From Lineus longissimus (lineage: Eukaryota; Nemertea; Pilidiophora; Heteronemertea; Lineidae): 64,000 nucleotides of DNA. Under the pieces are notes generated by a model. That model saw only the letters and a list, made by a program, of their open reading frames with translations. It ran no database searches and had not been told where the DNA came from. Shown piece by piece: positions 1 through 64,000 of this stretch. The position numbers were made by a program, and so were the translations under genes. Location of the stretch: NCBI RefSeq assembly GCF_910592395.1, contig NC_088319.1, positions 12,462,001-12,526,000 of the forward strand, in the 5' to 3' direction. Each line of letters opens with the position of its first letter. Within the stretch, counting starts at the first letter, position 1.

Positions 1-177
1 GCAGCTAGCCAATTTAGAAAGCGATTATGATAAATGTGTATTGGATGTACTTGATTGCGTAAATGAGTTACGGTTTAGAAAAACTTTAGTAAAAGAAATT
101 ACGGTTTGGTGTTACAGAGTGTTGTTTGCATGAGATCCGGCCGTTAGTGCCGTTTGTTCAATTCCATCTTGAATAGG

Positions 178-303
178 ACAATAGAACCTCTATTAGAGGG
201 CACCTCTGTTAACAGGACTCCCTCTCTAATATGGACACTAGTTTTGGTCCGAAATTGGTTGTTTCCATTCAATTTGACATCGGTTAGCAGGAAGCCCTCT
301 TTA
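178..303 (-). repeat. Repeat A (pogo-like MITE) fragment
   Basis: Carries the family hallmarks: alternating CCTCTNTATTAAGGACA-like blocks and the central TTTTGGTCCNAAATTGG / TTTCCATTCAATTTGAC blocks. The terminal AGAACCTCTATTAGAGG is degenerate. At least 15 further copies lie in the window. Confidence 0.75.
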
Positions 304-580
304 ATATTTGATGGAACACAGAATGCAAGTTGGGCAAATATGATTAAGGCGTACGGAAATAATATGGGCTGGTCGTGCACAATCACCTCACTTGTATATG
401 TTTGAAGTGCGTTTCATTGTTCATTGAGTATTTTAGCATATTGTTTATCCCCGATTGGAAATAATGTTGACACGATAGGGTTTGTCCTTTCCTTGAAAAA
501 CCTTCCTGAAAAGCAAGATCACAAAACGTAGAAAGATTTTTGCATTTTAAAAAACATTAGATTTAACACTACTTAGTAAG

Positions 581-673
581 GTAAGGTGATACAATTATAG
601 CCTATGTGTGCATTGATGTGTACTGCCAGCTGTTTTCTATGTTGTCAAGGCTATAATTGTACCACTTTACCCT
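581..673. repeat. Short foldback repeat
   Basis: The left arm at 581-602 (GGTGATACAATTATAGCC) is repeated in inverse at 650-673, separated by about 45 bases. It could fold into a hairpin in the calsyntenin pre-mRNA. Probably a small non-autonomous element; no second copy was seen in the window. Confidence 0.6.
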
Positions 674-1330
674 TCCACTTGCTATCGGTTTCTGATAGTA
701 TATAACACCATCTTCCTCAATGAAGTATCTTCTTAAAAAGCTAACCTTAACTTAACTTGGTGACCAAAATGACACAATGAACCGAAGGCCTGGTGTAATA
801 GATCTCCCTTGTAAAAAGTCAAAGTTGCTGTACGTATATATAGTCAAGAACAAATAAAGACTAGTCTTTATTCATTCTTGATAGTGTGCATTGTTCAGCT
901 GATGTACATTGGACCAGAATCCCTTCCTCCTCCGAAAGCACCGCCATTCACCTTGTATAGAAATTCGTGCTGCTGAGCTGCTATTGTTTCGAATCTCCAT
1001 TCTACCAAGAACCGATCGAGTCTAGTCTTAATAAGTTCTTGATCTTTAATACTCGTATACTAAATCTGGAAAGGAAAAACCCCTCATGAATGGAATATAG
1101 GAACAGATGATTACAGTCTCTGATTCCCTTTCATTCCTATTCTCCACTTGGATGCGAAAATTATATAGAAAGGTGTTCTTTTCTCTATATTCTGTGACTA
1201 TTTCACCAGGCCGTTTTAGTTCTGAAAATGAAGCAGATAAAAATGACTGACCCAGTAGCGTTTCTCTCGCCATGAAATGTGCCCGGTTTGTCATGATGTA
1301 TCTCCCTATCAGTGAGTTTCTTTCGCTTAG

Positions 1331-4300
1331 GAGCAAGTGCAGGCAGTGTGGATCTGTTGCCTACCCCCGATCTCTTCTCCTCCTGGACCAAAGACCTCCC
1401 CCACGACGACGGCAAGGAGAGCGACCAGATCTACGCGTTCGACGGGAAGACCAATGCGGTGCAGATTCCCGACGGCAAGATCAACCACACGATGGGCAGT
1501 CACTTCACCGTCATGGCGTGGCTGAAGCATGAGCAGAATGTCGAGGATACGAAGCGCGGAGAGAAGGAGCACATTATGTGTAATGCCGACGGTGAAGGTA
1601 GGTTGAATTTGAAGTTAAATCTGTCATCAGTCTTGGAATCTTGATTCATGGGGCACATGGTAACATTAGCAGATCAAGAATTTAGAATTGGTTCTGGAAT
1701 GGCAGTTACGGGTTCATCCAGACGTTGGACAATTCCTTTTCAAATGGTCAGTTCACTTGCAGGTTATGCAGGCTCTCTCCTTGAAAATTCGTTGACGCAT
1801 TTGAATCTCTCTTCAAGGGATATCTTTGCAACTTGTATGTTGTCAAGATGAATTGGCTCTTGGTCGAACGATAGGTAAATTGTAATTTTGAGACATTTAG
1901 ATTCCGGTCCAAGACCTGTTCTTGTGAGGTCTTCACCTGAAACACATTATACTTTCTTCAACTGAGATTTCATTTGCAAAAGTTACACTTCTGTCTGCCT
2001 ACTCTTTCCAGAGATGAATCGCCATCATTACTCCGTGTTCGTCCACAACTGCCGTCTGGTGTTCCTCCTGCGCCAAGAGTACAGCAAGGGTCACCTGAAC
2101 ATCTTCAAGCCCGCCGAATGGCGCTGGAGGATTCCAGAGATCTGCGACAACGAGTGGCATCACTACGCCATCAGCGTCGATTTCCCGCAGATCCGCCTCT
2201 ACATCGACGGCAGCCCGTTCATCGAGACCAAGCGGAACCCCGAGATCATCGACGACTGGCCACTCCACAAGACCAAGGAAATTCACTTCACCAAGCTTGT
2301 TGTTGGTGCCTGCTGGCAGGGTGAGCATTCACCTTTGAAATACGTGAAATCATACAAGTATCTTTGCATGAATTCATCTACAAATCTGTGAAACTTCTGA
2401 AACTAGAACCTTGAATCTACCATTGCATTTTCAATCTTGTCAAAAAGGGGTTGGTTTTAGGAATTGGTGGTGGCCATTGTCCATGTTAGAATTTGTTGGT
2501 CGTCAGAGCTAATGAGAGAGAATGGACAGGATGGGAATTGACATCAGTAGCTCTATATTGCCATAGTTTTGTGACTTTTCGTTTGATCAGTTGTGTCTTG
2601 ACAAGAATACAGCTGTATTTTGCCTCTTGAAGTAGCCCTGTGAAAACAAGTTAACATTGTGCGGTTCCAATTGAATTAGTTGAGAATAATCACTGGAGCA
2701 ATGATTTGCATGGGTCAGCTTTTGTTGATGTCCTGTTGCCGGTTGTATACACGTATCAATAGTATTCATGAATCCCATCTCTTCCTTCTCACAGGCGGGG
2801 AAAAGACACTCAGCCAGCACTTCAAGGGCTACATGGCCGGCCTCTCGATCCTCCGTGGCAAAACGGAGAGCGACCGCGTCATCAAGTGCCTGAATAACTG
2901 CAAGGAGAAACTGGACTTCCACGCCGTCTACCTGATGGACGGTGGTATGTCGATTTCCTACAACAGCGAGATGACCCAGATCAGCATCAACGGACACAAT
3001 ATCACGGAGGTGCAGCGCATCTTGTCGCAAGTTGGCTACATCAATTTCCGCACGTTCCCAACACCTGGTAGACGAAACCTCAAGATCACGACGAACATCA
3101 AGTAAGTATTTTCAGAATTTGAAAAAGTTCTAATTGCTCTATGTTTTCTAGCTCAAGGCAAAATGGTGGTGCCTATGGTCAACCCTTATGAAAATAGGGC
3201 CTGCCGCAAAACTTTAGCAAGATTTTTTAACAACTATTTCCCTCGTCAGGTGCAAGAACAGCGGCGTTATCAAGGTACCCGACGTAAACAGCTACATCCA
3301 GGTCCTCGACGGCCAGACTCCCAAGATCACGATCGGCGGCATCAAGACGTTGGCAAAGAAGGAGGAAGAACTCGAAAAGATCGGCCAGCAGATCTTCCCC
3401 GACTTGATCATCATGACCTCTATGGGCGCGGAGAATGAGAAGGAGACGAAGGAAAAGACGGCAGAGAGATTCGCGTCGTATTTGTTCAAGAGCAAGGTGT
3501 TTGCAAATGCTGGTGAGTGGCAAGGAGTAACAGTTCCTTTGGTGGGGTTGTTGTGGTGCTGACTATGTGCCTGCAGGAAGTTGGTTCTCTTCATTCATTC
3601 CTGACAAGGCCATGAGGCCTACCTGAAATCGAAAGCGTTTCAAAATGAGGTCCTCGTATAAATTTTGTGGAAATCATTAACCATCATTGTGTTTGGCATT
3701 GAAGTTTCCAATTCTGCTTGTGCCATCGGCAAGATCTCCGATGACAGTTTTATCATCATCTCTCCAACAAAAGTCCCTCAACTCAATGACCTTGCATGAT
3801 GTTTCTGGAGAGACAATCAACAATTTCACAGCATCTTATGAATTATTCAAAAGATGGATTACCATCTTTAATTGCTCGCTAACCTGATGATATCCTTCCA
3901 GAACCTCCGCAGCCACAGACAGCCGAAGACCACAAGCAAGAATACAAGCTCGATTCCTGCGTCGTGAAAACATTCCCGCCAATGTCCGCCGACGAGAAAC
4001 TGAATGTACCCGAGAATGCCATCCACGCCATGGGACTTGAAGCGTCCGTCAGCAAGAGCGGAATCGTTATCACTGGCGCCGATAAGATGATCAATTACGA
4101 GACAGTCCTGCGCGAGGTGCACTACTTGAACAGGAATCCAGCAGCCATGACCAAGCGGTCGTTTACGCTGACCTGCTCGGAATTGAACGGTCGATTTGTT
4201 AGCAACGACTTTGAAGTCACGGTAAGTGAGGTGATTTTTAGAAGATGTCTGTTTTTTCTCCTCCTGAAAACATTTTAAAGGTAAGCAGGTATGAGAAGAG

Positions 4301-5922
4301 CTCTGCCCCAGCTCCCTGCAGAACTTTAAACTCTTGAAATCCGACCAAAACTAAGTATATTTTTGCAAGTAAGAGTTTTTGTTTCGGAAGAGATTTCTTT
4401 TGAAAATGGGCGCTTGATTTCTTTAACTACTTCTCCTCGTGTAGAACTACATGTACCATAATGAAATGATGATGATGATACCAATGTTTATCTCTTCTCC
4501 AACAGGTTGAGGTGATCCACTCACTGCCCGAGGCCCACACCCATGCAGACCATGCCCAAGCGAACAACCAGGCCAACCACCTCCCCAACTACAAGGCTTA
4601 CGATACTAACAAAAATACGGGTAGCACCGGTGAGCGCGTTGGAACTAATGCTGTACAGGGAACAAGTAAGTAGCCAGTTTTATTTTTGAGGCAGATTTCC
4701 TCCACTTTGGTTTATTAAGTGCCTGAGAAGAAGAGAAGGTTGAATGAGTGATGTGACCTTTGCCCACATCTGATTTCTCTAACCAATATAGCGATACAAG
4801 GTGAACAGATTATAATTACAGTAAAACCTCTCTATTAAGGACAACATCGGGACTGACAAATGCTGTCCCTAATGGAGAGCTGTCCTGATTACAGAGGTTG
4901 ATTTGAATGGAAACACCCAATTTGGGACCAAAATTAGTGTCCTTAATAGAGACCAACATGGTGAAAATCCTTGTCGACAATCAAACTTATAATCTTCTCT
5001 CGCAGGTGAAAATCCTTGTCGACAATCAAACTTATAATCTTCTCTCGCAGGTGAAAATCCTTGTTGACAATCAAACTTATAATCTTCTCTCGCAGGTGAA
5101 AATCATTGTTGACAATCAAACTTATAATCTTCTCTCGCAGGTGAAAATCCTTGTCGACAATCAAACTTATAATCTTCTCTCGCAGGTGAAAATCCTTGTC
5201 GACAATCAAACTTATAATCTTCTCTCGCAGGTGTAGGCATGTTCATCATCATCGTCGTGTGTGTTGGCTTCCTCATCTTCATGATCATCCTTGGCGTCAT
5301 CCGGATCCGGACGTTCCACAAGCGTGTGCAGGTCCTGCAGGTTGACGAGAAACAAGAAATGGAATGGGACAACTCGGCGTTGACCATCACGGTCAACCCG
5401 ATGGAATCGGATGATATGGGCATGGGAGCGGGCATGAGTGTAAGTTGGAGTTTGTTAAATAAGTGTAACATTGTTGAAGTAAAACAAGTTTCTTTCTTGA
5501 TATGCTGAAGTGGCATTTTGATACGATGGAAAAAGAGATCTAAGCTCATGGTGAAACCCAGCTGACATCGCAAGGTCTACAGGGTGGCCCAGAATTATTT
5601 TCCCTCACACAATGGATACACAAAATGCTATTGTGCAGTGGAACATAATTCTGGGCCACCCTGTAGTTGCTACATCTTATTGTAGGGATTGAACACTGTA
5701 ACATCCCTGGCAAGTTTATGAATGCCTATTAAATGATCTTTTTCGATTTTTTTACAGAATTTTGACGAATTTGCCACGGAGTCCCTTGCACTCCGTGACG
5801 ATAGTGACAGCGAGGATGACGACGGTTCAAGTTACCATGACGACATCGAAAGTTCAGAAGACGAGGCGGAGAAGGTCAAGGACAGCCAGTTAGAATGGGA
5901 CGACTCAACATTGACGTTTTGA
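1331..5922 (+). CDS. CLSTN: Calsyntenin (3' exons; LG domain, membrane segment, cytoplasmic tail)
   Basis: Postsynaptic/vesicular type I membrane protein of the cadherin superfamily that docks cargo to kinesin-1. Exons read: 1331-1597, 2012-2320, 2795-3101, 3250-3512, 3902-4221, 4506-4665, 5231-5439, 5758-5922. All have GT/AG borders and matching phases, giving 666 residues to TGA at 5920-5922. Exons 1-3 hold the LG/laminin-G-like domain (EMNRHHYSVFVHNCRL, LVVGACWQG, FPTPGRRNLKI). Exon 7 holds one membrane helix (IIIVVCVGFLIFMIILGV) followed by basic IRIR. The tail has two W-acidic kinesin-light-chain motifs (MEWDNSALT; LEWDDSTLTF at the very C-terminus), an NPME motif like the Mint/X11-binding site, and a Glu/Asp-rich stretch. 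The signal peptide and cadherin repeats of the family are missing only because the gene starts left of the window. The start of the first listed exon could also be 1343 or 1347. Orthology is very secure; which vertebrate paralogue is not meaningful here. Confidence 0.95.
4819..4953 (+). repeat. Repeat A (pogo-like MITE) in calsyntenin intron
   Basis: Begins ACAGTAAAACCTCTCTATTA and continues with the family core (GGGACTGACAAATGCTGTCC, CAATTTGGGACCAAAATTAG). It ends where the 45-bp splice-acceptor array begins, so the array may have been seeded beside this insertion. Confidence 0.85.
4961..5230 (+). repeat. Six-fold 45-bp tandem repeat of an intron 3' end (splice-acceptor array)
   Basis: Six nearly identical 45-bp units (starts 4961, 5006, 5051, 5096, 5141, 5186). 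Each unit holds a branch-like CTTATAAT, a pyrimidine stretch and CTCTCGCAG, i.e. a complete 3' splice site. The last AG (5229-5230) is the natural acceptor of the calsyntenin membrane exon. Units differ by single bases (GTCGAC/GTTGAC, ATCC/ATCA), implying recent expansion. Because 45 is divisible by three, one frame stays open across the array, but it is not the frame used by the exon. Confidence 0.95.
5577..5666. repeat. 90-bp foldback element
   Basis: The first 22 bases (starting CTACAGGGTGGCCCAGAATT) are the exact reverse complement of the last 22, with a loop of about 46 bases. It lies in the last calsyntenin intron. It resembles a miniature inverted-repeat element; no coding capacity. 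Confidence 0.85.
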
Positions 5923-6474
5923 GCGAAACAAAACGTGTAAAATGAGCGCAGAAAGCACTCGTTTTGAGACATTGTGACATTTTTACTCCATCTGCAAGTT
6001 CTGTCAGTGAGCACAGTCTATTGGAAGAGATTAGGATTAAAGAACAATTTTTATATCTTGTGCATAAACTTGTGTAATTGACGATATAGGCTTTGCTTCG
6101 GGGCCAAGTTTGCCGAGACCGTGTGTACATTCTATATGGGAATATGTACAGGAGGTGATGACTTTGAGATGAAACAGACTCTAAGTTCATGTCAGATTGT
6201 CGTAATCTTATGTGCATTCTCTGTAGAGTTTTATGCAGTACTTCTGGCAAGTTTGAGGTGAATTATACATTCGAGGTGCTGGCCTACATGCATGCGCTCC
6301 AGATATCTCCCGTTGAATTCAAACTTCCTGTGATGAGATAAGATGCTATCGCAATTAAAAACCTGAAAACGGAGCTAACCAACTAGCTTTTTGAACTTCG
6401 ACATCTTGTGCTACGATCTTCATGACCTCACTTTTCATCTAGAAGGCTTTAAACTGCTATAAAAGTAAAATAAA
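5923..6474 (+). terminator. Calsyntenin 3'UTR with first poly(A) signal
   Basis: Follows the TGA at 5920-5922. The first canonical AATAAA on the coding strand is at 6469-6474; another lies near 7278, so a longer 3'UTR is possible. No open frame of interest. Confidence 0.5.
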
Positions 6475-9400
6475 CTTTATATATTGACACTTTTGCATGC
6501 TATTATGCTGCTGTCTTGGAACAATTCAATCACATTGTGTAAAAATGCCAACTTGGTGCCAACAGCTCAGCCTCGTGAGATATAGAATCTGTATAAATTA
6601 TGATAATTATGCGATTTTCATATCCGGACGTCCGGGCAACAGAACTAAAGCAGGTTGTAAATATTACGAAAAAGCAGGTGGAGTGCACCCAGAATTCCCC
6701 TGAGATAAACTCTCGTGGGAATTTTGGGTGTTGATCAGGAATCTCTTAGGGGTCCATTAGTGCACTTGTGGTGCGTTCTTAATCACAATGATCGTTAAAG
6801 CTTGTTTTAATTAATTAGTAATAACAGTCACGAACGGGAGACTCGATGATTTATATTTCTTGTAATCTTCATGCACTGTATATTTTCACGTGGGTCGAGT
6901 AGTGTTACGGTTGAACTCTCATGAAGTGACGATATTTTGAAAAAAGTGTCGAAAAACGGAATTTATCCAAAAAGTTACAGAATTTGAATAACTATATTAC
7001 GATTAAAAAAATTGTTAAAAATTACCCCAAATTGATAACAAATGTTTGATGTTTTGGTGAAATTTTGATTTTGTGCCTGAAACTCGTATTTTTTGGCGAA
7101 TATTTTGTTCGCCCTGTGTTTATTTTTCACTTTCTTCTCATACACTCAGTTCATGTGGGTTCATGAAAATCTTTTAACTGGGAAGAGATTCATTTAGGAT
7201 CGGAAGTCCGGTGTGTAAAAAGTAATTTGTGGAAACCTGCACTGGTTGTTTTGTGATGATTTTATCATCAAAGGGGCAAAATAAACTTCATCGATTTAGT
7301 CTGCATTGGGAAAGTGAAAATCAGTTGACTGTATCCATTGCCTACTATGTCCCCATTTCTAAAAGTTGGTTTATCCCATTAATTCCGGCTTGGAGATTCC
7401 ATTATGAAGAGGTGGGTCAAATGTTGTATTGAAATGATAAAATGATAAAATTTTGAAATTGGGTAGTTATTTCTTTCATATTTCTACAAGAGTATTTTCA
7501 CTCAAAATGATGCATTTAAACCACAAAGTTGTAAATTGTGATAAAAAATGTTTTTAGGGGGACAAGGGGCATAAGATAACAGAAAAATATATGTATAATG
7601 GGACGGATCACTTTTATTGATGTATTGTAATTATTATTTGGTTAATTAAAAATTCGCTAATTTGGCGGTGACCATGATACCAAAGGATTGTATAAAATGT
7701 TCAATCATAGTTGCGTAAATCTGTGGAGATATTCTAACCTTTGGTTAACTCTTTGATGGAAAAACTTTAATGAGTTATCAAGTCCTTGTGTGAAATCATG
7801 TTAGTAAATTTTAGTGTGCGATTATTAATTAATTAGATTGCAGTTGTTGATCAGTTAACACAGCTTCATTGTATTATCTAGAATTGGTGTTTTTAACATT
7901 GGTTGATATATTTGTACTTTATTATCGTAAGTAGGGAGGCAAATTTAAATGTCTTTCGATTCCATACAGTAAAACAGACAGGTTTTCAGAAACTGGACAA
8001 CTTTTCTCCACCATAAAACAAAAATCCTAAAAAAAGGTGCCTTTCGAAAATTTCTTTCTTTTGCTTTGAAGATTCTGATGTAACGTCAATCAGAACCTTT
8101 TTAGATTGACACTTCTATGGACAGTCAACGCTCATACAAACAACATCTCAAAGTTCATACGCTGCATATTCAAATTAATGTATCATGCCATTCTGATGTA
8201 TTTTAAGGCCGAATTATTCTTATGCCGATTCACATGAAATCTTACCAAATGTACGAAATGGGTTGGTACGATATGTACGATCATTTGTATTTTAGTGTAT
8301 GTCACCATATTCTTGAAATATTTTGTTGTAAAGTATTATATCTTTTGCCCAAAACAGGCCCATTTCGTTTTGCAGCAACATTATTCTCGCTTATATCAAA
8401 CAAAACAATTCTTAACCCTATCTGCCACATCTAAATATCAAGAAAAAAAGACCAAGGTCACATTTGTCAAGTTTGTGCACGTTTTATAGATTTTACTATG
8501 AATAGTTTCTGAATCGATTACCCTTTCTGATCTCCTGCTATCTCATGAAGATTGTCAATAACTGCTGTGATGCAAAAAATCATTTAACGTGATCAGATTG
8601 AAAAATTCTTTTGAAATATTGGCCTGTTATGAGCACGAATTTCCATTCCCTATAATGCATTAACAATTGTATTCAATGTATTCACTGTCCAGATCATCAT
8701 AAGTTGAACAAATCCACTGGTATATTGTACGCAACAATGTACAATGAACCACCCCAACTTACTATGAACTGGATATGCTTAGATTGGTTGGTAATTTGTC
8801 TTACATCGCCTAGCCTTTCATACAGTGTGTCTCATAAAACTGTTTGGGTAACTTGACAGTCGTCGTAATGTCAGGGTATGTTGACCTTGTCATCATGGTG
8901 GGGCAGTGCTGCTCTCATCGAGGCAACTTTGTCGTCATTTCTGTTAAAAAGTGTCCAAAGGAGTTGAATTTGAGCTTTGTTGTGTACATGAATTTTCACC
9001 ACCAAAGAAGTATTTCGGGCTCTTGGGCTGAACTCGTTCTTCCATCGAAGTTTCCTACTTGCATGAATATTCCCACTGCGCTGATAGACTATTAGTCACG
9101 AATATCAAAAGCAGATGGCGCTGATTTGACATTTGTACGATTTTCAAATAAAATGCGATTCTTTCGAAAAAACATTGCATGTGCATCTTCTTTCTATTAC
9201 TTTGTTTGTGTAAATGTTCTGTCTTAAAAGTGCACGATATTTCAGGATTTCACCACTTTTCGGAAGTCGGATGTATTCCACGTCTTTTTCAGCAAAGGTT
9301 ATGAAAATCGTACCACTCGCTTCAAATCTGAAGATTCCGAAGTAGAACTTACGCGAACTTGTGATTTTAAAGTTAGGAAATGCCCAAGAACCAGAAATAT

Positions 9401-11939
9401 TTCTTCTCGATTACCCCCTGAAATCCAAATTGAACTCTACCAATGTATTGAAGTTGGTATTGAACTGTTGCGATGTTGGGAGAGTTTAATTGACTGCAGG
9501 GGTGATGGGATTCAAAATTGTTAAATCTAATAAATGGCAACTATAATCATGGATGACCGAAATGTATATAATTGATTTTTTTCTCCTGATTATCAGAACT
9601 GGCATTCTTACAAATTTTTATTTTTGCATGAACGAAAACATACATTGGGAGGAATTTTTTTTAGCGTTCATTTAATAAAAGGAAAATAATTTACTTAGCA
9701 AATTTTGCGACTTTATTCTAAAAAAATCCTCTCGATTTTTTTTCTTGGTTTATTAAAATGCATTGTGTGTTAAAATTGAAGTTGAAAGTGTTTTGAAAAA
9801 TTGTAGAAATTTATACCTGTATACTTGAGAGATGTGTCTGTATTGTGACTTCTAATGTCTGCACCAGAATAGTGTTGAGAATTTTTTATTTATAGTAAGT
9901 AACGTGCGTAGAATGTCTCATGTCCATGAGAGAGTAGCAAAAAACAACAAAAAATCTAAAATATTGTGAAAATTTCATTTTGTGATTTACCGTACAGATC
10001 AGGTGATCATCGCGTTCATTTACATTGATAACTTGTCTTGTTATTGTAATAATAATAATAACAATAATTAATAAACAATTTGTGCGAAACAATATTTGGT
10101 AGACTCATAAATTTGCTAAAATAACTTTCTCAATTTGTTAAGTGCACGACATTATTGAGCAGGTTTTTGCAGTAAATTTTGAGCCAATCGAACTCTAGTT
10201 GTCATTTCAGCTGTAACTTAATGCTTTTAACATACACCAGGGGGCAGAAGTAGTTCTTTCATGTGTAATCTTGTAGGGGTCCAAGAGTTTAAACGCAATC
10301 CGAATCGGTGCATTTTAGTTTTCTTTTATATAAATCTGATGCAAAAGTTTTACTGAAAAAAAGCGATTACAATTTTATCAACCTGGCAAATATGCCAGGT
10401 TTCTTCCAACTTTTAGGATTGTAACAAATTGATGGGGGCCAAAACCAATCTCTAATACTAAATTGCAGCTGCAAAAATGGACATCTTGGTGTGCACCCTA
10501 TATCCGCACTAGCTCACAACAGAAGTCGATACTATACCATACTATCCGGCATAAAAAGATTCTGCCGAACTCTTGGGCCTATTACACGATAATCAGACTT
10601 TCATTATCTTACTTACTATCATCTTAAGAGATTACTATAAATTAGAAACTAGATATCAAGTTTGTGCCAAGTTCAAAAAATTTCCCACTTGTATCTGTAA
10701 TTTCAACACTGGTTCCGTTCTGGACTAAACTTTTTCCTTTGGCAAACTCAAACCCTTCAGTAAATGTACCCTTTCGAGATTGGCCGATGACTTGAGCGAG
10801 ATTTCTCCAGCCATGACTAAAGTCTGTGGAAAGCTTGGAGAAATTATTTCTGGTGAAGTCAAAACCTATTACTCTAGATGGGTTTTTGGCAAAATTGAGA
10901 TTAAAAAGACATAGACGATATTTTCGGATTAGTTGTCTGTCTTTACAAACTTTGGTGTTAGTCGAAAAGGGCCTACCTTGAAAATGTCTCGTGTTTATGC
11001 ATGTTAAAATACTTTCCAAAAAATTTGGAAAGGTCATGAGAAAAAAATGTAGAAAATTTGAAAGAAACAAAACAAAATTCAAGGTCTGTGACATTTTTGG
11101 CCGATCGTTTATCTAAAAATTCCTAAAACAATTAAAGAATATTTTTCACCGTTTACATCTGAGGTGAATTTTACTTATATGCGATTTTAGTTTTGAGCGA
11201 CGTTTTAATTAAAAATGTTAAACAGTTTTAATCAAATTCTGTTTCTTTCTAACCAGGTGTTTTTATCACAAGATTTCCATCTATCGTATAATTTGGGTGC
11301 CCCCTGGTGTCAACTTCATGTACCATTCTTTTGTCTTCCCAGTAAATAAAACACCTGGTACTGATATTCATTGTTTTCTTATTGTGCTTGTCAATGACTT
11401 TGATAAGATTTAGGCTTCGAGAGATTAAGAACTTGAGAGATTGGAAGAAGAAGACATTTAGAATTAAAGATTTTAAGAAGTGGAAGAAAAAGTATAGAAT
11501 CGGAAAGATTAAAAAATTGGAGAAGATTTATAGATTTATAGAGGAGAGATTAAGATTTGAGATTAAAATCGGGTGATGATGATTGAGATTTAACACCAGG
11601 ATTTGCATAGGTTGTCTTGCCTCTAGCTTGGACACACTACATTCCTGTGTGTCTCAAATCTGAACCTGATGCCTGATGCTAGGACACACTATATTCCTGT
11701 GTATCTCAAATCTGAACCCAATGCCTGCGGAATGAATCCCTTCAGATACTGTTTCAGTGATGGAAAAAGGACAACTTGGAATCAGATTGTTCTGCTGGGA
11801 AATCAACACGAATAATGGAATATTGGATTTTATCACTTTACAATTTGGATTACTTACCGTGATACGTAGAAATCTTAGTCTGAATGATATCAGGATCAAA
11901 ATTTACTAAGGAGATTTTCAGTGATTTGTGAAGCGCATT

Positions 11940-12670
11940 TAGATTTACCTTTTCCTTGATTATCCCCCCCCCCCGCCCATTATACTGAAGACGGCAACAC
12001 CAAAGGATGCAAAGGAAGTTTCCATCCCCCTTCAGTGCCCGTTCTGCTCTGCTATGACTCGCAGGAGGCTGCCACACCATAGGAGGTAATGGCAGATGCA
12101 AATATCTCATTTCCCCTTAAAAAAGGAATCGGCGAGCAAAAACGCCTTGCCATGACTCCTTTAAGCCCGTTCCAAGAGATTCTTTCCCCTCTCTCTGCCC
12201 CTTTTTAAAAGCTCCCCCGGACACAAAAGGGACCATCACACCAAAGGAGGTCATAGCAGATTCAAATGTCTCACCCCCTAAAGGAGAAAGATCTGAGGGA
12301 TAAGGCCGCTCCATTACTCCTTTAAACACGTTCCAAGAGGTGCTTTCCCTCTCGCTGTCCCTTTAAGCTCCTCTTGGACACAAAAGAGACCGTCACACCC
12401 CCCCCCCCCCCCCAGGAGAAAGATTTGAGAGGATCTTTCCCCCCTATAACTGCTCCTTGATGTCTTCTAAGACACAGAAGCGACCACATCGGAGATGGTC
12501 ATGGCGGATACAAGTCTCCTCCCCCCCCCCTACCCCCCTGTAGGAGAAATAGGCGAGAAATAGGAGAAACGCCGTTCCAAGAGATACCTTTTGCCCTCGT
12601 ACCATACAATAGGTGGTTACAATGGAATTGAAAGTCCCCCCCTTAAAAGGAGAAGTGTATGTAACCATCC
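11940..12670. repeat. C-tract-rich degenerate tandem repeat
   Basis: Blocks such as CCTTTAA-GC-CGTTCCAAGAG recur near 12155, 12315 and (worn) 12575, with a spacing of about 160 bases in the first step. Poly-C runs interrupt them near 11965, 12397 and 12518, i.e. poly-G on the minus strand. No reading frame resembles a known protein. Confidence 0.55.
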
Positions 12671-13261
12671 CACTCCCTTTCCAAGATGTAGAAGAACTTT
12701 TCGATTGAAATGAAGGAGAGGAACCTATGTAACATTGAGAAGCTGGGTCACCTCAGGTGAGACATTTTTTCTTGTCAAATGAAACAATTCTGGCGACCGA
12801 ACAGAGATATTGAAGGTGTATGCCATTCGAGACACCCTGTAGCTTCTTCAAGGGGAAATATAGTGGTTATTATGTGTGTCATACGAAGTTGTTCGAGGAA
12901 GGTGTCCTCGTCACTAGAAGAGATTCAGAAAACATACTGTTGATCAATTGGGAGTGTACAATTACAAGGGTACCTGTACATGTAGCGCTGTGAAAACCTC
13001 TTATTAGGGACACCTTAAAGGGGGACTATACGCTGGATGGAGCAAGGGGTCAAATTGGTGGTCTTCATTTGACTAAGCACAGTTATGGGACTGGGTTAAG
13101 TTTTTTTTTAGCAACAAATATATTCCTGATGCAAGTGGGAACAGTTTCGATATACTGTGATATTGGAGAGAGACCCCTATTGGCAATTCGGTGTAACTTT
13201 ATCTTGCCTACCTAGCTACTGCCTATACCACCTTTAAGGATAGCATGGGCATGAATAGTTG

Positions 13262-13323
13262 AGGACCAATATGTTCCGCGTTTCCTAGCAGAGGTGTCCT
13301 GTTATGGAGGTTCTGTTGTATAC
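13262..13323 (+). repeat. Repeat A fragment
   Basis: Only the 3' end remains: CCTAGCAGAGGTGTCCTGTT and GGAGGTTCTGTTGTA. A second, fuller copy begins 29 bases further on. Confidence 0.5.
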
Positions 13324-13351
13324 AGATCAATAGAAAGATCTGTAAATCGTG

Positions 13352-13532
13352 TACAGTGGACCTCTCTATTAAGGACTCCCTCGGGACTGACAAGTACGGT
13401 CCTTAATAGAGAGTTGTCCTGATTAGAAAGGTCAAACTGAACGACAACAACCATTTATGGACCAAAACTAGCGTCATTAATAGAGAGGGTGTCCTCATTA
13501 GAGAGGTGTCCACTAAGGGGGGTTCCACTGTG
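13352..13532 (+). repeat. Repeat A (pogo-like MITE), near full length
   Basis: Starts TACAGTGGACCTCTCTATTA and ends GGTTCCACTGT, with the family core between. The two ends are inverted repeats. Lies about 160 bases upstream of the hlA start codon. Confidence 0.85.
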
Positions 13533-13695
13533 AGAAAGACGACAAAACCATGAATGGGGATTCACCGAATCATTTCCTTGCCAAGTTTTGCAAGAATTAT
13601 TTCCTATAGTTTCGATGTTGGTATTTGAACAGTGTCACTTCTGGTATCGTGACATATCAATATTTCGGTTGAGGCCAAGTGACTGAAAGGACAAA

Positions 13696-16600
13696 ATGTC
13701 ACTTAATGGTGAGTTAACCCCTTCTGTTAGGTTTTCATTGGAAGTAACTGTTCGGAGAGAGTGATAAGGTCTTCTGATATGTGGTAGTTTTCTTGTGTGG
13801 GACAATTTTCACTGTTACACTGCTTTGCTAGACAGCACTCTCACTTTTGCCTAGGATTTCAAGAGAACAAGGGGTAGACCCACACAGTCATGCAGAAAGC
13901 AAGTTTAGGAGCCATGCCTCTTAAAGGCGTACGCCGTTGGTTCAAAATTTGAAATTTGTACTTGAATTTGAAAATCCCAATTGCATAAAAGCGTACTAAA
14001 ATTAAAATGTCAACATTTCCGTTGTGTAGACAGATATACAAATACTATAAATACCAAGTTTCAGCAAATTTGTATGCATAATAACTGCACTACAGCATTG
14101 TGTTTAAACTGCTTTTCTATTTTCCTGGACAACCACAGTAATTACGAACGGCGTACCCTATTAACGATTTCTCGAGTCTTATTATTACTTTCAGCTGGAA
14201 ATGCACGGCAGGGTATTACATCAGACCCGGCCCTGGACGAGAGGTTTAAGAGGGAGTTCTATGAGAAGCAGACAAATGACTTCTATCAAGAGATGCAGAG
14301 AGAGAGGCAGAAGTTGCCAGTCTTCAAAGAAGCAAAGGTAGGTTATTTCAGGTGGAATCTGCAAGGCGGACGGGGTCCCGGCAGGCCAAGGACGACATGG
14401 CGATGGTCAACAGAAAATTAGGCCAGGACGATGGGGATGAACTGTACCCTAGCAGGACAGGAGGAAGGGAAAGATCTTGCTGGCCACATATACTCCACCT
14501 TGTAATATGGTTTAAAGTGATACTATGATGTGATTTACAACTTTGTGGAAATACGTCCGTTTTTATTTGTTGATCACAAATGTAAAGCTCAAATTTTCCA
14601 TTTTTGATTAGATTTATTATAAAATCGCTGAATGTAAACCACCGCGACCGCGAAAATGTTCATGTTGTGACGTCATCAACGAAAACGGCATCGAAGCGAG
14701 CCATCCGGCGGGATTAAACCATCAATTTCTAGAAAATGTGCAATTCGATTCGAAAACCTTACCGATTTATGAGAAAGTGACGTAGTCATTTGTCAAAAAC
14801 AGCTAAAACATTATATGGTGAAATTTGACACGAGTTACCCTTTAAGTCAAGTAAAATTGAGTATTTGAGCTGACTTGTTTTCTTCTCATTCTCTTCCAGG
14901 CTATTTGCGAGAGTATAGAGTATTCCAGGCATAGCCAAGTGACTGTCATCAGCGGGGAGACGGGTTGCGGTAAAACTACGCAGGTTCCCCAGTTCATCCT
15001 GGATGATTACATCACCAGAGGTCAGGGGTCAAGGTGCCGTATCGTCTGCACTCAACCGCGGAGGATCAGTGCGATGTCTGTGCGTAACCAATCTGCTGCA
15101 CATTGTCTTCTTAAAGGTGTACGCCGTTCGTTGAAAATTTGAAATTTGTGATTGAATTTGAAAAGTTTTAGTTGCGAAAAAATGTAATGAATATGAATTT
15201 CAATGACATTGCCGTCGTGTCGACAGATATGCATATACCATACTTCAGGAACTCTTTTTGCTCATTGATTAGAATTAACAAATTTAGATATAAAAAGTCA
15301 TGACTCTGCTTTAGGTGGCGCATCGTGTTGCAGTGGAGCGATCTGAAAGAATGGGTGGCGCAGATAGTACTGTTGGATATCAAATTCGAATGGAGAGGTG
15401 AGTATGTCAATATTAGCATATTCAAAATCGTATAATTCAAACTTCAAACTTTGAAGTAATACTTGCATGTTTGTGAAATCAAAATGCATTACAAACTTTG
15501 AAGATAAATATGTTTTTGGTTTTATTAGATTTTAACCACATCTAAGAATTCTGTTAGTCTATCTTCTACCTAAATAGAGATTTGAAGCAAGACGTTTATT
15601 CAATTTCAGTGAGAGGCCAAGGGAAAAGGGGTCAATATTGTACTGTACTACAGGAATAGTACTCAAATGGATGGAGTCCGACCCGTAAGTTTATTCTTAA
15701 TGGATAGATGCTGCCAACTGTTGTGAAGTTTGGACCCGAGCTACCTGGTAAAACTTTGTCCCGCAGTAATGCGTACTGCAAAATTTCCCTCAAATTATGT
15801 CATTCAACCACAATCCCTATAAGTCTTTAAGCACTGCAACTCCATGCACACCTCGTCCTTAAGATTGGATAATTCAAGCTACTTTTCAATGAAACTTTTC
15901 CAAAGCCAAGTTGGAATCTAGGCCGCCTGGTCTAGAGTGGGTGCAGGCCAGGGGTACAGTACACTTCAAAAACCCTGCAGAAGTGAAAGGGTTAATAGTG
16001 AGGTCCTATTGTAGTTATACCTTACTACAATTTGTAATTATGTTGGTTTCATGTACTTTCCAGCCTCCTGAAAACTGTCTCCCACATCATACTCGATGAG
16101 ATACACGAGAGGGACATCCATTCTGAGTTCCTTCTCGTCATTCTGAAGGGCATCTTGGCCCAGCGGCCAGACCTCAAGCTTATTCTCATGAGCGCCACAT
16201 TGAATGCGGAGAAGTTTTCCAGATACTATGGTTTGTATTCAGCCCAGTGTCATTCCCATAGAAAGGGGTATTCTTCTTCTTTCTCTTCCTCCTCTTCCTC
16301 TTCCTCCTCCTCTTCCTCCTCTTCTTCCCGTTAAGAGTAGGACTCGGATCTGACTGTACATGTATTTAACTTGATGTGATTCTCTTTGTTATCTATTGAA
16401 CTCTCTTCGACCAGATGTAGAGTCCATGAAAATAGTTATTCGAGAAGCTATTCCCCAGCTTGCTGAGAATCTTATCTAAATCTTGTGTTTTCAAGCCAGG
16501 CACTCCAACTTATCAAGCAGTGGTGCCTGGAGGAGGCCTGGGAAAATGTCTGCATCGTTTTATGTGTGCCACTACTGTTAGGTGCCAATTAGGTTCATTG

Positions 16601-19600
16601 GCCTAGTGAATCTGTCTTTGGCCAGATATAGAGTCCATGCAAGCAACACCTGTTTCCCACTTGGTGGGGTCCTTTGCTTGCCCTGGTATAGACACCAGAT
16701 ACGAGGGACCTTTGTTTTTAGGACTGTAAAGAGCCAGGCATATTATTTCCTTGAAAGCTGCACCGGTTCATCCAGGCATACAATCTTGGGTTCTTTCAGC
16801 CCTATTGCCTGGTAGCCAATAGTGTTAACCACTGTGCTATGAGGTTGCTCTAAGGATTGGTGAAAATGCAGCTAATTTTTGACTTAGTTCCATTTATGAT
16901 AGATGGAGGCATCATATTCTGCTCTCATATTGCCAAATCTTCAACAAATGTCTCTATTTTAGGTGGCTGTCCAGTGTTCAAAATCCCTGGATTCCTCCAT
17001 CCTGTTGAAGAGCATTACCTCGAAGATGTTGTGGAAATGACATCGTAAGTAAATATCATAAATTTGGACACGGCATTACCAGGAATACAACCCAAACCTG
17101 TGGATGAGATGGGAAAAGATCTCATCTTTTGGAGTGAATTTGGAATGAGCCTCATAGCCTAGTGGTTAAAACTGCTGGCTACCTCACAATAGGGCCCGGG
17201 TTTGATCCCCGGGAGAACCCAGGATTGTATTTCTGGATGAACCGGCGTGGCTTTCAAGGAACTAAAATTCCTGGCTCTTCACAGTCAACTGTGACTCTTA
17301 TATGTGTCTATTCAGGTACCGGCCAAGTCGCACCTTCCGTGGTCGTGGAGGACCCCATAAGACACAGTTCCAGTCGTGGCTTAACTCAACAAGGTAAATC
17401 AGTCATTCTTACGTCTCTTTACAATGCCAGTTCACTTAAAGGCCCACGCCATTCGCTAAATATTTGAAATCTGTTATTGAATTTGAAAATTTCAAATTCT
17501 GTAAATTTGTAACAGATATAAATTATGACAATGCGATTGTGGAGATGGCTATACAAATACTGTATAAGTACCGAGCTTCAGCCGATTCATATGCATGATA
17601 AATCCACTATGGCCTTGTGTATACAGCATTTCTATTTATGCTTTCAAGGTCAAATTTGGCAATGGTTTAAAAATTCGAGTCCTTCGATAATGTGAATCCA
17701 CTGCCCTTGACGTTTGAGTCCTGCTCTTTCAACTTACAGTCACGTTATCTCAATTTTCAGCTATTCGTATCAAACCAAGGAGACACTGGCAGCAATGTAC
17801 AACAACAACATGATCGACCTAGATATCATTGTCTCGTTGATCCGAATCATCTGCTTGAAAGAAGAAGGTGCCATCTTGGTGTTTCTAACCGGCTGGGACC
17901 AAATCACCCAGCTCCTCGATAAGTTGTTGTCGCACTATTACTTCCAGACGGATCGATTCCTTATTTTACCGCTCCACGGCGGCATGATGTCCATGGAGGA
18001 GCAGCAACAGGTGTTCCTAACCCCGTCCCCAGGGGTGAGGAAGATTGTGCTGTCTACGAATGTCGCGGAGACGAGGTACGTGGCAAAAATTGAAAAGCGT
18101 GCAGCAAAGGAAACATCGAAATCATTGGATGTAAAATGGCGTGTTAAGGGAAGGCTCAGTTTTGGTTGAAAAACTCCTTAATGCTGCAGATGCTGATGAA
18201 AAGGATGTCATGGAAATGATAAAACAACAGATATGTCCGGATATGTCCGGACGTATCCGGATATATCATGATGCGCCCTGACCATACATGCACTAATCAA
18301 TAAATTCTAAGAGACAACTCCAAGGTGACGCCAGCATTGGTGGCTTAACCTATTTTTAACACCCGGGCCCAGTTTTATTAAAAATATTCTGAATCGTCAT
18401 TCTGCACACAAATTTCAGCATTACTATTGACGACGTGGTCTACGTCATCGACTGTGGTAAGTTGAAGATCAAGAATTATGACGCGAGGAAGAATATCTCG
18501 ACACTAGACGACCACTGGAATAGTGTGGCAAACTCCAAACAGAGGCGGGGAAGGGCTGGGAGGTGAGGTTGCATAATTTTCAATCCTCCGCAACTATCTT
18601 ACGTTTTACTCCCGACGATGTTGCGACCCTTGCGAAATTTGAAGTAGAATTTCAAAATTGTGTAAATATGAACTAGATATATTTCAGCATTACCATTGGG
18701 GAACAAATATAATAAATATAATAAATACAAGTTTCAGCAAATTGGTATGCATGATATTGGCATTGTGTATAATTCCATTTCTATTTTCGTGGACAACCAG
18801 TAATGAGGAACAGTGTATCCCTTAAGAGTAGTCTATTGCAACCTTTGGACATTTCAGAGTAAGGGCGGGCCATTGCTACCACTTGTATACCCGCCATCAG
18901 AAGGAGAGACTGGTCGAGCAACATAAGCCAGAGATGTTGAGGACGAGGCTGGGAGACCTCTGTCTCCAGATCAAGGTGGGCACCAAGCAACTTCTATGAT
19001 AGCATCGGATGTGTTATTTTAAGCTCACCTTTGGCGGAGCTTATACAATGAGCTTACACCTGGGCCTGGTTTCAATTGCAGTAGCCCCTCTCTATTAAGG
19101 ACACCCTCAGGACTGGCGAGTGTTGTCCTTCATAGAGAGGGGTCCTGATTAGAGAGGTCGAGTTGAACGGAAAGACCCAATTTGAGACCAAAACTAGTGT
19201 CCTTAATAGAGAGGTGTCTGCTAACAGAAGTTCTACTGTATAAAGAACAGTTGGAGATCTGCCGGTCGGCCGGTTCAGGACCTGAGTTGACAAATCGTAC
19301 TCCCAAGTTCTTTTTGCTGTCCTTTGATCCGGCCAATGCATGCATGGAATTCATATTATGCCAGCATTTACCATCTTTGAAAGGCTATACGCATCAACTA
19401 TTAAAGATTGTGTTAGTTTTGATTATGTTTTCCAGCTCTTGCGACATGAGAAAATCATGGATTTCTTCGACCAAGCCATGGAGAAGCCGGCTGTTGATGC
19501 GATAGAGCGCTCCATTAGACATCTGAGAAATCTGGTGAGCTCACATTGTGTTTGATCTGATGTAGGCCAAGTCTTCTTTGCGTACGACTGGTCAAACTTT

Positions 19601-22600
19601 CACACTGTTGGTCCTCAAGAACGTGGCTGTGTGACGCAAATCTGCCTTTTGTTCCCAACAGCTTTTCTTGGAGAGGTGTGGACTCTGGCCAGGCCTCCCT
19701 TTGATTGGTAATCAAAGGACATTCTTCCAGGATGTGTTCTGGGGTCTGTTCAGAGAAACCACATTCACAGATGGCAGATTCACACAGGCCCAGTAGGCCC
19801 AGTGACAGGTAAAGTGTTTTTTATGTCATTCTGGCCAAGGTACTTAGTTGAACTCAGAAATGTGACCAGATTACACTTTCCAAAGGATAGTGGTGATGGA
19901 AAACACTAGATTATCCTTAGGGTGGGCCAACCCAATGTTCTTTCACGGTGTCAACTGAAGGCTGTCAACTATGATTCCGACTGCCCAGGGCTGTGTGTAA
20001 CATTACTATTTGTGATCAAGCTATAATAGTTTAATGACAAGAGGTCAGCCAAGTACCAGATAAATCCGAAAAACACTTTATAGATTCTATTCTACTAATC
20101 TCAGATTCTCTAAAGTTTCCCCTTCTTTTCAGAAAGCATTGGATGTCTACGGAGAGTTGACCCCACTCGGCGTCCAGTTAGCCCGAATGCCAGTCGACCC
20201 TCACATCGGCAAGATGCTCCTGTTTGCTGCCATTTTCGGATGTCTGGAACCTATCCTGAGCGTGGCTGCGTGTTTGGACCACAAGGTTCCCTTCACTACG
20301 CCCCCAGTAGGTTATCTGAGCGACTTTTGTAGAACGTTTGTTGAGGAGAGTTAAGACCGAAAGGGTCTTTGTAGCAGTACTGATCTCCCTATCTACCCAT
20401 ACATCCTAGGAGCACCAAGCTTGAGGATTGTATTGCATGGATATACCTGGTTCTCCCAAGGTTCGATACAAAATTAGAAGCTGCTTAATTATGTAACCAC
20501 TTCTTGCTGCCCCGAGTTTACTGAGTGGGGTTTATGAATAGAATATCTGATCATGAACGCAGTGTACCTGATAGCACATCTTCAGGTATAGGCCAGATAG
20601 ATACTGCCTCTAATACAGTGCCCATTGATTCATTGGTATAGATAGGCAAGTGGGGTGAAGTGCCCTGTTGAAGGAGACTAAGATGACACAGCCGTGTCCT
20701 TACGAGATGCGAACCCGCAACCTTCTGACACTCCACTCACTGTGTCACCAATCTCCCTTTATGTTTATACAACAGGGACATTTTCATGAAGAAATCTGCC
20801 GCGATACTGAGTTAAAGTGTTTAAATTTAGTATTGAATTATGCCTTAAAATGTTTTCCAGAAAAAGGAGGCTAAGCTGAGGGCTGACACAATGAAACGAG
20901 AGTTGGCGGAGGGGACGTGCAGTGACCACCTGATGTTCAGTAATGCTATTAGAGGCTGGCAGAAGGCAAAAGTTTGTGGCCGCAGCGACCTCGACAGCTA
21001 TCTGTACAAGTACTTTCTCTCCTCGGATACATTACGGGTAAGCTACGACCTCCTGGTCACAAGCCCAGCGCTGTAACCACTCTGCCACTGATCTCCTACT
21101 TTTCTCCCAGAGTTTTGAAATTTTGTTGAGATTTTGATAATTTCATCACTGCAGGAGCTGAAGAAACGCCGAGAACAATTTGCCCAAATTCTCAACGAAA
21201 TCGGTTTCATCTCAACCGATCAGCCTTCAGACAGGGACGCCAACAAGAACTCCTCTAACACGAAGCTACTCCGTGCCGTCGTTTGTGCGGGACTTTATCC
21301 TAACGTCGGGATCATCAAAACAAAAAGGTTATTGATTCCAGGTCTTGGGTGAGTTCTATTACTGGCAATCATTGATAATCCTTTAACTGTGGTTGATGTG
21401 CATAGCCTGTCATGCACATAGACCCATATTGTGTATGTGACGTGCATGTCATGCCCTCCTCAAGGCCATGGGAATTATTAATCCTGTTTACCGTCCACCT
21501 CCCGCATGGGTTCTGAACGAACATGAAATATTTTCATTATTTTAAAAAAAATCTATTTATTTTATTGTTGCCATCATTTTTTATTTAAATAATCTTTCCA
21601 GTGGTTCATCTTTACCTTAAATGATTGAAAAACACAATAAAAACTTGGCAGGGTAGGCTCTTCATCATAATAATGACATTTTTTCAATGCCTCATGTTGA
21701 TGACCGACCTGATTTCCATTTACTGGAACTTGCTGAATCGCATGTTTTGACCAGTAAATCAGACTGTAAACCGATAATGAATAATGAAAAATGAAAAAAA
21801 GCCTCATCATCTTTTTAAATCTCTCGGACGGTAAACAGGATTAATCATTCCCATGGCCTAATATCAATTCCGCAGCACTTGGTCACTCTAAACATACCAA
21901 ACGCACTCGGGGACGATTAGCTTCATCATAATAGTATTGATGGATAGTTTTGACTGGATAAAAGTAAGCTCCACCTTTCATTATTGGTATCAACCAGGCT
22001 CTTATATCTTAAATTGGCATTCACTTCATTTTGAAGGATTTCTACTTGTTTCTCAGAGCCAAAAATGGTGGTGCCAATAGTCAACCATTTAACGAAAAAT
22101 TCTCATTTGGTGTTTTCCCATTTAGGCAACACTACTACACTATCGACACTGGTGACGAGGAAGTTGAGCTTCATGTCAAGTCGGTGAACTGTGCGCAGCC
22201 CATTCCATTCGACTACATTGTCTACTTCCAAAAGATGAAGACAAAAAAGGTGGGTGTATGTCAGGGGAACTGGCCACAAAATCTAATATTGAATGGAAAG
22301 TACCAATTTTCGACTAAAATTTGTGTCCTTAAGAGAGAGGGTGACATTGATAGAGAGGTGTCCGCTAAGGGAGGTTCCACTGTGGCACAAAAAGTTCCCT
22401 AAGTCTTCAGAAATGATTGTTCTTTAAAAAAATTGCATTCATTTGAGCATGATAGTTCCCTGGTAGTGTACCTAGGGACGGTAAAAAGCTGAGGTATGAT
22501 GAGGTGTAGCCGGTAGTCACAACCTAAGGCTGCAACAACTGGACCCAAAAACACAGAACCAACCTGGCAAATAAAACTACTGTCACTCTGCTATGGTGCA

Positions 22601-23404
22601 AGAATATTCAAACTAAAACAGTTTCAAAATAAACAGGTATGTTGTAAGTTCGACCTAATATAATCAATTCCACTTTTCTAGCTGTTCATCTTTGATTCCA
22701 GCGGCATCTCTCGTAATATAATCAATTCCACTTTTCTAGCTGTACATCTTTGATTCCACTGGCATCTCTCTAAACCCTCTGATCTACTTCGGTGAAGATC
22801 TGAAACTCAGTAATATGGATTCCAACAGGAACATTGATGTGGCCGTCGACAGCTTGGTCAAGTTTAAGACGACTGTGGCAACGGCCAGAGAGATTGAGGT
22901 AACGCAACTAAATACTTGATCAGTCGACACACATCTTTATACTGGCAAAGCTTTCCATCCATCCATTCATCATATACCCTAAATGCACCGATCCGGCAGA
23001 CATGCTGTGAAAAACATCAAAATTTGTCACAAAAAGTGCGTGCAAACTTCTCCAAAATCATGGAAAGTGTCCTCAAGGAATGTTTTATTGCTTCAACATG
23101 AAGTCTCCGCCAGTTAAAATCTCATTAAAACTAATGTTTTAAGCAAAAATATGTGGGAAAGTTTGAAAAAATTACCGCATGAGCTAGGATGCAATCTGCG
23201 ATGGAGTAAACCGGGAGGCACTAAGTTGACGCTTTGGTGGCCTTTCTATTTCAGACTCTCCGTAGAGACTTGTGGGAAGTTTTAAAGAAGAAGTTTGAGA
23301 ATCCGTGCCCTACGGACTGGGCCGATGATGAAAACGAGGGCTTTGTGATGAATACATTTTTGGAAAAGATCACGCAAGATGCCTCAGTTGCCATCAGTGG
23401 ATAG
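13696..23404 (+). CDS. hlA: DHX36-like DEAH-box RNA helicase, 824 aa
   Basis: ATP-dependent RNA/DNA helicase of the DEAH/RHA family, closest by motif wording to DHX36. Exons: 13696-13708, 14195-14337, 14900-15079, 15315-15397, 15610-15684, 16064-16230, 16963-17044, 17316-17393, 17761-18075, 18419-18562, 18858-18975, 19436-19534, 20133-20306, 20861-21037, 21155-21348, 22126-22249, 22740-22898, 23255-23404; total 2475 nt, no stop. Motifs: I GETGCGKT (about 71-78), II DEIH (about 176-179), [28 protein letters not shown]; then winged-helix/ratchet ([20 protein letters not shown]) and an OB-fold region ([18 protein letters not shown]). Motif IV reads LVFLTGWD where the family usually has P for T. 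The 13-nt first exon (ATG in good context, donor GTGAGT) is inferred from phase and from hlC. The N-terminal G-quadruplex-binding segment of vertebrate DHX36 is absent. Family secure; first exon less so. Confidence 0.9.
13921..14164 (+). repeat. Repeat C (TTAA-flanked MITE), full length
   Basis: Starts TTAAAGGCGTACGCCGTT and ends AACGGCGTACCCTATTAA: inverted termini within TTAA, the target typical of piggyBac-type elements (family assignment is inference). The internal hallmark is AAGTTTCAGCAAATTTGTAT followed by GCATAATAACTGC. Ends 30 bases before hlA exon 2. Confidence 0.85.
15111..15237 (+). repeat. Repeat C fragment (5' half)
   Basis: TTAAAGGTGTACGCCGTTCG onward to the CAGATATGCATATACCA block; the right half is missing. 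It begins 31 bases after the hlA exon 3 donor. Confidence 0.75.
16263..16332 (+). repeat. Polypyrimidine (CTT/CCT)n microsatellite
   Basis: About 70 bases of CTTCTT and CCTCTTCCT units in hlA intron 6. A pure pyrimidine strand of this length can form triplex DNA. Confidence 0.8.
16721..16846 (-). mobile_element. tRNA-derived SINE (family 2), minus orientation
   Basis: On the minus strand it reads CCTCATAGCACAGTGGTTAA (A-box-like) and then follows the same wording as the plus copy at 17149-17288 (TGGATGAACCGG, TTTCAAGGAA, CCTGGCTCTT). Lies in hlA intron 6. Confidence 0.75.
17149..17288 (+). mobile_element. tRNA-derived SINE (family 2), plus orientation
   Basis: The tRNA-like head has an A-box-like TAGTGGTTAAAACTG and a B-box-like GGGTTTGATCCCC, followed by a non-tRNA body. 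Same family as 16721-16846 but inverted; together they flank hlA exon 7. Confidence 0.75.
17436..17650 (+). repeat. Repeat C copy in hlA intron 8
   Basis: TTAAAGGCCCACGCCATTCG at the left and the CATATGCATGATAAATCCAC block inside; the right terminus is worn. Confidence 0.7.
18600..18825 (+). repeat. Repeat C copy in hlA intron 10
   Basis: Left end degenerate; interior AAGTTTCAGCAAATTGGTAT and right end GAACAGTGTATCCCTTAA match the family. Ends 32 bases before exon 11. Confidence 0.7.
19079..19242 (+). repeat. Repeat A in hlA intron 11
   Basis: CAGTAGCCCCTCTCTATTAA at the left, AGAAGTTCTACTGTAT at the right, and the full internal core. Nearly complete copy. Confidence 0.85.
20560..20755 (-). 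mobile_element. tRNA-derived SINE, minus orientation
   Basis: Minus strand: GGTGACACAGTGAGTGGAGT then a B-box-like GCGGGTTCGCATCTCG, followed by a unique tail. Lies in hlA intron 13. Body family not determined. Confidence 0.55.
21045..21098 (-). mobile_element. SINE head fragment, minus orientation
   Basis: Minus strand reads CAGTGGCAGAGTGGTTACAG followed by CTTGTGACCAGGAGGTC, i.e. a tRNA-like A-box region only. It sits directly after the hlA exon 14 donor. Confidence 0.5.
21464..21858. repeat. Foldback element, 395 bp
   Basis: The ends are inverted copies of GGCCATGGGAATTATTAATC followed by CTGTTTACCGTCC (21464-21496 against 21826-21858), one mismatch seen. The interior is AT-rich without coding potential. 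Lies in hlA intron 15. Confidence 0.85.
22290..22386 (+). repeat. Repeat A fragment (3' half)
   Basis: Retains ACTAAAATTTGTGTCCTTAA, GATAGAGAGGTGTCCGCTAA and GGAGGTTCCACTGTGGC in hlA intron 16. Confidence 0.75.
22656..22771 (+). repeat. 58-bp tandem duplication covering the exon 17 acceptor of hlA
   Basis: Two units (22656-22713 and 22714-22771), each with TAATATAATCAATTCCACTT then TTCTAG and the first exon codons (CTG-T-ATCTTTGATTCCA). Only a few bases differ. The second acceptor (AG 22738-22739) continues in the frame shared with hlC. The first (AG 22680-22681) would reach an in-frame TGA after about 27 codons. Confidence 0.9.
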
Positions 23405-24307
23405 TGATGGTATAGGAACATTTCCTGGGCGATGAAACCTTTGATCTGTATATGAAATTTATACGAAGTTAGCTTGAAGATTTCTCGAGCATTATTTTCC
23501 AGCAAAGAAAAGTATTATAAACTTTTGAGAAGTTGTTTTTCGCAAAGAAACACGCAATTTAAACGCCTGTGCAAATTGAGTGGTTTACAATATTCAATTT
23601 AGGTTATAATGGAGAAACTGTATTCATTTGTTAAATCAAAGGACACTGCAGAATTCGTTGGGAGCAAATCAAGACAAATGGGCTGGAGCTTTCTGTCTTC
23701 ATTGACTGAGTTTCATTTTGTAGTCTCCCAGATGTCTTGCCATCCATGGCTGATGAGCTTTGTCTACCTGGGTTTGTTGTTCAGAGCTTTCCGTCTCCAG
23801 CAAAGGCTAAGGAGGCCATGAGTCCCCGAAAATTCTCTCAAACTTTGAGTTCTAAGGTCAAACAAAATATGCTGAGTTTTAAGGTCAAACAAAATATGTT
23901 GTGTACATGTATATATGATTAATTTATTATCACGGCTTGCTTATAAACTGTGCGGACACTGTTTAGCCCCTTGACGGGCGCCTGTAAAAAGGCCTATCTG
24001 ATGTATAATAGACTTATGTAAATTTATGCACCAAAACCAGCTTACTAGCGTTGATGCAGTATTGTTGTGATGATGTGTACTGGTTCGTTTTGGTACACCC
24101 AGTATGTGTTCTTAGCAGTGGTCAACCGTAATTTATATTTTATATGACTAAATTATGGTTTCTAACTATCATAAATATGCGAGTTAAAAAGACTTATTGA
24201 AACTTATTTGTTTTTTGGATTCAGCTGAATACGATTGTGATGTGATGATTTCGTTTGTGTGTTTATAGATTCTTATTGTATCAGCTGACTACCCACGCAA
24301 AATAATC

Positions 24308-24313
24308 AATAAA
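24308..24313 (+). terminator. Candidate poly(A) signal of hlA
   Basis: AATAAA followed by an A run, about 900 bases after the hlA stop. It is the first canonical signal noticed downstream. Confidence 0.5.
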
Positions 24314-24491
24314 AAAAACGATATAGGCCACCACAACCACATTTTCTTTTTCATTGTAAAATTTGTCCTGGATGTGTATCATAGAATGAAATCAAGTGAT
24401 TTATACACAGGCAAAATTCTCCATGCGTGGATCATTGTTGGGCCCATGGATGGACCCATCGATAGATCTTTGCAACATGGTTGCAATTGCT

Positions 24492-24715
24492 GTAAAACCT
24501 CCCTGTTAAGGACACTCTCGGGATAGAGAGGTGTCCTGATAAGAGCGGTCAAATTGAATGAAACTACCAACTTGGGACCAAAACTAGTGTCCTTAATAGA
24601 GAGGTGTCCTAATAAGAGAGGTCGAATTGAATGAAAACTACCAACTTGGGACAAAAACTAGTGTCCTTGATAGAGAGGGTGTCCTTATTAGAGAGGTGTT
24701 CGCTAAGGCAGGTTA
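24492..24715 (+). repeat. Repeat A, internally duplicated
   Basis: The block GAGGTGTCCTNATAAGAG followed by GGTCNAATTGAATG and ACCAACTTGGGAC occurs twice in tandem (about 24525-24600 and 24600-24665) within one element, bounded by TGTAAAACCTCCCTG and GGCAGGTTAC. Confidence 0.8.
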
Positions 24716-25325
24716 CAACGTATTGTTTTTGGAAGATGTCAAAGGTCAAGTATGGCCAATAATTGCCCAGAAACGATGACGACTTGAAAAACATAAAATG
24801 TGATGTCCTTAGTAAAGGGGTGGGGATGTGATGTCCTTAGTAAAGGGGTGGGGCATGACCGTCTGGAAACTTGACCTGGGGTTTTTCTCTTTCACAGTTG
24901 GTTCTTGTTAACAATACAGTCCAGTTTCAGTGAATCCGAAGTTTGTGTGTTTCGTTTGCAACCAGGTATTATTCCTATAAAAGCTGGGACATATTTATTT
25001 TCGAGACACTAGGATGGGAGGATTACTGTCACAAGGTAGGATTTTTTCTGAATTTTTAGCTTCTTGTTGGAAATGAATATTTCAGGGGGGAAATATATGT
25101 AGATATGATATTAATATTTTTAAGTTGGAAAATTCCATATTATAGTTAGCTGATTTGGGAATGGACGCATTTGATTCTGAAACTTTCAATTTAGAATCAA
25201 GAATCAAAATGAAAGTGCTAGTGTGATTCATTGAATTGATTTTATTCAGATTGTGATGAAATCTATTTCCTTTCCCAATCTTCTGTTTTATGTATTAGGC
25301 CTACATGTACTTTCATTTGTATTGT

Positions 25326-25567
25326 AAGGGCCTACTCTCTTCAATAAATTTGATAATTGAACTGAAATTTCAAAACTTCCAATTGTATGTGTGATATGGA
25401 CTGAATATAAATTTCAGCAATGCCGTTGTGTAGCCCGGTATGCAAATACTATAAATGCCGAGTTTCAGCGAATTTGTATGCATAATAATAACTGCGCTAC
25501 AGCATTGTTTATTTCTTTTCACCTGGGCCACAAGAAAATACAATGAACACCAATGACATTGACCTTT
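25326..25567 (+). repeat. Repeat C copy
   Basis: GTAAGGGCCTAC at the left, GAGTTTCAGCGAATTTGTAT inside, and TTTAAA at the right boundary. Intergenic, upstream of hlB. Confidence 0.7.
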
Positions 25568-25634
25568 AAATCAAATTGACCATTTTGGTAAGGGGTCTGA
25601 TTGTGCTTTGAAGCGGATTCAAGGAAAGCTTAAT

Positions 25635-26063
25635 GAGAACATGAATTTTGCAATACCAGATGGGGAAATCCCTCACATGTTTTTGACTGGCAACCCCATC
25701 AGGAACCCCGTTGAATAGAATGCCAACGGATATTGCAACACTTAATTGATTTCTGCTGACCCAACAACTCTTTTCATCGAGACAAGACGTTTTAAATCTA
25801 TTTTAGTGTAATTGTTGAATGGCAAAATATATATTTTTTGTCTCTTGTAGTTAGGAAGTTCGGGCCCATTGTTATGAAGCTGTAGATGTCTTCGAAGCCT
25901 CCGTATATTTTTTGGTATTTTTTGGTATTTCCCCATCTGGAGCAGAAATCAATTAAGTGTTGCAATATCCGTTGGCATTCTATTCAACGGGGTTCCTGAT
26001 GGTGTTGCCAGTAAAAAACATGTGAGGAGTTTCCCCATCTGGTATTGCAAAATTCATGTTCTC
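25635..26063. repeat. Foldback element with 123-bp arms
   Basis: Arm 25635-25757 is an almost perfect reverse complement of arm 25941-26063 (for example CCAACGGATATTGCAACACT against AGTGTTGCAATATCCGTTGG). About 183 bases lie between them, and CCCCATCTGG is repeated just inside. No coding potential. Lies about 430 bases upstream of the hlB start. Confidence 0.95.
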
Positions 26064-26227
26064 GTATACACTGTTACAGGTCGCATCAAGAAACTGGGGA
26101 TTAATCTCCAACAGCAGGTTGTATGTGTGTGAAACCTTTCACCTCTGGCAGAATTCACTTTTTGAAACTCGCCCTGTGGTCCTGTTAAATTGTGTGTGCT
26201 GAATATTCATAAAAAAAATTCAAATTA

Positions 26228-26440
26228 TTAAGGGGTATGCGTTTTGTATTTTTTCGTGGGTCAGCAAAATAGAAATTTAGTTATTAACAATGCCTTGTGC
26301 AGTTATCATGCATCCAACCTTGCTGAAACTTGGTATGGATAGTGTTTGAATATCTGTCTACACAATGGCAATATTTGAATTCATATTCAGCACAAATTGA
26401 CGTTATTGGAATTTTCAGATTCGATTACAAATATCTTATT
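26228..26440 (-). repeat. Repeat C copy, inverted, just upstream of hlB
   Basis: On the minus strand it has the family order: CATTGCCATTGTGTAGACAG, then CCAAGTTTCAGCAAGG, then TGCATGATAACTGC. TTAA at 26228-26231 marks one end. It ends less than 100 bases from the hlB initiator. Confidence 0.75.
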
Positions 26441-26497
26441 TTCAACAATCAGCACTGGCCTTGAATGACAACTGTAAATGATTTCATTACAGACATC

Positions 26498-29400
26498 ATG
26501 ACAGATCATTACAAAACGCTTGGGCTCAACCAAGGAGCCTCAGTAGAAGAGATCAAGAAAGCTTTCAGAAAACTGGCGAAAAAATGGCATCCAGACAAAA
26601 ACAAGTCAAGCAGTGCCACGGAAAAGTTCCAACAGCTTCGTGCTGCGTACGATGCTTTAATGGAACAGAAGAAAAGGGGTAAATCCGAAGCTGGTAGTTC
26701 AAGTAGACCACCAGGCAGTTCCAGCCGACCAAATCGTGCCCAAGCTGGTGGTTCTAGCAGACCCAATGGTACCCAAGCTGGTGGTTCCAGCAGACCCAAT
26801 GGTACCCAAGCTGGTGGTTCCAGCAGACCCAATGGTACCCAAGCTGGTGGTTCCAGCAGACCCAATGGTGCCCAACCTGGTGGTTCCAGCAGACCCAATG
26901 GTGGTTCCAGCAGACCCAATGGTACCCAAGCTGGTGGTTCCAGCAGACCCAATGGTGCCCAACCTGGTGGTTCCAGCAGACCCAATGGTGCCCAAGCTGG
27001 TGGTTCCAGCAGACCCAATGGTGCCCAAGCTGGTGGTTCCAGCAGACCCAATGGTGGTTCCAGCAGACCCAAGGGTGCCCAAGCTGGTGGTTCCAGCCAA
27101 TCATTTGGGGGATTTAGGAATTTCACCCGGCCCACTGGTGGCTATGATGAAGAGAGTGATGAGGATACCGGTTATCAGAGAAGACAGCAACAAGGGGAAG
27201 GACCGGGATTCGGATTTCGGCGCTATCAGCCTGCAGATTCAGAGGAATCTGATATCAGTGATGAAGAGTCTGAGTCTGATGACGAATGGTCAGACATCTC
27301 CGATGATTCATCAGGTAAATTGATATTAATGTCCCTATGAGCGTTTGTTGTGTGCTACTACAATTGGACACCGATTGATGTAATTAACTTTGTGATTTTA
27401 TCTTGGGCAAGGAAGAAAGATTGACACAACAAAAGGTCATTGCTTGCATTAGTGGCCACAGTACCAGAATGAAGAATCAAATTGGTTGTTTCCATTCAAT
27501 TTGACATCTCTGATCAGGACAACTCTCTATTAAGGACAGCAGTCTTCAGTCCTAAGGGTGTCCTTAATAGAAAGGTTCTGCTGTATTCAAATCGTTACTT
27601 GCAAAAACTTGTTCATCCGATAATCCTTTTATAGATGACGGGGAGACTGTTGATGATTGCCTGAGACGTCAGCCAAACCTCGATAGAAAATATCAGCAGG
27701 AATTCCAGGAGAAACAAACTGATGATTCTTTCCAAAAGATGCAGGAGGTTCGGAGGAATTTGCCTGCTCATAGTTACACAGAGGTACGAATACTCTCCTT
27801 GAGCAAGCGCCACAATCAATGATCATGCAGTCCTTAATGGTGGTGTGATTGCCTTTGATGGGTTTTGAGCTTTGTAACCCAAAATATAGATTGAAAACAT
27901 TTGGAGGTCGAGCATTCGCCACTTTAGCACCTCAACTGTGGAACTCTCTTTCCCCCACCCTGAGAGCTACATCGGATGTCTCAACCTTTCGCAAAGAACT
28001 CAAGACCCTCCTTTTCAATAGAGCTCACCAGCGCCGGTGAACATTTGTATCAAGTGATACAGGCGCTTTACAAATAATAATTTATTATTATTATTAATTT
28101 ATTATTAGCCAAAAGACTAGATCTTTGGCCGGAGGGCATGACACTGGCCCTCCTCCCCAACTTATTTCAATGGAGGCTGCACTGATTGTCAGCGCAGCAA
28201 TCGGGGCTATCTGTTCTTCCTGGCTTTCTCCTTTCTAGGCTCATTGCTTATAGCTGAGAAAGGTGAAATCCAGTAAGAACAGTGAGCGCAGATTGCTGAG
28301 CATATGATTGAGATTTGAAGCCCTTGAATAATGTAAGGATACAAAAGTACAGATATGTTTGGCTTGCAAAGGAAATTATCTCTCACCTCAACACTTGTTT
28401 TTTTGAATTCGGATAAAAAATAAACGGAATAAATGCCATTTTTGCAACGGCACAAGTACCTTGTGTAAATAATGAGAGCACGTGTTCAAGTGATGTCTTG
28501 ATCCTGAAGTGCGGTGACACAACGGTTGAGCGTCGGCCTTGTGATCGGGAGGTCACTGGTTCGATACCTGGCCAGTGCCACTTCGTAACTGTCAACTGGC
28601 CTGAAATGTCCTTGCGTGCGCTAGAGTGTGGCTGCCCTTGGTTCTCCACAAAGGTTTCTGGATAGGTTGGGTAATAATATTCGTGATTGTAAAGCGCTTT
28701 GAGACAATAGATAATACAGTGAAAAGCGCTATATAAAACCTCAATATTATCATTGCTTTTTTTATGACGTAACTGACATCACATCCATGTCTTTTTTTTT
28801 CTTCAGCGTATTTGTGAGACCGTTGCCGCCAATCAAGTGACCGTGATAAGTGGGGAAACAGGATGCGGAAAAACTACCCAAGTGCCACAGTTTATCTTGG
28901 ATGAATTTATCAGGAAAGGTCAGGGGTCGCAGTGTCATATCATCTGCACCCAGCCCAGGAGGATAAGTGCCGTGTCTGTAAGTATCTCAACAGATTCTGA
29001 GCCCCTCCCTTAGTGGACACCTCTTAGTGGGCGCATCAAAAAGTGCTACCAACAGGGCTGAAACTTCAGGACGTCCTATTTACGAGGCCTACGCCTGAAC
29101 CACTGTTGGCCATCAGGATTGGTATAGTGTATGTATGTTTGTGTCCCAAAGAATACAGAGAAACAAAGGAATTCTGAACTATGCCTCATTAGCAGATCTG
29201 GCCTCTATTCGATATCCTGATATCTGTATAACAAAATGGCAGCTTTTACTCCGGCAGTAATGCCTGTAACTCCTTGTTTACTTTTACTCTACTGCAGGTT
29301 GCCCAGCGCGTTGCTGACGAAAGGGCGGAAGTTGCTGGTGGAAATGAAAGCAGTGTTGGATACCAGATTGGCCTCGAGGCGTAAGTTTTAACTTTGCCTT

Positions 29401-32400
29401 AAAGGGAACTGGAACCGCCGAGCGATTTATTCAACTTTTCGACTTTCACCGGCCGAGAAAGTCAAACTTCCAACTTCCTATTCGAGTTCAGATTTGTAGC
29501 TCCGCCCCCAGTGCCCGAGCATGCGCAGTTCAATTTGTTATCATTGAGAATCATGTGAGAATCATGTGAGTCATGCGATCTTTCATTCATGAGTTTTCGT
29601 AGTAAATTCCATAGTAGTGACGTCACTCAATGATTGACAGCTAGGCGCCATGTTTCATTCATGCCTCGTTCTGATCACCCGATATGCGGGAAATGAAAAC
29701 GAGGTCATACGAACTGGCTTGGCGGTTTCAGTTCCCTTTAAGTTTGTCTGCAGGTCGATTGGCATGGGTTTCTTGGAATTAGTTTTCCCGGGTTTTTTAA
29801 TTTCTTTGAATGAGGCTTTCATGACTTCTCCAAACAGGATAATCGAAAAATCATTGAACTGAAAGAAACAATGCACTGGAACAGTGCCTGCCTGAAATTC
29901 ACAAGTCATATCCAAAACTGCCTCGCAACACTTGCAGATATATCATTACCAGAGATCAGTATTAGTGTGACACTGCAAGTGGCGGCTCATAGTGGCAAGC
30001 CGGGGTATTATCCTCCTGGCCAGGCAAAACCCATGCCTAAGTTGTTCCTTTAATACCATTTGTCTGTTTTTCAGTGAAAGACCAAGAAAAACTGGATCCA
30101 TTCTGTTCTGTACTACTGGAATTGTCCTCAAAATTCTGGAGTCGAATCCGTAAGTTTAGTCGATTCAGATAAGATTCATTTTGCCATGGTCAACTTTATT
30201 AAGCAATATAAAATTCATCTACAGAGTGATTCCGTAAGATTTTGCCTTGTGAGCTTTACATGTAATTGACATTTGCCTATTTTTCACTGCATTTTTTAGC
30301 TATAGTAGAATCTCCCTAAGCTGACACCTCAAGGACACGGCATTTGGTCCCAAATTTGTCGTTTCCATTGAATTTGATCTCTGTCATGAGGACATGTCTT
30401 CCCCTGCTGTAATACCATTCCTTCTTCTGATTCAGTCTACTGAAAGACGTCTCCCATATTGTCCTCGATGAAGTTCATGAGCGCGATCTTGACACTGATT
30501 TCCTGCTGACTATCGTGAAATATATTCTTCCAAAACGACCCAACTTGAAGCTAATCCTCATGAGTGCAACAATGAATGCACAGCGTTTCTCAAGATATTG
30601 TGGTTAGTATGCTTTAGACACTTAACCACTTCACTACTGCAGCCCGAAATGATGGGGTACATTGACGACATTTAGTAAAAGGCTCTAACCTCGGGATGGA
30701 CTAAGCAGGGTCTGGGGCCTTCTGCGATAATTAAATTATGCACCTATAAAAGGATGAATCTATTATAAAAGGAAGTGCCTTGACTGACATTGTAAGGAAG
30801 TCCGCACAAACCGGGTGATAGGCTCCTCTGCATTCGCAGTGGTGGGACCAAGGCTATGGAATGAGCTTCCAAATAGTGTTCGTGGCCAGAGTACCCTGGG
30901 TCGTTTTAAAACTGCACTAAAAACTCATATTTTTAAGAAATTCTTTTGAATCCTTTTTTTTTTAAAATCCCACTTGCACGTTTTCTTTAGTAATGACTTT
31001 TATTATATCATGTATTAATGTTTTATTGTTTTATTATAAATTGTAAAGCGCTTAGAAGTTTTAACAACGTTAAGCGCTATAAATGTTTTTAATAATAATT
31101 TTATTTTCCATTAAGGTCATTGCCCGACGCTTGAAATCCCTGGTCGGACATTTCCGGTGAAGAAGTTCTTTCTCGAGGATGCTATTGAGTTAACCAAGTA
31201 TGTGTTTTAATCCTCTCAACCCTCAAACAGCCAACCGCGCTTTTAGGCGCAGTTTTTAAATTTCGCGCGCAGACGATTGCAGCCCAACAGACAACGGCTC
31301 CAAGGGAATCCGTCTTATTCCAATACTTCGTAAATGATCTTCTGCAGTCGTTTGCATAGTGATGGGGCTATTGATGGGGGCCCTCGTGGAGACAGTTCGT
31401 CTGGGGATGAAGACATGCACCCCCTTCTGAGAAATCCTGGGAAATTCGACGTTTTAAGGGTTAAAAGCCATTCTTTAAACATTTGAAATTTATAATTGAA
31501 TTTTAAAATTTCCAGTTGCATAACACCTACTCAATATAAATGTCAGCATTGCCGTTGAGTATACAGATGTATAAATACTATAAATACAAAGTTTCAGCAA
31601 ATTCATATTCATGATAACTGCACTACGGCATTGTGTATCACTGCATTTCTACTTTCTGGACCGCCATTAATTACAAACAGCATGACCCCTTTAACTAAGT
31701 TTTATACATCGAACATGTCAAACTTCCAGGATGTTACAACTTACTAAAATTTATTTAAACTTATTAAAATGTCATGCTAGAATACACAAAATGAAGAATT
31801 TGGCCTAATAAAAGATATTTTGTAAAGACACCTTTTTCTATTTGTATCTCTTTACAGATATAAACCCAAGAAAACTTGGCCTAAGCCTCGATCAAGAGAG
31901 TTCTTTGATTTTGAGCGTTGGGTGAGGAGACTTCCAGACAAGTAAGTCCATTACAAGAACTTTGGAACCATTCCATGATTCAAGCCTTAAAATAAAGGCA
32001 ATAAAAAGAGCAAAGTAATATCTTTAGAAAAGAAAAACTAAAAGAGTTCTTCTGTAATCTGCAAAACCAGAAATTGAGAAAATATATGTATTATACCTCA
32101 ATCATGTCATGAACTTATATGTGACCCGTCACAGCAAAACCAGGCGCTTGTCGCACAGAAGATGAGCCTAAATGACACCAGGAGATAATGGAAGTAATTG
32201 ATGTGCTCATATTTCACAAAAGGCAAACAATAGAGAAATGAACAGACAGTCCGTCTCAACCTGTCAAGCTCAGAGCGACATGCGCCTGGTTTTGCTGTGA
32301 TGGGTCACATATCATGAGGATGTGCCATTGTTCAAGCACATTTTCTGCTCAAAGTCTGACAGGCCCTTTTGAATCTTTCAACTGTCAAAGGCCGACCCCG

Positions 32401-35400
32401 TTTGTGAAAAATTAAAAATTTGTAATTGAATTTGAAAATTTCCAGTTCCAATACGTACTGAATATGAATTTCAACAGTACTGTACGTTAATTGTGCTGAT
32501 AGATATACAAATACTATACATACCAAGTTTCATCGAAATTGCATGCATAATAACTGAACTACAGCATTGTTTATAACTGCAGTTTTATTTTCCTGAGTGA
32601 GGATTTTGACTGCGCACCCCCTCAAAATAGTCTCATTCCATTTTAAGGTATGCTCGCTCCACTAAAGATGTGTTATTGAACTCATTCAACTGTAATCACA
32701 TTGATTGTGATCTTATGGCTGCGGTAATTCGATACATCGCGACCGAAAAGGACAGAGAAAACAGCGAGAAAGGGGCGATCCTTGTCTTTATGCCGGGATG
32801 GGACGACATCTCAAAACTCTACGATACGTTGATGTCACGGCAACTCTTCCGATCGGATGCTTTTCTGATTCTTCAACTCCATGGCTCGATGATGCCTAGA
32901 GAAGAACAGGACTTGGTCATGGTGCGTCCCGAAGAAGGGGTCCGTAAAATTATCATTTCTACAAATGTTGCCGAAACTGGGTGAGTAGTGTTAGTTTCAT
33001 CTCTCTTAAAGGAGATTTTGAAGTCTAAATCAAAACACTGCTGCCAAGAATATGCCAGCAAGTGACTGATGGCAATGGCACCTTGACTACAATCTAGTGA
33101 GCAGTGCTTTACCGTGGCCTATTCTTGATCTGAACGGGCAAATATCACCATCTGTTTCACCGGATCAAACTGATGTTTTCTGATTGCGTTCGTGTGTTAT
33201 TGAAAAGTTGTTGGTATATATTGGCATGACGTGCTATGCAAGTCATCCACACTATGGGTGATGTGGCATGACGTGCTGTGCACGACATAATGAAAGGGTC
33301 AACCTGAACACAGATAGCGATTGAGAGTTTGTCCCCTGCATCTAGATATTAACATGTACAGTAGAACCTTTCTTTGCGGACACCTCTCTGTTAAGGACAC
33401 TAGTTTTGGTCCAAAGTGGGTGTTTCCATTCAATTTGACCTCTCTAATCAGGACACCTCTCTATTAAGGACAGCACTTGTCAGTCTCAAGGTAGTCCTTG
33501 ATAGAGAGGTTCTACTGTAATCTATTTTTTTCACGAATATTTCAGCATCACCATAGAAGATGTGGTGTATGTCATCGACAGCGGAAAATCCAAACTCTCC
33601 TATTTTGACCCGAGAAAGAATATGTGTTCTTTGCAAACAGTGTCAAGCAGCAAGGCCAACTCTACTCAGAGGAGGGGCAGGGCTGGCAGGTAATGACATT
33701 TTAAGGCCTACACCGTTTGCAAAAAGATTGAAATTTGCATTTGAATTTGAACATTTTGAATTGTACTGATAAGGCAGTTTTGTAGACTGATATACAAATA
33801 CTATAAACATCATGATAAATGCATTGCAGCATTGTGTAGAACTGCATTGCTATTTTCATGGACCAGCAGTGATTATGAACTGTGTGCCAATTTAAAGAAA
33901 ATTGGTTCCAACTTCTGCGGTCAGTTGTGTGATTGTTGTCATTATTGGTGTCATAACATTGACCGATTTTTTGCCGGAGGTGTGGAGTCCACAAGAGGCT
34001 ATTGTCAGATATTGGTTCATTTTGCTTTGGTTTGCAGGGTTTGCGCGGGGGAGTGTTACCATATGTACACTGCACACCAGGAGAAGAAGCTTGTTCAGTA
34101 TCACAAGCCAGAGATCCTTCGATCAAGACTCGAAGATGCGTGTATTAGAATTAAGGTGAGAGTTAGGAAAGAACATACAGAATTCAGTATTCTTCTTCCT
34201 CAGTGTTTGCCCTGTATAGAGGTGATTTTTTCCACCGTTTTTGTGTGCCACTACGATTCAGGTTTCAGTATATACTTTGGGAATTTGGGTGCAAGATACG
34301 GATGTTGTTGCCTAGAATCACAAGTGACCAGTAACTTGGGAAGACTTTTAATCAATCTCCTCCAAGTCGAATCCTTGCAAGATGGCCAACACTGGGGTGG
34401 TTGACGATTGTAATTTTAGACAACCCCTTTAAAATCTTAACACTTGAATGCTATGAAATTTTCAGGGAATGGCCTGCTTATTTCATTCATGACATTCCAA
34501 TTTTATTCTGATGACTTTAAACGTTGAACAAGCTGGTGGCTGTTTAGGATGACCCTTTCTAAACACTGAATGAAATATACACAAAAATCAAGTTGCCTTG
34601 AGATTGAACCAGAGAACCTTGGATTACCGGTTCACCTCTTTACCAATAGAGCTATCAAAGTTTCTCTTACTTATACTATTTATGTTTGTGCTTCTTTTCA
34701 GTTGTTGGGACGAAGTAGTATCATGTCATTGTTCAAGAGAGCAATGGATAGACCTTCTAAAGAATCTATACTCAGATCTATTGAGTTTCTTAAGCAATTG
34801 GTAAGAAACTGTTAGCCCTTTTTAGCCTTCCTTACCTCTCCCCAGAGGCCTGGTCCTACCGTAACTTGGTATTGGAATATAGTTCAATGGAACCTTCCTC
34901 AGCAGACGCCTCTCTATTACAGACACCCTCTCTTTTGAGGACACCAGTTTTGGGCCCAAAATGGTTGTTCCCATTGAATTTTACCTCATTTTAGTCAGGA
35001 CACCTCTCAATCAAGGATGAACTTGTCAGTCTCAAGGATGTCCTTGCTTTACACAATTTAAAAAAATTCAATATTAAATTTCAAATTTTTAACAAATGGC
35101 GTACGCCCTCATCAAAAGTTTTCATTTCTTTTAGGATGCTTTAGATGAAGACGAGGAGTTGACCCCCCTTGGCGTCCATCTGGGAAGCCTCCCAGTCGAT
35201 GTGCGTATCGGCAAGCTGTTGATCTATGGAGCGTTATTCTGCTGCCTGGACCCCATCTTGACCATTGCAGCCTGCTTTGAAGACAAGGCGCCCTTTGTTG
35301 CCCCATTAGTAAGTTACCGGAAAGTTTTCTATAACTAAGGTAACCAAGCTGTACCCAAGGAATACTTATTTAGTCATGCGGATGCATAGCCAGATTCACA

Positions 35401-38400
35401 ATCTGGAAATATTGTTCAAACTTTTGCCAACCGCGGTGATGATTTTCGAAATATTGGTGGTCTCCAAGTGATTGTAGTATGCACACTTTAAACTTGGTCT
35501 GGTATGAAAAATATTCCACAAAATGCATTTACAATCCCGGATCATGGCCCAAAAAAAGGTCATCAATCGACGAAAGTGCAGTCCTGTGGAAAAGAGGCTG
35601 TTTTGTGATTTGAATCTTGATTTTGATTGCCCAGGGCCACTCGGTACTTTCAACTGACCTAAAATGGCCGAAGAAGTGCACTTTATGCACCCCTTGGTTT
35701 CTGGATTAGGCTTGGGGAATGAGACTGTACAGTTTTGCAGTATTAAGCGCTATATGTGACCCACCACGACAGAATGAGTCGCATGTCGCACAGAAGATGA
35801 GCCTAAAATCACACCAGGAAATAATAGAAGAAATTGATGTTCTCAGATTTCACAAAAGGCAGACAACAGTGAAATGAACAACCAGTCTGTCTCAACCTGT
35901 CAAGCTCGGAGCGCCATGCGACTCATTTTGTCGTGGTGGGTCACATATGAGAACCTACATTTTATGTTCTACAGGACAAGAGAAGTGAAGCTGATGCCCA
36001 AAGGCTTATCATGGCAGACGGCACTAGCAGCGATCATCTCATGTGGGTCAATGGTTATAATGGATGGGTCAATGCGGGGAGAAATAAGGAAAAAAAGGAA
36101 TATTGTCAAGATAACTTCATCTCCAATTATTCTATGTGGGTGAGTTAAAGGCAGAGTACAGGCACGAAAAACTGCCAGTTACAGTCCAAGTCCCAATTGA
36201 CATCCCTTCGGCTTCGTGTCAGTTATGTGCAATGTATGTGCGAGTTGCATGTCAGTGACACGCTTATCGCTCTATGTTTCATGTATATTAAGCGTGACCT
36301 ACGTGCTGGGTTACGCATCAGTGGTGATTTAAGGGATGTCAGTTGTGATTAGGACTGTACACCACGGAGTCGTTTGGTAACTAACTATGTTGATGTCCAC
36401 TTGCATTCTACAATTTATTGCAAGAGAGATGAAAAAAAACACTGCATGCCATGTTAGTTGATGACAAGATATACAGTAGAACCTCTCTATCAAGGACACC
36501 TTCGGGATTGACAAATGCTGTCCTTAATAGAGAGGTGTCCGCTGAGGAAGGTTCCACAGTATATCTTAGTTGTTCTTTTGCAGCAAGTGAACAAAAAACG
36601 CCAGCAATTGGCAGAAAGTCTTTTCAAACTTGGATTTATTGGAAGCAAGTCTCCTTCCGATCATGATGCCAACAGGAATAGTGATGAGTTAAATGTTGTC
36701 AGGGCCGTTCTTTCTGCTAGTCTTCATCCGAATATCGGACCAATTGTTGTGGATAAAGTCAATGAACACACTGGGTGAGTCTAATAATGTTGACTTTAAA
36801 GGCCTACATGTACTTGTTTGTTAAAAATTGGAAAGTTGTATTTGAATTTGAAAATTTCCAATTGTGTAAATACAAACTCATTATAAATGTCGGCATTGCC
36901 GTTTTGAAGACAGATATACATGTACAAATACTATAGTTACCAAGTTTCAGCAAATTTCAGCAAATTTGCATGCATAATAACTGCACTACAGCATTGGGAA
37001 TAACTGTATTTCAATTTGCGTGGACCATCAGTAATTACGAATGGCGTACCTCTTTAAATGTGGAGTAGTGGCAGGCAGTGCCTGGTTCCCGGGTAGTGGA
37101 CCTGGGGACGGACAAAATGTGGAGGTACGTGACGTCACCGACGGTCCCTACAACATGAGAATTTGTGAGCTGGTGATTTTCTTTTTGTGTGTGTGTGCGT
37201 GTGTGGGGGGGGGGGGGGGCACTAGTATATCTGAACAGGTAAGCCTTTGACAGAATTCTGTATTTTTGTTGGCCATCTCTTAAATTGTTGTTTTATTCTT
37301 ATTTCAGCCAATATGATTATTATATCAGATCCCAAGATGAGAAAGTATATATCCACCCGAAATCGGTCAACTTCCAGAAACCAATCTATGAAAATTATGG
37401 TTATGTTGTGTACTACCTGAAATTGGAGACTACTAAGGTGAGTTGAGTGGTGAGCCTGGTGGGCATATCTCAGTGAAATACAATGAAGACACTGGAGTGT
37501 GTGCGTGTGTGTGTGGGGAGGGGGCTTGGAAGAAACCATTCAGTTAGGAAGTAATTTGCAGTCAGATTTACGTAACCATCATACAATGTCATATCCTCAA
37601 GTCGTAGCAACAATGTCATATCCTCAAGTCATAGCAACAATGTCATATCCTCAAGTCGTAGCAACAAGGTCATATCCTCAAGTCGTAGCAACAATGTCAT
37701 ATCCTCAAGTCGTAGCAACAATGTCATATCCTCAAGTCGTAGCAACAATGTCATATCCTCAAGTCGTAGCAAAATCAGCTGTTTGCTGCAGATCTTCAGC
37801 GATTGATTCTCCACTACTTTGGCCCCGGCCAAAAGTCCTGTCTTCTTCTAAAATATTGAGTCGAGAGTGAAGGGAAAAGGTGTTCCTCTACTGTAAACCC
37901 TGAAATTTTTGCAAGTGTTTCATTTTCACGATTTTTCGAGCAAATTTTCCTCATTCAAGTGTCACGAAAATTTCCAGGGTTAACAGTAGTAAGAGGGTTG
38001 GTGTAAATGTGTTTTTGCAACTCGCAATTTTCACCAATCAAAACTCTTTCTTCCCTAGGTGTACATTCATGACGTCACAGCAATCTCCTCAGTACCATGG
38101 CACTTCTTTCGAAAAAATAGGGAAGGGCATTATGGTCATAAGGTATGTTGTACACAGAATTGATTGCTTTTAAAGGCCCATGCTGTTTTTAAAAATTTGA
38201 AAATTTGCAATTGAATTTGAAAATTTCCAATTGCGTAAATACATGTACATACTAAATAAAGATTTCAACATTGCCATTCTATTACGGACAACCTCTTTAT
38301 CAAGGACACTAGTTTTGGTCTCAAATAGATTGTTTTCATTCAGTTAGACCTCTCTAGCCAGGACACCCCTCTATTGAGGACAGCACTTGTCAGTCCTGAG

Positions 38401-38609
38401 GGTGTCATTAAGAGAGAGGTTCTATGGTATGTTGGTCTAAAGTAGGAATAATAAATACTGTGGTCTATTTTCAGGATATCTGTAAAGATTTTTCCAAGGT
38501 TCTAAGAAAGAAATTTGAGAATCCGGCCCCCACTAATTGGTCGCAAAAACATACAGAAGGAAAGGTCATGGAATATGTTGTCGATTACTTCAAAAATGAT
38601 GGACAATAA
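26498..38609 (+). CDS. hlB: J-domain / DEAH-box helicase fusion, 1066 aa
   Basis: Exons: 26498-27314, 27635-27783, 28807-28977, 29298-29380, 30075-30149, 30436-30602, 31116-31197, 31858-31941, 32648-32980, 33546-33689, 34038-34155, 34702-34800, 35135-35308, 35975-36139, 36584-36774, 37308-37437, 38059-38142, 38475-38609; 3201 nt without a stop. Residues 3-64: J-domain ([11 protein letters not shown] at 31-33), which in known proteins stimulates Hsp70. 84-201: Gly/Ser/Arg/Pro 11-mers; about 215-272: Asp/Glu/Ser-rich. Then a DHX36-like helicase: I GETGCGKT (about 338-345), II DEVH instead of [32 protein letters not shown]. The J exon ends in phase 1 and exon 2 starts with the two bases completing GAT, as in the paralogues, so the fusion is read directly. 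Exon 17 has 84 nt instead of 159, shortening the OB-fold region by 25 residues. Start: 26498 has A at -3; an in-frame ATG at 26465 is possible. Function as a fusion is unknown. Confidence 0.85.
26747..27099 (+). repeat. 33-bp coding minisatellite in hlB exon 1
   Basis: Nine units of about 33 bp ([11 protein letters not shown] and GAQA/GAQP variants) and two shortened 21-bp units (GGSSRPN), all in frame. Synonymous drift is very low, so array turnover is recent. Long open frames occur in other frames and on the other strand over the same DNA, a by-product of a repeat length divisible by three. Confidence 0.95.
27470..27585 (-). repeat. Repeat A fragment in hlB intron 1
   Basis: AAATTGGTTGTTTCCATTCA through CCTTAATAGAAAGGTTCTGC and TGTA; opposite core orientation to the copy at 13352. 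Confidence 0.8.
27849..28095 (+). mobile_element. Non-LTR retrotransposon 3' end (RT C-terminus)
   Basis: An open frame to TGA at 28038-28040 shows the typical C-terminal tail of CR1/L2/jockey-like ORF2 proteins ([27 protein letters not shown]), followed by CAGGCGCTTTACAAATAATA and an (ATT)n tail. Truncated at the 5' end. Lies in hlB intron 2. Confidence 0.85.
28508..28750 (+). mobile_element. tRNA-derived SINE (family 1) with LINE-like 3' tail
   Basis: Head: GTGACACAACGGTTGAGCG then a B-box-like CTGGTTCGATACC. The body ends TTGTAAAGCGCTTTGAGA and AAAAGCGCTATATAAA, closely resembling the tails of the LINE fragments in this gene, as expected if the SINE uses that LINE's machinery. Lies in hlB intron 2. 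Confidence 0.85.
30304..30412 (-). repeat. Repeat A, degenerate, in hlB intron 5
   Basis: AGTAGAATCTCCCTAAG, then TTTGGTCCCAAATTTGTCGT and TTCCATTGAATTTGA. It ends about 23 bases before exon 6. Confidence 0.7.
30794..31100 (+). mobile_element. Second non-LTR retrotransposon 3' end
   Basis: Frame 30794-30949 reads the RT C-terminal signature ([32 protein letters not shown], stop), then GTAAAGCGCTTAGAAG, AAGCGCTATAAATG and AATAATAAT. It ends at the pyrimidine tract of the exon 7 acceptor of hlB. Confidence 0.85.
31461..31694 (+). repeat. Repeat C copy in hlB intron 7
   Basis: TTAAAAGCCATTC at the left, AAAGTTTCAGCAAATTCATA inside, CATGACCCCTTTAA at the right; TTAA at both ends. Confidence 0.8.
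32118..32311 (+). repeat. Repeat B (194-bp foldback MITE), copy 1
   Basis: Inverted ends TATGTGACCC and GGGTCACATA, extended by a longer imperfect arm (CAGCAAAACCAGGCGC against GCGCCTGGTTTTGCTG). Further copies at 35753-35947 and 46121-46317. Lies in hlB intron 8. Confidence 0.9.
32384..32626 (+). repeat. Repeat C copy in hlB intron 8
   Basis: AAAGGCCGACCCCGTTTGTG at the left, CCAAGTTTCATCGAAATTGC inside; ends about 21 bases before exon 9. Ends degenerate. Confidence 0.75.
33360..33521 (-). repeat. Repeat A, complete, in hlB intron 9
   Basis: CAGTAGAACCTTTCTTTG to GATAGAGAGGTTCTACTGTA: both inverted termini present. It ends 24 bases before exon 10. Confidence 0.9.
33701..33895 (+). repeat. 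Repeat C copy in hlB intron 10
   Basis: TTAAGGCCTACACCGTTTGC at the left and ACTGTGTGCCAATTTAAA at the right; part of the middle is deleted. Starts 11 bases after the exon 10 donor. Confidence 0.8.
34596..34668 (-). mobile_element. tRNA-like SINE head, minus orientation
   Basis: Minus strand reads TAGCTCTATTGGTAAAGAGG (A box) and CTCTGGTTCAATCTC (B box), without a clear body. Lies in hlB intron 11, about 34 bases before exon 12. Not a functional tRNA: no acceptor stem seen. Confidence 0.55.
34882..35046 (-). repeat. Repeat A copy in hlB intron 12
   Basis: GGAACCTTCCTCAGCAGACG, CCAGTTTTGGGCCCAAAATGG, and GTCAGTCTCAAGGATGTCC. Its right end is cut by a repeat C remnant. Confidence 0.8.
35056..35109 (-). 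repeat. Repeat C remnant
   Basis: Only the terminal part is left, on the minus strand: GGGCGTACGCCATTTGTTAA and AAATTTGAAATTTAATATTG. It ends about 26 bases before hlB exon 13. Confidence 0.7.
35635..35752 (+). mobile_element. SINE family 1, 5'-truncated
   Basis: Matches the body of the 28508-28750 SINE (TTTCAACTGACCTAAAATGG, CCTTGGTTTCTGGATTAGG) and ends in TATTAAGCGCTATA. Directly joined to repeat B copy 2. Confidence 0.65.
35753..35947 (+). repeat. Repeat B (foldback MITE), copy 2
   Basis: TATGTGACCCACCACGACAG at the left and GTCGTGGTGGGTCACATA at the right, perfect 18-base termini. It ends 27 bases before hlB exon 14. Confidence 0.9.
36180..36359. repeat. Repeat D (MITE), copy 1
   Basis: Termini TACAGTCCAAGTCCCAATTG and GTTGTGATTAGGACTGTA are inverted repeats bounded by TA. 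Lies in hlB intron 14. Confidence 0.85.
36472..36562 (+). repeat. Repeat A, short complete form, in hlB intron 14
   Basis: TACAGTAGAACCTCTCTATC to GGAAGGTTCCACAGTA, with the centre deleted to about 91 bp. It ends 22 bases before exon 15. Confidence 0.85.
36796..37058 (+). repeat. Repeat C, full length, in hlB intron 15
   Basis: TTTAAAGGCCTACATGTAC at the left and GAATGGCGTACCTCTTTAAA at the right. CAGCAAATTT is locally duplicated inside. Starts about 21 bases after the exon 15 donor. Confidence 0.85.
37186..37220 (+). repeat. GT microsatellite followed by poly-G
   Basis: GTGTGTGTGCGTGTGTG runs into 14 consecutive G. A similar GTGTGCGTGTGTGTGTGG lies at about 37498-37520. Intron 15-16 region of hlB. 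Confidence 0.8.
37586..37774 (+). repeat. 27-bp x 7 minisatellite in hlB intron 16
   Basis: Seven units of ATGTCATATCCTCAAGTCGT plus AGCAACA. They keep a frame open only because the unit is a multiple of three; the array lies between exons 16 and 17 and has no splice context. Confidence 0.9.
38170..38275 (+). repeat. Repeat C, truncated, beside shortened exon 17 of hlB
   Basis: TTAAAGGCCCATGCTG start and TGAATTTGAAAATTTCCAAT; cut at the right by a repeat A copy. It begins 27 bases after the exon 17 donor. Confidence 0.75.
38276..38431 (-). repeat. Repeat A in hlB intron 17
   Basis: CACTAGTTTTGGTCTCAAAT, CCTCTATTGAGGACAGCAC, and GAGAGGTTCTATGGTA at the end. Nested against repeat C. Confidence 0.8.
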
Positions 38610-38749
38610 CCAAAGAATCTTGGAAACGAACTTTGACTTGGACTATACTTAGGTCAAAGCATGGATTTGAATTTATAATGTCTCTGCCATGGAGTGTTGA
38701 TTTTTAGGATCCAACATTTTATCTTTGCTGTTGGTCTCACCAGTATTAC

Positions 38750-39080
38750 TGTAAAGGCATTACTGTACTGGTATTATTGTACCAGTATTACTGTAAAGGT
38801 CTTACTGTTAAGGAGTAGTTGTAGCATATTTTAAAACCATAATTTTTATCCATTTTCTTCCGATCTAGTGTTAGCAAGTATTAAATTAGATTCCTTAAGT
38901 CTTACTGTAAAGGTATTACTGTAAAGGTATTACTGTAAATGTATTACTGTAAAGGTCTTACTGTTAAGGTATTACTGTTAAGGTATTACTGTTAATGAGT
39001 TGTAGCATTTTTTTTTTTACTATGACATATTACTGTGAATGTGCTAATGTGAATGTGTTACTGTAAAGGTATTGGCGAAT
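38750..39080 (+). repeat. ATTACTGTAAAGGT simple tandem repeat
   Basis: At least ten irregular units of TATTACTGTAAAGG or GTTAAGG type after the hlB stop, probably in its 3'UTR. Confidence 0.85.
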
Positions 39081-39130
39081 GTTTACTGTAAAGTGTGGAT
39101 TTAAGTAGTGTGTGGTCTCACTTTGAAAAG

Positions 39131-39295
39131 TACTGTCCATTTTCATCACGTCTATAATGTCGCCATTGACGCGCTGCGCGAACTATTGAGAGATAAGCCT
39201 GCCACTGGTGCGTCACTGGTCCGTCACTGGCACATAGATTACAAGTTACTTACGCGAAGCAGGAAAGATGGATGTCAATTGTGATTTGGACTGTA
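39131..39295. repeat. Repeat D, degenerate copy
   Basis: The right terminus GTCAATTGTGATTTGGACTG is well kept; the left (TACTGTCCATTTTCATCACG) is worn. The interior shares GACGCG and ACGCGAAGCAG blocks with the copy at 60215. Confidence 0.7.
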
Positions 39296-39724
39296 GTTCT
39301 CATATGATTTCCTATACACTTGTAGTCACGTAGTTCATGTAGAAATGGTGTTTTTCAACATTTTAAAGGGACAATATAGGCAGCAGCTAGGCAGGCAATA
39401 TAAAGTTACACAAAGTCACCATTAGGAGTCTCTCACATCGCACAGGACGTCGAAATGATTCTCGCTTGTACGAGGAATACATTTAGTGCTAAATCAGACG
39501 TGACCCAGGGCCCTCACTGTGTATATTAGTCACCTGAAGATAGCCAAATAAGCCCCTCTGCTCCTGCCTATAGTCCCCCTTTAACATCTTCAAATAAATC
39601 AGTGTTATAATTACTGTAAAGTAGTGTTTTTTAACTAATCTTTTCTTCAAGATTGTGAAGCTTTGGGTGAATAAAAACACCTGAGGGAAAGAGCCAATAA
39701 ATATTTCCTCACAGACTACAGCCT

Positions 39725-39893
39725 GAGTGGAACCTCCCTCAGTGGACACCTCTCTATTATGGACCACCTCTCTATCAAGGACAACAGTTTTGGTCCCAAA
39801 TTGGTCGTTTCCATTCATTTTGACCTCCCTAATCATGACACTTCTCTATTAAGGACACCACTGGGCTGTCCTTAATAGAGAGGTTCTACTGTA
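39725..39893 (-). repeat. Repeat A, complete
   Basis: GTGGAACCTCCCTCAGTGGA to AATAGAGAGGTTCTACTGTA, with TTTTGGTCCCAAATTGGTCG in the centre. Intergenic, upstream of hlC. Confidence 0.85.
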
Positions 39894-39899
39894 ATTGTA

Positions 39900-40045
39900 T
39901 AGCTGTCTCCACAACGGCAAAATTCAACAATGGCAACAATTGTCTCGACATGAAAATACTATCCATACCAAGTTTCAGCAAATTTGTATGCATGATAACT
40001 GCGCTAGAGCATTTTGTATACGGTGCACCCTATGAATGGTGGCCT
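39900..40045 (+). repeat. Repeat C remnant upstream of hlC
   Basis: Retains CCAAGTTTCAGCAAATTTGT and GCATGATAACTGCGCTAGAG; ends worn. About 125 bases before the hlC start. Confidence 0.65.
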
Positions 40046-40169
40046 CATTAGCATAATTTATTCAAACATGGGGAATCCCCCATTTCCAAGAAATCATTCT
40101 GTGATTTGGTTCTGCTCTTGATTTCAAAAGCTTTATGTTGTAACATTTCTAGATACAAAGAGGAAAAAG

Positions 40170-43100
40170 ATGGCTCAGCGACGACATGGTAAGTACTTTG
40201 AGGCACTTAATTGCAATTTACATATTTTTAAGCACTTTTTCATTAAAGTGCTTTGGCCGGTGGGCAACTATTGATAATCTATAGGCACTGTGCACAGGCA
40301 CCACCATTTGGGCTAGAACTTGAAATTCTGAAGCAATTAGAGCTCCTTCAAAATGAAGTGAATGCCAATTTCAAGGGTGGGAGTTTGTTGTTTTGTTTGC
40401 CCAAGAACAGCCTCCCAGGTTTTAAGTGTTAAATGGGCAATCACTTCGTTTCGAAGGCGTTGTAATTGCCATAGGTTTTCATGGTCATTATTGGTCAAAC
40501 CTTAATCTCAAATTAGGGGAAACAAAACCATTTCAGTCTAATGCAGACTGGTATAGCCTTCATTCGACTTGTACAAAGGTCAATCTTGCCTCTTATTTTA
40601 GCCCTACAGGAACGGGTGCGATTTTCCTAATGTTGCTGCCATGGTCACGTCCGATTCACTTTTTCAGTTCAAGAAACAATGCGAAGATTAAATTTGAATG
40701 CCTCGCCCCCGCCGCCAACTGAAGACAAAGACGACCGATTCAGACGCGAGTTGGAAGAGAAACAAAACAATGAACATTACCAGAAAATGCAGGAAATTAG
40801 AAAAAAACTACCAGTTTATGATAATGCAAAGGTAAATTCTGCTTGGTCAGCTCATTGCCTGTTTTGATTTCTATGATTTCTTTGGGGGGGGGGGGTATTG
40901 CTGCCCCTAGTTACGGGGATTGGTGCCCCTTTTGGGGTGATTGGTACCCCCTATTTGGGGGGATTGGTGCCCCTCATTTGATTTCCCTAAATAATTTATA
41001 TACAAAACTGTGACTGTTACCAGATGTAAAAGATAGTACACTTATGATGACTCTCTTCAACAGGGTTGGTTTCCTCTTGGGTGTCCGGTTTCCTCCTACT
41101 TTCATGTACATTACATTTATAGAGCTGATAATATCCTATTTGATCTCGGCTCGCAACTCAATGTTAAAAAAAGGAAAATTGCTATGATTTGGGCTTTGGT
41201 GTAAATTGTGCTCCCCCATCCTTATTCCAGCTCATCTGTGGCACGATAGCAGCCAGGAAGAACCAGGTTGTGGTGATCAGCGGGGAGACGGGCTGTGGGA
41301 AAAGTACTCAGGTGCCTCAGTTTATCCTTGATGATTACATCATGAATGGTATGGGGTCACACTGCCGTATTGTGTGTACCCAGCCGAGACGGATTAGCAC
41401 CATAAATGTGAGTATTGAGATAGGGTATCAGTATCTGACGCCATGAGGCACACAAGTAAAGCGAGTCCATCCCCAATTGTATCATTCATAGCCCTGGGCA
41501 GATAGTGTCTTTAGTTGACCGGCTTTAGTCGACATCTTGAAAGAACTATACTCTGTTTCTAAGTCAGGGGTAGAATATTGGCTAATAGCGGGAACGACAG
41601 GGTTGCAGAAGGTCTGTATGCGGAACAGTCAAACCAAACAAAGAGAAGTCTAGATATGTGAAACAGAGTATTACTCTGCAGCATTGGTGCGGCCTACCCT
41701 CAAGGATCGTTAGGTGAATGTGATCTGGTCACATTCCCAAATTCAACTAAGTACCTTTGGGTTGGCCAGAACAATATGAAGAATACTTTAGAGGCCCTTT
41801 AGTAGTTGGTAAGCGACTCGATTTCATTATCTGTTTCAGTTAGCGCACCGCGTTGCTGAGGAAAGAGCAGAAAGATGTGGTGGAGATAACAGCAGTGTTG
41901 GATACCAAATAAGGCTTGAGGCGTGAGTATTATCAGATTTTGTCTGTCGGAGTGGCGTAGTTGAAACGTAAGCACCTGTCCCGTCTGAGGTCACAGGTCC
42001 GATTCTCGGTCGGTCCTGGCATGCTCATGTGATATAGAGGGAGACTCTCTTTGACAGCGTACTATGTTCCCTCCAGGGTCGTCAGTTTCCTCCTTCTTAC
42101 ATTACAACTGCCCAATATTGTTTATAGAGCTAATAGTGTCCTTGCTCTGAACATGAAATATATTTAAAATTGATATTTTTTTGTATATCACGTTAACTGA
42201 ACTTAACCTTTTTATCCTAATTTAGTTGTTTATTGCAGTGAAAAACCCAGAGAGAATGGGTCCATCCTGTTCTGTACAACTGGAATCATGCTAAAAAGAC
42301 TAGAATCTGACAAGTAAGTTGATACGGTGGACCCCACCACAGAGAAATTGCCACAAGCAAAACCCCTCCAGCAATTGACAGGTCAGTTGAAAAGTAATAG
42401 AAATTCAAAGTATACTGTAAGAGGCTGACATTGGCCCAAAGTGGGGTAAAGCGGCCCCATACATTTTTCAACCTACAGCTTGAATCATACAAGGTAAATT
42501 TTCTATTTCAAATGAATCACTGTTCAATAAGGTGTTAAAAGATTACTCAGAGGCCTAAAATGATCATAGTATAACCTGAGTAATATAATCTGGGAGGCGG
42601 GGCAATTTCACCCCAGGACCACTATCACCCCACTTAACAATACTTCTATAATCATCTTTTCAGGTACCTGGACAGGGTGTCTCACCTCATTCTAGACGAA
42701 ATTCACGAGCGTGATATCAACTCTGAACTGCTGCTGATTATCATGAAGGAAATTCTACCGCACCGAGAGAACATGAAACTCATCTTAATGAGCGCAACAC
42801 TGAGAGCAGAACTATTTTCTCAGTATTACAGTGAGTACAGTAGTACCTCTCTATTAAGAACCCCCTTGGGACTGACAAGTACTTGATAGAGAGGTCTCCT
42901 GATTAGAGAGGTCAATTCGAAGCGAAACCACCAATTTCTAGTGTAAACACTCTAGAAAATCTACCACATTACCAAAAGTAGTGCAGTGAAACCTATCTTA
43001 GCTGATACCTCTCTGCTAAGGAGACCCTCTCTACTAAGGACACGTACTGCTTTGGTCTTAAATTGGTCATTTCAATTTCACACGACACAGCCTTCCAAAC

Positions 43101-46100
43101 ACCCTTCTTTCCTCTTTTTTCAGATAACTGTCCTATGTTGGAGATACCTGGGAGAATCTACCCTGTCCAGGAATACAACTTGGAGGATGTGGTGGAGATG
43201 ATCAGGTAGGTTACTTATATAGCCTAGGGATACCCTAATCTGAGAGCCAAGAGCCATCATGAGCCATGAGCCATGAGAGCCCAAGCCAGAGCCAAGACTC
43301 TAAGATCCAAGTGCCAGGAAAGCCACGAGCCAAATAAAAAGTATAGGCTGAATGAATATACAAGTACTACCGGTGATTAGAAATAAAGTTATCTTGTAAC
43401 TGTTTTGGATGTTGTCAAAAATTGCTACCTGGACAGTGTATTGTCAGCTGCTGTCTATCATGCGGCCTGGAGTTTTTTATTTATGTATTTCAGCTGAGCC
43501 CTTTGGCCTCTTGTTTTAGTTGTACTATTATCAATTGATTCTTGCTTCCAGCTACAACCATCGTACAGAATATAGACCTGCCCCACGCAAACCTGAACGG
43601 CGGGCATTTGAAGCTTGGCTACACAGTCTCGACCCAGTCAAGTAAGTGCTAGATCTGTTGCGGTGTGTCACAGCTTTATTGCCGAACCTTTGACTGAGGA
43701 GGTCATGGGTTCAAAACCCTCCTGTAAGGAGGGGTCATGTCGTAGGCCCTGTTTGCAAGAGGATGTCTCTTCCTCAGTCCCCGATGGTTCCTACTTGTCA
43801 TTTTGATCCTCTGGCCGGGTCGTTCCCTGCCGGGCTTCAAACAGAGCGCAGTGGTGGAGAAATTAGAGTTGAATCATTTCAGCCTGTCCACATTGCGACT
43901 GTGAAGGACTGAACTATGACTTGCCACCCACTCTCAATGACAAAGAAAGAAAACATGCATTTTTAAGCTATCATTCTATTGAGTTGTTCCTTATATCATC
44001 CTTTTCGTTAGTATTTTTCTTGCGTCCAGGCTGATTTTGACGCCAAGAATCTTACCGTTCCAGATATTCTGATACGACAAAAAGGATTGTCGATGAGCTT
44101 TCAAGTAGCAACGATATCGCTCTTCATCTCGTCAAGGAACTCATCAGATACATCTCCCAGACGCAGGGCGATGGCGCGATCCTCGTCTTTATGCCCGGTT
44201 GGGGTCCAATGGCTGAGCTCCAGGACATGATGATGAAAGAACAGCTGTTCAAATCGGATTGTTTTGTTTTTCACCTTATGCATAGTGGATTGATGTCCAC
44301 TGAGGATCTCCAGAAGGCCTTTGAATGTCCAGCGGAGGGAGTGCGGAAAGTTGTCATTGCGACCAACGTGGCAGAAACCAGGTATAACGTGAGAATTTCA
44401 TGGAAGCTTAGAGGACGTTTTATCATTAGAGAAATTTATTTTCATTGAAGGACTTTATTTTCATTAGAGGACATTTTTTCAAAAGATTGAATTAGAAAAT
44501 TTCTGAGTGCGTAAATAAGTACCAATTATGAATTTATGATTTAATTTCAGTCTTACAATAGATGATATTGTGTACGTCATTGACTGTGGCAAAGTGAACT
44601 TGAAAATGTATGAAGTTCGACGGAATCTCTCCGAGTTGAGGACGGTACCGAACTGCCTCGCTAACTGCCGGCAGAGAAAGGGGCGGGCAGGAAGGTAGGA
44701 AATGTAAAATTAGTACATGATAACATAATTTAATGCCATGTTTTTACATGTATCTTAAAGGGGGCTTTGCATACATATATCTTAAAGGGACAACTTGGGC
44801 ATGGGATTTGGTGCATGAGGATAGTACCCCTGCTTGCCACTTGGTTCAGCCACCTAGGAGTGATGTGATGAACTTATATAATTGCACTTGGCAATGCATC
44901 TTGTGATCAAAGTCAGTAATTCCGGTTAACATATGCAACTATTCTTGTGAGAACTTAATAATTTTGTGATGTTATCATCTAATTCATCATAAGAGTATGT
45001 CACGTTGCCCCCAAAATGTTGTCATGAATACAACAGTTGGGATTTGGCTGATGGCCTACACTAGTTCATTTCATTATTTCCTTTCATGGATTTCAGACTA
45101 AGGCCTGGTGTTTGCTACTACCTGTTTACGAGTTTTGAGCATAAACGACTCAAAGAGTACCATGAGCCAGAGATCCTGCGAATCCGATTGGAGGAATTGT
45201 GCTTACAGATAAAGGTAGTGGACCCCCTTATTCACGGCCTCATATGTTGGCAAAAACACACTTGTTAGATTTTGCTTCCATCATTTCTGCAAATGGTTGC
45301 ATTTACCTTTATCAAATAGTAAATTGAACATTTTTGTAATATTTCAGTTATTGAGGCCCGACGACAAGATCATCCCATTCCTAGACAATGCAATGAAGGC
45401 ACCTCCACGCAGCACAGTTGAGAAGTCTATCGAGCTCCTCTTCCAATTGGTAAGTTATCTGTACCGCATTCTCTTCGTTCCTCCATCTGTTCTACTTCTT
45501 CTTCTGCTGTGTTCAACCTGCCTCAACTATTAGCTACAGTCCTGTGGCCGAGATGAAGTGGCTTGTCATTTCGAGTTCATGCTATGTTCCCCACAGTTTT
45601 CCTCGACATTGGTTCTGCGCCCAGTCTGCTGTGTCCCTTGATCCTACCCTTGTGTTCACTAAGCTTTAGGATGAACCCTTGTGTATTGAATTGGGGGACG
45701 TCCCTGTTCGTTTCGAGCACACCCACAGTAAAATCATCATCTTATACTGGACTCTGGTCCCAGCGTTATTAAACTCACACAACCGAAACTAACATTAAAA
45801 ATTCTCAACCTTTCAGAATGCTTTTGAAGGTGACGAAAAGCTCACCCCTCTGGGCACTCAATTGGCTCAAATGCCTGTCAACCCGCAGATAAGCAAGATG
45901 ATCGTATTTGCAGCAGTGTTCTGTTGTCTTGATCCGATCCTTACAGTGGCAGCATGTATTGACTATAAGTCGCCATGTTACATGCCAAAGGTAAGTCAGG
46001 ATGCACCTGCTGGAAATCATGGGACTCAGTTGTTTGTGAGGTCCCACTCAGGGAGCCGCTGCTGCACCAAATTCATATCACGTTCTCACGGCCGAAATGG

Positions 46101-48692
46101 CCTTCAAAAGCATTAAAATATATATGACCCACCATGACAAAATGAGTCGCATGTCGCTCCGAGCTTGACAGGTTGAGACGGACTGGTTGTTCATTTCACT
46201 GTTGTCTGCCTTTTGTGAAATATGAGTACATCAATTTCTTCTATTATTTCCTGGTGTCATTTAAGGCTCATCTTCTGTGCGACATGCGACTCATTTTGTC
46301 GTGGTGGGTCACATATACAATGCCTTGTTTACGCCTTGCTAACTGATTCCACCCCTCAACACGGATGGAATGCTATCCCAAAAAGACACAAATGACCAGA
46401 ATTCCGGCGAAAAGAGGCCAGCTATGTATCAGTATTGCTAGCTCTCAATACACATGCTAGTGAAGTAATCCAGGACAGTGATGTTTTATTCAGTACATAG
46501 GAGCATTAGCAATGCTTCGGAACAGATCCTGCGTACCAGGTTGGCAGATTTTTTAGGGCGACGTGGCGACTTAAAAACCTAACTTTTACCTGCCTGGCTA
46601 TGGCATGTTACATCATAGTTTCTCAATACCTATATTGTCCCTTTAAAAGGCGGAAGATCAGAGACTTGAAGCTGACAAAAAGAAGCGAATTCTAGCCCGA
46701 GGAACCCACAGTGACCACCTGATGTTTATCAACGCGTATAACGGATGGTGTGAAGCCAAGCGGCATGGAAATTCAAAGGATTTCTGCAAGGAATTCTTTC
46801 TTTCGCCGAACATCTTGAAGGTGAGGTTCTTAGAGTGTCCTCGGAAGATCTATGACCTCTAATTTATCAACCTGCAGTGAGTTATACTTTAATGAATTAG
46901 AATAGAACCTCTCTATTAAGGATATCTTCGGCACTGACAAGTGCAATAGATTTATATATGTCCTGTTTAAAGAGGTTAAATTGAATAGAAAAAACAAATT
47001 TGGGACCTCAACTAAGTCTTTGTCCAAGGGGTATCAGGTGCGACTGAGCGCAGTATTTTCAACTTCTTCATGCACCATATAAGCGTTACGCAACTCTGGT
47101 ATTTTCCGTGGTTTTATGAAGCCTCATTTCCCTTCACAGGAGCTGAAGAAACGGCGGACCCAGTTTGCAGACATTCTGGTTGAACAAGGCTTCATTAATT
47201 CAGCAGAAGACGAAGACGCAAATGTCAACATGGAGAACGAGAATCTTCTACGAGCTGTCCTCTGTGTTGGCTTGTACCCAAATGTGGGGTTAATAAACAC
47301 TCAGAGGAGGGTTGAGGCATTAGGGTATGTTCTGTTGGATATCTTACTACAGTAGAACCTCCCTATCAAGGACACCCTCGGGATTGACCTGTACTGTCCT
47401 TAATAGGGAGAAGTCCTGATGAGAGAGGTCAGTCAAATTGAATGAGAACAACCAATTTGGGACCAACACACGGTCCTAAATAGAGAGGGTGTCCTTAATA
47501 GCTTAAAGAGAGGTGTCCGCTAAGGAAGGTTCCACTGTACTCTTTGCTCTAATAAAGTAATTCTAGTTCCTATCTGTTTCAGGGCGCATTACTATAAAGT
47601 CATAACATATGGAGAAGAAGTTAAATTGGCTAAAAAGTCTGTTAATTGTGACCAGCCAATTCCAGAACCTTTCATAGTTTATTTCGAGATGATGAAAACT
47701 TCTAAGGTTCGTATTTTCAGTGGGATTTTGAGTTCTTTTCGAGTTTTTTTTTGCATAGAGATGACTTTATAATCTTTTTGCAAATGTTGTTGCCGAGATT
47801 GCACAAATATCAACTGGTAAACCTGCATAGCATGTCATGTACATGGTCCCATAACGTGCGGGTGACGAGCATAGCACGTCATGCCCTCTAAAATACAAAT
47901 TTAATGGCTGCTGCAGTGAAAGGGCTTAATCAACTCTCACTTGCACCATTTTGGCTAGGTGTCCGTTGAGCTTGCTGAAATGATGTTCGATTTTCATCCT
48001 TTGCGATTTCAGATCTTCATTTTTGACTCCACCGGTATCTCGCTTAACCCGCTGATATTCTTTGGAAGAGATCTACAGATCAAGAGTCGCACCAAAGACG
48101 AAAATATCAATATGGCGGTCGATAATTGGACCCAGTTTGAAACGACTGTAGAGAAAGCCTTGGAATTACAGGTGAGTTATCACATGAGGGTGACAACAAC
48201 CCTGAGCCGATTTGGACTGGGTGGGGTTAATTTCATAATCAAATCACAAGCTGGTACTTCACATTTTCAGAGTTCTCAGATGGAGCTAAAATGTTGGCCA
48301 AAACATGGGCTTCGCCTGGCCTACATTTCATCTCCATGCACCCTTGCAGTTTTGGTGAGACAACCAATACCTCCAGTTCAATATCAATTCCTTAAACAAA
48401 AGAAATATTGCAAACTTTTATGACAACCTTAACTGACCATAAAGAAGAAGGACAACAGCAGTGCAGGTACTCAACCTGGTCGAGATAAACCAATGAGACC
48501 CTTCTTATCTATTTCCAGAACCTCCGCCAAGCGCTCTGGAGTGTTCTCGGGAAGAAGTTCAACAACCCCGGGCCAACAGATTGGAGTGAGATGGAGGAGG
48601 AGGGTCAAGTCATGAAGAAAGTCCTTCGCTTTATTACGGAAGATGTCTCAGTGGCTGTTGGTGACGAGGCAGACGGGGCTGGGATGTATTAG
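40170..48692 (+). CDS. hlC: DHX36-like DEAH-box RNA helicase, 841 aa
   Basis: Exons: 40170-40188, 40668-40831, 41231-41407, 41840-41922, 42239-42313, 42664-42830, 43124-43205, 43552-43641, 44064-44381, 44551-44694, 45097-45214, 45348-45449, 45817-45990, 46650-46820, 47140-47324, 47583-47706, 48013-48171, 48519-48692; 2526 nt, one frame, TAG at 48690-48692. ATG has A at -3 and G at +4; the first exon encodes only MAQRRH plus one base. Motifs: I GETGCGKS (about 79-86), Ia TQPRRIS, II DEIH (about 184-187), [40 protein letters not shown]; then HA2/ratchet ([20 protein letters not shown]) and OB-fold ([18 protein letters not shown]). Exon phases equal those of hlA. Motif IV has GWGPM where GWDxI is usual. 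The donor after 47706 is a weak GTTCGT. It lacks the DHX36 N-terminal G-quadruplex segment. Confidence 0.92.
40882..40982 (+). repeat. G-rich short tandem repeat in hlC intron 2
   Basis: Four variants of GGGGATTGGTGCCCCTTTT after a G run of ten; on the plus strand several GGGG runs fall within 100 bases. Confidence 0.8.
41063..41165 (+). mobile_element. SINE (family 3) 3' part
   Basis: GGTTTCCTCCTACTTTCATG and TTATAGAGCTGATAATATCC match the tail of the fuller copy at 41944-42150. Confidence 0.6.
41944..42150 (+). mobile_element. tRNA-derived SINE (family 3)
   Basis: Head GGAGTGGCGTAGTTGAAACG with the B-box-like ACAGGTCCGATTCTCGG. The body contains CGTCAGTTTCCTCCTTCTTA and TTTATAGAGCTAATAGTGTC. 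Lies in hlC intron 4. Confidence 0.65.
42836..42955 (+). repeat. Repeat A fragment starting at the hlC exon 6 donor
   Basis: ACAGTAGTACCTCTCTATTA begins immediately after the GTGAGT donor and runs to AACCACCAATTT. The 3' half is lost. Confidence 0.8.
42983..43090 (-). repeat. Second repeat A fragment in hlC intron 6
   Basis: CAGTGAAACCTATCTTAGCT, CTCTCTACTAAGGACACG, and TTTGGTCTTAAATTGGTCAT; lacks its right half. Confidence 0.75.
43242..43332 (+). repeat. GAGCCAAG-type simple repeat
   Basis: About ten loose iterations of GAGCCAAGAGCCAT in hlC intron 7. No regular period. Confidence 0.75.
43655..43800 (+). mobile_element. Possible degenerate tRNA-derived SINE
   Basis: The B-box-like GGGTTCAAAACCCTCC and a preceding weak A-box region suggest a tRNA-derived head. 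The body is not shared clearly with other copies in the window. Lies in hlC intron 8. Confidence 0.4.
46121..46317 (-). repeat. Repeat B (foldback MITE), copy 3, inverted
   Basis: Same family as 32118 and 35753 but in the opposite orientation; termini TATATGACCCACCATGAC and GTCGTGGTGGGTCACATA. Lies in hlC intron 13. Confidence 0.9.
46902..47037 (+). repeat. Repeat A, degenerate, in hlC intron 14
   Basis: AATAGAACCTCTCTATTAAG at the left, then AAATTTGGGACCTCAACTAA; right end lost. Confidence 0.75.
47349..47539 (+). repeat. Repeat A, complete, in hlC intron 15
   Basis: TACAGTAGAACCTCCCTATC to GGAAGGTTCCACTGTA. It starts 25 bases after the exon 15 donor and ends 43 bases before exon 16, so it makes up most of the intron. 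Confidence 0.9.
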
Positions 48693-49389
48693 TGCAAAAT
48701 GAGTCAGTTTATGTCGGACTGGGATCCAAATCCTGATCCTACCTTGATAGATGGATATCTGATGACGTCACAAAAGTGCATTGATTCAGACATTTTCTGC
48801 TCTGTACGGTTTATTTCTCTACCATTTGTAGCGAAATCTTCTTATTGTTAAACTGTAATTGTGTCCACCTCCTCAGGTGCAAGGTATGAATGAGAAATAC
48901 CCTGAATCAAAATGGCCCATCTGAGTGACCCCCAAAATGACCATTAGGCTTTAACTGACAATCCTTAACCGTATAGTCCTGTAGTTCGGTTTGGAAGCTC
49001 CAACTAGAGTCCCAATGAATGGACTATAAAGTGTATAAACGGATGGTGTATCATAAAGAGAGTGTAAATAATTGTATCCAAACCCACTGTGATATTTATT
49101 TACTTAATTGTATGTATGAGGAGAAGTGGTAATACATTTTGTATTGTTTTCTCAATGAAATGATTATCAGCAGGCCCTCTCAATTGTCAACAGGCCTTTT
49201 AGAAACACATTAGGTTCCATCATAGCAAATTGGCTCAATCAGTCTTCAGGAGGGATAAATAATTTTGTAACAAGTATTCGTTCTGCAAAAACAAGGGAGT
49301 TTGAAGTTGTCTCATGTGTGTTTGTCTAATGTACATTTTTGTATTATGTGTGTATGTATGCTAATTATATCCTTCCAACTGTCTAATGC

Positions 49390-49395
49390 AATAAA
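49390..49395 (+). terminator. Candidate poly(A) signal of hlC
   Basis: AATAAA in GCAATAAAATGG, about 700 bases after the hlC stop; the first canonical signal noticed downstream. Confidence 0.5.
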
Positions 49396-49511
49396 ATGGA
49401 AATGGAATGTACTCTCAGATCTTTTCTTCATTTGCAGTAGCCCTTCATGTCCCTCCGACAGTAGTGGTTTCATCCGTCTCTTCCTAGCTGGAATCATGCT
49501 CAGAGACGATT

Positions 49512-50562
49512 GTCTCTAACAGACATATGGACAATCGCCTCCAGGGAACATGGTCTCCCACCCGAACTGTACCCATTGCCTTTAGATAGCAGTCTATGTC
49601 ATTTGGGGACAGATTCTTTAAAGAGACAAGCCTCTAAGAAACATGGCATCCCCTTGCCAAATTGTACCCATCACCTTGAGGAACCTGTCTCTCATGTGAT
49701 TTGGGGAGATTTTTCCTACAGGCAAATCTTTCTCAGATATTACAATCTCTAACAGACATACTGACAATTGCTTAAGGAAAGATGGTCTGTCTCCCATTAC
49801 CGAACTTTACCCATTGCCTTGTGACAGCAGCCTATGTCATTTGGGGACAGATTTTTTGAAGAGAGAAGCCTCCAGGAAACATGGCATCCCCTTACCAAAT
49901 TGTACCTATCACCTTGAGAAACCTGTCTCTCATGTGATTTGGGGAGATTTTTCCTACAGGCAAATCTTTCTAAGATATTACAATCTCTAACAGACATACT
50001 GACAATTGCTTAAGGAAAGATGGTCTGTCTCCCATTACCGAACTTTACCCATTGCCTTGTGACAGCAGTCCATGTCATTTGGGGACAGATTCTTCGAAGA
50101 GAGAAGCCTCTAGGAAACATGGCATCCCCTTACCATATTGTACCTATCACCTTGAGAAACTTATCTCTCATATGATTTGGGAAGATTCTTCCTGCAGACA
50201 ACTTCCCAAATAGAATGAAGGACAATCTTCTCAAGGAAACGCACCATCCCCTTCCCAAATTGTACCTATCACCTTGAGAAACTCGTCTCTCATATGATTT
50301 GAGACGATTCTTCCTGCTGACATCTTCCCAAACAGACTGAAGGACAATCTTCCCCAGTAAACACGGCATTCCCTTCCCAATTTATACCCCTCTCCTTGAG
50401 AAACTTGTTTCTCATGCGATTTGAAAAGATTCTTCCTGTAGACAACTGCCTCGATCAGACATGATGACCATTGCCTCTGGGAAGAATTTGTCCCAAACCA
50501 CATTAGAGACAGGTGTGTCTCAAGGCGAGGGATACAATTTGGGAAGGGGATGCCATGTTTTC
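49512..50562. repeat. Higher-order tandem array (about 235-bp dimers of about 120-bp units)
   Basis: TCTCTAACAGACATA recurs at 49512, 49746 and 49984 (periods 234 and 238). Within each period two related half-units alternate: CCAAATTGTACCCATCACCT and CCGAACTTTACCCATTGCCT, each followed by CATGTGATTTGGGGA-like DNA. To the right the units lose the dimer pattern. The last unit (about 50503-50562) is inverted: AAGGGGATGCCATGTTTTCT. Confidence 0.85.
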
Positions 50563-51369
50563 TCCAGTCAGTATGGAACAAGATTGCAGTTGTCATCACT
50601 TGAAAAAAAAATTGATGGCCGGGAGCACCATTCATTTTTCCACCTGTCACCGTCTGAGTTGCGTGTAACTCTACCTGTGTGGTGGCAGCAAATGGAAAAC
50701 TGTCATAAAGAATAGCAGCGCTCTCGCTGGGGGGGAGGTCATCGTAAGCTCAGTGTGTCCTTATACTGAAGTTCCAGCGGTATTGCCTCCGTATAAGCCT
50801 CCGCCGTCGCGCGTTGTCTGGAAGCTGAGCAATGCCAATGCACTGAGGGCCAAGATGGTGTGTCATATGAGCTATCGGTTTATGAGTCGGACAACAGGTC
50901 ACAGGATAGACTAAGCGATGCTGTCCTTGCCAGCATGTACCAACAGTCAAAAACAATTGTCCACTGGTCTTCACGAAACCGCCAACGAACGACAACATCA
51001 CAAACTAAGCCTCGTGCGCGTCTGTGGATATTCATACGGGAGAAAGACCATTTTTCGTGTTTACTGTACTACTGGTGTCGTGGCGGTGTGCCTAGTTTTG
51101 GGTACAGAAAGTCACTAACCACAGGGGAAAGAAAAGAAGTTGTTGCTCTGATCGAATGGTTGGGTTATCACACGACACATACGTAAATCCGAACATGAGA
51201 AAAACCATTTGCGGCCGCTTTTGATAGCGCCGGCCGGCGTTGTGCGGCTGCTAAGAAACAAAGGTTTACGGCCAACTGATGTGTGAGCTAGGTTGTGACA
51301 ATATGTTGACTGAGTCATGGTGATGACTCTGATAACTTATTTATGTCTTTAATTGCACGAGGCCAAATA

Positions 51370-54300
51370 TCATTGTAAAGATACAGGTGGAATATCTACG
51401 AATAAGAAATGGGAGTGGGAGTCGGAAGGGTGCACAATCTTTCGGCAAATCAACCTGGGCATCGGCCGTTTTTTTATCCCCAGCGTCAGCCCCTCAAATA
51501 CCCATGTAAATTATTTTGATTTTTAATGGATTGTTGCTCTTGACGGATAGAAAGAGGTGATACTCAACAGCCGATGTCACCACGTTTTCTTGCCGATTGT
51601 AGGCCGGTGTAACAGCAACAAATGCCCCCCTGGAAAAAGTGTCCGGCCCTATTGTATTCTGCAATATGGTTCTATAGAGACCCTGACCGTCAATAGCTCA
51701 GAGATTGAAGCGCATAATAGAATACTTTGTTTCCCGGGCATTCTTTCCTAGGACATTTTAAACTTCTACACCTAGCTCATACATCAGGTGGCCGTATGAG
51801 ATTTGAACGAGGCGAAGGACTGAAATCGACCTGCTGCTACTAGGATTGACCTCTTGGCATAGGTTGTGATATTGTGATATTGAAGCAATGTGGGCCTGTA
51901 GCAGTACAGACCACTAGGCGTCTTAGTGCGCATGCATATATATTCATAACTTGGGTGTCAGAACGTACAGGACTCAATGTCACATGGAGTATGAATATCC
52001 AGATTCAGGTTGTGATATTGTATCAATCGAGACGTTTTATGTTGTACATAGTCATTGTCGTCTTCTTTAATTGGTCACTTTTCGTCTTGTGTGCAAAACA
52101 TCATGGAAGATTGTGCCGTTTTGACAGGGGGTGTGAAGAATGAGCATACATGTCGATAAGAGAGTCCTAAATGACCACGCCAATGTATATTCCGGTCCTG
52201 TAGCAGCTGGAAATGACAAATGGACTGCTGTAGTTTCATCACTGGTTGTGACTTTGTCCCATGCAGGAAATATAGATCACTTTAAAGGTTGTTGTCCAAT
52301 AGCTTGGACATCACTCCTGGACTATCCTAGCAGGTTGTGACTTTGTCCCAGGTAATATAGATCACTTTAAAGGTTGTTGTGGACACCAATGGCTTTGACA
52401 TCACTCCTGGACTATCCTAGCAGGTTGCGACTTTAAAGGTTGTTGTGGACACCAATGGCTTGGACATCACTCCTGGACTATCCTAGCAGGTTGTGACTTT
52501 GTCCAAGGCAATACAGATCACTTTGGCAGACCACTGAAATTATCAGGCCTATGGCAAAGCCATAAGAAACACCTATTCATAACCAATTCAGGGGTGGAGC
52601 ATACATTTTTTGGGCACTCAACATCTAATATTGCAAGGCAAAACTCACAGTATTCCCTAGGTCGAGTTTCTCTGGAGCGCCAGCCAGTCACAGAAATTAT
52701 ATCTTTGACTGTCAACTCCGACAGGGACGCATAGACAATGCTGTCCTTGCAAAGCATTTGGTTTGAAATGAAGCCTTATAATTTCATTTATTTTGCAGCT
52801 CCAATCCTGCAATGTTATGACATACACTTAAGCAAACCAAATGACAATATCGTACACTTTTTATTCTAATAACTACAAATGAAAAAAAGGCACTAATTTC
52901 TCAATTACATCCAGAGCTGGAACTACAAAGTTGAAACTTGGGTGATACAGTCTAAAGTTAATGCGAATTTCTGAGAACTTCTCACCTACATTTCACAAGG
53001 ACAAAAGAAGCAACACAAATTTACAACAAATTTCACAAATGATCAGTGTTTTTTCTCACAACTTCAATTCTTGCCAAGGACAAAAGGCCCTATGAATTTT
53101 ATCTTGATTGGCCCAAAAAATATTATGCATAACAAGCAACGCTAATTTACAAATGGAATAAAAGAGTTAACAGTTTTGGGGGAACTCCACATAACTGTCA
53201 GGTAATCACCCTCTCAACTGGTGAAAATCAGACTGGCCTGAAATTCTCATTATTGATCACCCCTCAGTGAAAATGAATCCAACAAAAAATGGGGTCATTG
53301 TATACAGTGGTACTGTATTACCCCTACGAGAAGCAACATGTCCTTCCTTTGTTGCTGTCCTCTGATCTCCAGTCCGAATGGTGTTGCCTCAGGGGTCAGC
53401 AGATCTTGGTGAGAAGTTGGCCATGGTACGGGACCTGCAACCCTCGGTCGTGAACTAGCCTAGATTTCTTAACCAGTAGGACCACGGTGCTATACCAGGT
53501 CTTTGATCAGCTGCACTATTTTCCTGTCTCGATCATCATTACGTTGACGAGGTGCTGAAAAGGATCACAATTTTCATTAGATTTTTTGTTCTAAATGATA
53601 AATCCATATCGACACGAAAGGGTCAGCGTAAACTTTAAATCTCACTACCTCCTCTTAAATTCACACACTTCTGAACTCAACACCCAGTCCAATGCACGCA
53701 CAATGCACATGGCATAGCACATGGTCAGCAGGCACTGAGACATTGTATTCCGTTTTTGTGCACGTTTTTCAATCGAAAAAACGCTCAAATTATTTATAAA
53801 ATCTAGTTTAACAGACATAGAAATACGCATAGAAGACAAATATCTGAATAAGGCAACTCGACCAGGATGCTGGAACTCCTACTCGACACTTTTTTTGGAG
53901 GAAATGAACGCCCATTTGTCAAAAATTCGGGCGCCACGACAATTTGTGCGCACTGCACAAAAATCATGAAATACTGCATCAAAAGTGAAAGAAGCAGATC
54001 AAAATCTATGTATGTTTGAGCTATGATATCTTATCTATCAACTTACCGCCCAAAAAGTATTTACTTGCGAAAAGAAACGTAAAATCAAAGTTTTTTGAGG
54101 AGAAATGTTCAAGCCCCCGCCAAAAGAATTTTGGCCACGTGGCAGACGAGAACCTCTTTGCGCATGACCGGAACTATGACGTCCATTCTCCAAGCGTCGT
54201 CAACGGTGATTATCGATGCCAAGTCTCACTCGATCTGCTGACTTTGTGAGAATTTCAGATTGATTGATGTCTCGTTAGGGAGTTTTTCCCGAATGTACGT

Positions 54301-54929
54301 TATGATGACGTGCCCGTTTAAACAGGACGTAACATCTATTTTAAAATGCGTTTCCAATGTGATTGCATGAGGGACAACCCATTTGTGTCGTCTATCAATG
54401 GAAACCTCCGATTCCCCTTATTCTGCAGGATGTTAAATCGGGCATTTTATTTCTTTAAATAAATCATAAGCGTCGCATTTGCTCCTGGCTCTGTTCACTA
54501 TCCCAAATGCCATGGCAATATTGCTAATTGGGCCGGACAATCACGGAAAACCCCAAATATTATGCATTTCTTCCTGAATAATTCTTACAGTGACCATTCT
54601 CCCGTGAAAGACAGTTGCTTACGCTACACAAAAATATTTTTAAAAATCGCAGGTCAACCATTGAACTTTTGAGATATGTTGAATTTTGCACAAATCAGCA
54701 AAAAACGCACCAACTGGCACTGGACGGCATTTCAACACGGGCCCGACGCACATCCCAAGTTCAGTGTATATTTGAGGGGCTAACGCTGGGGCCGGCCAAT
54801 ACCCATATTCCAGCGGATTCGGGTGCGTCCGCCGGGATGATTTGCCGAAAGTAGAAAGATTGTGCACCCTTCCGACTCCCTCTCCCATTTCTTATTCGTA
54901 TTGACATTCCACCTGTATCTTTACAATGA
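51370..54929. mobile_element. 3.56-kb unit with long inverted termini (non-autonomous element?)
   Basis: 51370-51452 is the near-perfect reverse complement of 54838-54929 (TCATTGTAAAGATACAGGTG outward, GTGCACAATCTTTC inward). The similarity continues inward on both sides to about 51510 and 54766 (CAGCGTCAGCCCCTCAAATA). The inside contains a tandem repeat (52243-52523) and no open frame resembling a transposase. Target duplications are not obvious. Confidence 0.75.
52243..52523 (+). repeat. Tandem repeat, four units (90, 90, 66, partial)
   Basis: Units start with GGTTGTGACTTTGTCCCA and contain ATCACTTTAAAGGTTGTTG and ACATCACTCCTGGACTATCC; the third has lost about 24 bases. Lies inside the 51370-54929 element. 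Confidence 0.9.
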
Positions 54930-56852
54930 CACAGACGAGAGTGGAAGGCTGCGAAGACAGCAGGCGGGATGCCAGAGATAAGATGAGATTAAGACGAAAG
55001 AAGGCTTTCATGAAGTCTTGAAGATTGAGATGAGACGGAGACGACATGGGGACGGCTGTGAAGACGGGAGGAAGAAAGATGGGTGTGACTATGAGCGGGG
55101 TGTTGTCCGAAATGAGATGACACAGAGAGCAAAAGGTCTATTTTAGGCCAGTTACGACAGGAATGGGATGCAAGAAAGAAAGATGACAGCAGACTGTCCA
55201 CTGCTTCCGGAGCGTAGCATATTGAACCACTTGCGAGGACCATTCTGGAGGGTACATCTATGCTAATACGTATCGCCCAAGAAAGTCTCTGGTACCGTAT
55301 CGCTTCAAAGAAAATTGACTACCTGGTGTCAATATTCATCATCATCATCATTATCATCTATTGGTGCTTTTGGAGGGGCATAAGTCAGTTTTTCACTTGA
55401 AGACAGTCACAATCTCACATGACACATCCTCCCCTGGGACAGTCTCCACAGATTTCAGAAATGCAGGGACAGGGATCTACCACCCAACAGATTCTTTTGG
55501 GCAGTCACAGTATCAAGTCTTGACCTAGAAGTCACTGAAGGATCAGCAAATAATAGTGCAGGACTTTTAAAACAGGGAGACTAAATCAACTTTTACACCA
55601 GGCATGAGTTTGCCATTGAAGTGCTGCCATATCGTTTGTCAGAACTGAAATATCTCGCTTGTGTTCGACGCAGTGGCACCTGGGGATTCATTTAGCAGTT
55701 CCTGGCAGGGAGGAAGCAGGAGGACAGCAGCAGTGCTTACTCCTGGAAATCTCAGTAGAATTTGTTGGTTTTTTTAGGCTAAATATGACTTTCTCTCCAT
55801 TTTTTTCTACTCAATGGAACAAAGTTTCGGTGTCCTAAACTGGGAACTTCCACTTCCCAAAATCAGCAGGCACTTGTGAGGACTACAACTGAGAACAGCT
55901 ATAGGCTTATGAATTAACAGAAATAAACACAAAAAGTTTTTGAAAAAAGTTTTATAAATTACAATAGATAAGTTAGTAGAAACAGGTAGCATTAATGGAA
56001 CCTAACAATAATCACACCTGGGGATAACAAGGGAAATCAAACATACAGGCAGTAATCAATATTTCATGATATCCCTTTTTCAGGTAGTGTTTCAAAGTGT
56101 CTTGCTTAAGGATACGAAGAAAAAACAGTCGGAAAAGAGCCCACAACCTCCTGAATATTAGCCCCGGGCTCCAACAACTACCTCACTAACTTTATATGCA
56201 ACAAAAATGTCACCAGATTCTCACATCTTTAAAATCCCATCAGCATATCTAGAAGACCAATGGTATAGTTCGACAAAGTCAATAAAAGCTTTTCATGTGC
56301 TTTCCATCTGTTACCAAGATCTTTAAAAAAAGAAATGTCCTGGGGAGATTTTGCTCACCTGGGAATCATTTAGTTGCAGATGCAAATTAATGACATACAT
56401 TATGGAGGTTCAATGACACTTTTAGAGTTTGACCTCTGTGAACTTGATAAACTAGGTCACAATTGACCTAAATTGGGTCAACTTGTACAGATGCCCAATA
56501 GGTGTCTCCATATAGGAAGTAGGTCAAATTGTGATGGTTTTTTTGGTGTCGAGTCATGTTGTCATAAGATATCCTCACATCAAAGTTTCAACTTTCTAGA
56601 CCCAATAAATGTGCCCCTATTGTTGACGGACGACGGACGGACCAACAGATGACGGACAAGATGTGATGACATAAGCTCACCCATGCGAGCTAAAACTGAC
56701 GAAAGACAATAAATGCTATAGAACTAAATACATACAAAACATGCTAATCATCTTTATTACCCAAGTTTTCTGTTACACCCTGTATACTGACATGCATGTG
56801 TCCTATACATTATAGAATGTACATAATTTCTGCAACCAGGATGAACTTGGGT

Positions 56853-57047
56853 TTAATAAAGGCCTACGCTGTTGCTCAAATACAGACTAAGTATGATGTT
56901 TTAGCATTACCATTGTGAAGACAGATAAACAAATACTGTAAATACCAAGTTTCAGCAAATTTGTATGCATAATAACTACACTACGGCATTGTGTATGCCT
57001 TCTATTTTTCTGCACCAGCAGTAATAACAAACGTCATACCCCTTTAA
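56853..57047 (+). repeat. Repeat C copy, intergenic
   Basis: TTAATAAAGGCCTACGCTGT at the left, ACCAAGTTTCAGCAAATTTG inside, ACGTCATACCCCTTTAAA at the right. Confidence 0.8.
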
Positions 57048-57449
57048 ACAATCTTTCAATGACCTGACACTGTTTCCAACTGCTCTTATGTAAAGGTCAC
57101 AATCCATAGCAAAGCAGGTCAAGTGCTTAAGTATTGCAGTGTGGTGTGCCCCAAGGTTCATACCTTGGACCACTATTGCTTTTGGTTTACATTTAGCCAC
57201 TAAACGAAGGCAAGAAATGAAAAAGATTATCAGGCAGCTCATTCAACAGGGTACAGAATTTCGATGTATCCTACTGACATGACTGATTTTATACAAACTT
57301 AGAATAGATATTTGGCACAAAGAGTATATTATTCTATTAAACTATACTTCAAAAGAAATAGTTTTAATGAAGCTTTTTAAACATGTTCTTAATGATTTGA
57401 AATAAAATTCAAACAATTGGATATGATTTCAAGTGAATCTGATATACAA

Positions 57450-57861
57450 TAGCCGCACTTACACCACCTGAAAATGGACCACCAATCTTGGTTCGGGAAC
57501 CAATGCCGCACCATCGAAAATCCACCAAGCGCTTACACCAGCGCTGCAGCTAGTTATAAAATCCGGCTACAGATGGCGCGCAAACAATAAGCAGAACGCG
57601 GAAAGCCTTGGCAGAAAGCGCCATTTCGAAAGCGCCGCCTGGAGCCGAACCATCTAACTAGCTAATTGCCGATCCATTTGCGCTTACACCACGACAAAGC
57701 CGAGCTTTTAACAAGCCGGGCGAATTTGGACCATCAAGCTTGGTGGGACAAATTCGCTCGGCAATTTGTATCGGCAATGGATTGCCGAACCAATTTGTCG
57801 CGGCAATGTGGTGGTGTAAGTGCAATTGGTCCACCAATATTTCGTGGTGTAAGCGCAGCTA
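57450..57861. repeat. 412-bp MITE with TA-flanked inverted termini
   Basis: Left TAGCCGCACTTACACCAC, right GTGGTGTAAGCGCAGCTA. Internally it repeats GCGCTTACACCA-type blocks and is rich in GGCAAT/ATTGCC palindromes, so it folds extensively. No other copy in the window. The short open frames over it are incidental. Confidence 0.85.
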
Positions 57862-58830
57862 ATGTAGCGATAATATCTGGACACTTCATATCATTATTCA
57901 ATTTCCTCCCTTTTTGGGTTAATTTTGCTGAGAAAGATGACCCCACCTATAACATATTTCATGGAACATTTGGCTTATTCAGATAATTTCGTCCAATTTA
58001 TTTTTAGTCACATTAGGACATAAAGACAATTACAGGGAAAATCTTCTAGAAGACAATAAATTATAATTATAATTAAAATAAATAGTTTCTATGCATTGTT
58101 GCAAAGCTTGGCAATGCTCTTTGCCAAACTACACGTACTTCCAACTAAATGACTGACAGTTTAACCAACCTCAGCCCATCATTCTGCAGACACCTTCAGT
58201 TACTAGTGAGGTTTCCCATCTGGTCCAAGAACCAATTCACCAAGAATGGTCCTCGTTATCGGATGGTTTAGCATTCACGACAGAGATCCAGCAATGATTG
58301 ACGTTTTTTTAAGGTTTTCAGTGCATCAACAAACTTTTAAGTGGCATATTACGGCCTGTTCATCAAGCTGTCATGACATGCCAAAAGACTTTTTACCGCA
58401 ACTGGTCAATTAAATCCTTATTCGTTTGGGATGGAGACACCGGCTTCTCCAGCCTGATTCATGGTATCCGCTTTTGAGAAAACGGGGAGGCCTGCCCTAA
58501 CACTGGTGATGATGTCGCACACAAACACTTGGCATTGTTGGTGAATAGATTCTCGGCACGGGATAGTGAACCTCACCATCTTTTGCTACCTTGCTTGAGT
58601 ACCAGTTAAACCCTTACAACCTTTCTGACTATCTTACTTCCCTTGGAGGGAAAAAAACTAAAAGATATGGCATCATCTTTTCAATGCCGAAACACCTTGA
58701 CATTGCAGATGTTTGATCATAAAATCTTAGTCCGCTGCTCAAACTTTATAGCAAATAATCTATACCTTAGACATGCATAGGAGAGGTGAAATTTGGTTCA
58801 ATATTGGTAAAACACTCAAGAACAGTACTG

Positions 58831-59170
58831 TATGAAATACAGTACATTTCACTCAAATACAGTAAATAAAGTACAGTATATTTCACCCAAATACAGTACT
58901 ATATGAAATACAGTACATTTCACTCAAATACAGTAAATAAAGTACAGTATATTTCACCCAAGTGCAGAGCTATGTGAAATACAGTACATTTTACCCAAAT
59001 TCAGTAAATAAAGTACAGTATATTTCACCCAAATACAGTACTATATGAAATACAGTACATTTCACTCAAATACAGTGCGATGTAAAATACAGTACATTTC
59101 ACCCAAATACATGTACAGTCAAATTACAGTATAGTATTTTTCACCCAAATACAGTTTAATGTAAAATACA
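58831..59170 (+). repeat. 71-bp higher-order minisatellite
   Basis: TATGAAATACAGTACATTTC recurs with spacing of about 71 bases (about 58831, 58902, 58973, 59044). Each unit is built of smaller AAATACAGTACATTTCACCC variants; the right end decays. Confidence 0.9.
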
Positions 59171-60214
59171 GCCAAAAAAGAATAGTGCAATACATCAGAG
59201 CTAGGAACCATTCTGAAATTTTAGCAGGCATAAAGTTTGCTGAAGATTATAAAAAACAACAAAAATGTAATTTTGAAGAAACACATCAGCAGAAGAAGGA
59301 CCTACAGCAGTAAATTTCATTTGTGAACCGCAAGGAAGATTAAAAACGACAACCGTAGAAAAAATACACCAAGCGACAAATATTATAGCAGATATTTTGC
59401 ACAGGGTGTAGCAGAAAAGCTTTTAAAAAGACTAATTTTACTTTTAATTCGAAATAAGTCATCAACATCAAATAAATTTGTAGGCGTCATGGCCCAGTAT
59501 TGTGCCTTTGCTTTGAAAGTCATAAACAGTTATCCTTTCAAAGTTTTGTAGGTATGGCATTTCAATTTCATTATTTTTTCACCAAATTTGTATTCAATTT
59601 CTCAGCTTCAACTTTAGATAAATGATAATTATTCAAATTAACAATAAAAATATTAGTTTAGACCAAAATTAAGCACAGGCCAGACTGAAACAAATTCTTG
59701 CTTAAAGTTTTCTGGAACACCCTATGATACAAGAAAGCAGTCTCATAATGTGATATATTAAATATGAATAACAACAGGGTCTTATTGCATAAGATTTCAG
59801 AAGTGGTGGTGGAGAGCAGGACTGGGAAGAAACTTAGCGAATCAAAACGGCAATGACACTTTGTTTGCAGATCAGCAGATTAACTCAAAACTCACAATGC
59901 CAAACTTTAAAGGGGGTATTGGTCAATGCCAAACTTTAAAGGAGCTATTGGTCAATATACAGGCTAGCCTAAACATGCTAAATGCATAATTCTCCAGGGC
60001 TAGGGGCACCTGAATATCTTCAGGAGTTTCAAAGCATAAATTTCAGACACAAACACTTTTTTCCTCCACCATGCACTTCTATTTATGGGCGGATTTTACT
60101 TTTAAGCTCGTCAACAGCAGCATTATGTGATGCATAATCGATAATTTACAGACACGGTTAAAAACAGCAGTTAGAAAACCCTTGGTAGAAAACATAGAGA
60201 CCTGACAACCTCCA

Positions 60215-60405
60215 TACAGTCCAAATCACAATGGTCATCCCTAAATTCGTGTCATTGACGTGCTACCCTGCACGTATGGCGTGCATCAGTCGTGTGTTAT
60301 ATACACGAAACAGAGAGATAAGTGCGTCATTGACAAACAACTCGTGCGTATGTTGCATGCCACTGACGCGAAGCAGAAAGGATGTCATTTGTGATTTGGA
60401 CTGTA
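60215..60405. repeat. Repeat D (MITE), full copy
   Basis: Termini TACAGTCCAAATCACAATGG and CATTTGTGATTTGGACTGTA are inverted repeats ending in TA. Family shared with 36180-36359 and 39131-39295. Confidence 0.9.
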
Positions 60406-60604
60406 CAACAATCATAATCGATATTGAGTTGAGAGCCAACCCTGCCCAAAGAAAATTTTGGAGGAGGGCATCTAATTTTATTACGGGAATGCTCTACATG
60501 TTATTGGGAGTGGCCCACACCTGGGACTATTTTGGGAAGAACTTAGATGAGGACAGCAGTAGAAAGAAAGTTGACAATTAAACCCAAGTTTGACAAAATC
60601 CCAC

Positions 60605-60750
60605 AAAGTTCAGTTCAGTTACATCAGACTTTCATTTTCTTAAATTCAGTCACATTAAACCTTCATTTTCTTAAATTCAGTTCAGTCACAACAGACTTTA
60701 GTTTTCATAAATTCAGTTCAGTCACATTAAACTTTCATTTTCTTAAATCT
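60605..60750 (+). repeat. TTCAGTCACATTAAAC minisatellite
   Basis: About four irregular units, each of the form CAGTTCAGTCACATTAAAC followed by TTTCATTTTCTTAAATT. Confidence 0.8.
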
Positions 60751-60864
60751 AGCATGACTTAAGTAAATTAATTGAAGCAGTTTGTTTGGGGAAAAACCCT
60801 GGTTTACAACTGAAACGATTTTCTTAAATGACGGCTTTTAATATGGCAAAATATATGTGCAGTA

Positions 60865-60945
60865 ATGTAAACATTACCTAGTAATGTAATAAAACATCAC
60901 CTAGTAACATAAACATTACCTAGTAATATAAATATTACCTGACCC
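60865..60945 (+). repeat. ATTACCTAGTAATRTAA short tandem repeat
   Basis: Four units of about 20-25 bases (AACATTACCTAGTAATGTAA and variants); the unit itself is partly palindromic. Confidence 0.8.
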
Positions 60946-61689
60946 TTAATATGGCTATAGTATAAAAATCAACATATCGGTAGAAGCTGTACAAGTGGTC
61001 TATTTACATAACTGGTTTTGTTTGGTCATGAAATGAAATTAACGCTCATGGGAAATTTTGATAAAGTGTCAACTATGCAAGTTTTTGAGGCATTCTGCGC
61101 TATTGTACCTACAGGAACAATCATTAGGAACGACCCAGCATTATCTTGCGACACTTCTGCTTCAAAATCCCTTTAATATTTCAACCATTTTGACATCTTC
61201 ATCAAAATTTCCCCAAGTTATCGGAATACATCAAACTCTTAAATAAACAGGGTATAAATTGCTTGATAATGAAATAAATCTCGCACAAAATAAAGGACTT
61301 CATACTGGTGAAAGAAATTGATATAAAAAGACTTATATATAGATTGAAACTCAAAGCTTGGTGATTTAGCTAAATACTTTGGTGAACTTGACATTCCAGT
61401 GGATTCTATTCAAATGTTCAAGTGATTATTATTCGGTGATTTTTCCCTAAATATTCTTGATGCATTTCACTACTCCTCAAACAATATTTTAGGTTATTCA
61501 TTTCCATAAATTTCAATGTGAATTTCATCAAACTGTTCAGCAAGGCTAACAAGCCAGGCAAGAGGAAATTGACAGACTGCAGCAGACGACAAACTGACCG
61601 TCTGCCTAAACTGCAAAACAGTCTGAAATTGAGTGATAATTCAAGAAATATTTGATGAAAAATGTCAATGAATATATTCCAAAGAATTA

Positions 61690-64000
61690 TTAAGAGACAG
61701 CAGCCGAAGAAGACTTTCCGCCCTTTGCTTTCGCCGCAACAGAGTCTGTCACATTCACCAACTGAAAGCGCCCCAATCCGGCGTGTTTCAGTCTATGCGG
61801 CGCCATCTGCGATTGCCCGACCACTGGCGAGCCGCAGACGATGCAATGATAATGCGTCTGCCGCTGATTATGCTTGCAGTTCTGTTTACAATTCTGACTC
61901 TGTGAATATTTCTGGAACCCCTGAGAGATGAAGAAGTCCTTCTTGTTGTGTTGTTTACGGTGCGTGGTGACCTTGATCGTGTCCGTGCACGTGAATGAAC
62001 ACTTCAAACAATGAAAATGCGTCGCTTGGTTCGAATACAAGCATTTTTGAAACCCACATTCGAGGTTTGCGCGATATTGTTCAAAGTCGTCCCCAGTTAT
62101 TTTATCGATACGCTGGTGACGTAACGTGTGTTGTTCAATACGGATTCTGCTGCATATTCCAAACCCGCAACTCTTCCGCCGACAATGGAAGTGCGTCGTA
62201 CTCTGGCGATACGAGCAGCCCCGTCGCCCGCAATCCTCGTGTGCCCAGTATCGCGTGTAACCATCCGGTACAGGTTCATCCTTATAGACACGCGGACTCG
62301 TCACGCGGCGTTGTTTGACAATAACCGCATCCGCATCCACGCCATCCTCCTGACCACGTGTTGAGTTTCTCTTACGACTCGAGCGACGCGAATTAGAATC
62401 CTCCATCCAACTGTTCATCTCCGACGAACTATCCAAATCAATTTCTAAGTTGCCATAGTTACCGTCCACGGCGTCATTCGTAGCCTCGTTATCAATATCC
62501 ATATCATTATTCCCAATTTCCGGGACATCCTTTTGAGCGTGTGCCATCATGTTTGAAAATTCCTCGCCGTTCAGATTCAGCGACGAATTCAAATCTGAAG
62601 CATGGGATGAACTGTCCTCGTCATCTAAAGCCCCAGTGCGCGACGATCCCGGTGATTTTACCATCATTTTTGGATGTTTATTTCGTTCAAATTTTATCCC
62701 ATGGCGCCCGACGTGAGTTTTGAGCCGTTCTGGATCAGAGAACGCTTGATTACAATCAAAACAATGATAATGGTCACGTTTCTTCAACTTACAGAAAGGG
62801 CGGCCACAGTTCTGGTTTAAGATGTAATGCATTTTTGATCGAAGGCTGTGCCAGCTTTCCATGTGAGGTGCGTGTGCTGTCTTCTGCTGTAACAGGACAG
62901 TCAGGGGGAGCGATTTCTGACCAGCAAGGGGATTATTCGGGTCATGACCGGACTCCAGGGTGCCGTTTCCGTTTGAGTCTTGGTTCAAGGACTCTAAGTC
63001 CTTGAGGGCCTCTGCAGCTGCGCTCGCTTGTTGTAGCGTTATCTCTCCTGATGCTGCGGTTGAGGTAGGCGTGCTCGGTGGGCGGATGACGGGCGTCGCC
63101 ACGCTCGCGGGAGGAAACGCCATGATGGGCGCGGTGAAAATCGGTAGGGCAGTAGGCATGCTGACGAGGCTCATCATGGACTCTGCTGATGCCATTGGAA
63201 CAAAGAACGTTGAATTGGCAGACGACTGGGTGGTTATAAAAGGAGGAATGCTGGCAACGGGGCGCATCAGGGACGGCTCCATCTTGATCGGGACTGGCTG
63301 CGGAATACCTGAGGAAGATTTCGGTGCGATGGGTTTGTGAAGAGGAATGGTAGACATTGGGTAGAATGTTCCCGACGCCTTGATGATCGTTTTAGACTTC
63401 AAATCCTCCAGTGTCGACGTCGGGGATTGTTCCGGTTCTTCCGCTGGTTTCGGCGCTTTGTATTCTACATGATGTTTCTTGTCGTGCTGAAACATCGTGC
63501 TATGGCGGACGAATGAGTAATCGCAACGCGGTCGAACACAGTGAAAATGGCGATTGGTCTTATTGTGCTGACAGTGCGGACGCCGACAATTCACGTCACG
63601 GTCGAAGAATTCAAATCCTTCCATGATCGACACATAATTATGGAACTCTTGCGCGTGGAGGTTCATAACGTCCGGCGAATTTGTCACATGATGACAACGC
63701 GGTCGCACACAGTGATAATGTTCCTTCATGAAATGCTTACACAGTTGATCCGGACACGGGAATCCGGCTTCAAACATTTTGAATCCATTCACGATCTTTG
63801 TTGAACTTAACAAGAACATTTCCCGCGTTATCTTGACACTGACTGGAGTACTCGTTTCGAATATCGCATTCTCTGTTACGTTTACTTTCGGCACCAGTGG
63901 GATTTCGTCCTTGGGATATTTTGGCGGGCGTCCGCGTTTCCGCCTGAGGAGTCCATCATTGGACGGCGCTGTGCGCTCCATGCGCCATTTGAGGTTGTCG
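61690..64000 (-). CDS. CASZ1: Castor-type zinc-finger transcription factor (C-terminal part)
   Basis: Neural/cardiac-lineage transcription regulator of the Castor family. The frame is open from the right window edge to TAA at 61690-61692: 763 residues from the first in-window ATG (63981), plus six upstream codons (DNLKWR) that run off the edge, so the true start lies outside. Numbering from that ATG: AT-hook-like RKRGRPPK at 14-21; six Castor-type fingers of the unusual C-X4-C ... HxHC-X2/4-C ... H-X3-4-H layout at about 76-114, 132-170, 392-427, 584-622, 642-678 and 698-733; Ala/Pro/Ser-rich linkers; an acidic stretch at about 450-520; a basic cluster RRSSRKR near 532. MNLHAQEFH and EGFEFFDRDVNCRRPHC are highly characteristic of Castor proteins. 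The last finger is followed by about 30 residues to the stop, as expected for a C-terminus. The whole in-window part is one exon. Convergent with the helicase cluster. Confidence 0.93.
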   Translation of the reverse strand, partial: DNLKWRMERTAPSNDGLLRRKRGRPPKYPKDEIPLVPKVNVTENAIFETSTPVSVKITREMFLLSSTKIVNGFKMFEAGFPCPDQLCKHFMKEHYHCVRPRCHHVTNSPDVMNLHAQEFHNYVSIMEGFEFFDRDVNCRRPHCQHNKTNRHFHCVRPRCDYSFVRHSTMFQHDKKHHVEYKAPKPAEEPEQSPTSTLEDLKSKTIIKASGTFYPMSTIPLHKPIAPKSSSGIPQPVPIKMEPSLMRPVASIPPFITTQSSANSTFFVPMASAESMMSLVSMPTALPIFTAPIMAFPPASVATPVIRPPSTPTSTAASGEITLQQASAAAEALKDLESLNQDSNGNGTLESGHDPNNPLAGQKSLPLTVLLQQKTAHAPHMESWHSLRSKMHYILNQNCGRPFCKLKKRDHYHCFDCNQAFSDPERLKTHVGRHGIKFERNKHPKMMVKSPGSSRTGALDDEDSSSHASDLNSSLNLNGEEFSNMMAHAQKDVPEIGNNDMDIDNEATNDAVDGNYGNLEIDLDSSSEMNSWMEDSNSRRSSRKRNSTRGQEDGVDADAVIVKQRRVTSPRVYKDEPVPDGYTRYWAHEDCGRRGCSYRQSTTHFHCRRKSCGFGICSRIRIEQHTLRHQRIDKITGDDFEQYRANLECGFQKCLYSNQATHFHCLKCSFTCTDTIKVTTHRKQHNKKDFFISQGFQKYSQSQNCKQNCKHNQRQTHYHCIVCGSPVVGQSQMAPHRLKHAGLGRFQLVNVTDSVAAKAKGGKSSSAAVS

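Follow-up and report, generated by a model that had tools for sequence, protein, structure and literature searches.

Class A and class B J proteins are defined by a DnaJ C-terminal substrate-binding domain with or without a zinc finger, both of which class C proteins lack, and to our knowledge none of the class C J proteins carries a DEAH helicase module. Where J proteins and DEAH helicases come together on ribonucleoproteins they are separate proteins, and Cwc23 partners the DEAH helicase Prp43 in spliceosome disassembly. For the yeast J protein Cwc23, interactions with spliceosomal proteins have been described (PMC5473770). This system differs from the one presented here in that Cwc23 and Prp43 are separate polypeptides, and the essential function of Cwc23 is independent of its J role. 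In polyomavirus large T antigen, the helicase is a viral one of superfamily 3 that acts on DNA. The architecture of large T antigen has been described as an N-terminal HSC70-binding J-domain followed by a linker motif, a DNA-binding domain and the helicase (PMC3475652). J-domain and helicase are thereby joined in one protein as in hlB, the gene studied here; the domains of hlB are of DEAH type rather than superfamily 3 and no sequence relation is claimed. Large T antigen is the nearest functional precedent for a J-helicase. The closest known helicase is DHX36 (RHAU), which has the helicase core, HA2 and OB domains found in hlB; among solved structures, DHX36 is also what the neighbouring gene hlA matches best (5vhe, E 4.3e-237, with hlA and not hlB as the query).

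The pairing of a J-domain with a DEAH helicase brings together two known modules in a combination that was not found described; searches of open-access papers gave none on a J/DEAH fusion or related architecture, as judged by title and the start of the abstract. The first-pass annotation of this DNA had named no established DnaJ class with a DEAH helicase, which holds for DEAH helicases within the limited searches reported here, but large T antigen does join a J-domain to a helicase. New here are a second J-helicase gene, the split of a four-gene group from DHX36, the lack of the RHAU-specific motif (RSM) in that group, and the inserted appearance of the J exon.

The hlB gene and its J exon

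The locus lies in a 64,000-nt stretch of Lineus longissimus DNA (the window), the gene models of which are identical in sequence to database proteins named for this species. The published assembly of this bootlace worm, built from PacBio reads at 79-fold coverage together with Hi-C, is described as 391 Mb long and made up of 32 scaffolds, of which 19 are chromosomal (PMC8593623); the genome searched here comprised 391,118,348 bases in 30 contigs. Three tandem helicase genes, hlA, hlB and hlC, were modelled with splice sites chosen before the models were compared with NCBI proteins, and all three models are complete, with GT-AG introns and no internal stops (Table 1). The first exons of the two flanking paralogues, 13 nt in hlA (13696-13708) and 19 nt in hlC (40170-40188), both end in phase 1, as the first-pass annotation had read them.

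The hlB model joins the J exon to 17 helicase exons spanning 27635..38609, is free of stops for 1066 aa from the ATG at 26498, and agrees letter for letter with the NCBI/UniRef protein P0001, the NCBI model being itself a prediction. The 27314/27635 join, at which donor CAG/GTAAAT meets acceptor CCTTTTATAG/AT in phase 1 and the frame is kept, is already present in public annotation, where the protein is named "DHX36-like" for its helicase only. The 18-exon open frame and in-frame join proposed at first pass were thus recovered, as was the full J-domain with HPD claimed for exon 1: the J ORF matches PF00226 (DnaJ) at 77.3 bits (E 9.9e-22, against a Pfam cut-off of 27.8), ranks third best among 42 DnaJ matches in the genome, and has an intact HPD in the context WHPDKN. 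The best solved-structure match of this domain is human HSP40/DNAJB1 (1hdj, E 7.5e-17). No DnaJ C-terminal domain or zinc-finger Pfam family accompanies the J-domain in P0001 or in the second J-helicase described below (Pfam, E 0.001), a likeness to class C (DNAJC-type) proteins rather than to classes A and B. The repeat units within the J exon (33 and 21 nt) are both multiples of three and encode a linker of G/S/R/P/N/Q.

In the helicase part of P0001, the Pfam families DEAD, Helicase_C, HA2_N, HA2_C and OB_NTP_bind all score above cut-off, and the motifs together with the HA2 and OB domains identify hlB as a DEAH-box helicase. In a 9-row alignment, motifs I, Ia, II (reading DEVH), III and VI are kept, and motif V is altered to AETG instead of AETS.

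Table 1. Positions of the genes, exons and domains discussed in the text (window coordinates unless a contig is named).
Feature	Position	Strand	Details
J exon of hlB	26493..27314	+	822 nt = 274 codons, phase 1-1; acceptor TTCATTACAG, donor GTAAAT
DnaJ (J) domain	26504..26677	+	residues 3-60 of P0001; PF00226 E 1.1e-20, 74 bits
Tandem repeat in J exon	26718..27097	+	33 nt with 21-nt variants, in frame; Tandem Repeats Finder
J-exon tail	27143..27314	+	acidic and serine-rich; translation
Intron, J exon to helicase	27315..27634	+	
hlB helicase exons 1-6	27635-27783, 28807-28977, 29298-29380, 30075-30149, 30436-30602, 31116-31197	+	
hlB helicase exons 7-12	31858-31941, 32648-32980, 33546-33689, 34038-34155, 34702-34800, 35135-35308	+	
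hlB helicase exons 13-17	35975-36139, 36584-36774, 37308-37437, 38059-38142, 38475-38609	+	
Speculative upstream coding exon	25014..25035	+	ATGGGAGGATTACTGTCACAAG (MGGLLSQ), phase 1, donor 7.9 bits
hlA	13696..23404	+	824 aa, 18 exons, without J; equals NCBI P0005 exactly
hlC	40170..48692	+	841 aa, 18 exons, without J; equals NCBI P0006 exactly
Second J-helicase gene	contig C10, 1415818-1427541	minus	NCBI P0003, 1360 aa

The J ORF runs from stop to stop over 26465-27340 with its own stop codon at 27338-27340. Coding of the NCBI protein starts at the ATG at 26498 even though an in-frame ATG lies upstream at 26465, which we take as support for an exon start at 26493; this is probably the start of the J exon, rather than 26498 itself. 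The acceptor at 26492/26493 is a fair one (5.5 bits, tenth percentile), equalled by 5.8% of the AGs in the window. The cumulative reading phase of the model is 1 both before and after the J exon, and an exon of such symmetry can be inserted or skipped without a shift of frame. The J exon can therefore be a module inserted downstream of another exon, which may be untranslated, and the phase-1 sites on both of its sides fit insertion better than the replacement of an original 5' exon that the first-pass annotation had favored. No remnant of the J exon was found elsewhere in the window, where the next tblastn match (4463-4398, opposite strand) has an E of 0.027.

A candidate for a coding exon upstream of the J exon (25014-25035) would give an hlB protein of 1075 aa with what we take to be a myristoylation-like start, and could be joined either to the J exon or, skipping it, to 27635. 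In a scan that counted phase-1 ATG exons with donors of at least 5 bits at distinct sites, the 3.1 kb upstream contained 3 candidates; in control sequence the counts were 12 (over 13.0 kb) and 10 (over 14.5 kb). With a density this close to that of the controls the exon is no more than expected by chance, and it is missing from the NCBI protein; as a start for hlB it is speculation only.

A second J-helicase and the relation to DHX36

The protein search for a J plus DEAH architecture that the first-pass annotation had proposed returned a second example from the same species, P0003, encoded on contig C10. Its modules are J and UBA followed by DEAH/HA2/OB as in hlB. The J exon of this gene, as read from exon matches, ends in a phase-1 donor, and is followed by the UBA exon and one more, both read as phase 1-1, after which comes the usual phase-1 helicase exon. 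The C10 copy in the genome searched (19,402,038 bases) differs slightly from the database copy behind P0003 (19,406,143 bases). Between residues 165 and 166, the genome sequence of this gene also has 60 nt that are missing from the P0003 isoform. The J-domains of hlB and P0003 are 52% identical over 62 aa, and their identities at codon positions 1, 2 and 3 (0.73, 0.71 and 0.34) form a pattern consistent with constraint at the protein level. The presence of a second J-helicase on another contig makes a one-off gene-model error unlikely, and from these sequence comparisons it is very probable that the fusion exists and is common to the two genes. In a rough estimate made post hoc, from 42 DnaJ matches and five DHX36-like genes with the J match on the same strand and within 2 kb upstream, chance would place a J match beside a DHX36-like gene 5e-4 times genome-wide for one case and 1e-7 for two, and two are seen.

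The protein searches covered 5.8 billion proteins and pick up those of similar length that have 5-residue words in common with the query, so that they may have overlooked fusions in other animals. PF00226 was present in 2 of the best 120 of 6196 matches (7999 candidates scored). In a further search with 14 matches (8000 candidates scored, the upper limit) it was present in the query itself only, and in another with 6 matches (46 candidates) the helicase domain was present in P0001 only. Among the matches listed from these 5.8 billion proteins, no J-DEAH protein other than hlB and P0003 was found; a DHX36-like protein of another nemertean, Tubulanus polymorphus (P0085), has no J-domain.

In an unrooted tree of the helicase core, a split with support 100/99 separates hlA, hlB, hlC and the C10 gene from 16 DHX36 proteins, the worm's own DHX36 (P0004) among them. 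The 20 rows of this tree were picked from the best 120 of 6196 matches, and a midpoint root was used for drawing only. The same division appears in the 9-row alignment, in which a one-residue insertion after motif IV is present in all four paralogues and in none of five DHX36 proteins, and in which the RSM (of the type GR[DE]IG[ML]WY) is present in all five DHX36 proteins and missing in hlA, hlB, hlC and P0003. The four paralogues thus differ from DHX36 in their separate position and lack of the RSM, and two of them in the added J-domain. The RSM has been described as recognising G-quadruplexes (PMC13116126), and its loss suggests that G-quadruplexes are perhaps no longer the preferred substrate of the J-helicase group.

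Drawn with the midpoint root, hlB branches first, the C10 gene next, and hlA with hlC last. AU tests rejected neither hlB+C10 (p 0.25) nor hlB+hlA+hlC (p 0.30) on the helicase tree, and neither hlB+C10 (p 0.37) nor hlB+C10 with a J-domain from contig C19 (p 0.21) on a 17-row J-domain tree, in which no branch was supported. With the branching order inside the four-gene group not fixed, the J-domain may either have been gained once and then lost in hlA and hlC, or gained twice.

The J-domain nearest to that of hlB in this genome, with 57% identity over 61 aa, is in the C19 ORF (L002, C19:10227454; 1462-2364). This ORF encodes 290 aa, among them acidic stretches and others rich in S/G, and looks like a stand-alone gene with a single exon. 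None of four helicase motif patterns was found in the 19.8 kb around it. An ORF of this type is a possible kind of donor for the hlB J exon. J-like ORFs that resemble one another (LNEDMSPFDVLQ...YHPDK and variants) are located on four contigs, C11, C8, C14 and C17 (L025, L028, L029 and L030, respectively), and these four may be J-domain copies that form a dispersed family.

Possible function and alternative readings

Our preferred reading, to which we assign a probability of roughly 0.6, is that hlB is a real fusion gene encoding an RNA helicase that would recruit Hsp70. In this gene, a phase 1-1 exon that encodes the J module, its S/G-rich linker and the acidic tail precedes a DEAH helicase of DHX36-like type. 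The core of this helicase most likely binds RNA and translocates along it. On its flexible linker, the J-domain at the N-terminus would be able to recruit Hsp70 and to stimulate ATP hydrolysis by it. Hsp70 could in this way be loaded onto proteins belonging to the RNP or condensate on which the helicase is working, and RNA remodelling would thereby be coupled with the unfolding or release of those proteins. Hsp70 recruitment, RNA substrates and coupling in cis are inferred by us for hlB from its domains, use of Hsp70 being plausible.

The absence of J from two of the four paralogues, hlA and hlC, counts against this reading, and agrees with a rather unlikely alternative in which the fusion is real and the J-domain is a passenger that does little or no Hsp70 work. 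The hlB branch in the helicase tree is long (1.15, compared to 0.6-0.9 for its three paralogues), which together with the change from AETS to AETG in motif V suggests that hlB may be under relaxed constraint, and both features suit a passenger; the HPD and surrounding J sequence are, however, kept in both J-helicases, with the codon pattern of protein constraint. Also unlikely, and slightly more so, is that the J exon is a cassette exon, such that the locus would make both an 801-aa helicase (by arithmetic) and the J-helicase. Its 822 nt in phase 1 at both ends and the existence of the J-less hlA and hlC would accommodate such skipping. A coding exon upstream is required for it, and the one strong candidate (25014-25035) is at chance level and not in the NCBI protein.

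The 27314/27635 join bears on whether two genes have been run together, namely a stand-alone J protein of ~280 aa ending at 27340 and an hlB that starts elsewhere and is spliced to 27635. Splice sites were scored with a matrix trained on 50 other introns of hlA, hlB and hlC, the 27635 acceptor being outside the training set. This acceptor is weak (4.1 bits, below 47 of the 50 others and matched by 8.7% of 3811 AGs in the window), favoring two genes, as do the stand-alone appearance of the C19 ORF with its nearest J-domain and the phase 1 in which the 25014-25035 exon, as an example of another hlB start, would end, the phase also found at the end of the hlA and hlC first exons. Donor 27314, in contrast, is average (8.07 bits, above 56% of the 50 and matched by 1.5% of 3681 GTs in the window), close to the median of the three genes. 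Neither AATAAA nor ATTAAA occurs in the 297 nt between the J ORF stop and 27634, and at least one such poly(A) hexamer lies downstream of each helicase stop of hlA, hlB and hlC; the latter stretches are 808 to 1491 nt long, so the missing hexamer is weak evidence. The NCBI protein joins the J exon with the helicase, and the order of J followed by helicase recurs on C10, making a pair of separate genes improbable. That an assembly artefact set the J exon beside the helicase can be given hardly any credence, as the window contains no N, the second J-helicase is on another contig, and the assembly is described as resting on 79-fold PacBio reads with Hi-C (PMC8593623).

With the fusion reading of hlB extended to the group, a broader proposal can be made tentatively, at less than even odds: a small J-helicase family, so far only in this ribbon worm, in which one J exon was captured by an RSM-less DHX36-like ancestor, kept in two genes (one with UBA) and lost in two, and in which RNA unwinding would be coupled with chaperone-driven removal of proteins. 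A natural fusion of this kind would mean that selection can favor the loading of Hsp70 exactly where a helicase acts, and would provide a single molecule in which coupling can be tested through the HPD, a helicase motif and the linker. It would also be a case of domain gain via phase 1-1 exons in a gene family that is still mixed for the presence of J.

Repeats in the window

A dispersed motif, ACCTCTCTATTAAGGACA, occurs with up to 3 mismatches at 50 places between 220 and 47489 on both strands, compared to 0.04 expected (examples are at 4826, 19198, 33455 and 39867), and several copies lie inside helicase introns; it is probably part of a small repeat element. Copies of a second dispersed element, around AGTTTCAGCAAATTTGTATGCATAATAACTGC, were found at 14057, 36953, 39971 and 56948. 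Tandem arrays with a 238-bp and a 122-bp unit occupy 49562-50447, ~0.9 kb downstream of hlC. In hlA, a 58-bp tandem duplication (22656-22770) copies the acceptor and first bases of exon 17 (22740), giving this exon two candidate acceptors, the second of which is used in the NCBI protein.
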